Made by a program: the position numbers and the translations under genes. DNA of 64,000 nucleotides from Auricularia sp. M13. Taxonomy: Eukaryota; Basidiomycota; Agaricomycetes; Auriculariales; Auriculariaceae. Below, piece by piece: positions 1 through 64,000 of the stretch (within the stretch, counting starts at the first letter, position 1; each line of letters starts with the position of its first letter). The notes under the pieces are model-generated. The model was not told where the DNA came from, did not search any database, and was given only the letters and a program-made list of their open reading frames with translations. The stretch lies in assembly GCA_037042915.1 (NCBI GenBank), contig CM073194.1, positions 4,588,001-4,652,000 of the forward strand, written 5' to 3'.

Positions 1-2084
1 TGACGGCATCCTCGCCGCCCTCGGCATCCTGCACGAGCAGAATCTCGCGGTCGCGTGCGAGTTGGTCTGCAAAGAGTGTCACAATGGCGAAATGCAAGGC
101 GTTGGCCTCCAAGGGTGTAGCTCCACGCTCTGGGAGTGGCCAGGGATGTTGCTCATAATTGACCATGGCGATGGCCTGCAGGTCGACCCACGAACAGAAC
201 TTGGGGACGAGTGGTAGCTGGTTGAGCATGTACGCCGGGTCGCGGTCATAAAGCGCAAGCCAGCAAGCAGCAAACGCTGCGTCGCCCTCATGCTCTGACG
301 CTATCGCCTTCTTCGTAGTCCGAAACGCGTGCGCCACGACGAGCAAGTCGTCCATATGGCCGGTAGGCGTCTTCTCCAGTAGGCGCACAAAATCCTCGGG
401 CATCAGTTGCGCAGTCCGTTCGCCGTCAAGCAACTGAACCAGCCCGGCGTCGACAATGGCCTGCCGCACAGCGGGAGAGAGGCCCAGCGGGACGAACGGC
501 GCGCCGGGATACCGACTCTCCGTCAGCAGCGACACCTCCATCTTAGCGGCGATGCCCTCCAGCTCGCCGGGGTCGCCCAGCGGCGCTATGGCGGTGCCCT
601 GCGCGAGGATGAAGCGCTCGATCTCGTCGAACGGCCAGTAGTTCGGCGTGAAATGGCCGCCGGCGTGCTCCAGGACCTTTGCGTCTGCGAAGCGCGCGGC
701 GAGGGCGTACGTTTTTGCCTTCATTTCCGCGGGCGTGCCCAGATGCTCGTCGCGCGCGCCGTAGATGTTGAGCGAGGCGACGCCCTCGATGGGCGTTTTT
801 TGCCATTCTTTGTGGGCGCTTGCGCGGGAGGGATAACCAGATATCTGCGAATAGTTGTCTAAGCAGATATTTGACAAGCACCGTGAACATTTGCTCACGT
901 TCACAGCGAACCGGAATGAGATTGGACTTGGTTTGGGCAGGGATGCCAGGACGCCAATGAGTGTCGCACCCTTCAGAGTTGACACAAGTCAGTCGATACA
1001 AGACTCGCATGGGCAGTCTGTCCTACCTGGCTAAAGCCCAAGATGCCATCGAAGCCGCCCTCTTTGCGCCAGACCTCCTCAATAAATCTGAGAGTTCTGT
1101 CCGCGCCAGCGTACACGGATCCATCGTCGTTCGCGTTCCACCATATTTTCTGATGTGCCCCGGCATCGTTCCAAGTCTCGTGCACAACGTCGGTCTTGCC
1201 GTCGGGGCTGTATCCCACTTTGTATGTCTGCGGCGACTCGATGAAATGCATTGTGTGTCCATGAGCGCGTAAGGCAGCGGCCAGTTTCTTAGTTGCCCGC
1301 CGCATGATGTGCGCGTTTTGTCGGAAACCGTGTAGGACGAGAATGCGCATGGGTTTTTGCGCAGGTGTCGACGCTGCGAGAGATTTGGTCGACGGTGGTG
1401 TGGAAGGCTTGCTGGTCATGACCGAGCGAACCCAGCGCGATTTGGCAGACTCGAGGTATTCAAGTTCAGCGGGCGTGCTCTCGCGACCAAGAAGAGAATT
1501 TCGATGTGGATACCGCCCGAATCCTGTCGAGCTGTCAGCCGCACGTTCGCGCTAATATTGTAAACAGACGCACGCTCCAGTGCCTCGATGTGCTCTCTCC
1601 AGCTGCGAAGATGTCCTTTATATGTCGTCTTCGTGTGCGCGTAGTCTAAGGCAAGTGTGTGCACGAGTTTCTCGGAACGGCGCGCGAGGTCGAGGTCCTC
1701 CGCGTGCACCATGCACATGTACGCGAAGAGCCGCTCGTTGGGCCAGAGGGCGCGCTGGTCAGGCTGCGACGCAATCTGCAGGGCGACGGGAAGGGCGAGG
1801 GCGTCGGTCGCGAACGATCTGGGCGTGCCACGGAACATGTTGCGTGGCATCTGGTCGAACAGGATGACGAGCGCGATCGCGCCCTTGGGCTGGGAGAGCC
1901 ACTCGTTCCGTGCATCGGCGTCGGCCACAAGACGCTCGTGTAAAGACTCGAAGCGCTCCTTGATTTCAGCATCTTTAGCTGGAGTTGCGAAGAACCAGAG
2001 CTTGGAGTTGAGGGTGTAATGGTCCTTTTGATGGCCAAACCAGAAGTCCAGCACTTGATTTACGTCGGCCGCCGCGGTGGACAT
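1..2084 (-). CDS. DUF924 / FSH1-type serine hydrolase fusion protein, 3' end off window
   Basis: Exons 2084-1574, 1523-1027 and 970 to beyond the left edge, separated by 50- and 56-bp introns, all in one frame. Residues ~8-190 are a DUF924 (TPR-like) domain: VNQVLDFWFG near the start, LVILFDQMPRNMFRG in the middle, and the closing FGRYPHRNSLLGREST, which only appears after the first intron is removed. The frame then runs without a stop into an FSH1/DUF341 alpha/beta hydrolase from ~residue 229: MRILVLHGFRQNAHI, nucleophile Ser in GFSQG (created across intron 2), IYGARDEH acid region and GGHFTPNYW with the catalytic His. The last ~200 visible residues (LPLVPKFCSWVDL, LFADQLARDREIL) recall DUF2828 proteins, but only weakly. 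The ATG at 2084 is the first in frame. Two separate genes starting at 2084 and 1419 are the alternative, but exon 2 then lacks a stop between them. Substrate unknown; likely cytosolic, since no signal peptide is seen. Confidence 0.8.
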
Positions 2085-2743
2085 GGCGGTCAACAACCAG
2101 GGGGTCGGTGTGCGGTGCGCGGCAAACGCGGTTGCTTATAACGGTACTGTAGCAACATGACTCGTGGCGATGACTCCGCAGATCGCGCCCAAGTAAGAAG
2201 CACCGGTGGCTGTGACGATGCTCGAGGCCATTGCACGACGACCACCGAGAGGGAGTTGCGAGGCTTCGGAAGTGCCAGAAAATTGCACGTTCAGATACAG
2301 ATATTCACTGCATATCTAATTGACTATAGAAAGGGATAAAAAGGTGCGAGGCCCATTTGCTTCACGACTTGTAGACGAAGACGAACCTCGCAGTGCGTAT
2401 CAAAAGCAAGGATAGCATACCGCAGAGGCGCAAGGTCGGCAGCTGGCGCTGGTAGGTTCGTTCCTGCAATTGAATCCTTCCAAACACCAGATGCCGCCCT
2501 GTGCAAGAGTACGGCTCGAAGACTCTTGTCGGTGCGTGAAAGCGCCAGTAGGTCACGTGGATGAAGAACTCGAACAGAGACGTTCTATTTGGCCCGTCCA
2601 TCATGGCGGCGTCGCGTCAAGGACCGCGCACAGCGGAGCTTACGGCCCAATTGGTGCGCGACCCTGGACTGACCGGCCATCGTTGGCCGGGCGTCCATGC
2701 CGTATCCTTCGAATCCTTTCTGGTCGCTGCGCATGCAACTACA

Positions 2744-2953
2744 CTAAACCTCCTGTATTCCCCAGAACAGCGCCCGAGAGGAGAACCGCGGCGGGAATGT
2801 GTTCGGATCGTCGTACAAGTCTATATCCGGCATGCTTCTCGGGCGGTACTGGTTGCTGCTGTGAACACCGGCCCCGCCCATGCCTGATGTTTGTGAGCGG
2901 GCGTGAATCGGCGAATCAACGTCCGCTGGTCGAACCTTAGCCTTCTTGCTCAT
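2744..2953 (-). CDS. Small hypothetical ORF, uncertain
   Basis: An ATG at 2953 opens a 69-codon frame beginning MSKKAKVRPADVDSP, rich in Ser, Arg and Pro, ending in RALFWGIQEV. A second open stretch on the same strand (2604-2362, beginning MMDGPNRTSLFEFF) follows ~140 bp downstream and could be a later exon, but I found no convincing pair of splice sites joining them. No family recognised. It is head-to-head with the receptor gene starting at 3001, so the 47-bp spacer would have to serve both. It may be spurious. Confidence 0.25.
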   Translation of the reverse strand: MSKKAKVRPADVDSPIHARSQTSGMGGAGVHSSNQYRPRSMPDIDLYDDPNTFPPRFSSRALFWGIQEV

Positions 2954-3000
2954 AGACTCAAGTCTATTTCAATTCTATAGTGCCCACGAGTCGAGACACG

Positions 3001-4813
3001 ATGACCGCGGCGCTTGCGCCGTACAACGTCTCACTCGCGGCAACTAGTCCGCTATTCCAGTGCGTGTGTCCGCGTGCAGACGCATCCAGCTGTGACTCAT
3101 CGATGGCTATCGTGCAGGTACACGCCGTCGCGGGATGGAGATGTGGCGACAGTGCGTGCGCGCTCTGCTTATTGAGGTTAAATGCTGACGGACTTGTACC
3201 TTGTGTAGACCTGGAACGCGTCTTACACGGGAAGAGACATATGGCCCGCGTTGGTAGACACAACGAGGCCTGCGGGAGTGGGGTACCGCCGCACACAATC
3301 TGAGGGAGCCAAAGTCGCCCTCTCGTTCGAAGGTGCGTCCCAAAACAGCACTCTCAATTGTCTCCAGTATCTCATCTCCTCTCACTTAAACCTGGCAGGC
3401 GAGGGGCTCTACTTCTGCTTTACGGCGAACGATGCTACGTTTATACTCACGGTGGACGGCGAACTCGTGAAGCAGCCCAATGCCGCCCAGTTCGTCCCGG
3501 CCAACAATGACGCCGGCCCCTGCAAGGGTCTTGGAGCTGAGAGCATGTTTGCGGCACCGAGGCTCGACCCGGGGACACACAGCATGCTGCTTACTGTCGC
3601 CGCCGCGTCAGACCAGGAGTTTCGGTTCTTTGGCGGCATGATCACGCTGGGCGTGAACACCAAGGGGTAAGGCGCTCTTTCTCAGTTGAATAGCTCTCAT
3701 CTCGCCACCTATGGGCTACTAGGTATGAAGTGACAGACAGTAATATCATCGATGACCAGGACACCGGCTGGGTACTGTCAGGAGGGCGGACGGGTGCCCA
3801 GGGCGGAACATGGGACACCTCGACGGGTGCGACCCTGTTCGACTCGACCAGCACCTTCCAGTGCAACTACGGGAAAGGCTCGACGGCGTCGTACAAGTTC
3901 TCAGGCGCCGGTGGCGTTATCCTACGCGGCAACATCTGGAACGACAGCCACTCTTTCTCAGTGTCTCTCGACGGCGCCCTGGTCAATTTGGATGCCGCCA
4001 GCAGCTGGGAGGACGGAAGCACCGTGTTCTTTGCGCAAGGGAACTTGGATCCTGCTGGAATCCATACGATCACGGTATCCGATTATAGTTCCGACGACGA
4101 TGGCTGCACCAATGGCAAGGATGGCAAGTACAGATTCTGCTGTCTAGGTCTCGATGCACTCGTCTTGCTGGAAGCTGGGTCCAAGTCAGTGCTTTTGTCG
4201 GCGTCCCTCAGTCCCACTGACACTCGACAGGACGATCGACGTCCCTTCATCCCCTTCAAATACCGGTGGAACTACGCTCGACGATCCCGACAACCGCGAC
4301 AAGCCCGATGTAGGCTCTTCTCCGAAAAGCATTGCCGGCCCAGTCGCAGGCGGAGTGGTCGGTGGATTGGCTCTGGTCGGCATCGCGCTCTTTGCTCTGC
4401 TATACTATCGTCGCAGGAAGCGAGGCACGATCGTGCTCGCCTCAGCGTCGGCCGACAGTAGCCAGTTCGTCGCGCGACCGTGGGAAGGCGATACGGATTA
4501 CGGGATGAGATACACCGGCCAGGGCTCGAGTGGTGCCATCCTGAGCTCCTCAGACGCATACGCCTCTCCGAGTACCGCTGCAGTGCCATTTGCCAGTGGT
4601 CGACCTGGGGAAAAGCAGCTGCCGCTCGCTCCTCCCAGTAGACCAACTGCATCCTCCACCGCGCAGACGCGTTCCACAACGGAGAGCAGTGCGAGCGGTA
4701 TGGCTCCAGCTGACCTGGAGCGTGTTCTTGCGTTCGTCGCGCAGAGGATGGACCAACAACGTCCAGCCGGTGCTGCGCCGCCCGAAGAACGTCCGCCACA
4801 GTACCAGGGATAA
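3001..4813 (+). CDS. Single-pass membrane protein with two galactose-binding-like ectodomains
   Basis: Six exons: 3001-3059, 3118-3151, 3209-3332, 3399-3666, 3723-4184, 4231-4813 (509 aa, phases consistent). Two beta-sandwich repeats follow the pattern common in agaricomycetes: repeat 1 has YTPSRDGDVATTWNASYTG, then GLYFCFTANDATFILTVDG; repeat 2 has DTGWVLSGG, SYKFSGAGGVILRGNIWN, VSLDGALVNLDA and TITVSDYS. After a Ser/Thr/Asp-rich stalk comes a TM helix (VAGGVVGGLALVGIALFALL) with a stop-transfer YYRRRKR, then a ~150-residue cytoplasmic tail ending in DLERVLAFVAQRMD and PPQYQG. There is no N-terminal signal peptide, which is usual for this family. Likely a cell-surface sugar or wall sensor (inference); no enzymatic motif seen. 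Paralogue of the gene at 10347. Confidence 0.85.
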
Positions 4814-5167
4814 GTGTTGGATATCTTCGTCTTGGACGCCTCAGACTCTCCTCACGCCAAATCCACGCATCTCGCTATATATCTGGTTTTCTATGATTTT
4901 TTTACGGTGGGGTTGTGCCACTACTTCTAGTCATTCCTTAGCAAGGCTACTTATAACACTGTATATCAACTCCACGTCCCAATGCTCAATTACTCCAGCA
5001 AGTATAAGCTCCCTCACGGCGTGCGACGCCCAATCTCTCGTGAAAATCGATCGCAAGGCGCGGCATTCAAGCTCAGAGGAAAACCCCATCTATGGAGACT
5101 CGCAGGATGGCCGTGGAACTCGAACGCGTCTATTACAGCGGATTAGACAGCAGCAGGACAAAAAAGC
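4814..5167. other. Convergent intergenic spacer
   Basis: 354 bp between two genes whose stop codons face each other (4813 plus strand, 5168 minus strand). It must hold both 3' UTRs. I see no ORF, RNA gene or repeat in it. Confidence 0.6.
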
Positions 5168-7256
5168 TCAGCTCGGGCCACCAACACGAGCCAATTTCTT
5201 GTCGCGACCTCTTCTGTGATCCTGGTTCTTGCGTGCATTCTTGCGCGCCCGGTCTCTCGCAGTGTCTCCTCCACCTGCCCCTCCACCGCCTCCTCCACCA
5301 CCGCGCCCCCGCCCACCGCGGCCGCGACCTCTTCCACGGCCGCGCCCCTGCTGCGACGCACCAGGCGCACCACCAGCAGCATGCCCACCCTCCTCCTCCG
5401 TATCCTCATCCGAAGATTCTTCCTCTTCTACGGCAGGCGCAGGTCGGTTCCCGCGGAACTCGTGCTTGGCGAGGATCTTGTCCTTCTGCGGGTTGCGCTC
5501 AAGCATAATGGCCCAGCCCTCGATCTGCTCGTCCGCCCAGCCCGTGCGCGCGCGCAGGTCGACGCGCGCCGCGCTGCGCCGCGTCGCCGCGTCCCGCGCG
5601 AACTGCGCGGCGTCGCGGAGATACTCGAGCTCGAGCATGTTCTCGATCTCGCGCTGCTTCTTCGCTGCCTGAAACAAGAAAAATCAGAATAGGTGAATTA
5701 TATGTAGAGCATAGCGCACCTCGTCGACTTGCGGCTCGCTGTCGCTATCCGCGTCGCCATCCCGCACGCGGACGACGCCGCCCGCAGCGAGCACGTCGTC
5801 CGCGTCGTCCGCCGCGCCGGCCTCGGTTTCCAGATCCGAGTCGGACATTTCCTGTACGCGCCGCAGGATGTCGTCCTTCATCTGCTCGGCAAACGCACGG
5901 TCTCCGAGCAAACTATCAGCATCGCCAGCCGCCTTACCCACGCGCAGCTTGGCAAAGTCGAGGTCATCGTCGTCGAACACGTTGCGCCGCTCGAACGTTG
6001 CGTGTACCGGCGACGCTGGGCGGGACGGCGAGGGCGTCGGCGTGCCAGCGGTCTCTTGCATAATATCCGGCGGGGCGTTGCCCTCCAGCAGTGCACCGAC
6101 CACAGCGTCCACGTCGCCGTTGAAAGATGGATGGTGCAAGCATTTGGCGAGAAACTCGCGTGAATGGGAAGGGAAGATGTCGGCGAGCTGCGCGATGCGC
6201 GGGTCGTCCAGGTCCAGTTGCGGCGCCTGTGGTGGACGATCAGCTAATATGAAGCAGAACGCAAATGTAGATATTCACCTCTTTAGCTTTGCCCTTGCCC
6301 TTCTTGTCCGCGACCTTGGCCTTCCCGTTCGTTGCAGGCGGCGCCGGCGGCGCATTGCGCAAGAAAGCCGGAAGAGCTCGTTCATGCGCATCCGCACGCA
6401 ACGTCGCAAGTACATAGCCCAAGCGCGGGTCATCAGCACCACCAGCACCGACCCGTCGCTCCAGCACGTCCGCGAAGCCCGTTATAGCGGAATAATCCTT
6501 CAACAGCGCAGGCTTCTCGAGCAAAGGGAACAGCATCCCAAACGTCTCCTCCGCACGCGTATTGTCACCGCCGTCCAAAGAAAAAAGCGGCCCAAGAGCA
6601 TCGAGCAAGTCAGCACACGGCAGACGGTCGTAAGCAGTCGCCAGCGCGCTGAGGAACGCCGGATCGCGCGCAAGAGCTGACCGGACGTGCTGGCACGAGC
6701 GCACAATGACTGGCAGAGCAGCAGCGACGCGCAAAAGCCTAGATTCGTCCGCCTTCTTCGATGACGAGGCGGCTGGTAAGAGTGCAGCTGCCAGCCCAGG
6801 AATCGCGATATTGTGCAATTCAGCGTTCAGCTCGGCGCCATGGGACACAAAAGCCCGTTCGAAAAGTGCAGTAACACGCGTCGAGTTCTTCGCTCCATAT
6901 ACCACGGCGATAGAAAGCAACGTGTCGATGTCGAGCTCGACATCAGCGTCTGAGTCGCGAGTCAGTCAATGTCGGAACCGACAAGCGCGCAACGACTTAC
7001 CATCCGCAACGCGTTCAGCCAGCAGAAATACGGCTTTTCGAAGCCTCTTGTCCCCAACCGAGAGCGCAGAAGAGAGCTGATGCGTGGTTTGGACAGCTTG
7101 ATCTGTTGCATATGTCTGGATGAATCGCCAGGCCTCATTGCCCTGTAGAGGCTGCAAATTTGCCGCGACCCTGGTCAAAAGCGCGTCGTATCGCTCCAAG
7201 GAGAGTTTCGACTTGATCTGGGAAGGAGAAAAGGTCGGGGGAGGCAATGCTACCAT
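5168..7256 (-). CDS. Cue3/ASCC2-like CUE-domain protein of the ribosome quality-control trigger complex
   Basis: Four exons, 7256-7001, 6949-6279, 6226-5720 and 5668-5168 (644 aa; introns 51, 52 and 51 bp). The N-terminal ~300 residues are helical, as in ASCC2. A CUE domain spans ~310-355 (RIAQLADIFPSHSREF ... FNGDVDAVVGALLEG), the ubiquitin-binding part. Next is the conserved ERRNVFDDDDLDFAKLRVGK block. The tail (WADEQIEGWAIMLERNPQKD, an acidic EEEESSDEDTEEE patch, then RGRGRGRGRGG and a Lys/Arg-rich end) is typical of fungal Cue3 proteins. In yeast, Cue3/Rqt3 works with the Slh1 helicase (ASCC3) and Rqt4 to split stalled, ubiquitinated ribosomes; that role is inferred by homology. The GC-rich RGG stretch makes long spurious frames on the other strand. 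Confidence 0.85.
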
Positions 7257-7551
7257 GACGGTGCAAAGCTACGGCGCGGTGAAAGCTCAAGATGCGGAGA
7301 CTGCCGCCTGTCATCGAGCTGTCACTTGCGAAGCCTTGCCACCCATTTTCATTCAAAGTGACACGAAAGAATTGCACGTGTACAATTGCTAATGAGCCAG
7401 CATCGAGAAGGCGACTACAGCTACAAAGCTACAGTAAATTGCTACAAAGCGAGGCAGCGATACAAAGTGGTGTGGATGGTGAGTGGATGATGATCAGTAA
7501 GTTATGAATAAAATGTGCAGATAAGCCTCGAACACTCTCACATCCCCACAA

Positions 7552-9702
7552 TTACACTCGAGGCATAACGGCGAAACGCGCAAGCTGGAACAGCACAACG
7601 GCGAGCACGATAGTGATCGTAGGCATGATGGCACCGTTCACCCCAGCGTTGTCGCCAACGATAGCCTGTCCGGCCTTCGCGTCGGTCACACCGCCAGGTA
7701 GTCCTGTCACGTTCACGGCCCTCGAGACAACGTAACCCTTGGGGAGCGCGAGCGGCTGGTTCCACAGGAAGTACGGTGATTGCGGGTAGTCCGGGTTCTT
7801 GCTCGCAAGGAACGACGCGTACTTGCCATCCGGGTCACCATAGACAGAAGCCACAGCCGCAACGTGCTGGTAGAGTTCCTCCGCAGGCGCAGACTTGGTT
7901 TCGTTCGTGGCAGCGGGGTCGAACGTCATCGCCCAGTCCGCGGCCTTTTGGATGTTGCCGCCTTTCGTGGTCGTGAGGTTCCATGCGTTAAACCCAATGT
8001 ACTGTCCGAGCTTCGCATTGATCTACATGGAAAATAGGTGAGAAGAGGATTAACCAGGAACGCCCGACGCACGATCGTTGCCCCGAGTCCGTAAGCGCGG
8101 TAGTGGTACCTGCGGCTGCGTACAACTTCGAAAGGCTGGAGTGATGTGAGATGACAAATAATGGACGAGTCGCAAACTCACCTGTTCGCCGTTTGCATCG
8201 ATCTGGGCCAAGTACTGGGTCGTGAAGTAGCGCTCGAGATAATGCTTCGCGGCGTCAATGTTGCCAGTGATGACTTGAAGTGAGACCATAGTCTTCGGGA
8301 AAGAAATCAGCGTGGAGAGCCAGAAGAATGGGTGATCTATCAACGCACGTTGTAGAAGTAGGTGCCGTGGTTGCTTGGATGATATGAGAAGAGGCAATAA
8401 GAAGGGCGGTAAACTCACTTGGGCGCCGCTCCTTCCCCTTTTCCAAGCTGGGAATTATTCAGAAATTTGCGATAGTAGCGGTTAATCACTTACCTCATTC
8501 GTCTCAAGCCAGGTAATGAAGTCCTGACACCATTTGTTCATCTTGGAGTCGTCGTCTTTGGACCACCCCTTAAAGTTCGCTTTGCGCATCAGGAGAATCG
8601 CGGACGCGACCTTCGAGATGGTCTTCATATCTAGAGGCGAAAAAGTGAGCTGAGACGCAGAGAATCCTTTAGAAGCACACACCAAGAACACCACAGTGAT
8701 CGCCCTTCTGCACCCCCGGACCGCGGTGAACCTGGCTGTAGTTGAGGTTCGGGTTCATGAACGTGTCCTCGTCAATAAACCAGGTCTTGATGAACGCCAC
8801 CGCCTTGTTCGCGTACTCGTCCTTGCCAGTGATTTGCCACGCCATCGTGTTGTAGAAGACGGCGTCGGACATCCCTGCGAATGACCCAGTGTCGTTGATG
8901 AGGCGGACGTCGGGGACCTATGATATAATAAGTGAGGGCCAGGAGCAGCCAATCTGACAGTGCGTACGAATTGGCCGTCGCGGTCCTTGTAGGGGCAGGT
9001 GACCCAAACTATCGGCCGTCAACGATGCGGAGATACGAACAGTCAAGGGAGCGTACTTTGTTGAGGCGTAAGCTCTGTCGTATTGCCGACCTTCAAGAGA
9101 TATTATAAATGAGATATCGCGCATGATCGGTGCGTACATTGCTGCAGTCGGGCCACCTTCGCATTTGACACGATGTCAGCAAACCGGCATAGCAAAGAGC
9201 TGGACTCAATCACCAGTACGGCGCCCAGCTCATGTAATCGTGCTGTAATCGAAAGGCTTAGCTATAATGGTCTGCAGAGGACGGGTCCAACATACCTTGT
9301 CGCCCGTCGGTGCAGTGAATGGCTTAAAGGTCACACCTGAAGTCCATTAGACAACGACGAAAAGAACGAAAAAGGCATAAACCTCACTCCAGGGGCCCTG
9401 GTAAACGGGTCAATTGAAAATCTCGCAAACATGGTTGGATGAGAAGCTTTCCTGGTTGTAAAGAGCGTCGGCCCAGGCAACGACGGTCTGCGCGGCGTCA
9501 ACGGTCTTGTTGTCCTTCGTCCAAGGCTTGCTGAGGATATAGTCCGGGTCCACAAACTATCGGCGCGTGAGCTATGCGTACGCTGCGTCCTGCCCCTGTG
9601 TACCTCGTTGTCGTAAGAGATGAACGAGTCCCAGCTTGCGGCAGCGGCGTAGGCGGCCGCCGCGAGGGCCAGGACGGGGACGAGAGCGTTGACGCGTGGC
9701 AT
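7552..9702 (-). CDS. Secreted, probably GPI- or tail-anchored alginate-lyase-like protein
   Basis: Fifteen exons: 9702-9604, 9556-9452, 9397-9388, 9336-9296, 9242-9214, 9156-9138, 9090-9057, 9008-8968, 8917-8683, 8630-8494, 8447-8419, 8373-8349, 8292-8182, 8135-8073, 8022-7552 (482 aa, phases consistent). Signal peptide MPRVNALVPVLALAAAAYA. The family order is clear: GPWSVT, HDYMSWAPYWWPDCSN, NPNLNYSQVHRGPGVQKGDH, PNNHGTYFYN, IDANGEQPFEVVRSRRYHYR, and VASVYGDPDGKY near the C terminus. N-NHGTYFYN and RRYHYRAY carry the His/Tyr residues expected at an alginate-lyase-superfamily active site. The last 25 residues are hydrophobic (MPTITIVLAVVLFQLARF), suggesting a GPI signal or membrane anchor. 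It probably acts on a uronic-acid polymer at the cell wall; the substrate is unknown. The second intron (9451-9398) starts GA instead of GT. Confidence 0.85.
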
Positions 9703-10346
9703 GGGCGTGTTGAAGTCGGAGGGTCTTGATCTTGAGGAGGCGGACAGAAGGGAAGTGGGAAGAGAGGAGCGAAGAGGGGTGAGGCAAATCCCGAATCCGA
9801 GGACGGCTGGTGGGAGAGGACGCCGGGCCCATGGACTCGGCGTTCGGTGGCTTCCCGAGACTGTACAGTGACCCGGGGTTTTACTTAGATGTTATCAGTA
9901 CCATAACACCAGGAGGAATACTATACCTGCATTAACATTCATACATCCCAGGGTTACCTCAGGACAGCTTGGTCGCTCAGCTGTTCAGAACGCATGACTA
10001 AGCATCACGGCAGAGTTCGTCGTAGTAATCGATTTGCAATAAGCCATCCGAGTGTTACGGCCGTACAGAAGAAAACATCGCTGGGGTACATTATACTTGG
10101 AGAAATTTACCTGCAAGAGGATAGAATCGTCCGTTCACTTGTGCTGTCAAAACTCTCCGAGGCTCACAGCTCTTTACGTTTGATCGGCGGCAATCATGAG
10201 CTTGCAAATTTGCTGTGCCGCTCAGCCGCACAGCACGAGGCTGGTGGCTGCCAGGAACGGTCCAAAACAACCTTCCCTTTCTCTGCCCCCACATTTTCGA
10301 GCCGCCTGCAGCGCAAGGCAGGCTGCAGCCATCTTTGCGACGCGCC
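9703..10346. other. Divergent promoter region between lyase and receptor genes
   Basis: 644 bp separating the starts of a minus-strand and a plus-strand gene. Open frames here are short and without family similarity. It presumably carries both promoters; no clear TATA box was seen close to either ATG. Confidence 0.4.
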
Positions 10347-12249
10347 ATGAGTACCATGATACCATACAACATCTCGCTACCTGCCGCAAGTGGCGTATTT
10401 AGGTGCGCAGCTCGTGGCTCGCCGTAACGCCGAGACCGTTGCTGACAACGAAGAGCGTAGCTATGCCCCGCTCCGCGGTGTGGGGGCTAGCGTCGTGCGT
10501 CGGCGTCGCGGTTTTTTGCACGGTTCATCGCAACTGCATGCTTACTTCGGCGTAGGGATGGAACATGACTTTCACGGATAGTACGACATTTCCCAACGGC
10601 GAGCTCGACTTCCCCGGCGAGGGCACAGCTTTTTTCCGTACCGCGGTAAACGGCGCAGAAATAACGCTGTCGTTTGAGGGTGCGCGCTGCAGTTATTCGA
10701 CTGCGAGATGTGGTTAACTCCGTCCCAAGGTACGGGTCTCTATCTCTGTCTTACGCCTAATGGGGGCGCGTACGCCTTGACCGTGGACGGCACACTCTTC
10801 GACACCAAGGCCCCCGGAAACGATGGTGCATGCAAAGACTACGGCGCGGAATCGGTCGTAGTTGCAGACAATCTGAAGTTTGGGAAGCACGACGCGCTCT
10901 TGCGCGTTTCCGCGAACGCCGACGCTGAGATGCACTTCTTCGGGGGTGTGGTGACGACTGCCTTGAAGGCAAATGGGTACGTGTTCTTTTCCTGTGATTT
11001 GAATGCTGAGAGCTCGTATCCCTTGCAGCAAAGGAGGCAAGGTCGAATCGAGGATGATCGATGACACCGACACAGATTGGTCGTATAAGGCCAGCCTTCA
11101 GTTTCCAAATTATTGCTAAACTGACCCCATCCTCAGCCTTCACGTGGTCCCGGGGTTTGGGACTCGACGACCAAGCCCGCCACGTTCAATTTGACGAGCA
11201 CGTTCGACTGCACATATAATGCCGAACAGCTGGCATCGTATACATTCAAAGGTGAGCAATACGCATTTGAGGATGGAGCGACGATCTGAAATCTGCAGGC
11301 TACAGCGCAGTGGTCTTATTTGGAGCGTTGTATCGCGATACCCGAGTGTACACGATAACGTTGGACGGAGAAACTTTCAAGTCGGACGTCTCCCCCGGAG
11401 GATGGACAATTGGCAGCGCGCCGATGTATCTCAAGGGTGGACTGGACCCGAAAGTCCAGCACACGCTTGTCCTCAACAACTTCCGCAACGACAACGAAAA
11501 GTGTCTGCTGCCGAAACCCGTCGCCGGAGACCTGTTCTGCTGCTCCGCTATCGACGCCCTCCAACTATTTCGCGTCGATGATTCTCAGAGGTACGAGTGT
11601 CTATTCGGATAGTGCCTCTATGTAGATGTCTTAGTTCTTCGACAGCTCACAACCATCGGCGACTCCAATTGGGACGACGCTCTCTCCTGAGAAGAGCAAC
11701 GTCGGCGCCATCGCGGGGGGCGTGGTCGCTGCGGTAGTCGCCGCCGCCCTCGCAGTTTTATTCTTCATCTTGTGTCGTCGCCGTAGCCGTCGCCGGCGAG
11801 CCCAAGTGGACTTGGACGAACCCCCAACGGCCTCAATGGGACCGCCCGCCACTTCTGCCAACCGCTCTCAATCTCCGAACCTGTACGGCCTCGTGGAACC
11901 GTTCTCCATGCCCCAAGCCCACTCAACAGTAACCACCCGCGACGCATCGAGCCCGCCAGTGTCGTACGGCGGCAAAGTCGCGCAAGGCGTCACCGCGTCC
12001 TCTTCCGTCGACCATGGCTCGCAAACAACAAGCTTTCCTCTCACAACACGGCGAGATTCTAGCGAGCTCCATAGCGCGTCGAGATCGCACACGCCGATGG
12101 CCGACTCTCGGTTCAACGCGTCGACTACGCGCCTGGCGCCTGAGGACTTGAATCAAGTCCTTGCGTACGTCGCGCAGCAGATGGATCCGACAAGGAGAGA
12201 CGCTCTCCGTGAGGGAGATACTCTGCCCCCTCCTACATATCAACCGTAG
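10347..12249 (+). CDS. Second membrane receptor-like protein, paralogue of 3001-4813
   Basis: Eight exons: 10347-10402, 10461-10494, 10556-10679, 10730-10976, 11029-11089, 11137-11251, 11299-11590, 11646-12249 (510 aa). Same plan as the 3001 gene, whose length is 509 aa: MSTMIPYNISLPAASG start, YAPLRGVGAS, GWNMTFTDST, GLYLCLTPNGGAYALTVDG, second repeat VWDSTTKPATFNLTSTF ... YTITLDGETF, TM helix GVVAAVVAAALAVLFFILC followed by RRRSRRRR, and tail LNQVLAYVAQQMD plus PPPTYQP. Exons 1-3 match the paralogue in position and size (34-nt and 124-nt exons in both). Two introns, after 11089 and 11251, are absent from the other copy. The one after 11089 has only a GC donor (AAG/GCCAGC); all frames agree if it is used. 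Confidence 0.8.
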
Positions 12250-12484
12250 CTGGGTGTATATAAAAGAAGTATTTGCCCGACGGCGAGTGAGCGTAGCATT
12301 TGGATGGTGGTTTGCATTATGAATGTACTTGTGCGCGAAATGTTCTACGGCCCTTTGTAGTCAACTTGAATAACAAACTGAACGAAAACACTCCTTATGG
12401 CTCTGCGCGCGTTGTGGGGTAGAGACACGGTCGCCACATACCCTTTATGCCTGAGAATATTGCAGTCCGCTGTACATCTTTCAC

Positions 12485-12640
12485 GACGTCATTTGAGCAC
12501 CACCGTCCTGCGAGACTGTCGTGCGAGACTCGTCATGTGACTTAGTCGTCACTCAGATAATTCGAGGATTTCGTTGTGAACCTGCGCACCAAATGACGTC
12601 TACGACATGGTACGTCATGTCCTCTCCAGGCTATATAAAT
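12485..12640 (+). promoter_or_regulatory. Stress-type promoter: three TGACGT sites and TATA box upstream of HSP9/12 gene
   Basis: GACGTCAT at 12485-12492 and ATGACGTC at 12593-12600 are the same CRE/ATF site in opposite orientation; a third half-related site, TACGTCAT, is at 12611-12618. TATATAAAT follows at 12632-12640, 84 bp before the ATG at 12724. TGACGT elements are the binding sites of Atf1-type bZIP factors, which drive hsp9 in fission yeast; use of that factor here is inference. Confidence 0.6.
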
Positions 12641-12723
12641 GTGTGCTCAGACCTCTGAGAGCCGCACAACTCGTCAAACACTCACCAGCCACCCACACTC
12701 TCACACTCTCCTACACTCTCATC

Positions 12724-13064
12724 ATGTCCGACGCTGGTCGCCAGAGCTTCACCGACAAGGTCGGCGCTGCTGTCAAGCCCGATTCCGAGAAGACGACGAC
12801 TGAGCACCTCGGCAACAAGTTCCACGGAAAGGTATGTTTCTCCGACTTTTACGACGACTTTACACCATCATGATGCTCATTGAATGCGCGGTGCAGACGG
12901 ACAACGCCGCGGGCTCGCTGCAGCCTCAGGGCGAGAAGAGCTACACCCAGAAGCTCGGCGACACCTTCACTGGTGGTCCCAAGCACGACGCCACGACGAA
13001 CAATAACTCGTCCCTTGTCGACAAGGCCAAGTCTGCGATGGGCATGGGCGAGCCGAAACACTGA
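12724..13064 (+). CDS. HSP9/HSP12 family heat-shock protein
   Basis: Two exons, 12724-12831 and 12897-13064 (91 aa). It begins MSDAGRQSFTDKVGAAVKP, followed by the conserved PDSEKTTTEHL, DNAAGSLQPQGEKSYTQKLG and a C-terminal helix SSLVDKAKSAMGMG. Hsp12-type proteins are small, intrinsically disordered and fold into amphipathic helices on membranes, protecting them under heat, osmotic and stationary-phase stress. The 65-bp intron falls right after FHGK, the same place as in the three relatives at 22.9-29.6 kb. The upstream region has a TATA box and TGACGT sites, consistent with stress induction. Confidence 0.92.
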
Positions 13065-13952
13065 ACCGTGATCCCGACGGACAACTGCACCGTTGTAAAG
13101 ATAGTTGTAATGCCACTGTAATACCACCCTTGTTCTTTGCACGAGCCTGAGAGTGATGGTCGCATTGAGTGTGCGAAAAGCTGCACGAGGTAGCGCCGAT
13201 GGTATCAGAGCGTTGAGGCCCAGAGATGTTCCTGCAATAGAGACCGGGAATGTGGCAGCGCGGAAGGCACATGGCCAGGGCAGACGTGCAGCAGGCACCG
13301 GTCAGGCAGTCCGCAAAGTCGGCCTGATGAAGCTCGAGAAAAGCTGATCCGGAGAGCGACGAGCGAAGGTCCGTATCCCAATTCCCCAGCAGGCGTTGAG
13401 CGAACCCGGCCGAGCAAGAGCCTTCGTGTTGTTCCTCAGCAGTGCCTGACCGTGCATTGTGGATTAAAGTAAGCATCTGTGATTGCCTAGGTCCGTTCTT
13501 GCACAATCATAGCAGACAGGGCGACACGCCGAAGCGGCCCAGTTTGAACAGTGGGGCAAGCCAGCTGGGCGTGCCTTTGGAGTCGCGCGTCTGATGCAGC
13601 AAGAGCCGGGCCACGCGTGAGAGCGCTACAGGAGCTCTATTTCGGCCGCGCGGAACCGGAAACAGCGTGTGCTTGAGCATGCTCGTGCGAGCGAACTTGG
13701 CATGCGTCCAGAAAGAACAACAAATAAATATTTGGCCGTGTGTACGACCGGGGAAAGAAGTCGCTCAATCCGGCGACGGGCCGTGCCACGTGGGTCTCGC
13801 CACGTGGACTTGGCCGTCCGATCGGCTTTCAAGAACCATTGCATCGCCCGAGCATTGAAATGCTTTTCTCGTCCTGACCATTCACTGGGAATCTCGGGAC
13901 CCGTATAAAGTCCATGCACAGAACGCGCTGTCAAAGGACATCGTCTCTCATC
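13065..13952. other. Intergenic region with esterase promoter
   Basis: 888 bp without a convincing gene. The only clear signal is TATAAA at 13904-13909, 44 bp before the esterase ATG at 13953. Open frames on the minus strand (14087-13626 and 13506-12967) have no family similarity and cross the HSP9/12 3' end, so I left them out. Confidence 0.5.
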
Positions 13953-15782
13953 ATGAAGTTCACGCTGGCTCTCGCGCTCGTCTTCCTCCTCGCTCATTCC
14001 GCGAGAGCCTTTGTCCTTCCTGGTCGACCAGGCGTTGGCAATGGCCCTGGCAGAGGCGTGAGTAGTCTGCAGGTACCTCACATTCAAAGGAGACTTATCT
14101 TTTCTCTATAGTCCGTTTCTTTTGGTGTCACGATCCCAGATCTGGGCTCGATGAACGGCACGGCGACCGCTGAGCCTGGCGTCGAGAGAATCGTCGTGCG
14201 CTACGCAACTGCTGCCCGTTGGAAGGCTCCTGTCGTTGCTAAGGAGCTTCACACACTGTGAGCATAATTTCAAATCATCTCGTGACCGCCCTCATCGTTT
14301 CCCAGCACGTCCTTGCCGCCGGTATGTCCACAACCTGTGGGAACGTCCGGCAGCTGGGAAGGCCAAGAAGACTGCCTTTACATGGTCCTCTATGTGCCTC
14401 AGAATCCTAAGAATATCCTCACCTGGTATGTAAAGCCGTCTTATCTTTCCTTGCCGAACTGACATTGGAGGTCAGGATTCATGGAGGGTCTCTGCTCGTC
14501 GGTGGCGCCAACGATCCCATGATCGAGGGTTCTAAACTTGCAAAGGCGACAAGCTCCATTGTAGCCGTTGTTCAGTACCGACTTGGTGTCGTGCGCAGCG
14601 GCAACCGTTGTATTTTTTCTTTCTTCTCATGGCGTTGTTTCTTTGCAGCTCGGGTTCCTGCCGCCCTCCACAGGTCAAGATACGAACCTTGGCGTCCGCG
14701 ATCTCGTCGCGGCCTTGACCCTTATCAACAAGGTCGCTGCTGGGCTCGATCTCTCCGCCAGTGCCATCACCGTCGCTGGACAGTCTTCCGGTGCCACGGC
14801 CGTTCGCGCGCTCCTCGCAAGCCCATCAGCGTCCTCGTTGTTCTCAAAGGCCATTCTTCACAGCGACACAGCCGACTACGCGTTCTACAAGCCGTCCACA
14901 CTCATGACCTTCCGCAATGCCTTTTTCCCCAACTCTCTGAATTGCTCTGTTACGGATTCCGCATGCATCGACGCGCTACCCCTGTCAACCATCATATCGG
15001 CCCAGCAGAATTTTTCTGCGTCCTGTGCGGACCTTGACCCCGCTTCTGCTGGGCCCGTGCCATTCCGGCCGGTGCAGGACGGCTCGCTGATAACATCCAC
15101 TCTGACGACCGTTTTCCCGTCGACTCTGAAGCCCATCCTTGTCACCAACGTCAAGGACGAAGGCGCTCCCTCCATCTATGGCAGCGGTGGTCTTCCCCAG
15201 CTCCCCGCCTCGCTGTTCCCGCTGGTCTTGCCCGCTATCATCCCAGACTACCGCGCCGATGCCATCCTCGCCTCGCCGTACTACGTGCCGGACCCCAACA
15301 ACCCCGACGGCCTGCGCATCGCGCTCAAGGACGTCGTCACCGACCTCGGCTTCCGCTGCCCCGACTGGACGCTCGCGCGCAACTGGGCGCAACGCGGCGG
15401 CGCGGCATACACCGCGCTCTTCCTGCTCGGCGCGACGCACCCGGCGAACGACGGCATCGACTTCTGCGCGCAGGCAGGCAACGTCTGCCATCAGGACGAG
15501 ATCCCCATCGTCTTCGGCACGGCGCGATCGCCCAGCGCCGCGCAGACGCAGCTCATCGTGGAGGTGCAGACGCGCATCGCCGCGTTCGTCAAAACGGGTA
15601 ACCCGAACGGCGCGCTCAGCCTCGCGGCTCCTGCGCTGCAGAACTGGGTGCGCACGACGCCGGCCAGCGACATTCCCGTCCTCCCGCTCGGCGGTGCCGG
15701 CCCCGTCGATATGGGCGCGTGCGTCACGTCGTTCTGGGGCTCGTCGGTCGCGCCTTACGATTACCAACTCCATGGGCTCTAA
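13953..15782 (+). CDS. Secreted type-B carboxylesterase/lipase
   Basis: Five exons: 13953-14057, 14112-14257, 14306-14425, 14476-14590, 14649-15782 (539 aa). Signal peptide MKFTLALALVFLLAHSARA. Type-B landmarks appear in order: EDCLYMVLYVP (disulfide and N-terminal signature), HGGS oxyanion hole, YRLGVLGFLP, nucleophile Ser in VAGQSSGATAVRALL, acidic partner in NVKDEGAPS, and catalytic His in CHQDEIPIVFG. The final residues (SSVAPYDYQLHGL) match the family end. Fungal members hydrolyse esters and lipids outside the cell; the exact substrate cannot be read from the sequence. An apparent 31-bp intron at 14322 was rejected because reading through gives the family's PVCPQPV segment. Many in-frame Asn-X-Ser/Thr sites fit secretion. 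Confidence 0.9.
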
Positions 15783-16322
15783 CTTATCAGACTCATTTAA
15801 TTGGCGATTGACTCGCTTTTCCCTCGTGCCCTTACTTTTTCATGCGTAGAATCTTTGCTCTGGGTCTAATCCTGCGTTATGTCCACTGTAGCCCTACTGT
15901 TTCCTAATCTTGCTGGTCGATGATGTGACGCCCCTGTTCTAATAGACGAGCCTTCCCCTGCTGGGCGCAGTCATGCACCTGGCAGACAGTAACGCGGTGT
16001 TTGGCACTCTGGAGTCTGGCTGGGTCTTACATTGAAGTTAGCAAATGAGCTTCCGCTCACGATGGACACAAAATAAAATTCCGAGCAGCTTTGAGAAGGA
16101 TATAGAAGCCGAAGAACGGCTGGCGACGTGGAGCTGGGATTGCAGACTCATTTGGAAATTATTGTCGTGAGCGCCGCGAGACAGCGCGAAAACTCCGCCG
16201 ACGCCTTTTCACCACCCAATCATCACAGCGAGTCGCGTTTTGAGCGCCAGCCCCGACCGCCCTCTTCATATCTTGCGCGAGGGTTCATGACCTCGTTACT
16301 ACGCTTTCTGCTTCGCGTATTA

Positions 16323-16731
16323 GGGGGTGTCACAGCTGTAGAAACGATGCCAGAAACTGCAAGTCGAAACTCATCGTGCCGGTCGAAACGTTTCGAGAAT
16401 CAACAGTGACTGCCCCGAAACTGCGAGCCGAAACGCACAAATCCGAACTTCAGAAACATACTTTCTTCAAGCAGGGACAGTTCATGGAGGTCCTTGACAG
16501 CATGTAATCGTACTTTAAAGTGAGAGAAGCAAAGGGACTGGTTTTTGGTGAAGGGAAAGGCGTTGCAGCGGAGCAGTTTCGACGGATCGTTTCGAGCGTT
16601 CCGACTCCCGGAGTCGAAACTCGAAACGGTCGAAACGGTCGAAACGGTCGAAACGTTTCGACCGTTTCGATTGCCCGTTCCGACTCGCGTTTCGACGCGT
16701 TTCGACTCGTTTCGACCGCTGTGACACCCCC
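16323..16731. mobile_element. 409-bp MITE with TA target duplication and many TCGAAAC motifs
   Basis: Terminal inverted repeats GGGGGTGTCACAGC at 16323-16336 and its exact complement at 16718-16731, with weaker similarity continuing ~10 bp inward. TA flanks both ends (16321-16322, 16732-16733), the target duplication of Tc1/mariner-like elements. No coding capacity. The inside is packed with TCGAAAC/GTTTCGA in both orientations, including four tandem 9-bp CGAAACGGT units near 16622-16657 and a perfect palindrome around CGAAACGTTTCG. A non-autonomous DNA transposon is the likeliest reading. Confidence 0.75.
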
Positions 16732-17408
16732 TATTGCTCAACGGCTGCCTTTTCTGTGTCTACAAGATCTCGGCCAACGTTGACGCAGTGTGATTATTGC
16801 CGCGTGTACAGGAACGCTCTCCGATTCCTCGAACGCGTTACTTGGCAATATGCTCTCAGAGTGAACACGCTTGGCATTGTTAATGTCTGCTCCACTGTTG
16901 CAGCAGTATGCCGTCAGACGCTCTGTCTCTAAAAGCTAGCTCCGTGACCTTATTCGTCTCTTGGATCCGTTTCCCCGTCCTGCACGGCATGATCTCATTA
17001 TACCACAGAATCAGATGACGACGTCCACGGTGTGCTGCCGTCGCAGATCACGCTTTTCACGCGCTATCTGCTAGAAATATCGTAGGAGAGAACCCCTCCT
17101 GGACGTACCGTGGTTTTTCTCCGAACAAAAACCGAGAGGGAGAAATCTACAGGGCCCTATCTCATCTGGTTTCTTCATCGCCAGACACATTCCGAGTCGG
17201 CATGCCAACTTACGGACCAATATTACGGTGCGAAACCTGCCTTTAGGATCCCGCAAGCCCCGCCTCCGAGTCTCCTCTGTCCCGCGACACAGCGCCACTG
17301 TGACAGCTGTACGCTTGCAGTTGCCTTGCCAAGACTTGGAGCTTGGTTTCTGACAGCAATACTCCAACAATGCGGCAGGTCCTGCCAGTGAAACACTGAG
17401 CGGTGTTC

Positions 17409-17635
17409 CAGCCGTATGCAAAACGATAGACAGTAATAGCACCCGTTGCGTGCTCCACAGCGCCCCCCGAAAGGTGGCGCCGAGCAGTGGAGGTTGCTCC
17501 TTATGGCAGGTCGGAGGCCTCGCAGACGCCCTCCGTCGGTCATACGAAGCTCTCTGCCGCCGTTTTTGCATCGCAAGAGCCCCACCGAGCTGTAGGCGCG
17601 GGTGCAGTTACTGTCTATCGTTTTGCATACGGCTG
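17409..17635. repeat. 227-bp inverted-repeat element
   Basis: CAGCCGTATGCAAAACGATA starting at 17409 recurs as its complement ending at 17635. Arms are ~37 nt: the outer ~27 nt match almost perfectly, the inner part to AGCACCCG with a few mismatches. The core is ~150 bp and non-coding. No clear target duplication could be read at the ends, so it is either a small foldback/MITE or a hairpin-forming repeat. Confidence 0.55.
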
Positions 17636-17988
17636 TCAACCGAATCTCGCGATGAACTCCAACCCTGAACCTCTCAAGTGCGACATCGACTGGCCACGGT
17701 CCCTGCGACATCTAGCTCGCATTTCCGCGAGCCTCAGGCTTGGACAGAACATATGTATCTGGTATCGACCGATGGGAGGGCCGCCTACCGTCAATATTTA
17801 CGCTCTCTACGGGTTTGCAGCGGCAAATGCTGCCGATTCGCTGATAGTTGATACTGGCAAGCCAAGCTCTGGCCCTTGCTGTCAATGGCCTGAGCGCCTG
17901 GGCTCCAATCTGACCGTTGACGGCGCAGAACTTCCGAAACCCGACGGCGCTCGGAGGTTTCCCCCTTCTGGTCCTGCATCGTGCCGGA

Positions 17989-17995
17989 TATAAAA
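17989..17995 (+). promoter_or_regulatory. TATA box
   Basis: TATAAAA in a GC-rich setting, ~105 bp upstream of the ATG at 18095 and followed by a pyrimidine/CA-rich leader. It is the main reason to consider the following ORF a gene. Confidence 0.4.
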
Positions 17996-18094
17996 TGCCG
18001 CAGCACTGGAGCAGAGAAGAGCCTCGATCCTCCAACCATCTATACCTTACGACTAGCCTCCAGAACATCCTCTCAAGTTTGACTCTAGAGAATC

Positions 18095-18448
18095 ATGGTC
18101 AAGTCGAACATCACGCCGCAGCCGTCAGACCGATGCCCACTGGTAGAGAGCAATTACACCCGCTCTCCGTCGCCCACCGGCTGCGAGGTCGAAGCAAAGT
18201 CCACGGGTAGCTGCGACTACGACTTCGCATTGGTCGACCATGACGACCAGGCCGCTCCGAGTCTTCGGCGAGATGTTGCCACGCCCGCACTGGCAGGTCC
18301 GCGCCTCTCTTCATCATCCGTCGTATGTCTCCTAACTTCAAACGCTAGAGAAAGCTCAGCACGTCGAAGAATCAGTTATACATCGTCTCACGCGGGCCTG
18401 CGCTACAGCGATAGAGGTATGCAAGCTTCCCTGCCAGTGGTAGTATGA
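18095..18448 (+). CDS. Hypothetical protein, exon structure uncertain
   Basis: The ATG at 18095 opens a 117-codon frame, beginning MVKSNITPQPSDRCP with Ser/Asp-rich sequence (CDYDFALVDHDD). No family recognised. A GTATGT donor at ~18323, directly after SSSSV, suggests exon 1 ends there and the rest of the frame is intron, but I could not place the next exon. It is supported by the TATA box at 17989 and a leader without upstream ATG. It could also be a non-coding transcript. Confidence 0.3.
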   Translation: MVKSNITPQPSDRCPLVESNYTRSPSPTGCEVEAKSTGSCDYDFALVDHDDQAAPSLRRDVATPALAGPRLSSSSVVCLLTSNARESSARRRISYTSSHAGLRYSDRGMQASLPVVV

Positions 18449-19157
18449 GTGCCGTGACGCTGGGCTCACCCTCTTCCCTTCCACGGTGCATTGCTGCGGC
18501 CTTCAAATTCTTCCTGGGGCGACAGCCTAGGCCTGAGGTGAATGGAGGAACTCAGGATGAAACGCGCAGCGCATTGTATCAACTGCGGGGTGCAATGGGC
18601 GCACTTGCATAGAAGCTTCAAGTTCAACATCGAGGCCCTAGAATCACTCCGTTGGCGAGCCTGCCTTACTTATGCATTTGACATAGAACTCTAATCCTCA
18701 TCTCACCCACTGTAATCTAGACAGTAGCTCACAAGCCAATTTGTATTCTCCAAAGAAACTAGAACAAGTGATATTCCCGGCCCTTCCGTTGTCCGCCGAG
18801 TCGGTATTCAATTAGCGATGAATTCGCTCCCAATTTCCGCGCTCCAGCGCAGATTTTTCTGAGAGTGTCATTTCTGCTGGGACTTCACTACACATCCGAA
18901 TTGCGTTCTCTCATAGGCTATAGCGAGGATGCACGTTCACCCGTGACAAATATACTTCCGCTCGGGGCACCTTCTGCAATCACGTGCCGGTCACGCTGAC
19001 CACGGCGGAGCGAGTGCGCAACGATGACGAGCGGATGGTGATGAGATTATCGGGCTCGACCCCGGACTCCTACTGTACTTTAAGCACCAATTATCTAGCC
19101 GAATCTATCCGACCAATCTCACCCATCGGCCACTGCACCTCAGGCTCGTCCGCAAGC
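18449..19157. other. Intergenic, nothing recognised
   Basis: About 700 bp between the hypothetical exon and the SET gene. The frame of the SET gene is open back to 18984, but that part is of ordinary composition, and the ATG at 19158 is a better start. No repeat or RNA gene seen. Confidence 0.4.
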
Positions 19158-19823
19158 ATGTCTCAGCCTACGCCCTCACCAGCAGCATCGGCGCCCTCAC
19201 AAGCAGCAACATCCGAATCGACGCCCACACCAGCAGCACCAGCATCGACGCCCCTCAAGCCGCACTGGCCCCAACCCTCGCACCCAACCCTCATCGCCCT
19301 GCGCCTCTCCCCGAACGCCGCAGACTTCACATCCAGCGCGCACTCGCTCGTCTCCCTCCCGCCCGGCGCACCATTCACCCAGCTCACCTCGCCGCCGCTC
19401 CAAATCGTGCGCAGCAAGGCCTACTCGACGGTGCAGATCTCGCGCAGCGCGCACGCGGAGCTCAACAGCGACCTGGTCTACGTGAACCACTCCTGCGCGC
19501 CCTCGCTCGAGTTCGACCTCGCGCCAAACCGGATGGAAGTGCGCGTCGCGCGCGACCGCCCGCTGAGCGTGGGCGACGAGCTCACGTTCTTCTACCCGAG
19601 CTCCGAGTGGGACATGGCGCAGCCGTTCGAGTGCCGCTGCGGCGCCCCGACATGCCTGGGCTGGATCGCCGGCGCGAAGCAGATGGGACGCGAGCGCATG
19701 CGCGGCTTCTGGCTCAACCAGTTCATCGAGGAGTTGCTGGATGAGGAGGAATCGCGTGCATCGCAGCCGGTGGCACAAGCAACAGTAGAAGACAAGCCCA
19801 GCAGCCGATGCAGCATCCAGTAG
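19158..19823 (+). CDS. SET-domain protein with post-SET cysteine motif
   Basis: Intronless, 221 aa from the ATG at 19158 (MSQPTPSPAAS, a Pro/Ala/Ser-rich leader of ~35 residues). The C-terminal SET half is clear: VYVNHSCAPSLEFDL contains the NHS-C motif of the cofactor/substrate pocket, GDELTFFYPSSEWDM the catalytic-tyrosine region, and ECRCGAPTCLGW a post-SET C-x-C-x4-C zinc motif. The N-terminal SET strand motifs are weak, as in many short fungal SET proteins. Probably a protein lysine methyltransferase or a derivative; the target is unknown. An earlier start at 18984 adds 58 unremarkable residues. Confidence 0.75.
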   Translation: MSQPTPSPAASAPSQAATSESTPTPAAPASTPLKPHWPQPSHPTLIALRLSPNAADFTSSAHSLVSLPPGAPFTQLTSPPLQIVRSKAYSTVQISRSAHAELNSDLVYVNHSCAPSLEFDLAPNRMEVRVARDRPLSVGDELTFFYPSSEWDMAQPFECRCGAPTCLGWIAGAKQMGRERMRGFWLNQFIEELLDEEESRASQPVAQATVEDKPSSRCSIQ

Positions 19824-20069
19824 CACTAACAGTCCGATGTATTTCTTGAACAAGCACAACGATCAAGTACGAGTCACAAGTAAGCAAGGTATCAATTCGT
19901 GAGGAGTATCAGCTAGTCGTACAAAATAGTACAATCGAGTCAACAACAATAAGCTTATCCGGCGCCAACAATTCCGTCAACACAGCATGAAGACAATACG
20001 GCTACAGACGACGGGAAGCAGGGTGAAAGCGGAAAGCAGAGAACACAAGGGAGAAAAGAGTCAGGGAGC

Positions 20070-21017
20070 TCAAGCGGAGAGCGCTTTAGTGAGCTCGGCA
20101 TTGTACTGGGAGAGTTCGAACGACTCGCGGAACTTGTCGTACGGGCGTCCTGGGACAGCGAAGATGACTTGCTGGAACGCGTTGCGGAAGAGCGAGTCAT
20201 CGCAGGCGAGGAGTTCTGCCCACACGGCGCCGGCAGCCTCAGCGTCGGCGCCCATGGTGTCGAGAACGACTGTGGTGATGCCACGAAGCTGGAAGAGGCG
20301 GAGAGCACGGCCGCAGCGTTCGCGAAGGACGGTCTTGACGACGACAGCGGGGTCGGCGTCGGCGTGATGGGCAGCGATGGCGTTAACGTTGGGCGGGGCG
20401 GCAGTGACGACGTCGACGGGTTTGGGCGGGATGAGCTTGCCATACGCGTCGCGGATGACTTGGACATTGGGGGTGTACATGAGCGCGTGGGACATGACAC
20501 CGGCGCCGGTGCTGGCGCGGTGGGTGCGGTACCATTCCATGGCGGCTGGCGAGCGCTGGACGGCGTCGAACGTTGACGAGCGTAGGAGCACGGCTTCGGG
20601 GTCGTCGCCGCCGGCGAGGAAGGACGTCGGAGCATGCTTGGGCGAGCCCGCGTTGAGGATGCCGACACCGTCTGCGCCGTCTGCGAGCGCCGCGAGGGCT
20701 GCGGCGACCGGGCTGGCCTGCCGGAACTCGAACTCGGTTTCTTCCGAGAGGTCTGGGAGGCGGCGCGCGGCCTGGAGCTCCCAGTTCTGGAGGTCGGGGT
20801 CGTCGGAGGCGTAGAGGACGGTGTGGGTGAAGCTATCTGCGGTGGGACTTGAGACGTAATGCACACGTCTCTGGTTTGCGTCCACGTACGCTCCAGACTG
20901 AAGAATGCTCAGCGTCTCGTGCGCGGTCTTGAGGAGCATTTTCTTCCTCTGGAGGTCATGACGCTGCGGGCGGTGGCGGTTGAGATACGGTTTGGGGCGC
21001 GACTCGGTCATGATCAT
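20070..21017 (-). CDS. Microbial-type PARG-fold (DUF2263) protein with altered catalytic signature
   Basis: Single exon, 315 aa from the ATG at 21017 (MIMTESRPKPYLN; a second ATG at 21011). The family N-terminal block is present (RKKMLLKTAHETLSILQSGAY), then the macrodomain-like core: GVGILNAGSPKHAP, DDPEAVLLRSSTF, SHALMYTPNVQVIRD, and AVWAELLACD toward the end with FELSQYNAEL. Poly(ADP-ribose) glycohydrolases of this type carry a Gly-rich loop followed by Q-E-E. Here the loop reads SPKHAPTSFLAGG and QEE is replaced by PEA, so hydrolysis is doubtful, while the fold should persist. It is divergent from the ubiquitin-like gene at 21100. Confidence 0.75.
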   Translation of the reverse strand: MIMTESRPKPYLNRHRPQRHDLQRKKMLLKTAHETLSILQSGAYVDANQRRVHYVSSPTADSFTHTVLYASDDPDLQNWELQAARRLPDLSEETEFEFRQASPVAAALAALADGADGVGILNAGSPKHAPTSFLAGGDDPEAVLLRSSTFDAVQRSPAAMEWYRTHRASTGAGVMSHALMYTPNVQVIRDAYGKLIPPKPVDVVTAAPPNVNAIAAHHADADPAVVVKTVLRERCGRALRLFQLRGITTVVLDTMGADAEAAGAVWAELLACDDSLFRNAFQQVIFAVPGRPYDKFRESFELSQYNAELTKALSA

Positions 21018-21099
21018 ACCGGTTAGTTCCGATGAAAAACAGGCGGTGAGGTCGAGGTGGTGGTACGGGAAAGAGATGCGGGAGTTGCCGGGCGGAGTT
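21018..21099. promoter_or_regulatory. 82-bp shared divergent promoter
   Basis: Only 82 bp separate the start codons of the PARG-fold gene (minus) and the ubiquitin-like gene (plus). Both 5' UTRs and core promoters must overlap or lie inside the neighbouring reading frames. No TATA box is visible. Confidence 0.5.
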
Positions 21100-22103
21100 A
21101 TGGCCGACTTGGACTTTGTGACGCAACACATCGCGCTCCTCAACTCCATCCCGCCACAGCGCAAGAACGACCACCAGCTGCCGCTTGAACAGTGGCCACG
21201 GAAGGTCCCCGTGCTTGGTGTCAGTCATATGACCTCTTGTGCCCTTGCCCTTTTGGACCGCTGCTGATTGGCCTACAGATTGACCTGCCACCGCCTCCAG
21301 AGAGGAAATCCGAAGCCCAGGCGACTGCTGCGGCTGGTAGGCAGCGTTTAACTGTTTCTTTTATATAATTACTCATATTTAATTGTGACTCAGAAACGGT
21401 GACTTTGACCTTCAAGTCACTCAAGCCACCGCTCTCGTTCACGCTCGCCGTCCGGCCAACGGACACGGTCCAGGACATCAAGGCACAACTCGCCTCACAG
21501 CCCGGCGCGCCTCCGCCGGACGCCCAACGCCTGCTGTATAAAGGCAAGGCCCTCGCCGACGCCCGTCTGCTGCAGGAATACGCCATCCCGCCCGACTCGA
21601 CCCTCAACCTTATGTTCAAGCAGCCCGCCGCTCCCGCCCCCGCGCCGACCTCGATCGCCGTCCCCGCGCAGGGCGGCCACCGGCCCACGCCGTCAGTCGA
21701 GATTCTCCCGCCGCCGCCGGAGCAGCCGAGCCCGAGCGTGCCCTCGCTCGTCCTCTCGCCGACGCCGACGCGCCCGCGCTCCGGCTCGCACAGCCCGGCC
21801 CACTCGCGCACGCACTCGCGCTCGCTCACGCCCATCTCGCTCACCCTCGACGCCGACACCTCGCTCGTCTCGCAGGACCCGCCCGCGCACCCGAGCACCG
21901 CGCCCACCTCCTACCACAACACCATCACCGACCCCGCCTTCTGGTCGCGCCTGCACGAGTTCCTGCAGTCGCAGTTCCCCAACCGCGAGGACGCCGCGGC
22001 GGCTTTTGAGGAGTTCCTCGTCGCCAGCAAGAACGAGCTCTCCATCACCGACATTGCAAAGATCAGGGACACCGTCGGCGTCTTTGGCATGGGCGGCACC
22101 TGA
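21100..22103 (+). CDS. Ubiquitin-like-domain protein
   Basis: Three exons: 21100-21219, 21279-21336, 21394-22103 (295 aa). After a ~60-residue leader (MADLDFVTQHIALLNSIPP ... IDLPPPPERK) comes a ubiquitin-like fold, ~60-135: TVTLTFKSLKPPLSFTLAV, DTVQDIKAQLA, RLLYKGKALADARLLQEY and TLNLMFK. A ~90-residue Pro/Ser-rich linker follows, then a helical C-terminal domain (AFWSRLHEFLQSQFP, FEEFLVASKNEL, IAKIRDTVGVFGMGG). There is no terminal Gly-Gly for conjugation, so it is an integral Ubl domain acting as an adaptor, probably in proteasome or ubiquitin-ligase contacts (inference). This arrangement is common in basidiomycetes but not functionally described as far as I know. Confidence 0.8.
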
Positions 22104-22921
22104 GCCCCTGTCTCCTCTTTCCGTGGTGCTCGGTCTGCGCCTGCACGACACCGGGCTGTGTGTCCGCAGGCGTAGACAGAGCATGTATGCTTCTCCCCGT
22201 TTCCCGTCTCCCGTCTCCAGTTTCTCCGAATTTCCCGGTCAGTCCTGTACGCGCTGAGGACACACAATAGCATCGATGAAGTTTCTCATGATCCAGGCAG
22301 TGTAAAGTGTGAACGATCCCGGGAGCCCGAGAGAATCCCGCATGCTCGGACGCCTTTCCCGCGCGCAAGACTTCTTGAATCGAAGAGCGGGATTCTTGCG
22401 TGCCTTTTGCAATTGCACAAGGCGATGATGCGAACATTCTCTCAACTGCAACTGCAATCCCGATGTGAATCAGTTGCGGTGCTGCACTGGTGGCCCGCGG
22501 ACATCGGAGTGGCTTGTGCACCCGTGAGCATCCTGTGCAAAGTTACGGCAAACAAACTAATTCACAACTGATTCCGTGCAGTTTATCTTCGAGCACAAAT
22601 GAAGAACGGTTTGGAATGCAGGTGGCTTCCTGATGTGTATTTGCCACTTGCATTCTGCTTCAACAGTGAGTCGCGCCTCACTTCAACTAAGGCTCGCGCA
22701 CAGTGTGTGCCAATCAAGGCACGGGTCGCTGCTGACCAGAAGTCCTCCGCCAGCCCCCATATCGCCGTCTGCATCGCTGCTGGGTCTGTGCCGGAGACAA
22801 ACTCGGATGGCCCTGGCTCACCGTCCGCCGTTGCAAGTCTTGCTCTTGTCCTTTGAACTCCTTTCAACTTCAACAACCATATCGCAGAAGGGGAGTCCAG
22901 TACAACATACGCTGATTGGAA
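22104..22921. other. Intergenic, nothing convincing
   Basis: 818 bp between two facing genes. A minus-strand open frame at 22876-22583 has no family match and ordinary composition. No repeat or RNA gene seen. Confidence 0.45.
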
Positions 22922-23644
22922 TCAGTTCTTCGGCTCCTGCTCCTGCTTGTGTTCCTGTTCCTGCTCCTGCTCCTGCTCCTGCTCCTTCTCCTGCTCCTGA
23001 CCTGTTTCCGAAGCGGCAGCCGACTTCACCCCAAGCGCAGATTTCAATTGTTCCATAATCGACGGGTTGGTGGTCGGCGGCGCGGTGCAGACGATGACAG
23101 TGGCTGACCCGCCGGCGCCTCCATCGCCGCTCGCGCCCCCCGCCCCGCTCGTCCCGCCCGCCCCACTGGCCCCGCCGTACCCACTCCCACCGCCCGCGCA
23201 GATGCTTGCCCCTGCGCCGCCAGCGCCGCTCGCACCTCCTGCGCCGCTTGCCCCGCCCGCACCGCTCGCCCCTCCCGCACCGCTCGCTGCGCCTGCGCCG
23301 CCTATAGCGCTATGGCCTGTCGTCCTGCCGGGATTGGCGTCGGCGATAGGCTCAGGGTCGGCGAGTTTGCTGTTTCCGCCTCGCTGTAGCGGCGAGCCCA
23401 CGTCGGTACCCGCCTAACATACGGTGATATACTCTTAGGCATCGGCGAAAATGAAATGCAAGGGACGTACGCGAACCTTCTGAAGAGTCTTGAGATTAGG
23501 ACCTTCAGTCGGCGCGAGCGCCTTCTCGGAATCGGGCTGAGGATGCAAGCAACGCTCAGCAAGACACACAGTGGCACCGAAAGCCAAGTTCACCTTCAAG
23601 TTAGACTCGGCCGCACCCACGTTCGGGCGACTGCCTTCAGACAT
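22922..23644 (-). CDS. HSP9/12-derived protein with Gly/Ala/Ser-repeat insert and Gln/Glu tail
   Basis: Three phase-0 exons: 23644-23594, 23536-23477, 23413-22922 (200 aa). The start MSEGSRPNVGAAES, then PDSEKALAPTEGP and a C-terminal helix MEQLKSALGV, correspond to the HSP9/12 framework; the intron before exon 3 sits where the canonical family intron lies. Between framework pieces is a ~65-residue block of GGASGA repeats containing ICAGGGSGYGG. The protein ends in a QEQEKEQEQEQ run encoded by a 6-bp microsatellite (22931-22997). The insert is almost identical to that of the gene at 28209, while the rest has diverged. No TATA or TGACGT site was seen upstream. Function unknown; possibly a stress-linked disordered or wall-associated protein. 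Confidence 0.75.
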
Positions 23645-25857
23645 GGCGAAGCTGAGTGAACTGGTCGGGTGAAAGTTGAGTGGTTGCTCAAGTTGAGATT
23701 GGCTTGGTCAGAGACGGTCGGTCGATCTGCGCACGGCGCTTGTGTGCATGAAGGGTTTGCTCCATCAGGAAAACCCGATTCTCGCTAGTGCGGCCACACT
23801 GAACTCTGTTGACGCAGGCGCTGATGTCCGTTGCCGCAGTCCGTCTCTTTCGGGATGGTGCCTCCAGCGCAACTCAATCTGACTTCTAGCCCTGCGAGCG
23901 CATCTCGGAGCTACCATACACCAATCTCTGGAGCCAAAGAGCGGGTAGACGTCTCTAGCGACCAGCTAGAGCGCTCAGTTTCAGATCTCATACGCTCCGC
24001 TGCGCATATCTCGCACATGCCGCTCCCGTTTGCCGACATTGACACTATCCCACCAGCATGCAGTTGAGGAGCGCGCATGCCCGAGTTGTATCTATACCAG
24101 TGCATTAAGTATCTTCATTCATAGCTCTATAGACGATTTGTTCAGCTTCTCACATTCAAGGGTTGAAGGCGCGGAGCGCATGGCGACTTGTCGGAATACG
24201 TACGAGGCCTCGGTCCTCGGACACAGCCTGCCTCCTACACGCAGACATAGCAGAGACAAGTTGAGAGACTAAGTCCCTCAGAAACTCTCTGGACCAAGTT
24301 GGCAGCCAGGAACAGGAACGCGATCAGTGGACTAGTCCAAACTGTCGAACTCAGCAAACTCCGGCGATGGTTGAGTCGGAGTTTGGTGCACCTTGACCTC
24401 CAACCTCCACCTCATCGCGCAAGGCGAACATCCCGGTACGCCTGCGTTGGACTTGCGGACGCTCTGTTGCATCGCCTCGCCGATACCGTCATCAGCAGCC
24501 GGTTTACTTGCGTCTTGTTTGCACGAAGGAGTCCAGCGCGTTCACCACTACCGCCGCCGTGGCGGCTAGTTTGACTCATCCACTGCAGTATCGTGCGGTC
24601 GTCTATGCACAATTTCCGAATGATCGGTCGTCCTTGATGCACTGTGAGTACAGATTGTTAGTGATGCCCCATTCCCCACCTGGCGCCCGCTGATCTGCAT
24701 CTACTCTACAGCGCAGTCAAGTTGCACAACCATCTCACATCCTTTAGTTTCTGCGTACGTCGGGTTTCGGATCTTGAGGTGAGTACCACCGACAGCCTTC
24801 GTGCGGCTCTGAAATTTCATTCTCAGGTTATCAATCATTTGGCGAGCCCGACACATCGGATCGGTACGTGCGCTGTTGCTGCTGCTGCCTTCCTCGAGCT
24901 TTGGCTAATTGGCCCTCTAAGCTTTCTGCGCCCCGAACGGGCTTCCCGTACATCGTTCATTGTGCACGCTATTGGTGCGTCCTGTTTGCACCCTTCCTGA
25001 CGGATGTGATGCTGACAAGATTTCAGATGAGATGTCGGTCGTGACTCGTGAGCGCCAGAGCCAGCTACGTATTTCCCGTGCAGTGACTGGGATGCTCCAT
25101 TCTTCCCCTCCCCTCGCTTGGACTGTCGGTCCTGCACGGCACCAACGTGGTTACGTGCATGCGTGTCTGCCGCTAGCTACAGTAGTACGAAGCGTAATAT
25201 ACCATTTTACTCTATTATTTGATTCGATATCCTGAGAACTACAACGGCGGAGAGAACGGAGCGAAGAAACCGCTGCCACTCATGGCACATTTGAGGACCA
25301 TGAGATGCATAAGCGTGAATTATAGTGCGCCAAGTACCTGACATATCGGGAACCAGTGCGCAAATGACCGCCCCATAGCGATGGCTGACCGCTATAAACA
25401 GGGGGGGATAGGTCCTACGCACGGCCCGCTATAGAGCGTCCATTGCGCACATGAGCGGAGACACATTTTCCTGATGTCGTTCATATGCATTCGTCTTTGA
25501 GCTGGTGACGTAGGTGCATAGGTCAGTCGACTCGCAGTACGTGGTTCTAGTCTGCAGAGTATCGAGCTTCGGACACGCGGCGTATGAGGTCTAACGGTGA
25601 AGAGTGTCGAACAGACGGTGCTCAGAATTCGCCGACCAGATCATCCGGCGTCCGTTGTGGAACGCTTGCTTATCCCTATAGCCCTTGGTCAATCACTCTC
25701 CTCAAGTCCCAATATGACAACGTGTTCTATGAAGCGAAGGACATTAGGAAGCTGCAAGCCGGACTACGCTTGTACGGCCAGGAGGCTGAATTGCCACTGG
25801 CATTAACGACAGAATGAAATTTGAGATCTGAACAAGAGCAAGGGGGGGCAATGGACA
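23645..25857. other. Gene-poor stretch
   Basis: 2.2 kb with only short open frames of no recognisable family on either strand and no consistent exon chain. No tRNA-like B box or internal repeat seen. Confidence 0.45.
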
Positions 25858-26577
25858 TACTGCCATCGGCGTTCCCGAAGGCGCGACCGGAAAATCGCCG
25901 AAAAACGCGCGCGCGACCCGCCGCGACCGTCCGCGTCACCGCCGGCGCATTTCTCATGCTACACCTTCCAGACTCCAGGGCTAAGGTTTCGCAGAGGATA
26001 GCCGCTATCCACGGGCAGGATCAGGGCCAATGTCGACTCCATGATTTTCGACGCAATCCGAGCATCCATTCTCCCCTGTTGCTCCCCTGGCTCATCCGAT
26101 GCACTTAGCTCAGGTCTGACACCGGGTGCACGTAGGTAGACCATGGCCATGGATTATGCAGTTTTCTTTAAGGATTATTCGGTATGCCTGGGTCCTCAAC
26201 GGCCGCTGTGAAATAGCATGTAAACAACCTCGGCAGCGGCAACGTTTGAGCGCGACACACTGTGAAACAAGGGCTTGTAAAGCTATATTATCCTACCACC
26301 GACCCTGTACATGAGTTGTGAGCACTCCTCGCTCGATACTCGCGGCTCTGGACCAACGATGCCATGTGTGAGTGTAAATTAGCCATTCTAATAAAGAGAT
26401 CACACCAGCTCTAATCTTGCACGTGCATAGTGGGCATCCTCTGCAAGACCTCATCCCCAGAGTGTGGAGGGTGCAGGATGAGAAATGCGCCGGCGGTGAC
26501 GCGGACGGTCGCGGCGGGTCGCGCGCGCGTTTTTCGGCGATTTTCCGGTCGCGCCTTCGGGAACGCCGATGGCAGTA
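25858..26577. mobile_element. 720-bp transposon-like element with perfect 100-bp terminal inverted repeats
   Basis: The 100 bp at 25858-25957 recur exactly, inverted, at 26478-26577; a further ~22 bp inside each arm match imperfectly. The outermost bases are TACTGCCATCGG / CCGATGGCAGTA, so TA may be the target duplication and CTGCC the true end. Arms are extremely GC-rich; the ~520-bp core is not and has no ORF of note. Non-autonomous, and the perfect arms argue for a recent insertion or arm conversion. Both arms encode the same short spurious frame (start MRNAPAVTRTV). Confidence 0.75.
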
Positions 26578-26838
26578 AACAGGGCAGGGATAAATGTGTT
26601 GCAAGCGTGCTTCTCCTACTGCTGAGGTCGATACGATGGAAGCATCGAACCGGAACACCGAGCTTTCCACAGGCGGCATGCGCAGGGCTAACGCCCGCTC
26701 ATAATTCGCCGAGACACAATCCTTATTACGGAACTGGAAGCTGAAAATCTGGGCGAAGGTATGCATTTTGAGACCTGATCAAGAAAGGAGAAACATGAAC
26801 ATAGGGTTGCGAGCATCGGGCCGCGAAGCACTGCATGC

Positions 26839-27497
26839 TTATGCTACTACTGAGGCCCACGATGGTAGCATCGAACTCCCTTTGCCCGTTGTAGCGGGCG
26901 CACCACTGGCAGGCTTGTCGATCACGACGCCCTCATCCGACTCATCCTTAGCGGCGGTGTTGTTGCGGACGTTGGTGAACGGAATACGGGGGAGAGGGAC
27001 AAAGAGCAGGCCGAGAAGCAGGCCGTTGAGTGCGCCGATGATCAGGCCGAAGGTGACCTGACAGCTGAGGGCGAAGAGTGAGCCAAGCAACGTTCTGGGC
27101 GAGGGCTAGCAGGTCAGCCGGGAGAAACGCAAATGTACAGTATGCGTAGGTGCTGACGCAATGGGTGCCCAGATGGCCAGAAAGATGGACGTCAAGATGG
27201 ACGTAGTCTGCGGCTGCTCCATAATTTGTGTCTTTGAGACGAAGTCATGAGAAACATGACGGGCAGTGAAAAGATTGCAGGGGACTCACGGGAGGGGGAG
27301 TGGGAGGGCCTATATATTTGCAGAATCCAGTCTTAGATCCTCCTGAAAAAAAGATAAACGTGTTGGGCAGTGAGGAGGATATAGGAATCACCATTGGTGC
27401 TGCAGAACCACCAGAGGAAGAGGGCGACGACGATAGTCACGAGGATGATATGACCGATGATGCGGCATTCCCTGCTGTCGCAGCTGTTGCCGGACAT
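26839..27497 (-). CDS. Small membrane protein with three predicted TM segments
   Basis: Four exons: 27497-27392, 27342-27290, 27213-27139, 27105-26839 (166 aa, phases consistent). N-terminal TM IIGHIILVTIVVALFLWWF after MSGNSCDSREC; a second hydrophobic stretch SILTSIFLAIWAPIASA; a long third one (LLGSLFALSCQVTFGLIIGA, continuing NGLLLGLLFVPL). The hydrophilic C terminus ends GKGSSMLPSWASVVA. Acceptor of exon 3 is ambiguous by six bases (27213 or 27207). No family recognised. A decayed copy of the last ~60 bp of its coding end seems to lie at ~26600-26660. Confidence 0.6.
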
Positions 27498-28110
27498 GGG
27501 ATGCGTGCTGGGGATGAGTGAGAGGGGATGGGGAAATCGGAGACTCCTCTGCCTCTTCTTATAAACTGCAAAAACCTGTTTCTGTGCCGTGTGACCATCT
27601 CCCCCATACGCACATGTTTCCCGCTGATCCAGAATGCGCCATCCGACGCGCTTCTTGGCGCGCGCCTGTCTCCTGCGCCATCCGCACGCGCTTTGTACAG
27701 GTTGCCATTCAATGCTTCATATTTGGTGCACGCGCCGCCAGCCCGCTCCCGAATCCAGGTCCAGATGCGCTCTCCGCGGGATCTGGGAATAAAGACACCG
27801 GTAAGCTCTGCGGAGTGAGCGCCGCGTTGATGAGCAGAAAAAAGAAACAAGCCTCGTGCCCAGTCGGGTTGTCGCCTCGATACTTGAGATGAAAGTTGTA
27901 ATATTGTTACCGACTTGTCCTGAGCGTAAATTGCCCCACGGACAGCACGAATTGCATTCAAGCTAATGGTCCCGCGTCGGCGAACTGTGAGCGGCGTCTA
28001 TCCAGTGGTCCTCGCCGTTATAAGAATGCGCACGCCGCGTGTCCGAAGCTTGGTTGATTCTTTCAACTAGAGCTAGAACCACGAACTGCGATTCTACTGA
28101 CCTATATGCC

Positions 28111-28118
28111 TACGTCAC
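28111..28118 (+). promoter_or_regulatory. TGACGT (CRE/ATF-type) site upstream of HSP9/12-like gene
   Basis: TACGTCAC reads TGACGTA on the other strand, ~90 bp before the ATG at 28209; TATATATC follows at ~28138. The arrangement resembles the promoters of the two canonical HSP9/12 genes in this window. Confidence 0.45.
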
Positions 28119-28208
28119 CACTTCGAACATGAGTGTGTATATATCAACGCACACTGTAATCGCGCACTCACTCCGTTCTCTCCCAACCAGGCCGCTCCCG
28201 GCTTCATC

Positions 28209-28920
28209 ATGTCTGAAGGCAGTCGTCGCCCGAGCGTTGGCTCGGCCGAGTCTAAGGCGAGCCTGCACTTTGGGACAGTCACAATAATATGAATCTTTCT
28301 GAGCTTGCGTCCTCAGCCCGATTCCGAAACAGCACTCGCGATCGCGCCGACTGAAAGTCCCGGCGACAAGTCACTCGTAAAGGTTCGAACTTCGTTTCTT
28401 GCTTTCAAATTTCGCCGATGACTGAGAGTGAGTCGTATGTTAGGCGGACAACGCCCCGGGCTCGCTACAGCTGCAGCTGCGGGGCGGCGGGCCCAGGAAG
28501 CTCGCCGACCCCGAGCCTAGCACCGACCCTGAGCTCAGCGCCGACCCAGCGCCCGGCGCGACCACCGGTCACGCTGCCACGGGCGGCGCTGGAGGGGCGA
28601 GCGGTGCGGGAGGGGCGAGCGGTGCCGGCGGCGCAAGCGGCGCAGGAGGGGCAAGCGGCGCTGGCGGGGCAGGAGCGGGGATTTGCGCAGGCGGAGGGAG
28701 TGGGTACGGCGGCGCGAGCGGGGCTGGCGGGACGAGCGGAGCGGGAGGCGCGAGTGGGGATGGGGGCGCGGGTGGGTCTGCCACGATCGGCGTCGGGGCC
28801 AGCAAGGACAACTTGAAGACGCCGACCAACACCGTGACCTCTTCGGTTGTGGGCAAGGTCAAGTCTGCGCTAGGGATGAAAGATGCAGATCCCAGCCCGG
28901 AGGATGCGCCGAAAAGCTGA
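28209..28920 (+). CDS. HSP9/12-derived protein with Gly/Ala/Ser-repeat insert
   Basis: Three phase-0 exons: 28209-28256, 28317-28382, 28444-28920 (196 aa). MSEGSRRPSVGSAES, PDSETALAIAP, ADNAPGSLQ at the start of exon 3 and SSVVGKVKSALGMK near the end are the HSP9/12 framework; DNA-x-GSLQ and KSALGM match the canonical genes directly. The middle is replaced by a ~70-residue GGASGA array with ICAGGGSGYGG in it, encoded by ~15-bp GC-rich minisatellite units (28580-28770). Intron 1 begins GC (AAG/GCGAGC), not GT; the minus-strand relative at 22922 has GT at the same spot. Expected to be disordered, with a membrane-binding C-terminal helix (inference). Confidence 0.75.
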
Positions 28921-29220
28921 ATCTGCTGGCTTCAAGCTTCATGTTCTGGTGACTGTTCGAAGTCAAGTGACGGGCGCCTAAAGTTGCGGAACTGGGTTGC
29001 TCGAAGATGCATTTCGCACAAATCCTGGATACTCTCTCAAGATCTCACCATTTGTCTTTGGAATCTGGGGTTTTTGCTTTCTTATGTCTTACTCAGAGGA
29101 ATACTTCACTTCTTCTGTTACGATTCAATTCGTTGATTTCAGCAAATCAAGTGTTACAAACTACAGCGAGTAGTGTAGACGGGTCAAATACGGGTGAAAT
29201 ACATGATACAGCGAATACAA

Positions 29221-29595
29221 TCAGTACCTCGGCTCGCGCGTAACCGGCTCATGAGTGCCAGTCGTGGTCGTGTTCATGCCGAGCGCAGACTTGGCCTTGT
29301 CCACAAGCGACGAGTTGTTGTTCGTCATCGCGTCGTTCTTGGGACCACCAGCGAAGGTGTCCCCGAGCTTCTGCGTGTAGCTCTTCTCGCTCTGCGGCTG
29401 CAGCGAGCCCGCAGCGTTGTCCATCTACAGCAGGCACCACCAGGTCTCAGCAAATAGCAATACGCCATGAGACTCTGAGAAACGCACCTTTCCGTGGAAC
29501 TTGCCGCCGAGATGCTCAGTCGTCGTCTTCTCGGAATCAGGCTTCACAAAGGCGCCGATTTTGTCGGTAAGGCTCTGGCGACCAGCATCGGACAT
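29221..29595 (-). CDS. HSP9/HSP12 family heat-shock protein, second canonical copy
   Basis: Two exons, 29595-29488 and 29424-29221 (103 aa). Exon 1 is 108 nt, the same as in the 12724 gene, and starts MSDAGRQSLTDKIGAFVKP; exon 2 has MDNAAGSLQPQSEKSYTQKL and SSLVDKAKSALGMN. The C terminus is 12 residues longer (TTTTGTHEPVTREPRY). Same single intron position. Encoded opposite to, and ~300 bp downstream of, the insert-bearing relative at 28209, so the two genes converge. Confidence 0.9.
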
Positions 29596-29676
29596 GTTGA
29601 AAGTAGATGAGAGTGGTTTGGGTAGATGAGAGAAGAGTTGTTGGGGTTGGGTAGTTGTGTGAATTCAGGGAAACAC

Positions 29677-29710
29677 AGAGGGGCTTATATAGGAGCTGAC
29701 GCGATGACGT
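29677..29710 (-). promoter_or_regulatory. HSP9/12 promoter: STRE, TATA and TGACGT
   Basis: Reading toward the gene: TGACGT site at 29705-29710, TATA-like TATATAAG at ~29683-29691 and a CCCCT stress-response element at ~29679-29683, all within 120 bp upstream of the ATG at 29595. Confidence 0.5.
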
Positions 29711-30220
29711 AGGTGGAGATTCGAGCTGTCGTCCGTTTTGGGAAAGTTTGTCCTTGCCGATCCCAGTGCCACTTGCGTCATGCTACGCAGTATGACGACG
29801 GTTCCACAGACTGAGGTCACGAGGGAGCTGAAAATCAAGCACTGTATGACAGGAAGTCACCGTGGACCCACGCCGTGCTTCTGTCACAACAGTAATATTC
29901 GGGACAACATGCTGAAGAGTCCGTTGAAAGGCGAATGAGGGTGGTTATTGTGGCTTGCAGTAGTATGTACCGGCGTGGCCATGCTGAACGAGCTGCTGCT
30001 ACTGCGCACAGGCCACCGTATTTTGTACTTTGCAAGGGATCCAAGGCCAATAGCCTCCTTGTGCTGCAAAAGACACGGTTTTATCTCGTCATCTGCCAGT
30101 GAATGTGTGTAAACGAAAAGACGTACGAGCATGCCCGAACTACAATCCCGCTGCACTTCGAGCACCCGCATCGCCCGCTGGCGGTCCACCGTGAGCGTTC
30201 TCCTCTGACCCAGCATCATA

Positions 30221-31264
30221 CTATGGCAGCTCGGGGCCCGCACGTGGGATGGCAGCGTTGGTAGCGTGCACAGGAGGGACGCGGCTGAGCGACTGCAGGA
30301 GCGTGTCGACGGAGAAGCTCGCGCGCTGCTGCGCCGACTCAAGCTCTGCGACCTGCGCAGCGCTGATGCTCGTTGAAACACCAGCATTCAGATATGTCGT
30401 GCGCGACACTCGGCTGCCAGCGGTACGCTCGAGCCGCTGCCCAAATGCTTCTCCTGCGCAACGGACGGCGAGTCGTATACCGGCGCGTTCGTCCTTATCG
30501 CCGCCTCCATATCTGAGGATAATGGAGAGAGTAATTCGGAATCGCGTCAGTGTCCGTTTTTCCTGTGGCGCCGCTGACGCTGTGTTGGGCGCGAGTCGTC
30601 GTTGCCTTGCCGGCGGAGGCAGGACGCCGCGAGGAAGCCAAGCATAAACGCGACCTCGATAGGAAGCGCAATTTAGAGAGCAAGACAGTACGAGGCGACC
30701 GTAAAGAGGGGGCACTGGTGGAGGGATTGGCCGGGGAGGGTAACGATGGAGTTTCCATAACTTCGGCATCGTATACCTTGCGCAGCGGCGACGGCCACTC
30801 GTCGCCCGCGGCATATATGAGTCCCGTGCTCATACTGTAATTCGTGTCGGAGTCCAGGTTGACGAGCTCCAGCATTTTGACGTAGCACCGCGCGACGTCC
30901 GATTGTATTTCGGACGTGGGGAGCAAGCCCTGCCCACTGTCCAAGGTATACACGAAGGTCAAGTTTTTCGTTAACGCGCCGCCGTAGAGATTCACTCCAT
31001 TTGCTCCTATGTGCGAGCAAACGCTCGTTAGAATGATAGAAACTTGGACATGCGCCGCAAATGTAACTTTGGCTACGTACCTTGAAACAGAAGGAATAGA
31101 CGCTCGCCACTGGCCAGCGTAGAACTATGATGCACATTGTCGTCTAAGGGACTGGACGCGCACCAAGCCTGCCGCTGCCTGACCTGAGTAGCAGGATAGA
31201 CATATTCGTCGTTTTCGTGGACGCGCCAAGTGTCCTTGTTGTCTGAATATCTGACGCGGTTCAT
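30221..31264 (-). CDS. Receptor-like membrane protein with galactose-binding-like fold, exons partly resolved
   Basis: The 31264-31074 exon (INRVRYSDNKDTWRVHEN ... GERLFLLFQ) joins at a GT/AG intron to 30995 onward: GANGVNLYGGALTKNLTF, VYTLDSGQGLL, then LVNLDSDTNYSMSTGLIY. This is the usual order of one such beta-sandwich domain. A hydrophobic stretch (IEVAFMLGFLAASCL) followed by RRQ lies in another frame at ~30650, implying an intron in the stalk region, and a helical tail ends at 30221 (AAQVAELESAQQRASF ... RAGPELP). The N terminus is not resolved: the 31264 exon is preceded by a good acceptor, so at least one exon lies upstream. Single-domain relative of the genes at 3001, 10347 and 46502. 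Confidence 0.5.
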
Positions 31265-34200
31265 CCAATGCTTCCCGCTGCAAGAAACGAGCTGAAGAGA
31301 GAGTAGAGGGCGGATGCGCCGCTAGAGCAAGTCGTCGTGGGGAGTTGAGCTGAGCGCGCCAATTTGATGCTGGCACGCGGTTCCTTTGCTCCCGGTTATT
31401 TCGGCCCGATCCGGGCTCACTCCTCTTCTGGTTCACCATTTGCCACAGATTTTCCAACGACAGGTACGCACACAGGCGCGCAGACAGCTGCATTGTTCTG
31501 CGACACTTATTATGTTGTCAGCACGCACTTGCTCGTAGAATGTGCAACCCACCGCGACATTGCTCTCTTATTCGTCAGCAACCATTGCAATTGACAGCCC
31601 TGACTTGATGAAGCCTCACTGCCAGCCTATATTATGCTGGGTCAATTGCTTCCCACCTGCTCCAAGTGGTTCCGCAACCTGTGAACCGGCGAAACCTCGC
31701 CTAGTTCATTTCGTTTGGCCATCCACGCTCCCCGTTCCAAGCTTACCCATCAGCGCAAGAGACTGCAGGAGATCTCCTGCCCCTGGTGACGCTCTGGGAA
31801 TTGTGTGCGCCAATGACAACTCATTCCGAACTGTTTGGGTACGAGTCTCAGGCACTGTTTGGCGGTAACTCTTGCGTCGTGCAGCGGAATTGGAGGTCTC
31901 GGGCAGTGCGCACTTCGAAACATCTTCTCCAGGCACCTGCCAGTCCCTCCGATTGACATGTTTGCTTGCCGCACCCATTACGCTGAGATGTGGCCAATCG
32001 GACGTGCGCTACTGGCGATCATTGTGTTTCTATCGCGTGGTACCTATTCCTGGCTGGCTGGGGTACTGGATGGCAACATCACTGGTCCCGACGGCGACAC
32101 TCTTCCTGCGGTGCCAAGAGCGATTGGCGACTGGCTCGTTTCGGAGCAGCTTGTGACTGTCTATCGAGAACATGAATGAGCCTTATCTTGAGCCCCCAGT
32201 TATACGACGACATCGGTATCACACTCGTGCTTCGATCCCCGACCAGAAACACTTAGCATCGTGTTGAGTGGGCCCTAGTTAGCCTTTGTACGGGATGGAG
32301 CCACCGCGTTCCAAGAACGCTTGACATGTGTTATGTTTTGTCAGTGCGACACCGCGCCTGGCGACCTTGCATCACAGTGTCTGCACATGCAAAATCACGG
32401 TCCCTGAGCGGCTCTCTGTGTCCGGGGTCTCGACAATTCAATCGCAATGCGCATCACCTCCCAAACTTGGAGATCGACAAAGAATTCCTGGTGCCATGTG
32501 CCTCAACGCCACTCATGGGAGGACATGATGTCCACAGCTCGCGCCAACTGGCGAGCTCGAACCTCCGGCTTCGTGACCATGGTTCTTGTGTGGCGCATGG
32601 CAGAGTGCCAGCGGCTCCGCGTTGGACCCCTTTGCGGCTCCGAGAACGCTTCCTCTTTACGATGCGATGGTCTGTGCGCATCGGGATACGACCGGCCGGG
32701 TGCTTTATTGCCGCGGGCAGGCGGCCAGGGCTTAGCAGTCTGGCAGGGTCTTCGTTCGAACGGCCGTTCGATCTGCAGGCCACCTGCGGCGCATGCTTCG
32801 TACTGTGCCAATCCGGCGTGAAGGTTCCCAGGTACAATGCCCAAGTACCCACGTTTCAAAGGGAGGTGCAACCGCTCAGGGGACCGCAACTGAGATCTGA
32901 GACGCGTGCGAGCCCGGAGTATTCTGGGGCAGGAAACCCCGGCGCTGGTTCTACTATGCCTTGGTATTCGCGGCCTTCCTCTTTCAGGCCAGGCCAGAGA
33001 GCCACCCCGCGCCCACGGGGCAGCCATGTGAAAGCCTAACATCTCACTTGAGCGTGGCGGGGCCGCGGAGAACGCACGCGTGTCGCACACGTAAGTATTC
33101 ACAAATACACTTAAATATCCGCCAGCGAAGGCGTAATCGGTGTCCGGGACTCGCTCCACGTTCAACGTTGAACATTCACTCTACCATTCAATGCCTCCCA
33201 GTCGACGCCGCGGTCGTGCGCCAGCAGGTACGGGACCACCGGCGGAGCTATTTGCACCGGAAACTGACAGCGACCTCCTTTTCGACCGGACTGCCCACTT
33301 ATTACTGTTCCGTCTACGCCGGCCCTCCGCGCTGTAACGTCGTCTTGGTCCGTGCCACTCATCGTTGTCTCCGTGTTTTGACTTTTTCAAATTCGGCACA
33401 CACAGTCCGCCGCATGCTGCCTGCATTCATTCAATTGGACACCGCCGGGCAAATTTCTTCCCTCGGTATCTAGGCGCGGCTGCCCAAACGGCAATAATGG
33501 ATTTGCACAACGAGCTGCAGCGACGCGGGCTTCCCTGCAACTTTTCCTGGAAGCCACGCTGCATCCCGCCTATGAATCGGCCTACCTGGATCCTGGAGTT
33601 GTTCAGTGTGTGAATTGACTGGAGCATAGGCGTATTCCTAACCCCTCACTCAGTCGAGGACAGGCTCTACGCCAGAGGATCCGGAGCTACCATACGAGAT
33701 GCGAAACACGCAGCTTGCCGTCAAGCGCTGACCAATTTGCGTCGTCAAGTCGAGCGGGGTATTCTTTCCGACTGAGATGTGTTTAGACATGATACCCAGT
33801 GCTCGTGATAGATAATCTCTCTACTAATCGTCGACACGTAATCTGTACTCGCGGATTGCATTTGTTTGGATCGGCCAATCCGTACGTCCATCATTGCTGT
33901 CAAATTGCGTTTGCACTGTTATGGAACTGTGATGGCTGTCGGGCCACCGCCAGGACGGAATAAAAGGGTGTGATAGCTGAATCGATGACTCGAATATACT
34001 ACGGCTATGCTGATGTTGACCAGACAGCCGAGCGTTCACGCGGACGCGTCAAACATGAGTCCCGCCGCACTCTGCTTCTTTGGACAGTTTCCCCACGCAA
34101 TCTCAGATTGCAGTACATATCTCCCGAGCACACAAGACTGAAATCCTTTATTTCGGCTATTCCTGGCCGGAGTACAGCAGCCTCAGCGGCGGGGCTTCTG

Positions 34201-36548
34201 TCGCTGAGGCGAAGAATCTCCAGTGCGACCGGCAGTATTGGAATTGGTGCGCATCAAACATCGGTTCTCCACAGCCTTACATTTCCCTGAAAGTGAAGAT
34301 CAGGTCAGTGCACATGCTGACGCGTCTCATCACGGTGGGAAAAGAGCTGATCAAGCTCGGCGACGAGCAGGCCCTTGGTATAGTTCGGCCCTTTCAATTT
34401 TCAAGTTTCCGTCGTGGGAATGGGTACTCGATCCAGATCTGTTGTAACATTCAAGAGTGTACATAGCACATCTATCAGCCTTCATATGCCTCGGAATGTC
34501 CAGGAGACCTAGCAATGTATTCAAAGAGCAACGGGAGAGGGGAAAAGTACAGTTCCGAGTGACCGCAGACAATCGCGCGACTGATCGTATGCAGACCACA
34601 TGAGTTACGAGGTTTAAGGGTATCCGAAGACGGGCTGGCGACGTAGAGGACATTTGGTATCCCCCCTATCGTCGACAGCTTCGTCGAGAGTTTACGCTCC
34701 TCCGGCACTTCCTTGTTGAGCTCCGGGCATGGCAGGGAGCCTGGCCAAGGCCTGCATAGCGGCAGCCGTCCTTGAGGCCTTCTTGTTAGTGCCTCTGCCA
34801 GTGGTGAAGGCGGTCCCGTCAACTGTGATCTCACGTTAGCACGGCGAGGGCGCATGTGCAGCACTGGTCACAGCCAAGGTGAAACGCACTGAGGAGCGTA
34901 GACGTCCAGATGGGGGTATGAGGGGGTCCAGTGGTTGTGTCCTGCCAATCCATCGTGCGTCCCATCACCTGCAACTGATTGTGGAGCTCCATAATATGGC
35001 GGGAGGCTGCGATTCCGAGAGCTCGATGAGATACAGTCCCGAAGACATGAGGAACCTACACATTATGACCGATAGTGCTGCAATGACCAGGCGACGCTGT
35101 CCGTTGAGTGAAGTGAGTGGTTGAGGGGGCGGGACACGTTTCCGGTCGCAAACACCGCTCACAGGAATCCGCTGCTCTCCCGCTTGCCTCCGGCTAGTCC
35201 GGTCTTTATATGCCTCTACACCCTTAAGGCATCAACTCTGAGCCCATCCCAAGTATAAACCAGTGCTTTACTCACCAGCGCAGGTCCCGGGAAAATGCTA
35301 CCGGCAGCGAGGCAAGAATTCCGCCTGGTGGCACTTCGTCGACATTGGTCCCGAAACGCCGTGCCCGGGGACGCGCTCAGTGAGGGAGTCGAACGGCAGG
35401 CCTAGACGTCATGATCACCAGCTGAAACGTCCAGTCTTCCCCCGCGTTGCGCGGCCTGCATCGTCGTCACACGCCCAGAAATACGCCATTTCCACGGTCG
35501 ACATCACCTGTTTCGGGCCGCCGCTCGACACTGGCGGCCTGGCAAAACCGCAATCCGAGAAGCGAGCACCGCGTTCAGAATTCGAAGCATGCCGTTTCCC
35601 TGAGACCTGACCGATGTGAACATAGAAGCATGGGTGCGCGCACCAAGGCAGAGCGGGAGCGTTAGCGCAGTTCGCGCTTCCCACCGGGTGACCGGACTCG
35701 GAGCTCTAGCGGGAGCGTCTCAGGTTTCAGCAGCGCGCCGGGACGCTCCACACGAGGAGGATCATACGTGTTGCAGCTACGTTCAGTTGTGAGGCTGCAC
35801 CTCGTTCATGATCGATGCATCAAACGCAACCACCTAGTCTCCGGCCGTACCTTGAGAAGAGGATGGATTCGCGTGCCGTGCCTAGTTATGCGCGCCCGAG
35901 CGCATGCGTATCACTAACAGGTCTCCGCAATGCAGCTGATGGACGCCAGCATCGATCTCGAGAACATGACGTGCACGACAGGGATCCCGGGCGGCTTCAA
36001 GTCCTTGTCAAGTCTCATGCCCGGTCAGTACCGTCGCATTCAGTGGTCGCGATCTTCCAGGTATGAGCCCCTAGATAGATCCGCTCCACGTGGCGGACGA
36101 AACATAGCGGTTGCGAGCGCTGGAGTAGTGACCGTAACCATCCGGGGATTGAGCTTGATCGGCAAGGGACTTGACTGTCAGACTGCATCTCACGGAAAAG
36201 CACGACAGCACAGGAGGTTGAACTACGAAGGATTCACATTCTGATTCAGTTTGAATACCGGGAAAGATGGAACGAAGAGTAATTTGGTGAGGTAAAAGAA
36301 GAGTTGGAAAACGCGAGAAGGGCTACAGAGCTACGGGGACATTGGTTCAGAGATGCTACAGGATACGGGATGGAAGTGCAATACAGCCCACCACCAGCTC
36401 GAAGAGCCACGGCGTGGGCATAAGGCAAAAAAGGTATGCAAGAGGAAAGATGCAGGTAGTGTAGAAGACAAAATGATATGCAGGGATGGAAGCGGGACGA
36501 CTTGAACGGGGAAGGGAGCGCAGCACAATTCCCACGGTATGGGGACGC
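31265..36548. other. Gene-poor stretch, no supported gene
   Basis: 5.3 kb in which open frames are scattered over all frames without splice-consistent chains. Two weak candidates: a plus-strand frame at 34080-34466 (ILYFGYSWPEYSSLSGGA, CDRQYWNWCAS), downstream of an A/T-rich AATAAAAG at ~33960 and ending near a GT donor; and one at 35930-36060 (MQLMDASIDLENMTC). Neither matches a family I know. No LTRs, tRNA or rRNA seen. Confidence 0.4.
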
Positions 36549-37309
36549 TCAAGGCTGCGCGCGAAGAATCGGTAACGCGAGTTTGGCAGCCTTGTGGCGC
36601 GCCTCCTTCTTCGTCTTTCCGAGGCCGACCGACCATTCGCGGTTGTCAACTGCGCGCATCGTCAGCAGCTGCGGCAACAGAGCATGAAGACTCACTGAGC
36701 ACAGTGGAGCGCCAGTCCTTATGGATCTGTTCGTCCTTCCAGTCGAGGGCGCGGCCGCGACGCATGACTTCGTTGTGCAGTTCCAAGATATCAGTCTGTT
36801 TGACGGCAGCGGGGACTACGGAGATGCATTAGCCAGACCGACGACGACGTTAGCTCTCGGGAACGTACAGAGAGAAAGGTCCGCGTTGAGGGGTCTCGCC
36901 GGCGACGGGGGCGTGAGCGAGCCCTGTGAAGGTGCGTAGCGACCGCCGTAGGGGACAGTGGATTGCGGACGCATGGTATACGCGGCCTGGACGCTGTGGC
37001 CGTAGTTGGCAGAGGCAGGATAGGTGGAGGACGGACGCTGAACGACGCGTCGCGAGGGGTCGAGAGGAGAGGGTTCGAAGTCGGTGTGAGCATGAACGCG
37101 CGATGCACCGGAAGGGATACTGGGGTGTACGGCGAGCCCCACGGGGTAGTACGGAACTGAAGCCCGATCAACAGTCTACGACGACCAAGTGCTAGCAGCG
37201 ACAGACCTGGAGGCGGGCGCTGCTGCGGCTGCGGTGGCACGCCGTACGCGGCCTGGCGGTAGGGGGTGGGTGGCGCCAGCGGCGGCAAAGCTTGACGGCG
37301 AGGATCCAT
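36549..37309 (-). CDS. Double-stranded RNA-binding-domain protein
   Basis: Four exons: 37309-37207, 36 nt-plus intron, 37156-36869, 36815-36696, 36649-36549 (203 aa, phases consistent). The first ~130 residues are low-complexity and Pro/Tyr/Ser/Gln-rich (MDPRRQALPPLAPPTPYRQ). The C-terminal ~70 residues form a dsRBD: ILELHNEVMRRGRALDW (helix 1), STVLIDNREWSVGLGKTKKE (strands and loop) and the RNA-contacting ARHKAAKLALPILR helix. The KTKKEARHKAA segment is the diagnostic KKxAK-type motif. Basidiomycetes have many such short dsRBD proteins of unknown role; binding of structured RNA is inferred from the fold only. Confidence 0.8.
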
Positions 37310-40300
37310 GGAGGCGAGTGAAGCTGGTGCAGCGATGCTGGGAGCTGGGCAGGGAGTCGAGCTGTGGAGAGCTGCTTTTAAGCAGATGCGCGCGGGACCA
37401 AACACTAAGCAACTGCGGCCCCCAGCACCAGGAATCATTGTGATGGTCTATCGAGTGGCTCGGGGTCGCGCGTCCAGCGAGTATGTAGCTGTCATGAGCG
37501 CGTCCAAAGAACCCGGGAATGCGGAGCGATGTCCGTCGCGATCGGCGGCACGACAGTTGCAATAGGATAGCAGACGCTTGGACAATCCTAGGGGCCACGG
37601 CATCTGTGCGTGGAATCATCTTTTAGCACACATCGACGGGATAGCAATACACATACAATTCCGTACGCACACAGCTCTCGGGCGTATCGCAGGGCACACA
37701 ATAGATCCGGGTCGCCACACGTGACATCGGAAACGAGCTGGGTACCAGATAGCAAATAGATTAGATTAAGTCTTTTTCTCTGGTGTCACATACTGGGAGC
37801 CGAGCAACGCAGGATTCGATAGCAGTTCCGTGAACAGCGACGGAGACAAGTCCTGGAGCGTGCAGACCGCGATGCATGCCGGCATCTGCGACACGTTGCG
37901 AGCGAGACCGTTCGACGAGTCCCCGATTCGATACCGCGAGCGGGTTGTTCGGAGCAGGTGTGTCCGGCACGACGGGGCCCCGACGGTCAAGGCATCGAGG
38001 GGTGATATGAAATCAGCTGGCCGAGCGCGACGCGATGAAGCGTCACGGTTGCGGGATGGGAGTAGGTTGATGAGCAAGACGTCGATTTTGCAGTCCGCCG
38101 CTCGAACCGGACAAGCCGGTGACTGTCTTCTGCCTTCGCCGATGTCAGTGTCGTAAAGACCAGAATACCCTAATAACGAATAGCCAGCACCTGCTAGCCA
38201 CAGGCTCAATTGCCTCATGAAATCCGCCGGAAAACCTCGTCGTGGGCATGATCGCCAGAAGCCGAAGAAGCTACCGGGCGAGGACCAAATCGTGACTGGG
38301 CCAAGGCGCTAGCAAACGACGATACAGTCGCTTGGCTTTGCGCATGCCGTCTTGCGGAGAGCAAGTATCTGACCTCACGCCGAGCCGTAGTCTTCTGCCC
38401 AGCGCCGGCGATCTATCGGGCTGCCGATGCAGGCGAAGCGTGAACGGTGTCCGACGCGGGGTTACGCACCCAAGGGTCTGGTTGCAGTTCTGAACGTGGA
38501 CGGGTGGCGCCAATCAACCCGCGCTGAAATCAGTCCGCCGATGACTCCTCACGCGTCCTTACTCGCCCCAGCGTATCCAAATCCCATTGGATGTGTAGCA
38601 CCTGCTCAGAGTCAGGAACGCTTCAGCCACATGCGCACAAGCAAGACTACCCGATCGCCCATACCTACGGCCACGTGGGTAGGACATAAACACACCTGCA
38701 CTGCAATGTCTTTGAGGCCGGGGTCCTCGCCGGCTTCATGAATCCCCTTAGCGCTTCGGCGTCGAGAAGACTCGCTGTTACGGGTTACCTGCGCACGCAA
38801 GGCTTTCCCTGTGTGAGAACTGTCAGACGTGCAATTGTGCAATTACCGATGACGCGCCGTGAGGCCGGACTGCGCACACCACACGGGGACCCTCGGCCGT
38901 TTCGCAGCCTGAGGGGTACTGTATGGTGCATTAGCCATGCTTCAGCGCAGCGATCGGACTCCTAGAAACATCACCGAATCCGTCAGACAAGGCCTGGGAG
39001 TAAGTAAGACTGAATGGAACGCGTCCGCGAACCAGATCCGATTCCTCCAACCGTGGCCTCATCACACTCTTTCGCGCGAGCTGATACTGGGATCCGCCCG
39101 AATAGCAACGAGCATCAGCGCCCAAGCAGATCGGCCTGATAGTCCCCAGATAGGACGAAATGGGGCGCGGGGATAGAATCCGGCGCTTCTGCGCCGGACG
39201 TTGCGAGGTCACTGCAGCTGGCGCTAGAGAACCAATACGGAGAACGGAAGAGCGGCGGGGCAGATTGTTAAAGACGCGGTAACCAGGTCTTCCAGTTGGC
39301 AGAAAGAGATTATACTGCGCATACGAGAAGTGCCTTGCTGAGAATATGCTTCTGACTTGCGTCAAGCAGCCCGGTTGCACACCGGGAAGCTATAACAAAC
39401 AGACGCGTAATCATGCAAGCGGGAGCTCTATGGATCATCTGACAGCTGAATCGAAGCCACAGCAGGGAGAATCCCAGACGGTAGTTTTCTGTAACCCGTG
39501 TATCCCGGCGCTTTAGTCGAGAGCGGGAAAACTGGTGTGCCCGGGCCGCTGGGTCGAAGAAGCAATACAGGTTCCACGAGAAGAGAAGACATCCAATGTA
39601 GCCAGGAATGGGAGCAGGCATAGTGTCGGCTCGCAATCGCAACGCGGATATGATCGTCGTTTCGAGCACAGAAGCCAGAGAGCAAGATGATAGGCGCAGT
39701 ACCGGGGAGTAGCCAACGCAGAGGAGACTTGCAAATCAACTTGAGCAGTTGGATACCAATTTCCACGTTGATAAAAGGAAACAAACGACTCTTCAGTCAC
39801 GATGCCGCATGAAGGAGGATTCCGCGCTCGAGGTTAAGCATGCCATCCACTCGCCAGTTTGAGGAGGGGACATAGTAAATCAACAATCTTAACTTGTTCC
39901 CATTAATTCGAATGAAACGTTGTTTGCTTGACAAGCTGGCGGTCGCGAGGCGACGAATTCGTCGGTGCCATGACTGATCAGAGAAGCCGAGTGTGGCGCG
40001 GGTATACGCACATTAGATCTAGAAGCAGGGAGTACAGCGTGGGACCGCCGCTGTCTTCGCAGATTCGAGACAGAATAAGAAGGAAGCAAAGTCCTCGGAA
40101 CCGCGGAGACGCGGAGTACCAATTTCAGTCTCCATGCAGCTGCTGTCCTTTCCTTCAGAGTGCACCTGCCCACACATCTCGCGTCATGTGCATAAAATTT
40201 TAAAACTATGGAATATGTGAGTTCTGGCACTTTCTTCAATTCGTTATATTGCAGCTGAACCGCATCGACAGTCGGCGGTTTCATTTTCCCACGTTCACCT

Positions 40301-43300
40301 TCCAGACGCCTTCCACTTCGTAATACAGCTTCTCTTCTAAAGGGATTACGGCTATCCGCTGTCATTCATGATGTTCCGATACCACAGCCTACCACAGCTC
40401 CCGGCAAATCCGCCGCACAGGTTGACATGACTCGGAGACAATTCTAGACCGCAGATAAATGGGCATTGGTTTATGTTTGACAGGCGGTTCACTGGCGGCT
40501 TAGCCATCCGAATGGGTCGTTCTTCGTCCAAAGACCACATTGCCGTGTCGTAAGGTCCATTCAACGAGAGACAGAAGGGGGCTAGTGACGTGTGCGAGAG
40601 CCGGACAATCGGTCCTGCGGGAAGCTGCAGCCCGGGCCCCGGGGTCCAATCGCAGGCGCTGAGAAATGGGGTAGAGCCGCGCGGCATGGTTCACGTGCTG
40701 CGTCTTCATTGAAAAGGAACTCTAGAAATCGGACGTAGGAGCACTAGATACATAAGGAAACTGACTCACCCTCCAATAGCTTCGCGTCGAGAGTGCCGCG
40801 GTCTCTGGTGTGCTCTCCAGCTGGGCTGGCGAGAACTAGTCCAATCCGCCAAGGACCAGGACTGCGGTTGCTAAACAAAACTGTCTTATCGCTGCGCCGA
40901 GATCGATGAACAGACCCTGCTAAAGTGCTGTTAATGGAAGCCTCAGCTCACACGCCACATGCCGATGACCGACACCGGAGGTGAAGCTGAAGGCGCCCGG
41001 CAGAAGATAAACAGCTGCGGACCGTGGTCGCGCGGACAAAACGTTTTGTCCCAACATGGGTCTTCCGCTCCGCGTCAGATGATGTGAGGGAAAAGATAAC
41101 TCTTATCATGCCGACCGACTCCCGAGTGCATGTCCTGCCGATGTTTGTTGCAGCGTGCAGCGTATTTTGGCGTGCACTATTTCATGACACTGAAAAGCCT
41201 ACTGCAACCAGCCGGAAACAGCAGCCGTTGATATAGTGTGCCAGTCAGGTGTGCTCGAAGTGCCACAGCAGAATGATCACGGCGAGCGGGCGGAGCAGTC
41301 CAAGTTGCGGTTTCGCCGGGCCATTCTCACGCATGGGGCCATGAATTGGCGCAGTAAGGTACGATTCGGTCGCCGTGGGAAGGTGAGATACCGAGCTCCT
41401 GGTACATGAATACTTCAGCCTAAACTGCGTTCCGTGTGAGCTGTGCTCTAATGAAGCCATACGCAGAACTAATGCATCAACTCGCCGTTTGGACAGCTCC
41501 AAAACTCAGTACTCGCGCTTTGAAAGGTCTGCCTGGGCTGGAGTTGCTCGTCCGTGTAATAGTACTAATGCAGACTGCGCAATAAAGTCTGCCTTCGGCA
41601 TAATGAAAGCGCTTCATGAGCCCTGCCTCTGCGCGCTTCTCGTGTCGATTCTGTAGATCAGGGATGCTTCGTGGCCAAGAAGGGTGCGTGAGAAAGAGAG
41701 CGCCTCGTAGAGGATATGCATCATAGTCAGCCGGGACAGGATATGAATGAGATAGATTGGAGAGATTGACATCATGAAACCGGGAAAACCCTTGTACTGA
41801 CTGGTCGTGGCATACCCGTAATCTGACGGCTGATCTTGCTAGTTAAGGCAGAAGCAGGAGGGCATCAACCTGACGGGCTGCTGAATCGTCACTGAGGGCA
41901 AAGGAGCAGGTAGGTCAAGCCTGAATTCGCCTGATGTAGCCTGATCAGGTCGCGTCAGGCCGATATCAGGATTGTCCGGCACAGACTCCTTCGTGCCAGG
42001 TCGCGTCAGATGGGGAGCAGGCTGACCGCGCTCTGAGCACTCCAAGTCAGTCTCCCGTCGTGCTGAAGCCACGCACCCCTTCTAAGCAGGGAGTTCCTCG
42101 ATATTTCCGCTGCTGGTGTGCGCGTCTGGGCTGCTGCCTCTGAGACAATGACTGGGATGACTCTGTGTCAACCGGAAGTAGGAAATTCGTGCCTGCTCAA
42201 TGTTGCTGAAGGCATCTACTGGACATGGGCGGCAATTGTGGGACTTGTACGATTTCCGTGCCAATGCCATTGCCAAGTGCCACATGCCAAGGACCGTGCC
42301 GGCCGTGCTGCGCAGCATCACGGCGGCTGCGCAACGCTTAAAATCTTCATTTCGAAGTCCGGTGCCCATTCGCTTCCTCTTTCTCTTCCCCCCGCCTCGT
42401 CGACCACCTCGTCTACCTCGCTGCCTCAAGAGGCGGGCGTCAACCTCGCTGCCTCAAGAGTGCCCGCCTCAAGACTGCTCGCCTCAAGAGCGCCTGCCTC
42501 AAGAGCGCCCGCCCTGCCTCAAGCATCATGCAAGACGCAATCTACGGGGGATATGTTTTCTGGCCTGCTCACTGTCCAGTTCCGTCTTGCTGGCTCGCTG
42601 CTCCGTGGCTGTCTGGTTTGCTCGAGGATGCTGGCTGGCTCTTGGTCGTCTCTTGCTCGCGGTCGTACTATGGTGCTCTCTTCGTCGTTGCTGTGCTCGG
42701 AGTCTTGATCAATCGCTCGCGCTCCCACTCCATTGACGTACTAACATATTTTTCAGATGTTTCCTCCCCTTCGCGTGCCATCGCGTTATACCCTTCACAT
42801 TCGCGTCATCCTCCTTTGTCCACCGCACCTCTGACGTCCACGTGTCCATCCCGCCAACCTCATCGTTATCTCGTTATCTTGCGTCTCTTTTCCCTGTATA
42901 TACGCCGGTCCGCAATATACATCGTTTTTGCTTTACTTTCTGTCAAGCCCAAAAGCAATAATAAGTGAATTCCGAGCCCATTGTAGCCGTGAGCCAGAAG
43001 CGGTCCTAGACCCCGGAAACCGCTTCTGCTGGCCAGATTCCAGTCAGTCAGTTCACTCCCAGATAAGGTGGTGGTATGGCTGAGACGTAGATGACGCTCT
43101 CAGAAAATCGAAAGGCATTCTGACGGCATTCTGACCAGAGTGTTGTCGGTCTGAACCGGATTTGATCATGTACTTAGGCTCTTGTGATGACGGAGCAGAC
43201 TGATCCCTGCTGCCGGATAATGATATGCCATATGGGGTCTTATCGGCCAGATGCAATCTGATACAGCCGGATCCCGCGATCTCATATATTTCCCGATTGC

Positions 43301-43626
43301 ATGATGGAATAGGCATCCGACAGCCATCAAGCGCTTCATCTCGGCAGGTCGAAGGGGCTCAACCGCTGCACTGGCTGAAGGATTGGAGCAGCAGGAAAGG
43401 CGTGTGTGCTTTGGTCGGAGCGAAACTCGGGTAATTGCCAGTAGATGGCATGAGTTGTGAAAGCCACCAAACCATCGGTTGCCCGTCACAAAATGACCGC
43501 CTGAGCGCTTCACATTGCCCAGAAGATCCGGAACTAAATGGGTTGCAGCAATGAGACGGATAATCACGGCTACCGTTGCAAATGCATGCATTGAATTGCA
43601 CCATGCGATGGTCAAGTGGGTTGCAT
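37310..43626. other. Long gene-poor stretch
   Basis: 6.3 kb without a supported gene. The best open frame is minus strand 38218-37766, starting MRQLSLWLAGAGYSLLG and ending LLSNPALLGSQYVTPEKKT; its end looks protein-like but I recognise no family and find no flanking exons. The remainder has normal GC and no long frame. A minisatellite lies at 42421-42530. Confidence 0.4.
42421..42530. repeat. Minisatellite of CCTCAAGAG-type units
   Basis: Six to seven copies of an imperfect 14-16-bp unit (CTGCCTCAAGAG + CGCCCG and variants) between 42421 and 42530. It lies just downstream of a CTCGTCGACC/ACCTCGTCTACCTCG run. Non-coding as far as I can tell. Confidence 0.6.
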
Positions 43627-43635
43627 GCCCGTCGT

Positions 43636-44384
43636 TAGTCTCGTAACCAGCCGGTCGGGCAGCGGACTTTGAAACCCGGACACGTCCGCTTGCGGACCGT
43701 CTGGGACGAACGGGCGCGGTTTAGATATGTCACAAACGCAGATACTGAGCGTGACACGGGACTTAGCCAATTCGCACCCTCTTACCTCTCAGAAACATGT
43801 TTCCACTGACCATCTCAAAAACGAAAATTGGCAGGTTCTGAAGCAAATGAGAGGCACGATTTTAGTAAAATATCTGGGATAAATCAAGCTTCCAAGAGGT
43901 CCATACAGGTCTAAAAGTGCTCAAAATTAACTTGAAAGGTGCTACAAAAATGTGTAGCGGTGGCTGCATGTGCCAGATGCGGCGGCTTGGACAGCGGCTG
44001 GAGGTCATTCAAAGTCCGCACGGAGCCATCCTCAACCAGCCGACCTGGCTTCAGTCGCACAGCTGCGAAGGAACACGATTTATCTGAGCCGTTTTCGACC
44101 CTCTGCGGCCATGATATACTTATTTGAAGCTGAAATGCTCGGTTGAAGCTCACAAAAAAATGCAATATATGACCTAGCTAATTTGTCTCATATTCGTCTA
44201 AAATTCGTTCCTGTGAGGGTGCAGAGAAAACAATTTCTGAGTGAGGCGAGGGTAAGATTCGGTGAAGTCCTGTGTCACGCTCAGTATCAGGATTTGTGAC
44301 ATATCTAAACCGCGCCCGACCGTCCCAGCCGCTATTGAGGCGAGCCCCGAGCGGACTTCGAAATAGCGGCTGGTGACGAGCCTA
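43636..44384. mobile_element. 749-bp MULE-type MITE with 9-bp target duplication
   Basis: GCCCGTCGT occurs on both sides (43627-43635 and 44385-44393). Between them the ends form long imperfect inverted repeats: TAGTCTCGTAACCAGCCG at the left against TAGGCTCGTCACCAGCCG read inward from the right, and, ~85 bp in, a ~60-bp block starting GGGCGCGGTTTAGATATGTC that matches with few changes. Nine-base duplications and TIRs over 100 bp are Mutator-like features. The AT-richer core has no transposase. It ends 198 bp before the F-box gene ATG. Confidence 0.8.
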
Positions 44385-44582
44385 GCCCGTCGTAATAAAC
44401 AGCTCAGTTGTCGCCTATGCTCGCGAGCGCCATTAGACTACGCTGCGGAGCATGACGGGGCTGAAGTACGGAACTCACAGAGTCCTTGGTGGTGCGCGTG
44501 GGCAGTTGATTGCAAGCGGGGTAAATTTAGAGCGGAGCGAACACGGTCCTTCGGAGTTCTAACTTCTGACCTCTTCACCGTT

Positions 44583-46176
44583 ATGTCTGTTGGCTCGCTG
44601 GATCCTAATGGCTACGCGACTGGCGCGCAGGCGGCCTCTGTCCTAGCCAGAGTTGAATTCAAATTTAACGATGTCGAGCTTGCTCGAAAACGACGCGCAT
44701 TTGCCAGCGAAGCCCTCCAGGCCGCAAAACAGCGCTTTCTCGAGCTCGAGGCCGCGTACAACGAAGGCAAAGCAGCCGTGAACGAGGCTGCTCATTACGA
44801 TAGACTCGCCGGCCAGCAGCTGGATGCTGCGCTAGAGCGTCTTGCGGACGTAAAGGCACCACTGCATCCGATTCGCAAAGCACCACTCGAAGTGCTCGGG
44901 ACGATCTTCGAATTCTGCTGGGAACCGCTCCCGGAATCATCTACTCTTTTGGAGAGCGCAAATAACATAAGATGCGCCAGTGGCAACCATTTCGCCTTGC
45001 AGCCGTTTGCCGTCGCTGGCGCCTGGCCAGCCTTTCCTGCCCCAAGGCATGGAGTTGCATCGAATTACGGCTAGACAGCACCAACCATCCCAACTCAAAA
45101 GCATGGCGAGCGTACATCTCGTGCTTATTGGGGCGCTCGGCTACTGTGCCGCTTCACATTCGCATTTTCCGACTTCGGGCACCCCAGCCAAGGGACACGA
45201 AGCTCATCCAACCTCTGGTCGACAACATATCTCGTTGCGATAGCCTGATGGTATCGACGCCGTCAATCAATAACCACGACGACCCGCTCGTCCCATTGCT
45301 GACAGCACGCACTCCCCTACTATCTATGCTGCACCTCATGGTCGCGACGGACACCGATTTCTTGCAACACCTAGCTATCCTCCCCTACGTGCCCAATCTG
45401 CGGCATATGCGAACGTCCTACCGTTTTCTGTGGGACAAACGTCAATGCCGGCCTTGACCTTCGCCGCACTTTGCTCGCCAATTGTCTCGGACACTGTGGA
45501 CGACGTAGGGACCATCCTGGGCATGTGTCCGAGACTCGGCGATCTCTCCCTCAGGCAACTTACACCGCTGTCGATTGCCAATGCAGCGCAAGTTACGACA
45601 AAGGTTGTGGCCAATTCTGTGCGGAATCTGCGCATTCAGCTACCAATCACTACGTCCAACGACAGTGTGTTCGGGCAGCAGTTTGCCTTCCCGCAGCTTG
45701 CCTACTTATACGTCTACGGATCAGAGCGGGGCAGCGCCGGGCGCGTGCAGCTCGTTCATTCTCTCATGCCGGCTCCGAGGCTGCTGGAGCTTGTCTTTGC
45801 CTCTATCACAGAGAACGACATCGGGTCGCTCTTGCGGGGCCTGGGATCAGCCGTGAAGCTAAACAGACTGGCATTCTCTCGAAGTAGCATCACCCGGTAT
45901 GGGCTCAGGCAGCTCTGCGATGTGCTCGGAAACCCCCGCGAGGATGGAACCTGGTCTCGCCCTGACCTCATCACGCTGAGCCTGCAGGAATGCACACTTT
46001 CTGGCGACTGCGCGCTGGAGAAAATCGTGGAGCTTGTAGAACGGCGTGAACGCGCAGCGGCAAAGACAGAGGATGCTCAGCGGCCGAAGCGCCTTCGCTC
46101 CATCGTTCTTCCTGTCGCTATGGACCCTTCTGTCAGGTCGCGCATATTAGACATGCTCAAAACATCACCGCGGTGA
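44583..46176 (+). pseudogene. F-box protein gene broken by two frame changes
   Basis: Starts at the ATG 44583 (MSVGSLDPNGYATG) with a coiled-coil (RAFASEALQAAKQRFLELEA) followed by the F-box core HPIRKAPLEVLGTIFEFCW. The continuation RLAAVCRRWRLASLSCPKAW, the standard next piece, is in a different frame; the change falls at ~44955-44975. A second frame change at ~45400-45430 separates LPYVPNLRHM from LPFSVGQTSMPALTF. From there the LRR-like remainder is open to 46176 (ends DMLKTSPR). No GT/AG intron fits either place. Intact, it would be a ~530-residue SCF adaptor of the large basidiomycete F-box family. Either a young pseudogene or two indels in the assembly. Confidence 0.7.
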
Positions 46177-46501
46177 GACTTATTCGTCATTGAATCAATG
46201 TATGTGACGGTCATTCTAGCCTCATCTATTGCATGTACTTACTCGGATGTTCGCGGATCATCGCTTCCTCGACTCTTTTCAGCCCATTGTCCATCTTCGA
46301 AGGAGACACGCCATTTTACAATCACCAGTTACATTTGTTTCTGAAGTGCGAAATGGTAAAATGCGGCAGTTCTTCGCTCGAAAGATCATTAAATGCCAGG
46401 AAAAGTAGTCCGAGACTGCCAACCGATCATCGATCATGCCACAGAGAGCATTCCAATCCCAAGACTCCTCATGAGGTCAGCCGAAATTCGAAACTAGTTC
46501 T
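46177..46501. other. Convergent spacer
   Basis: 325 bp between the F-box gene and the facing membrane-protein gene. No feature recognised beyond presumed 3' UTRs. Confidence 0.5.
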
Positions 46502-47500
46502 TCATGCCGCAAATCCCCTGCGCGCGTTGAACGTGCCGGTCCCGAGATGCATGCGGTGCATTCCTGTCCTGTGTCTGCGTATGGCAATGACACAAAGGAC
46601 AAGTAACAGTGCGCTCGCGAGGACCCCGAAGGCAATGCCGACCACTGCCACAGGATCGATCCCAGGCTGCAGTTTGGTGCGCGTTGGATCGGGTGATGGG
46701 TCCGCCGAGCGCGACGTAGTCGCATTGACGGTGGCCGAGGGTAATGAGAAGCTGGTGGTAAACGGATATGCGAAGGGTCGGTAGCTGCAGGATGTATATG
46801 TTTCAGCTCGATGCTGCGTACCCAGGGACGACCGTGATAATGCTCACAGAAAGTAATCCACGGCGACAACCCTGCTCGGCTCATTATTACTGATTATCAG
46901 GGTATGCGGTCCGTGTGGTAACACGACGCTGTACAGCATCTGATTTTCAGCGAGAACGGCGCTGTAAGAGCTCAGCTCAATTGCTGGGCGGTTGTCGACG
47001 GAAACGTTGAAGCTCCCATGGTCGTTGTTGCGGTCCGAATAATAAGCAACATACGACCCTTGAAAGCATGAGCTCACTCAGGAAGATGAAGATGATGTCA
47101 AAGTACAGTCGAAGTCAGACGCACCGGTGAAGGAGAACCTTACGATGGCGCCGTCTACATTGGCATTCGTCCTGTGATATGAAGAGCCGTGGTACCTGGG
47201 ATGTGTAGCGCTCGTCCATGCGCCTTGCGGGTCATAGGCCACTGTTCATGATATCAGCAACAGCACGAATGAACAAGATAGACATCTACCATACTCGGTG
47301 TCGTTGTCTTCCACAACGACATCTCGTGGGTCAGGGGGAGGGAACTGCTCCATGAGCTGACAGTCGGTGTGGGTCGTCTCATTTTGACCCGTGCAGCTCC
47401 TGAAGTCTGCTTGTGAGTCGGCTAGAAGCCACCGACAATTCAATGGCACCGGTTCGAGTTCAAGCAATGATGAATGATGCGCCCTCCACAGGCAGAACAT
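46502..47500 (-). CDS. Single-pass membrane protein with one galactose-binding-like domain
   Basis: Four exons: 47500-47290, 47241-47125, 47058-46848, 46784-46502 (273 aa, phases consistent). Pattern of the family: CTGQNETTHTDC, then VVVEDNDTEY, AWTSATHPRYHGSSYHRTNA, VAYYSDRNNDHGSFNVSVD, LYSVVLPHGPHTLIISN and AVDYFL. A Ser/Thr-rich stalk is followed by the TM helix VAVVGIAFGVLASALLLVLC and a short basic tail (IRRHRTGMHRMH ... RRGFAA). No signal peptide at the chosen ATG. The coding frame is open upstream to ~47554 without another ATG, so a short lost or unseen N-terminal exon is possible. A hAT-type MITE sits 73 bp upstream of the ATG. Confidence 0.75.
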
Positions 47501-47572
47501 CTCCTGCCAAACGCCAGGATGGTCCCTCGGGATTGAGATAAATCTCTGTTTCACGGGAGCATTATGGGAGCC

Positions 47573-48239
47573 TAGGGTTCTGTGTACAATGCCACGTTTT
47601 AAACACGGGTTAAAAAACAGTGTTTAAAACATTGTTTTAAAACAGACGTCCGAAAATTGGCTGTTTAAAAACAAAATACAGTTCAGTTGCAGGACCTCTG
47701 AGACATGTGTTGGAGGCATGGATTTTGTCTTTGTGCCATTTCCCGCTATATCCTAGCAGCCTCCATTGCTGGTAGCATATGAGTTAGCTGCATCTTGCAT
47801 CTCACACAGGTGATCAGTGAAAGATTCATTCAACTGCAGGAGCTGTCTCAGTGCTGCAAGTAACTAATTAGCAAGATCTCACAAGAGAACAGCATTCTTC
47901 CAGTCCCCAGACCTGAGAGTGTTGTTAAACATCTAGTATAGAAAGTGGCTCATTCTGACCTATATTCTCACAGGTAGCAGTTTACAACATGACATTGAGC
48001 ATTAAAGTTTCAAGTACCATGCATTGCCAATCATACCTGGCAGGTATCTGTGATATCCTAGGGTATGAGGAGGTATACCTGGGCAAATTTGACTGGAAGG
48101 TTGCTTTTTCTAAGCTTGTCTCGATGTTTCTAATGCATTACATAAGCTGTGTTTTAAACACTGTTTTAAACACCTGTTAAATAACGGGTTGGTTAAAAAA
48201 CATGTTGAGAATAGCTCGGGTATTTTACACAGAACCCTA
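47573..48239. mobile_element. 667-bp hAT-type MITE with 8-bp target duplication
   Basis: TGGGAGCC is duplicated at 47565-47572 and 48240-48247. The element ends are TAGGGTTCTGTGTA at the left and its near-complement TTTACACAGAACCCTA at the right. Subterminal TTTTAAACA motifs repeat several times in both orientations at each end (for example near 47613 and 48151), like hAT transposase-binding clusters. AT-rich, non-coding. Eight-base duplication plus short TIR identify it as a non-autonomous hAT relative. Confidence 0.85.
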
Positions 48240-48760
48240 TGGGAGCCCGACGATGAACTTCTGTAAAAACCGACTTGCTGTATAGACTCGCTTCACGCTT
48301 TCAAAGGGCATCATAGGTATGATATTCTTCGTTTGAGCCGCGATAGTCCTTCATAGACTCCATAGCGCTGACTTGCCGCTCCACAGACTTTGGAGACGAA
48401 GCTTAGGTCTATAGGACAGTGCAGCGCCCAGCCTTCGTGCTCTCCACTGCTTTGGGAGATCCAATCGAATAACAAGTTCTCCAATTAGCTCAAATTTATT
48501 GCAGGCAGGCCCGCCCGATTTAAAAGGAAGATGGGACGTCTCCGAATGTTTGCAAGTCCTCTCGCTCTCCCCACCAACCAGCCAGTCCGAGGCGTGCCCT
48601 CATCGCAAGTCGCGGCACCACTCGTCAGGCCTCTACGTCAAGTACGTCGTATCTTTTTATCCTGTGCCGCTGTGAACTCACCAGTCTTCGTAGATTCGAG
48701 TACAACGCCTGGTCGTAGTCCTGAGAGGCTGTAGGGTGCGTCGTCAACACTCTCAGTCAA

Positions 48761-48806
48761 CTAGAATAATTCTGTGAGGCCTACAGGCCTCACAGAATTA
48801 TTCTAG
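48761..48806. repeat. Near-perfect 46-bp palindrome
   Basis: Arms CTAGAATAATTCTGTGAGGC plus CT (22 nt) pair exactly around an AC spacer. TGAGG/CCTCA elements repeat just downstream (48807-48825). The likeliest source is the joined ends of a decayed MITE; a hairpin RNA is possible. It lies in a non-coding region downstream of a short uncertain frame at 48531-48734. Confidence 0.6.
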
Positions 48807-49104
48807 TGAGGTTTTACCCTCACATGTAGGATAGTCTCACAGAGCCTTTTATTTCATTTTACCCTGAGATAAATCTCTTCGGCGACAGCTCGGCTCGAGG
48901 CGCAGCCGGCGCTTATTGCCACAATGCGTCGCTCATGCCCGCCGCCGCATCAAGCCCACGCCCGCCGTGATGATCATGCTCCGGCACTGCCGCATCAGCG
49001 CGTGGACTCGTCTCCACCGGCGCTTAATAGGTGCTGTTGTGTTTGTAGCTCACAACTCGTAACATCTTGCGCACAAAAATAATTTCCATGCACGTACCTG
49101 ACAT

Positions 49105-49462
49105 GGCAAAGGTTCCAAGTTGGCGGTGCGGTTCAAGGCGTCGGATGGGCAGCAACTTGATCAGGTAGCGCGCCACGTCGCGACCAGCGATGTCGAGTCC
49201 ATGGGTGAGATGCGCCAGTGAGAAACTATCGAATACGGGGTATGTGCGTTACACCGTCACCAGAATCAACGACCACTCCGGTGGTCAGATTCCATAACGT
49301 CAGTGAAATGAAAGCATGGTTGGTTTAATCCGCACCTAAGCTTCTCGTTGAAGGTGTAGTCCCAGAGATGCTTCATGACCTCCCAGTTGCGCACAGTGCC
49401 GTGCTCCATTGGCTCGTGAACCGGAGGAACTTGCGGTATTCCGCCGCCTCGTCGCCGACCTC
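49105..49462 (-). pseudogene. Relic of actin-related protein 2 (Arp2)
   Basis: Reading the minus strand: [16 protein letters not shown], then in another frame [20 protein letters not shown] + NEKL, a gap, [14 protein letters not shown], and [20 protein letters not shown] + LIKLL followed by a frame-shifted NRTANLE. These are successive pieces of the Arp2 core (functional Arp2 has a GDEA block, [34 protein letters not shown] and FNRTADFE). About 70 residues between NEKL and the SGDG block are missing and the frame changes at least three times, with a stop shortly after GVTHI. It is a decayed partial duplicate; the functional Arp2 gene must be elsewhere in the genome. Confidence 0.8.
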
Positions 49463-50150
49463 AATGCTGCCCCGGGAATGCGATCTAAATATGGCATGTA
49501 TGCAACGCCACGTTCGTCGCCAGGTTTACGCGGGCGGACGCACTCGAGTTCAGCGATACAGTGGCGCTAAGCCCTTCCTTGTACGGCGACGCCGTGTATG
49601 TAGCTGCTGCAAGGAGGGAGCTATGACGCGAGTACCAGCAGTGACTGCGGAGCAGCGCTCCGAATCACGTGACAGATCCAATCACTTCGGAGACCGCGCT
49701 ATCGAGAGTTGAACTCTGCCTACTGTGATATTCATAAATTGCGGTTTATTTGGTTCAAATCGCTCAGGCGGCGAGAGACATTGCCGATTTCGGACCGCGC
49801 ATTGGCGAGGAGCGCGAGCTCGCCGAAGTGCATACCGCGCACCCCGTGACCCACCTGCATCCATAACCATTCGACAGCGGGCTCGCCAGTTATGTCTGAG
49901 CCAACTTGTGCAATATTTCAAGACGCGATCGCGTCCAATCGAGCGTTTGGGTGTTGGTCGGTACGTCAGACAGAGCAAGGTGCCTTCCCACGACCTGGGC
50001 GTGCTCGTCTGGGCCCTTGAAGTTCACATAACGTACGCTGTTGCGTTGCTAGGCATGCAAAAGGCGAAGGAGAAGAGCGGAATTTCCTCCGGCATGATGT
50101 ACAGTATTTGGCTGTCAAGTCTGAGCTCGAACTCTCTCTCTCTGTCCACC
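49463..50150. other. Intergenic, nothing recognised
   Basis: About 690 bp with no family-like frame. The last 60 bp are CT-rich (CTCTCTCTCTCTGTCCACC) directly before the ATG at 50151, a typical fungal leader. Confidence 0.45.
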
Positions 50151-50744
50151 ATGAGCCACAGCGACCTCGCGCACGTCAACGAGCCCGCGCACGTCGCTCA
50201 GAGCACGCCCGAGGTGGCGCTCCCAGCGCAGGCTCAAGCTGACGGCACACCTGTGCCCGCGAACGCGCCTCGATACGAGCCCGATACTGTCCACGCTGGC
50301 GCACCGTGCGCGACGCCCCCTGCGCCACCCAGAGGTCACCACGCTGTGCGACGAGCTCGCGCCCGTGCAGGCGAAGACGAGGCTACCACAGGCGCTCGTG
50401 CTGACGCCGACCGCTCGTCTGGCGGCGTCCGTCCTCCCCGCTCGGCACACGGTGGAAATCGCGTTATTGCCTACAATGTACGTGCGTTAGACATGGAATT
50501 TCTACGCGTTGCTCACAGTATTTAGCCCATCAGCGTCCGCATCGCGAAGCTGCTGGCATTTTGCTACCTCGGCCGCGTTGCGGTCCCCGTTCTCGACATC
50601 GCTGCCGCCTTTCTTGTCGGCTACGCCGCGTACATCGCGTTCCTCCACGTGGAAGCGCTGAACCACGCATTGCTGGCCATATCGGCGATTCTCGCTTTCA
50701 CCAGCTTTGAGCTCGAAAGAATGGCCGAGGAAGGACTCGTCTGA
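50151..50744 (+). CDS. Small protein with two C-terminal TM helices
   Basis: Three phase-0 exons: 50151-50252, 50335-50481, 50526-50744 (155 aa). MSHSDLAHVNEPAHVAQ start; second exon VTTLCDELAPVQAKTRLPQA; third exon with two hydrophobic stretches (VAVPVLDIAAAFLVGYAAYI and HALLAISAILAF) and an acidic end FELERMAEEGLV. The first intron (82 bp, GTGCCC...AGAG) has a weak acceptor but is needed to reach the protein-like frame. No family recognised. The CT-rich leader upstream fits expression. Confidence 0.5.
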
Positions 50745-51590
50745 GTTGTGTGCAATGCAAATGTCGCTCCGTTTCTTGATACTTTCCGCATATGTCCCTG
50801 CTCGTCTTATGTTTGCCTGACTGCTCAATGAATTGGGATTTTCTTGGAGTCGGTCGGTACTTACCGTCGTTATCGATGTGTCTGCCTTTCGATTTATCTT
50901 GCTCTTTGAACGGAAGCGTTATGTTGAGGGTAATGGTCACCAGCTGTTGCACGATGTACTGCTGCCTTGCTTGTATCACACGAGGAAATCAGTTGAAGAG
51001 TAGAATAATGAAACGTGAGCTCGACGTGATGAAATCTTATCTATCCGAGAACGCACCGTTCCGATATCAGACACAGCACAGATGCACGGTGTCTTCTCGT
51101 CTCGCTTCCCGCAAACCAGAGCCAATGTCTAACGAACGATTAGCGCTACATCCCACAAACTGCGGCCACGCTTCGCATTTTCCCAGCGCGCGGGCGCGAT
51201 GCGCGTATTGTCTGCCGCGTCTCCTCCACGCACCGCGTCCTCTACTAACCGCAAGTACGTCTCAGGCCGCGCGATCTCTCTGTGCCGCAAGCCGATCTGC
51301 TCGTCGCGCCGCCCGAGGCACGCCTCGAGATCGTGTGCGATCTCGTGGTGGGCGCGCACGCTGCAGCGTACCAATCTGCGCCGGCTGCGCGGCGCACATC
51401 TTGCTCGCTGATGGTTCCTTGCAACTGTGCAAGCACGCCTCTAGCCAGGCTTTTTCATCGCCGAAAGCCTTAAGCTACAGGGAAGCACTTGCCCGACTTA
51501 GAGACTGGTATTCAAATACATAGCCGCGTGGGAGAGCGAGGCAAAAGCGCGCAGGATGAAGAATCTGTAGTTCTCCCTAATCCACGTCCA
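50745..51590. other. Intergenic, weak open frames only
   Basis: 846 bp. A plus-strand frame at 51282-51473 (ADLLVAPPEARLEIVCDLVV) looks somewhat protein-like but has no start or exon chain I can defend. The KDZ stop codon bounds the stretch. Confidence 0.4.
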
Positions 51591-54500
51591 CTATATGGTG
51601 TCAAATGGAGAAACGGCGTCCGGTAGACTCATTGACTTACTGTCGTCATCGCGAGCGCTTGCTTCGCGAATATCGCTCGGCGGCAACCATCTCATGAAAT
51701 AGCGCTTGCCGTCCTCCAATTGTGCGCTGAACTGAGAGGCGCGACTTGTAATGCATTAGACTGTCTCCAATCAAGAATATATCATACTCACCGTGCGCAA
51801 TACGCATCGAAGCCCGTATTGTCACCTTGAGAGCCGCGACGAGCCATCCACGATTTCTCTTGAAAGGCGAAGAAACGCAGCGTGCGCTTCATCTCCTCAT
51901 CGAGCAAAGCGACCTCCTCAGTCCATCTAGCAACCCGGGCTGCCGCTAGATTATGTTCCACCTTTTGTACTGCGCAGCTACTCGTCAGCGCGCCGCCGAA
52001 TACAAGAGAATGGGATTCGAACCTTCGTCCGCCCACGAATCGAGCTCGCGCTCGGGTACTGCGTCGCTGTCTCCCACCTTCCCCCATATCCAAGACACTT
52101 TATTCTTGCTGTAACCCATGTGGGCGCCACGCATGTCGAGGTTCCTGACGTCGGCGTCTTCGAGCTGTCGAAGATGCGGTGCCATCTCACCGCCGCAAGA
52201 TGAGAGACGTTGAAACACAACGTTGTAGTAAGCGTGCCAATGCTTCACCGAGAAGCTCGCGCGCTCTGTCGTTTTATGGGACTTTGTTTTCTCGATGATA
52301 CCTTTTGGGCGCCGAAACTCGAGAAGCGTGCGCAATGCGATATATCTCCGCAAGGACTGCACCGCCTGGTTTGCCATGGCCTCTCGGAGTTCCTTTTCCA
52401 ATGCGAGTAGCTCCTTGAATGGATCGAGGCTTGAGACGTCGTCTTCCGATATGTACGCGCTGGGAAAACTCAGTACGATGTCCTCGGGGAGGATGTTGTT
52501 CTCCTCGTCGACGTCCTGCGCGTCTGATGATTCGCTAAGCTGGAAGAGAGTGGCAAACGTAGATCGTTGCCAACTTGTCCACGCGCGAATGCGACGCGCG
52601 AGCACATTGGCTTGGGCGGCAACTTCGTCGTTCTTAGCATCGGTTTTACTACTCTCCCTCAACAGTCGAAGGAGAACTCTGCATGGAATATTAGTCAGAT
52701 CCTACGGATAGATTATTACGAGAATATTAGAGACCCACTGCTTCTCCTCTATGTCAAGTCCCACTTTGATCAAGTCCACGACACTCTTTCCGCTGCCAAT
52801 GGCGTCGTCCAGCGAATGCACCGTCGGTCTTTCCTTCAGAGCGGTTTGAACCTGCTTCGCCGTAGGTGCTTCCCAGTATTAATCCACAAACACTACGACG
52901 ACGACGTTGTCGCTTACCTTTTTCCTTGGACACCTGGTACGGGCACGGCATGTCGGGCCGCGAACCATCGCCATGTACAATGCCTGCCGTCCACTTTTTG
53001 ACCTCGTCATCCCAAATTTCCAGGGTCTCATTATTCATGGTATCTCGCAGGTCGGAAAGGTATCGACTCTGCGCGCTGAGCTCAATTCTCGCGGCTTTCA
53101 GCTTGGCGTCGAGGTACGCGGCTGTGGGATCTACCTTGAGCTTTGTTCCTTCAAAGATGGTGTACGTACCAATATTAACCGTCTTCCGCATGTTCCAGTC
53201 GGAAAAGTGTTCGTTCATCATGTCCTCTCGAGCACCGATGCCCATCTCTTGAATGCTGGGCCCGATCTTGCCTTCCACCGCCCAAACGCGCTCGGGATTA
53301 TCGCCATCCATTTGAGCGGCACCCGGTAGTAGATGGGCGTCCCGAAGTTGCCTACAGTCGTCCTTGTGATTGAGGATGTGATACTTCCCTATGCCGGTAA
53401 TCGTCTTTGGCCACTTCGTCGCCACGTCGGGATATGCCGAAGTGATCGCAGGACTCTCGTCAATTCGCTTCTTGAAGTTCTTCCACCACTGGCAAACGAT
53501 GTCGTAGAATTGAAAGAATAGCAGAAGTTCCAGGTATCTGTAATGCGAGCTAATCACGGCGAAATCGACGTTCGCGAATCTGCATTGCATTAGAAGGTAA
53601 TATGCACATTTCCACTGGCGTACCTCTCGCCCTTCACTAAATCAGATGTTCCATTTGCTTGGAAGAAGTCGTGGCGACAGATATGAGAAACTATTCCGGA
53701 TTTAATTCCGCGATAATCGACGGCTTTGAAGTTGTTACAACCCAGAGGCTATCACAATGTTAAGCAAGCGAACGTGGACGAAGAAACAGCTTACAACGAG
53801 ATCGGACATCGTGTTTAGCATGAGCTCGCGATTCTGGAGGTAATGAACGAAGTACATCGCGTTCATCGTCATTGGCAGGTCCTCTTGGTCCATTCTCTTG
53901 TTCTTCTGTCCCAGCGTAAAATTTCCATCTCTTGTCGAGTACAACGCATCCAGAAACCTGTAGGCAAGTTAGGTTGAGAGGAGATCAATCCTGAAAAGCG
54001 TACCTCAGATGTGGCTCGCGCTCGCGCCATCCGGGCGCCATGTTGATGCCTGGCTGAGGGCACGCAGGACAGAACACAGCCATACATCCAGGTTCTAACT
54101 CCGTGCCGGGTCCCGGAACACTGAGAGCGTTGCGCTTCAAGTTTTTGAGGTAACAGTACATCCGAAAACCCATAAAGAACTCGCGCGCTCGATCCTAGTC
54201 CGCAAATGAGTTACTGTTCGAACATTGCCCGTCATCTCACCTTGACCGTCTCCACCGCCAGGTAATTCGTCTGGCGGCGGAGGAATGTGCAGTAGCCGCT
54301 TGCTGTGACCTTGGTCGTCAATGTCAACAGATGAAAACTGCGCAGCGCGGCAACAGTTATGACGCTCTTGGGCCGCTTGAAGGAGGCAGGGAACAGGCCC
54401 GCACGCCACAGCTTCATGGCCGAGTCACCAACAGCACCTGTGTCTCCGCAGCGGCATGGTAATACGTCCATCTCCCGAATACCTCCCGCGTGGACGATGG

Positions 54501-55168
54501 TCATTTTCGTTGGGACTGAGGATCCACCTGAAGGACAGGGATCGCCGTCATGCCCGATATGGATGACGAAGTCGAGCTCTGCGAGAGACACCTTTCTCAA
54601 GAAAGTACCGGTCCAGTGATGGACGTCGTGAAAAGGTGAATGCTTGTGAGCATCCCGCGTGCACTCCTTGCACAGAGGGGGAGCTTGGAAACAGTCGAAG
54701 CATTTGTACAAAGCCGAACGATCACGAGGAGCACACCCGCGGCACTGGCTTCCGAAGCGAGAGTCGAACTCGCGTTCGTACATTATCCCAAGCATTGAGG
54801 TCGCCCAGTTGTCCTTGAATTCCGTCAATACCTGTGACGGTTTCTGAGAAGCTGTTTTAGCTGTCTCGCGCGCGCCGCGAATATCTGGGACGTACCTGGG
54901 ATCGGTTGAGAGTTGGTATTTGCGGAGGATGCGTTGCGGGGGCTGCAATGGAATTCGCCTTCGTCGTAGAGGATCCTGCACGCGGGATGCTTCGAATGGG
55001 TTCGAAGGCGGTCAAAGCAGACGGTGGCGTCGCAACTGGTGCTCTTCGTTTAGTGGGAAGCTCGCTTTCACCCATCAAATCGAGACGCTGATAACCGCTG
55101 ATACCATGTCGCGGCACGCTCTTGACGGGGAGCTCGTCAATGTCGGCCTGTCGCTTTTTTTTGCTCAT
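51591..55168 (-). mobile_element. KDZ (Kyakuja-Dileera-Zisupton) DNA transposase gene with CxC2-like cysteine cluster, intact
   Basis: Ten exons: 55168-54896, 54843-54241, 54194-54004, 53957-53795, 53748-53624, 53579-52918, 52868-52739, 52678-52023, 51969-51792, 51744-51591 (1044 aa; every junction GT/AG and in phase). The N-terminal ~90 residues contain KKKRQ and are basic/Ser-rich. Residues ~125-210 are the CxC2-like cluster (QCRGCAPRD, KCFDCFQAPPLCKECTRDAH, DVHHWTG). Then CPACPQPGIN, GCNNFKAVDYRG and the catalytic core: YDIVCQWWKNFKKR with the first Asp, YHILNHKDDCRQL, LLPGAAQMDGDNPERVWA with the Glu, EMGIGAREDMMNEHFSDWN. The C terminus is coiled-coil/helical. It looks fully functional. 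I could not see terminal repeats, so the element limits are unknown. Confidence 0.88.
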
Positions 55169-55275
55169 CGTCACGGTGGTAAGTGGACAAAGGAATTGAG
55201 AACACACGAAGCGCGTTGGACCACGACCAACTATCGATTACATTGTTTAGTCGGGCCGATGCCCGGGACACGAGG

Positions 55276-57857
55276 CTACTTCTTCCCTTTGCGCTTCGTG
55301 ATTTTCTCACCCTTCTCTCTGCGTGGAAAGATCGTTAGACCGAATTCGCCATTACTCGACGACTCGTACCTCGCTTCACCTGCGGATCTGACCTTCTTCC
55401 GCGGATTCGCGCTCGTATTGGCTTTACGCTTCTTCCCAACAGTTGCGGGAACGTCGGACTCGTTTGGTATTCCCGCGCGCTGGATGGCCACAGAATTCGG
55501 GGTTACTCTAAGGATATATGAGATCAAAAACGCGCAGAGAACAGACGAACGCACGCCGAGCAAAGGTACGCTAGTAGTTCAGATAATTCTGAGACAAGGG
55601 CCATCGCATTCGCGGTAGGATGGCGCTGCGAAAGCACGAGCCTTTGTTCAGTGCTGAGCATCCAGGCGACTCCAAAGAGCAGGCTGACGAAGCCGCGGGT
55701 CCCGACGTGATGAAGGTTACCATAATTTCGTTTGTCGACCGAAGCGACCGGCGGGAGAGAGGAAAAAGACTGTTCTTCCACTGCTCGTTCCTTGGGCTGA
55801 AGCGCAATATACCACGACATAAATTGGTCGTGGAAGCCGAAGAGATTGTCGTCGCTGGGAACTTCATGCCGCTTCGTTGTCCAGGCCTTGTAAGCCTCAG
55901 GACGCTTTTTAATAGGAATGAGGGTCTTCGGAAAAGTGAGAAACGTGTATTCCGGACATTTTCCGGGTGCCTACCCTCTTGATCTTGACCGAGTTGCGTT
56001 CGTACTCGACCCAAGCCTGTACGAGTGAAACCCAGTCTTCCGAACCGTTGATATCCAGAAGAAACTTGGTGTCACTCTTCATCCACTTGAGATTGTTTGG
56101 TAGCGCCGCCAGCTCGCCCAGTATCTCTTGTTTGCGTATTGCAATCGCAGAACACGGGTCGGTGTCGATGTCTCCCGCGGCGGTGACAGGGTCCTCAGGG
56201 TGCCGATCGGTGGCTGTGCCGAGGTACTTGACGGCTTGTGTTCAGTCAGTTCGCGCTGCGACTCGTCAGAATTAAGGATAACTCGCCTGGCTCGTGCGAG
56301 ACGCGACGCGTTTCCATCGTCGTGTCATTCTTGAAAGGGCCCTTAGCTGCGTTGAATTTCGCGCCTCAGCGTAAGACAAGTTGAAGCCGAGTCTACGCAC
56401 CTGAGACGTCCAATTCCAAGTCGGTATGAGACGTGACTTCCTCCATTTCAACATCCCCTGCATTGAATTCCGCGCATCAGTGTGGGAAAAATCAAAGGCG
56501 ATTCTACGCACTGGAGACGCCGCCATTGCCGAAGTCTAAATCAGTATGAGACACCATTTCCTCCATTTCAACCCGAGTCTCGATGGAATCGCCTGAGCAA
56601 TGTTAGATTGCGGACAGCGTGCCATCGGAAGACGCACTGTTAGCGCGTCGATCGGCATCCTCTGAGTCGTCTACTGTAGCCTGTGACGCTTGAGTGACGG
56701 GCTCGATCCCCTCGCCGCCGGGCGACGGAGTACGAGAGGGTATGAATCTGTCGCGGTCTTCCCTGGCTATCAGTATGTATGCGGCAAGGCTACGTTGAAA
56801 TGTTTACCGTGCTGTCCCTCGTTTTGATCGTCTGCGGATATGTTCGTAAATCCCGCAGAGATAGACAGAACAACTGCGCGCACCACCCGAGAGCTTCTCA
56901 TAATGCTTCACGAGTGCGTCCTCCAGTTCGAGTCGGAGCTGACGTCCTCGATCGCTGAACCAGAATTTGTAGTTACTGTCGTGAACACTGCATTTGATGA
57001 GACGCAGAACAGCGACTCGCAATGAGATGGCGCTCACCAGCCGACAACGTTGTTGAAGTTGCTCTCCTGCCCGACGAACATTGCGACGATCGTGAAGCCT
57101 GTCAGGGACGACATATGATCCACCTGCCTGCTCAGCGTCTCCTTGAATGCCTGCTGCATCCTGAAATCGCGGATAAGTAGAGACGTCGCGTCGGGAGGAA
57201 GATCATACAGAATGCGCTGGGCGTCTGCCGCACGTTCGTCGACCCTATCTCCAGAGGAATCGTCCTTCGCCGGCAACTTCTCCTTCCTGGCTCGCTCGTG
57301 CTCGGCCTTGAACTTGTCGTATTCGTCTTGATTATTCTCGATATACTTATCCAACGCGTTGTTCCAGATGCGAGAACGGTCCCCCGCTTGCACCTCGCCG
57401 CCGCCCGTGACAGACTCATAGGCACGCGAGAGGTCGTCCTTGTGAATGTCCGCGAACGCGAGCCGCGCGGGCTGTGCCTTTTTCCCGGTCTGGGGAGGTA
57501 GGAGCAAGGTTTCGATCGCCTTCCCGGTCACCGCGGGCTTCCTCTTCGTCTTCCTGTCGTTCTTGATTTTGTTCTGCCAGTACTGAATGACCATGAGACT
57601 CGAGCAATCTGCGAAGTACATGCGGTCCGGAAGTATTCACGCACCTTCGTCCACCCTTTGTCATCGCCGCCAACGATGTCGGGAAACGTAGCCTTGAAGT
57701 CAGCGCTGACCTCCTCGACGAAAGATTGCAGGCCTCCGTGACCGAACCTGTCTTGCGTCCAGCGCGCGTCAGCTTGCCATTTGCCAAGGAACTGATTCTT
57801 CTGGTCCTCCGCGAGCCTGTTCCAGATCTTCGTCCGGCTGTCGTTCGCCTCGGACAT
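55276..57857 (-). CDS. Agaricomycete repeat-associated protein with C-terminal NLS
   Basis: Starts at the ATG 57857 (MSEANDSRTKIWNRLAEDQK, ARWTQDRFGHGGLQSF). Next block ends at 57034: YWQNKIKNDRKTKRKPAV, LSRAYESVTGGGEVQAGDRS, FTIVAMFVGQESNFNNVVG. Then short repeated exons (56.3-56.6 kb). Then AALPNNLKWMKSDTKFLLDI, DWVSLVQAWVEYE, and 55925-55570 with PIKKRPEAYKAWTTKRHEV, FMSWYIALQPKER, GTRGFVSLLFGVAWML. The last exon 55507-55276 is basic: GKKRKANTSANPRKKVRS ... EKITKRKGKK, a nuclear signal. The order W-x-ALQP-x-x-R then GG/GT-RGF-x(5)-GVAW marks a large family of uncharacterised proteins found next to KDZ and other repeats in mushrooms. Several middle exon limits are approximate. Confidence 0.6.
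56347..56572 (-). repeat. Tandem duplication of an exon-intron unit inside the 55276-57857 gene
   Basis: Two ~110-bp units (56347-56452 and 56458-56572), ~75% alike. On the coding strand each holds a short exon, VEMEE-x-x-SHTDL-x, a GTGCGTAGA donor, an intron and a CAG acceptor. Splicing both gives a protein with two successive VEMEE..SHTDL modules, followed by a third, looser METRRVSHEPG. Confidence 0.6.
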
Positions 57858-58110
57858 GCTGAAGCAGAAGGAGGGGGATCAGGTTGCCGGGACTCGCGAG
57901 TAAACCGCGATTTCAAGGCGGAGCCCAGAGCTGTGCAGCGCATTATCATCTATAAGCCTCTGCAGTGTTTGCCGACTTACATTGTCTCGCAGCCAAGGAG
58001 CAATCCAGCGGGAACATCCCGGACTAAGGCAACGCGCGAGAAGTGATCTGCGTCACTCGTCCGTGAGACCGTTATAATCCAGAGCTTATTGTTGCTAAGC
58101 ATGCTGCGCG

Positions 58111-58621
58111 ATGCCCACTCTTGATCTCCCGAAGGCGTCCGCGCTGACCGCCGAGCTGCTCGGTATTTGGCAACGCCCTAAAGACGGCGACGTATTCGTT
58201 GTAGGAGTTTCCGCGCAAATGGGGTCGCACCCTGCGCTCATTCCGCCGGAAACGCACGAGTTCAGGGCCGTTTTCTATGCGGAGTGAGTTGTTGCTTGTG
58301 AGATGTAGAGTGAGACACTTACCGAGTTCAAGAACTCTTGAGGAAGCTCGACTCCAGCTTCTCACGTGGAAGTTCTTCGCCCAAAAACACAAGGTGCGTC
58401 GCGCGTGAATTCTGTTCCTGGAACAATCAGCAAACGTTGGTCAGATTGAGATGTTCCTTCCTGTTCGGTCTGTGGCTCTCGCGCGTCATGGGACGGCTAG
58501 CTACGTGAGGGAGATTCAGAGAGAGGACGTGGCTGCGTGGGTGTTTGAAAACGGACGCTGGAAAGGTCGAGAGCGTCAGTGGTGTCTTCAGCGAACGTCC
58601 GCATACTGGTCGGCGCCGTGA
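58111..58621 (+). CDS. Small unidentified protein in the KDZ island
   Basis: Three exons: 58111-58283, 58333-58393, 58445-58621 (136 aa, phases consistent). Reads MPTLDLPKASALTAELLGIW, DVFVVGVSAQMGSHPALIPP, FRAVFYAETLEEARLQLLTW, then IEMFLPVRSVALARHGTASY and ends QWCLQRTSAYWSAP. Probably an alpha/beta fold with a Trp-rich end; no catalytic motif or TM. It diverges from the 57857 gene with 253 bp between start codons. No family name known to me; it may be a companion of the neighbouring repeat-associated genes. Confidence 0.55.
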
Positions 58622-59288
58622 ACCAGAGTTTCATCGTAGATTAATGAACAAAAATGGACATGCGGTCACTGAGCGCTCATCGTCCGAGAAAAAAAATTGA
58701 GACGAATGGATTATGATACGAAAGATTACAAATGGCACGATGGACGCTACACAAATTACAGGTGAAACAGATTAAGACAAAAGCAGACAGCGGCAGAACA
58801 GGGAACCTTCAGTGGAAATAGGTCAGCGAGGGAGGATGTTGGCCAGACAGTACAAGCGTACCAGACACGGCGCGTTGGACGCCAAACGAAGCACCTCCCG
58901 AGTCGCCCTCGACAATAACCTGGGCAACTGATGAGGAATGGTGAGCGATATCGTTATAAACATAGCACTGGAGGCGACGCGCCTTGATGCGCCAAGCTGC
59001 AGAGCTGGATGGGCGATCCTAATTTCGCGAACGGCTGCGACGGCGCAATGAAGCTGCAAAGCAGGAGTTAATGAAGCCCGATGCTCCGTAGCGATGAGCC
59101 AACCTTCATCGGCGCCCTCAAGCGGGCGACAAGCGCACCCAGCTCGAATGAGCTGAGCGCGTGGTGCTGATATCGCCCAATCATCGCAGTCGTGCGGGTT
59201 CCGCGTGCTGGCGCGACCTGTCGCGTGCTTGGGCAGCGCGCGGTCGAATACGATTGGCCACCTCCGAATGGAAGCAGCCAGGTGCTGA
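58622..59288. other. Intergenic, nothing recognised
   Basis: About 670 bp. Minus-strand frames here (to 59365) have no family likeness. An A-rich stretch at 58688 is the only feature. Confidence 0.45.
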
Positions 59289-59589
59289 CGCAGGCCCCGA
59301 ATGAGGCCTGCGGCGGTATATGCTGATTCGTGCCCACGAGGTGAAGACGATTCGAAGACCGACAACTCCGATAGCTCGTCTCTTCCTCTCTCTGATCAGC
59401 GCGGCACCGAACAACACCCAACAACGGTGAAGGCCTCATTCGAGGCCTTTATCTTGGTATCATAATCTGTGTGCCCTCATTCGAGGGTGCACAACCGAAC
59501 TCCTGGTCGCTCGCGTGCGCGCCGAACCCGCGCTTGATTCCATCGCGCTCATCACTGTCACCAATAGGCAAGGGCTCATTCGAGCCCTT
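59289..59589 (+). other. Four hairpins sharing a CTC-ATTC-GAG loop
   Basis: AAGGCCTCATTCGAGGCCTT (59430-59449), CCCTCATTCGAGGG (59474-59487) and AAGGGCTCATTCGAGCCCTT (59570-59589) are perfect stem-loops with the same ATTC loop and different, self-complementary stems. A fourth, CGCAGGCC/GGCCTGCG at 59289-59312, shows the same loop (TCATTCGG) on the opposite strand. They lie in the 360 bp upstream of the ATG at 59646. Transcription-factor half-site pairs, a structured 5' leader, or transposase binding sites are possible. Confidence 0.65.
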
Positions 59590-59645
59590 GTCCAATTCTC
59601 CTTCTTTGTCTCGCCTTGTCCCTGGATCTGGACTTCTAAGACGCC

Positions 59646-62600
59646 ATGTATCACTCGCGACGAGGCGATCTCGACGCCCCCCCAGAGCTTATCCCAGGGT
59701 CCCGCCCTCGCACTCCCTCGGAATCTTGGCCCAGCGATATCAGGACGGTATCATACGGTATCGGAGATGGTCAATACGTAGCCTCTCTGTGCGTGAATGC
59801 TGCCATACCCCAGCTCCCACCGCCCGAATTCCCGCGTCCGCGAATCGATTACCGTCTTGGGCCTCATGAACCTATGCTGTACCCGCAGATGTGGGTTAGC
59901 ACAGCTCCGCATATGGCCTGGATCGAGAAACACGAGCTCCATCGCGAGCTGCATCAGAAGAACATTGTGGGCTACGTCTTCCAGTCTCACGACTGGAAAG
60001 CGCTGTCAGACGGCGCTGCGTACGGAAGGATCTCAAGAGAGCTTCACTCAAGGCTCAGCGAGGCCTTCTACGATATCCATCTCCGTGTGCTTCCCCTCCT
60101 CTCGGCCGCGCGAACGAGACACCTGCTGCCGACAGCTACCATCACAGAGTGCATACGGCTCTTGTCTGACCTCCATACTCTGGCCGCGACATTCAAGGAA
60201 TCGGCCCTCTTGGTCACGCGAGTACAGAGAGGCATTGCTGAGCTTCGCGCGTTTCGACTTTTCCGCCTCGACGTACAGCATCATGTACACGATCCTCTGT
60301 TCGTATCTGATCGCATGTTCAACCTCGTCGGCGTTTTCACGTCAGATGCAACAATGGCAGACATGTTGCATAGACTCGGAATTCCCGCGTATCGCGTTCT
60401 TCGCGGGCTTCCCAAGAACATCAGCCGCAGTAATGTGAAGCAACCGGCTCTATGGCGAAAAGCAGTAGAAACGCAGCCGCTCGATTCCTTAGAGCATTAC
60501 CACTGGGACGCGTACGGTCGCCGTCATCGGGATCGTCGTGAGGTTTCTCCACCGACGACTGAGATGCGCGAGACGGACGAGCGTGCCGAACCTGAAGCTC
60601 GATCTGGTCACAGTCGTGCCCACTCTCCTGCCCGAGGGCGCCAGCCGAGATATTCAGCGTATGTGGAGGAAGACCCAACGCCGCGCCCATCTCGCCGTTC
60701 TCGTTCTCCGCCGCCGTCGTCGTCATCGTCTCGCCGCTCTCAATCGCCAAGATCGGCGCGAGCGTCATCGCGGGGCGACGTGGCGCTGAACAATGTCCTA
60801 CCTCGGTATATTCTCCACGAACAAGCCCGAACCTCAGGTTCGTGGTTTGCGATTCATTGAACAGGTGACGGGACTGAGTTTCTCTTAGATCACGAGCCGC
60901 GAAGACACCCCGACGCGCCAAAGCAATGGCGCCCCAGAACATGGTCCACGGATCCTGGCCACCAGGCGACAGAGCATTTTGCCTTGCCAGAGTGGGTCCC
61001 TCCGCTACCGCGTTGGATGACGGACGTCGCAAACTCGGTAGATCGCTCGGTGACTCGAGAGTGGCGACTTTGCGCCGACGATACCCCGCACGCCGTTCCG
61101 CAGGACGTATTTACGCGCCCGTTGGAATTCGCATTACCCCCGTTGCATCTCATCTTGAAGCACGAGAAGAGGTTCATGTTCGTCATGAAAGCTTGGGTCG
61201 CACTGCGCGACTTCTGGCTGCGAAAGATAATGACCGATTATTCGTGCGGCCTCACAGCCTCAGTCTGGCGCAAGATCTTGGACGACAAGTATCACATCGA
61301 TCGGGAGCTCGCGAACTGGATCGAGGAGCACGGGCCTGAGGACGACGGTGACACTGCCGCGGGCGGCGAAGGCTCTCATACGCCGGCGCCTCTGACGCGA
61401 GGTGAACGCGAAACCCTCGAGAAGAGGGTCACCAGCCTCTCCGAGCAGCTACATGTAGCGCTCGCCCAGCAGGATCCGCACGCGGGGGAATCCAGAGTAG
61501 ACGAATATACCCGAGTCCCATACCCCGGCGATGACCTTCCCGCGACCTCATCGCGCAGAGGTAGAACCAGAAGGCTGGTTAAACATGGTTCCGAATCTGG
61601 ATATTTTCTTCGAGGTGGCGGCGCGCGCATGGTACTCATGGATGCCGTGGACTTCCCCACGGTCTCCTCGTCGTCTACTCTCTGGGACGAATACTGGGAC
61701 TACGATATGAAGAGAGTCTTGCTCTTCAATCGTTTCTCTCGCGTCCCCGACGGCATTCAAGATCAACGCGACAAGGAGATCCTGCTGACCGACGTCATCA
61801 CGTGGCATCAGTCACGTGACGACGAATGCGGTCTCAGCCCCGCGTCTCGGGCCATGTGGAAAGCGCTGACGCCGCTCGTAACGGTAAGTTGGGCTCGCTC
61901 AAGTACATGTTTCTCATACTTTGTGCAGAATTCCGAAGGGAGACTCGTTCTGTACAGTCGCGCGAAGATTGCGCTGACGGTGCGTGCCGAGAAAGCTGAG
62001 AACCTACTGATCATCTCACATTTGCGCGATCTCAGGTTTCGGAATCTGACCGTGGAGGTTCAGGACTGCACGCGATGCCGTCTGCGAGCGACTTGGAGGC
62101 TGAGACCGGTCAGGGTGTGCGTCCCTCGATGAAGTCACATCCCCGAACTCCCCCGCCTGATCCCGTCTATGGGTATAACCGCGAGCTGCCGAATGGCCAT
62201 TCCCTGAAGGAATTCGTCATCCGCCAGCATCTCTTGAAGCCGTCTGACCTGAATCGCCGGGAGGTTCGCGCTTTTCTCATCTGGGAGTTGGAGGAAGCAG
62301 GATTTCGGTTCCAGCTTCGTCGTACGGACACCACCGTGCTCAAGTCCATGAAAATCTGGACTCCTGAGATTCAAGCCGAGCGCGACTCTATCCTGCAACA
62401 ATGCTGGGGCGGAGATGACGGCTTTGTGCCTTCCGGGATGTCCACACCCGCGCAGACCGATCCCGATCCCGCAAAACGCCTCAGTTCCATATATCATTTT
62501 TGGAAGCTCGTTCGAGCTTGGCCGAGGTGCCGCGAAGTTGCCAACTTCAGGCGCTTTACGACGCATGAAGGACTGACGATGGACCAACTTGTGCAGGTGG

Positions 62601-62713
62601 AACGCGATGTCTGGAAGTTCTATGCACAGACCTTCTACGACTACTTTGGCATTCTTCCCACCCTCCCAAGATCAATGCCGAATCATCCCTTCTCCAACAC
62701 TGTCTCGACGTGA
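59646..62713 (+). CDS. Large agaricomycete repeat-associated protein
   Basis: Four exons: 59646-60837, 60889-61883, 61929-61979, 62036-62713 (971 aa, phases consistent). MYHSRRGDLDAPPELIPGS start; conserved middle FNLVGVFTSDATMADMLHRL + GIPAYRVLRGLP, the V-G-x-FT ... GIP-x-x-x-LR motif of a very abundant mushroom family; a Ser/Arg/Pro-rich disordered linker (PRPSRRSRSPPPSSSSSRR); then ALPEWVPPLPRWMTDVANS, FVMKAWVALRDFWLRKIM, coiled coil ETLEKRVTSLSEQLHVAL, and a C-terminal globular part (VDFPTVSSSSTLWDEYWDYD, RVLLFNRFSRVPD). The 45-bp intron at 61884 is a multiple of three, so reading through keeps the frame. Biochemical role unknown; association with repeats suggests a mobile-element accessory (inference). 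Confidence 0.75.
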
Positions 62714-62883
62714 TGTAACCAACCGCTTAGGCCATAGCAATTCCATTGTCTGCATGTCTCCCGCTACGCTTATCATCGGCAAGGCATCACGCCATCCAGC
62801 GAGGAGAATCCCGTCGTCACCGAGCTGCGCAGATCGCCGCGTGAGCTCGGAAAGCAGGAGAATGCAAAGCAGCGCGCCGCGGC

Positions 62884-62890
62884 TATATAA
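62884..62890 (+). promoter_or_regulatory. TATA box of the zinc-finger gene
   Basis: TATATAA 75 bp upstream of the ATG at 62965, followed by a CTCTCTCTCTC leader just before the start codon. Confidence 0.55.
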
Positions 62891-62964
62891 ACCAGCTATG
62901 ACCTGCGCTTTCCGTCAGACACCCCTCTCTCTCTCTCTCAGCTCTACGACGCACATCGGTGGCC

Positions 62965-63872
62965 ATGGAATACGCGCGCGGCTATGCCCACGGACTCGCT
63001 GGTCCCGAGCCCGTCATCAACGACTTGGACTGCACTCAATGCGGCAACAAGCGAGTCGCCTTCCTCATCAAGTTCCAATGGAAGCCCCAGGACAAGAGCG
63101 GCTTTGCCAATGTCGGTCGATACTACGTCCTGGTGAGACTCGCGTTCGTATTCCACGCGTTAATACTGAATTTCTATGCTAGTGCCTCGCTGGCAAAGAG
63201 TGCAAGCCTCGATTCGTGACTGACGCGAAGTCCAAGCCCGCTCTGGAGGCATACGAGAAGGTCCACGACGAGTACGTCAGGTGTTCTCTCCCTCTCGCAG
63301 TTCCTATACTGATTGTATTGTAGATGCGTTCGTAACGCTAACAGCGAGACCAACGCGCTCAAGGAGAAGAAGAAAGCCGTCACGCTTGCGTTCAACGCTG
63401 CGCAGGCCGCTGCGACGGCCTCCGAAGGCGTCTCCGAGGCCGCCGCCGAGCTCGCTGAGACCGCGAAGAGGGCTCTCGCGGTGGCGAAGACCTCTCTCCA
63501 GGCCACGTCGCTCGTCTCGTCCAAGATCAACGGCACCACGCACGTCGTTCGGCGCCGTGCTACTGGCGCTCGCCCGCGTGCCGCCGAGGCCAGCTCTTCC
63601 AGCCCCGCCAAGCGCAAGAGCGACGGCGATAGCAGCCCGAGCGCGCGCGCGAAGCGCGCCAAGGTTCAGCCTGAGGCGTCGTCCTCGAAAGGTTCGCATT
63701 GATTCTCTCTCTGTAACCACATCTGGCTGACATCGACATTGCAGGCAAGTCGCCGAAGGCTGGACCTTCCAAGCTCCCGGTCAAGGTCGAGACCATCCGC
63801 GGCGAAAAGGTGTACGTGATCGACTCCACTGACGATGAAGTCGAGCGCCGCGACCTGTCCCCCGAGCTCTAA
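62965..63872 (+). CDS. GRF-type zinc-finger protein with NLS and SUMO-interaction-like motif
   Basis: Four exons: 62965-63132, 63183-63280, 63324-63691, 63745-63872 (253 aa, phases consistent). Residues ~22-66 form a GRF-like finger: C-x2-CG (CTQCGNKRVAF), NVGRYYVLC (the G-R-x-Y/F core) and C-x4-F (KECKPRF), with Cys ligands at each corner. A long Ala-rich coiled coil follows (KEKKKAVTLAFNAAQAAATA). Then a basic signal PAKRKSDGDSSPSARAKRAK, and near the end VYVIDSTDDEVE, a textbook SUMO-interaction sequence (hydrophobic V-I-D followed by acidic residues). GRF fingers bind single-stranded nucleic acid. Together this suggests a nuclear factor targeted to SUMO-marked sites, as the last gene of the KDZ island. 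Confidence 0.75.
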
Positions 63873-64000
63873 TGCTAGATACGAAAACTTGCCCTATGCG
63901 TCCCTCACAATAAGATCTTTGCTGCTGCCTTGATGCAATACGACTTGCGTGATTCCGAGCTGTACTGCAACATTCCCAGGATCTGATGAAATGAGATGAA

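Follow-up and report, generated by a model that had tools for sequence, protein, structure and literature searches.

In the portions of Kojima 2025 (PMC12730594) covered here, KDZ transposons of the Kyakuja branch have 7-bp target-site duplications and 5'-CA..TG-3' termini, two Kyakuja families of Laccaria are reported without TIRs, and Zisupton and Dileera have 8-bp target-site duplications. The genome of Marasmius oreades is rich in KDZ elements, and their terminal repeats have been characterised in the covered parts of its description (PMC8290104). Among other large fungal elements, the Starship giant transposons of Pezizomycotina are classified, in the partial literature covered, by their tyrosine recombinase.

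Here we describe an element found in a 64,000-nucleotide stretch of Auricularia sp. M13 DNA (assembly GCA_037042915.1, contig CM073194.1, positions 4,588,001 to 4,652,000), which is referred to as the window. The best overall explanation of this locus is very likely a multi-gene transposon of the KDZ superfamily, closest to the Kyakuja branch.

Extent and ends of the element

The unit in the window (the C2 copy) is almost certainly a multi-gene DNA transposon. It is 16,450 bp long (48745-65194), and its right end lies 1,194 bases beyond the window. Its edges have been placed by breakpoints against an inverted copy at C6:163502-180602, which is 97.2% identical to it where the two align. The unit is delimited as follows:

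48738..48744, no strand: left target-site duplication GCGTCGT (right copy at 65195-65201)
48745..64000, + strand: transposon body within the window, from breakpoints against the C6 copy and the 7-bp duplications
48745..48805, + strand: left terminus CAACACTCTCAGTCA, then a palindrome, from the comparison of left ends

A sequence-only reading had confined the unit to 51591-63872. Both limits move outwards, the left to 48745, which takes in a sixth gene (F), and the right to 65194, outside the window. The ends with their target duplications enclose the KDZ gene, the four companion genes B, C, D and E, and gene F, not the KDZ gene alone.

The conserved ends of the window type are CAACACTCTCAGTCA and TGACTGAGGNGGCTC. 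Elements of this type start with CA and end with TC, and their inverted motif is just 11 bp and inset from the ends. The left-end palindrome (48762-48805) has 20-bp arms and a TACA loop. A pair count on ten chosen left ends (alignment A4, which omits C10, C8b and C12b, where the palindrome is shortened or absent, as well as C1:7352k and C5:3284k) finds covariation in this palindrome, with two of the five measures not clearly above shuffles (53/500 and 377/500 shuffles equally high).

The terminal sequences are common to the C2, C6, C9 and C11 copies, and a different perfect 7-bp target duplication is found at each (GCGTCGT at C2; CTAAAAT, in element orientation, at C6). The C9 and C11 copies represent a diverged relative and, by breakpoint comparison, are 99.2% identical to one another, which indicates recent movement. 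Perfect 7-bp duplications flank 9 of the 11 two-ended copies of the window type, five of them short copies of 1.4-3.3 kb with the same ends; the target duplication is absent at C8b and C12b. A first reading of the duplication as 6 bp was dropped, since the base before CAACAC varies between copies (T, C or A) and is therefore part of the target. The target duplications and the KDZ gene also rule out a Helitron.

A second element type, 22.7-28.1 kb long, carries inverted repeats, which in the C7 copy measure 76 bp at 93%, and has KDZ and D near opposite ends. Its termini are CAATGG..CAGCTG, i.e. 5'-CA..TG-3', and perfect 7-bp duplications are present in 10 of its 11 two-ended copies, or in 19 of 22 when both types are pooled.

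A segmental duplication or chance cluster, in which stable, non-mobile genes were copied with their surroundings, would agree with the single near-identical full copy of the window element (C6) among the scored candidates. However, the exact ends recur in diverged relatives on other contigs, the short copies have the same ends, and nine sites each carry a different 7-bp duplication. The duplications largely refute this explanation, which is very improbable, and a mobile element is the preferred reading. Exact target duplications would also provide markers of recent movement for other strains.

A search for an unoccupied second copy of the site into which the C6 element inserted recovered only the two flanks of that site itself. 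When flanks are rejoined, an open frame runs over the junction for 99-100 codons at C6, C7, C9 and C11 and for 70 codons at C2. Given that the 300 bases in question are GC-rich and that C7 has two such frames, this is weak evidence for broken genes.

The KDZ transposase gene

51591..55168, - strand: KDZ transposase and its CxC2 cluster; 1,038 aa from 10 modelled exons, no stop

The earlier claim of a full-length, intact KDZ gene with a CxC2-like cluster is borne out by the open model and by Pfam. The KDZ domain (PF18758) is matched over positions 3-217 of 217 at 117.4 bits (cut-off 26.6), and the adjoining CxC2 domain (PF18803) at 72 bits (cut-off 27). All exon models are gene structures predicted by a simple script. 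The predicted protein retains the D.NF and YD..C.W motifs. The GE of the C7-type KDZ protein corresponds to GD in the window, C6, C9 and C11 proteins, followed by a shared E. Between the window and C6 copies the KDZ Ka/Ks is 0.14, a value indicating purifying selection, and 2 bases are deleted from this gene in the C6 copy.

Companion genes

50055..50744, + strand: gene F, small protein whose last exon is hydrophobic; model, with a C9 relative
55524..57857, - strand: gene B, basic protein of NLS type; model of 641 aa with an uncertain 3' end
58111..58622, + strand: gene C, small protein; partial spliced model, last exon uncertain
59646..62713, + strand: gene D, companion in both element types; 954-971 aa, depending on one exon
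62965..63872, + strand: gene E, 243 aa, with a cysteine motif and an NLS-like tail; spliced open model

The four companions proposed to follow KDZ are recovered as open models (C in part). Pfam does not back the labelling of E as a GRF finger, even at E<=10, and what can be seen by eye is a cysteine pattern. A PDB sequence search with E gave no meaningful match, and at E<=10 Pfam returned 0 matches for E, F, B (N-terminal 252 aa) and C (first 78 aa). Diverged relatives of B, C and D are present at C9, C11 and C5, showing that these are real genes and not chance frames. The first 78 residues of C are 41% identical to those at C9 and C11, with further relatives at C5 and C8, and the last exon of F is 71% identical to C9 across 72 aa. 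Gene B is modestly represented, at a minimum of seven loci in the genome, adjoining D and divergent from it in 7/7. Gene E is rare, with at least three loci (C2, C6 and C8 only, among the scored candidates).

Gene D is expanded, with at least 22 loci in the genome when fragments and one distant relative are counted. The searches scored the best 150 of 163 KDZ and the best 47 of 117 D candidates, so that all counts are lower bounds. A KDZ match lies within 35 kb of D in 18 of the 22 loci (random mean 2.5, maximum 9), and 16 of these 18 share the same outward order and orientation (random mean 0.6). For this test, KDZ rows were picked by hand from an exon-level table and approximate lengths were used for C3 and C13; since element copies are related, neither the linkage counts nor the hairpin counts given below are independent. 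The four D loci with no KDZ match in this range are three on C8 and one fragment on C7. The expectation that companion families occur near KDZ genes beyond chance is supported for D in this genome. Taken with the position of B beside D and with the duplicated ends that enclose all of these genes, this linkage shows that the companions travel with KDZ, as had been suggested.

Whether the companions also act with KDZ is a separate matter, and they may take part in transposition. Gene D is under purifying selection judged by Ka/Ks, which is 0.09 in pairs with unsaturated Ks (0.33 and 0.75); alignments A1 and A2 omit two D copies with stop codons (L023 and L038). The three exons of D gave 0 Pfam matches at E<=10, and PDB profile searches with two parts of D returned no meaningful relative. 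AlphaFold2 predictions of D are of low confidence, with a mean pLDDT of 47.7 for the N-terminal part (10 rows) and 47.3 for the C-terminal part (8 rows). Since neither these searches nor the structure predictions place D, its role in transposition is one that we infer, and an accessory factor for transposition or its control is the somewhat favoured assignment.

Alternatively, KDZ and the ends could suffice, with D, B, C, E and F as anciently captured passenger cargo. Of the 95 KDZ loci counted, the majority lack a neighbouring D, from which it follows that D is dispensable for KDZ elements generally. Also in keeping with cargo, B is seen only next to D, in elements of the window type and in fragments on C8, E is confined to its few loci, and B appears unconstrained between C2 and C6 (9 amino-acid-changing changes and 1 silent). 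On the other hand, D is under strong purifying selection in both element types, whose ends differ, and a gene useful to neither element nor host would decay. Passenger cargo is therefore rather unlikely, and the accessory role of D is retained. Because the two element types share D and not their ends, D is a good handle on element movement. The delimited 15-28 kb KDZ elements with a conserved companion show where the orphan D family belongs and suggest a role for it that can be tested.

Hairpin arrays upstream of gene D

D-bearing elements carry divergent hairpin arrays upstream of D, with stems of ~12 bp and ATTC or ATTT loops. In the window these are:

49251..49278, - strand: isolated ATTC hairpin, 10/12 pairs
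59134-59161, 59254-59281 and 59287-59314, - strand: three ATTC hairpins, from scan and alignment
59426-59453, 59467-59494 and 59566-59593, + strand: three ATTC hairpins, from scan and alignment

The last plus-strand hairpin stands 53 bases before the D start codon, and the region 59390-59645 folds with z = -6.4. In the C7 copy the array lies ~2 kb upstream of D. Alignment A3 comprises 16 sites, including one C8 site and one with a 10-mer mismatch (window 59296), and omits six sites stem-identical to C7 sites and one unpaired site; the 10-mer search behind the sites gave 100 of 129 places. In A3, 93.9% of cells are paired, against 64.2% when shuffled, and covariation is 0.781, against 0.218 when shuffled (0/500 as high) and 0.12-0.21 when slid. 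One CTCATTCGAG site within an element (C1:78796, near KDZ) lacks the extended stem.

Three elements totalling 54.7 kb contain 24 ATTY hairpins. By comparison, 80.6 kb of outside sequence yields 1, and the 33 kb surrounding eight other KDZ genes yield 0. Other loops reach 0-2 per sequence, apart from GAAW, with 6 in the window. The GAAW hairpins are partly the same palindromes read from the opposite strand. With any tetraloop and 11/12 pairs, there are 28 rows in the window, of which 11 lie outside the element, none of the 11 being ATTY. The covariation and the concentration inside elements rule out chance hairpins. Searched at gathering scores, the window has 0 Rfam matches, and relaxing the threshold to E<=1 for 59050-59660 also gives 0.

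On the ATTC-reading strand, G.T cells outnumber A.C cells by 24 to 5, which indicates that one strand folds, as is typical of RNA. It is probable that the hairpins act as RNA, and their distance to start codons suggests that they may lie in leaders. The hairpins could instead work as DNA (as cruciforms or single-stranded during movement), for example as transposase or D binding sites. The symmetrical arrangement of the arrays and the covarying palindrome at the left terminus are compatible with this explanation, but the G.T excess points to single-strand folding, and the ATTC-reading strand points outward in the arrays of the window, C7, C9, C5 and C1:4708k; a weaker hairpin adjacent to the arrays of C9 and C11 (C9:408008) departs from this orientation. 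A DNA role is accordingly judged unlikely.

The arrays might also be precursors of small RNAs, made by the element or used in host silencing, with no binding site involved. The 12-bp stems would be short for Dicer products, and fixed loop letters are what would be expected of a recognition site. In the parts of the source covered, small RNAs are made from hairpin loci in fungi (PMC9757828), which is in favour of such precursors; on the whole they are quite improbable here, and the reading as RNA sites for recognition is preferred.

A binder of the hairpins may be encoded by the element itself, although we consider this less probable than not. More tentatively still, D-bearing KDZ elements may carry their own structured-RNA control, in which two or three short hairpins run each way from a central bidirectional promoter, AUUC or AUUU loops are recognised by an element-coded protein (D being the first candidate), and the loop letter and the protein change together between lineages. 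If true, this mode of self-regulation would be new among eukaryotic DNA transposons. As a signal, the arrays stand independently, covary strongly and match nothing in Rfam, and they make RNA regulation in a DNA transposon directly testable.

Proposed mechanism

In the proposed mechanism, the KDZ protein would cut at the conserved ends CAACACTCTCAGTCA and TGACTGAGGNGGCTC, its putative binding sites being the palindrome and the subterminal repeats, and the element would be joined to the target at 7-bp staggered cuts. D, kept by two element types with different ends, would be the accessory protein for transposition or control, B and E would be nuclear helpers, and F is a predicted small hydrophobic protein. 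The hairpin array is probably present in the leaders of divergent transcripts, D rightward and B or another gene leftward, and its RNA may be bound by an element-coded protein that would tune the amount of D.

Comparison with known systems

The KDZ superfamily is known; no Pfam family matches genes B, C, D, E and F, and no Rfam family matches the hairpins. Membership of the Kyakuja branch is suggested by the 7-bp duplications, although not all Kyakuja features are found. The KDZ transposase, the 7-bp duplications and the 5'-CA start are shared with Kyakuja, as is the TG-3' end of the second type. However, the window type ends with TC, the second type has inverted repeats whereas the two Laccaria families, in the parts of their description covered, have none, and the elements described here carry D, together with B, C, F and E in the window type. 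TET/JBP cargo is ruled out, as none of the 19 PF12851 matches genome-wide (4 above cut-off) lies within the delimited D elements. Zisupton and Dileera belong to the same transposase superfamily and differ in the length of their duplications, 8 bp as opposed to the perfect 7 bp found here in 19/22 copies.

Marasmius oreades likewise has a KDZ-rich mushroom genome, and the covered parts of the account of its KDZ and Plavaka elements name no companion genes (PMC8290104). Starships, as far as the partial sources go, are similar in being large fungal DNA elements with several genes, but they are classified by a tyrosine recombinase, while the elements here have a KDZ transposase, a size of 15-28 kb and a fixed gene set. 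CACTA- or MuDR-type elements have a second protein beside the transposase, and by analogy alone they may serve as a model for an element-coded accessory DNA-binding protein.

KDZ and its companion genes

In the genome searched (52.1 Mb in 14 contigs, here numbered with the prefix C), the window corresponds to C2:4588001-4652000. The grounds for regarding the host as a mushroom-type fungus are the gene families and the sequence-only reading. The KDZ transposase gene of the window has ten modelled exons, is open over 1,038 aa and carries the full KDZ and CxC2 domains. The companion genes B, C, D and E, which the sequence-only reading had placed beside KDZ in a proposed multigene mobile system, are all present in the window as gene models. 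In Pfam, the exon pieces of B, C, D, E and a further companion, F, have no match at E ≤ 0.01, and the N-terminal part of B, C, the D exons, E and F have none at E ≤ 10. Elsewhere in the window, at 18924-21224, adjoining frames match the catalytic domain of microbial-type PARG and, just above the cut-off, a SET domain. Long inverted repeats (12704-29615, 23090-28794, 25858-26577 and 43698-44331; 74-346 nt, 73-89% complementary) are perhaps other transposons.

Twenty-two D loci have been counted, including fragments and one distant relative at 24% identity. A KDZ match lies less than 35 kb away at 18 of these, compared with a mean of 2.5 and a maximum of 9 in 2,000 trials of random placement, and D and KDZ read apart in an outward order at 16/22 (random mean 0.6, maximum 4). 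The loci lacking such a KDZ match are three on C8 and one fragment on C7, the latter with an F match 1.9 kb away. These linkage counts are not independent events because the copies are related; an independent point is that D is carried by two element types with different ends. All seven B loci adjoin D and are divergent from it, while E has three loci in the genome. F matches are found in the C2, C6, C9 and C11 elements and beside the C7 D fragment, and also without a known D at C8:1018653 and, weakly, at C9:3217193. None of the 19 TET/JBP matches in the genome is inside a delimited D element; by eye, four are 9-26 kb from other KDZ matches.

Ends and copies of the window-type element

The window unit is a KDZ transposon. 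A genome search with D identified a copy on C6 whose exons are 96-99% identical, and window 48745-65194 aligns with C6:163502-180602 as a single block with abrupt ends. A related element is carried by C9 and C11, whose copies share 99.2% identity across 14.4 kb; the internal stretches of this relative that align are 70-87% identical to the window copy, and its terminal sequences are those of the window element.

Allowing up to one mismatch, the left end, CAACACTCTCAGTCA, is found at 15 places in the genome (backward control 0) and the right end, TGACTGAGGNGGCTC, at 36 (backward control 13). Correctly ordered pairs less than 23 kb apart number 11, and nine of them are flanked by a perfect 7-bp duplication, each of a different sequence (GCGTCGT, CTAAAAT, GGCCATT, AGATACT, TTCCGTT, CAATTTT, TACGACT, CCCAATC and GTCAAAA). 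The two pairs without a duplication are a 22.9-kb C8 stretch and a 61-bp C12 remnant. Five of the nine duplication-flanked copies are only 1.4-3.3 kb long, too short to hold the gene set, and four left ends among the places listed are partnerless.

The left terminus carries a palindrome that stays paired across copies despite differing letters, with 9/14 pairs changed on both sides in an alignment of ten left ends; it is shortened in the C10 and C8b left ends. The palindrome is possibly a paired transposase-binding site.

At C5:3284044, a left-end-like sequence (one mismatch) precedes a full-length KDZ domain by 1.2 kb, and the genome search found no D nearby; this may be a relative that lacks D but ends similarly. 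A fragment cluster at C8:1.02-1.19 Mb contains D, B, E and F matches and element ends, and no KDZ match was found in it; the 22.9-kb stretch that has both ends and no duplication belongs to this cluster.

A second type with inverted repeats

At nine D loci, 17.1-18.1 kb separate D from the KDZ match. The C7 copy of this second type (440636-463555), delimited by the points where similarity to other copies ends, has KDZ ~0.5 kb from its left end and D ~0.6 kb from its right end, with 76-bp inverted repeats (93%) and the termini CAATGG...CAGCTG. Copies with both ends located comprise one of 4.7 kb and ten of 22.7-28.1 kb, in each of which the KDZ and D matches sit near opposite ends. A perfect 7-bp duplication is present in 10 of these 11 copies, and six of the seven bases match in the remaining one. 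In the end pieces compared, most copies share 94-100% identity with the C7 copy, with lower values for the C2:126k right piece (82%) and the C1:75k copy (68-82%). The flanks of the C7 site, once rejoined, remain open. The left end of the C7 copy (C7:440206-440658) shows a weak F-box-like match that, at E 0.0024, does not reach the cut-off.

Hairpin arrays upstream of D

Upstream of D, the window contains three minus-strand and three plus-strand ATTC-loop hairpins, in each of which at least 11 of the 12 stem positions pair. More hairpins are located near the right end (window 64342-64494) and, in C7, directly upstream of the likely KDZ start. Many hairpins are marked by the 10-mer CTCATTCGAG, which has 129 occurrences genome-wide (backward control 48); among the 100 of 129 occurrences listed, at least 31 are directly upstream of D, in both element types. 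The stems at these sites vary in sequence with pairing kept, and G.T is frequent. At 18/22 sites in D elements, at least seven pairs form beyond the 10-mer's own three; the other four, one of them near KDZ and not D, have 2-6 extra pairs, and six control sites elsewhere have 0-5.

Sixteen sites, picked for their 10-mer regardless of pairing, have been aligned. Pairing holds in 93.9% of cells, 9/9 outer pairs have changed on both sides, and the covariation is 0.781 versus 0.218 in shuffles (none of 500 reaches the observed value) and 0.12-0.21 for slid partners. G.T outnumbers A.C by 24 to 5 (p 0.0005, which is optimistic because the copies are related), and T.G is the commonest seventh pair from the loop (6/15 in this alignment; a second set bearing on this was chosen by pairing). 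In C9 and C11, the model built from these sites detects related hairpins that precede D and have the loop ATTT (best E 4e-5).

A scan for ATTC or ATTT loops with at least 10/12 pairs gives 24 hairpins across three delimited elements totalling 54.7 kb (10, 7 and 7), one in 80.6 kb outside them, and none in 33 kb around eight D-less KDZ genes, a control in which the upstream side was not extended for three of the eight and gene starts were not fixed. At this pairing level, the arrays are 3+3 in the window, 3+2 in C7 and C9, 2+2 in C5 and 3+1 in C1:4708k. All hairpins of the window array and 7/7 of those in the C7 copy have an ATTC loop, and every hairpin found in C9, C11, C5 and C1:4708k has ATTT; one of the ten hairpins of the window element, near its right end, also has ATTT. 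The predicted RNA fold of the stretch preceding D is 6.4 standard deviations below shuffles (4.3 on the minus-strand side), and Rfam has no match to the window or the hairpin region.

KDZ would perform cut-and-paste at the conserved element ends, D may serve as an accessory or regulatory factor, and the hairpins could be a control site on RNA.

Selection and copy state

For D, Ka/Ks is 0.09 where synonymous change between copies is not saturated (Ks 0.75 and 0.33); it is 0.06-0.20 in those more divergent pairs for which it is computable, many pairs being saturated, and 0.32-0.41 in near-identical pairs with few changes. Between C2 and C6, the Ka/Ks of KDZ is 0.14; the amino-acid-changing and silent differences (B 9/1, D 7/4, E 1/3) are too few for inference. 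These two copies are a mosaic, with 82-98% identity in 500-base steps over 48745-54244 and 99-100% over the rest, which makes recombination between copies or relatives likely. The C6 KDZ gene has a 2-base deletion, while that of the window is open. A 161-bp part of gene F, single in the window (50136-50296), has additional tandem copies at C6:178544-178866.

Comparison with known systems

KDZ was defined by Iyer et al. 2014, as cited by Kojima 2025 (PMC12730594). Titles and abstract openings in the literature searched contain no description of the companions or hairpins, which Iyer et al. 2014 may mention. Kojima 2025 describes a 7-bp duplication for Kyakuja, and that of the elements here fits the Kyakuja branch, to which they may belong. 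Compared with Kyakuja as outlined there, the elements are alike in this duplication but differ in the right terminus of the window type and in the inverted repeats of the second type.
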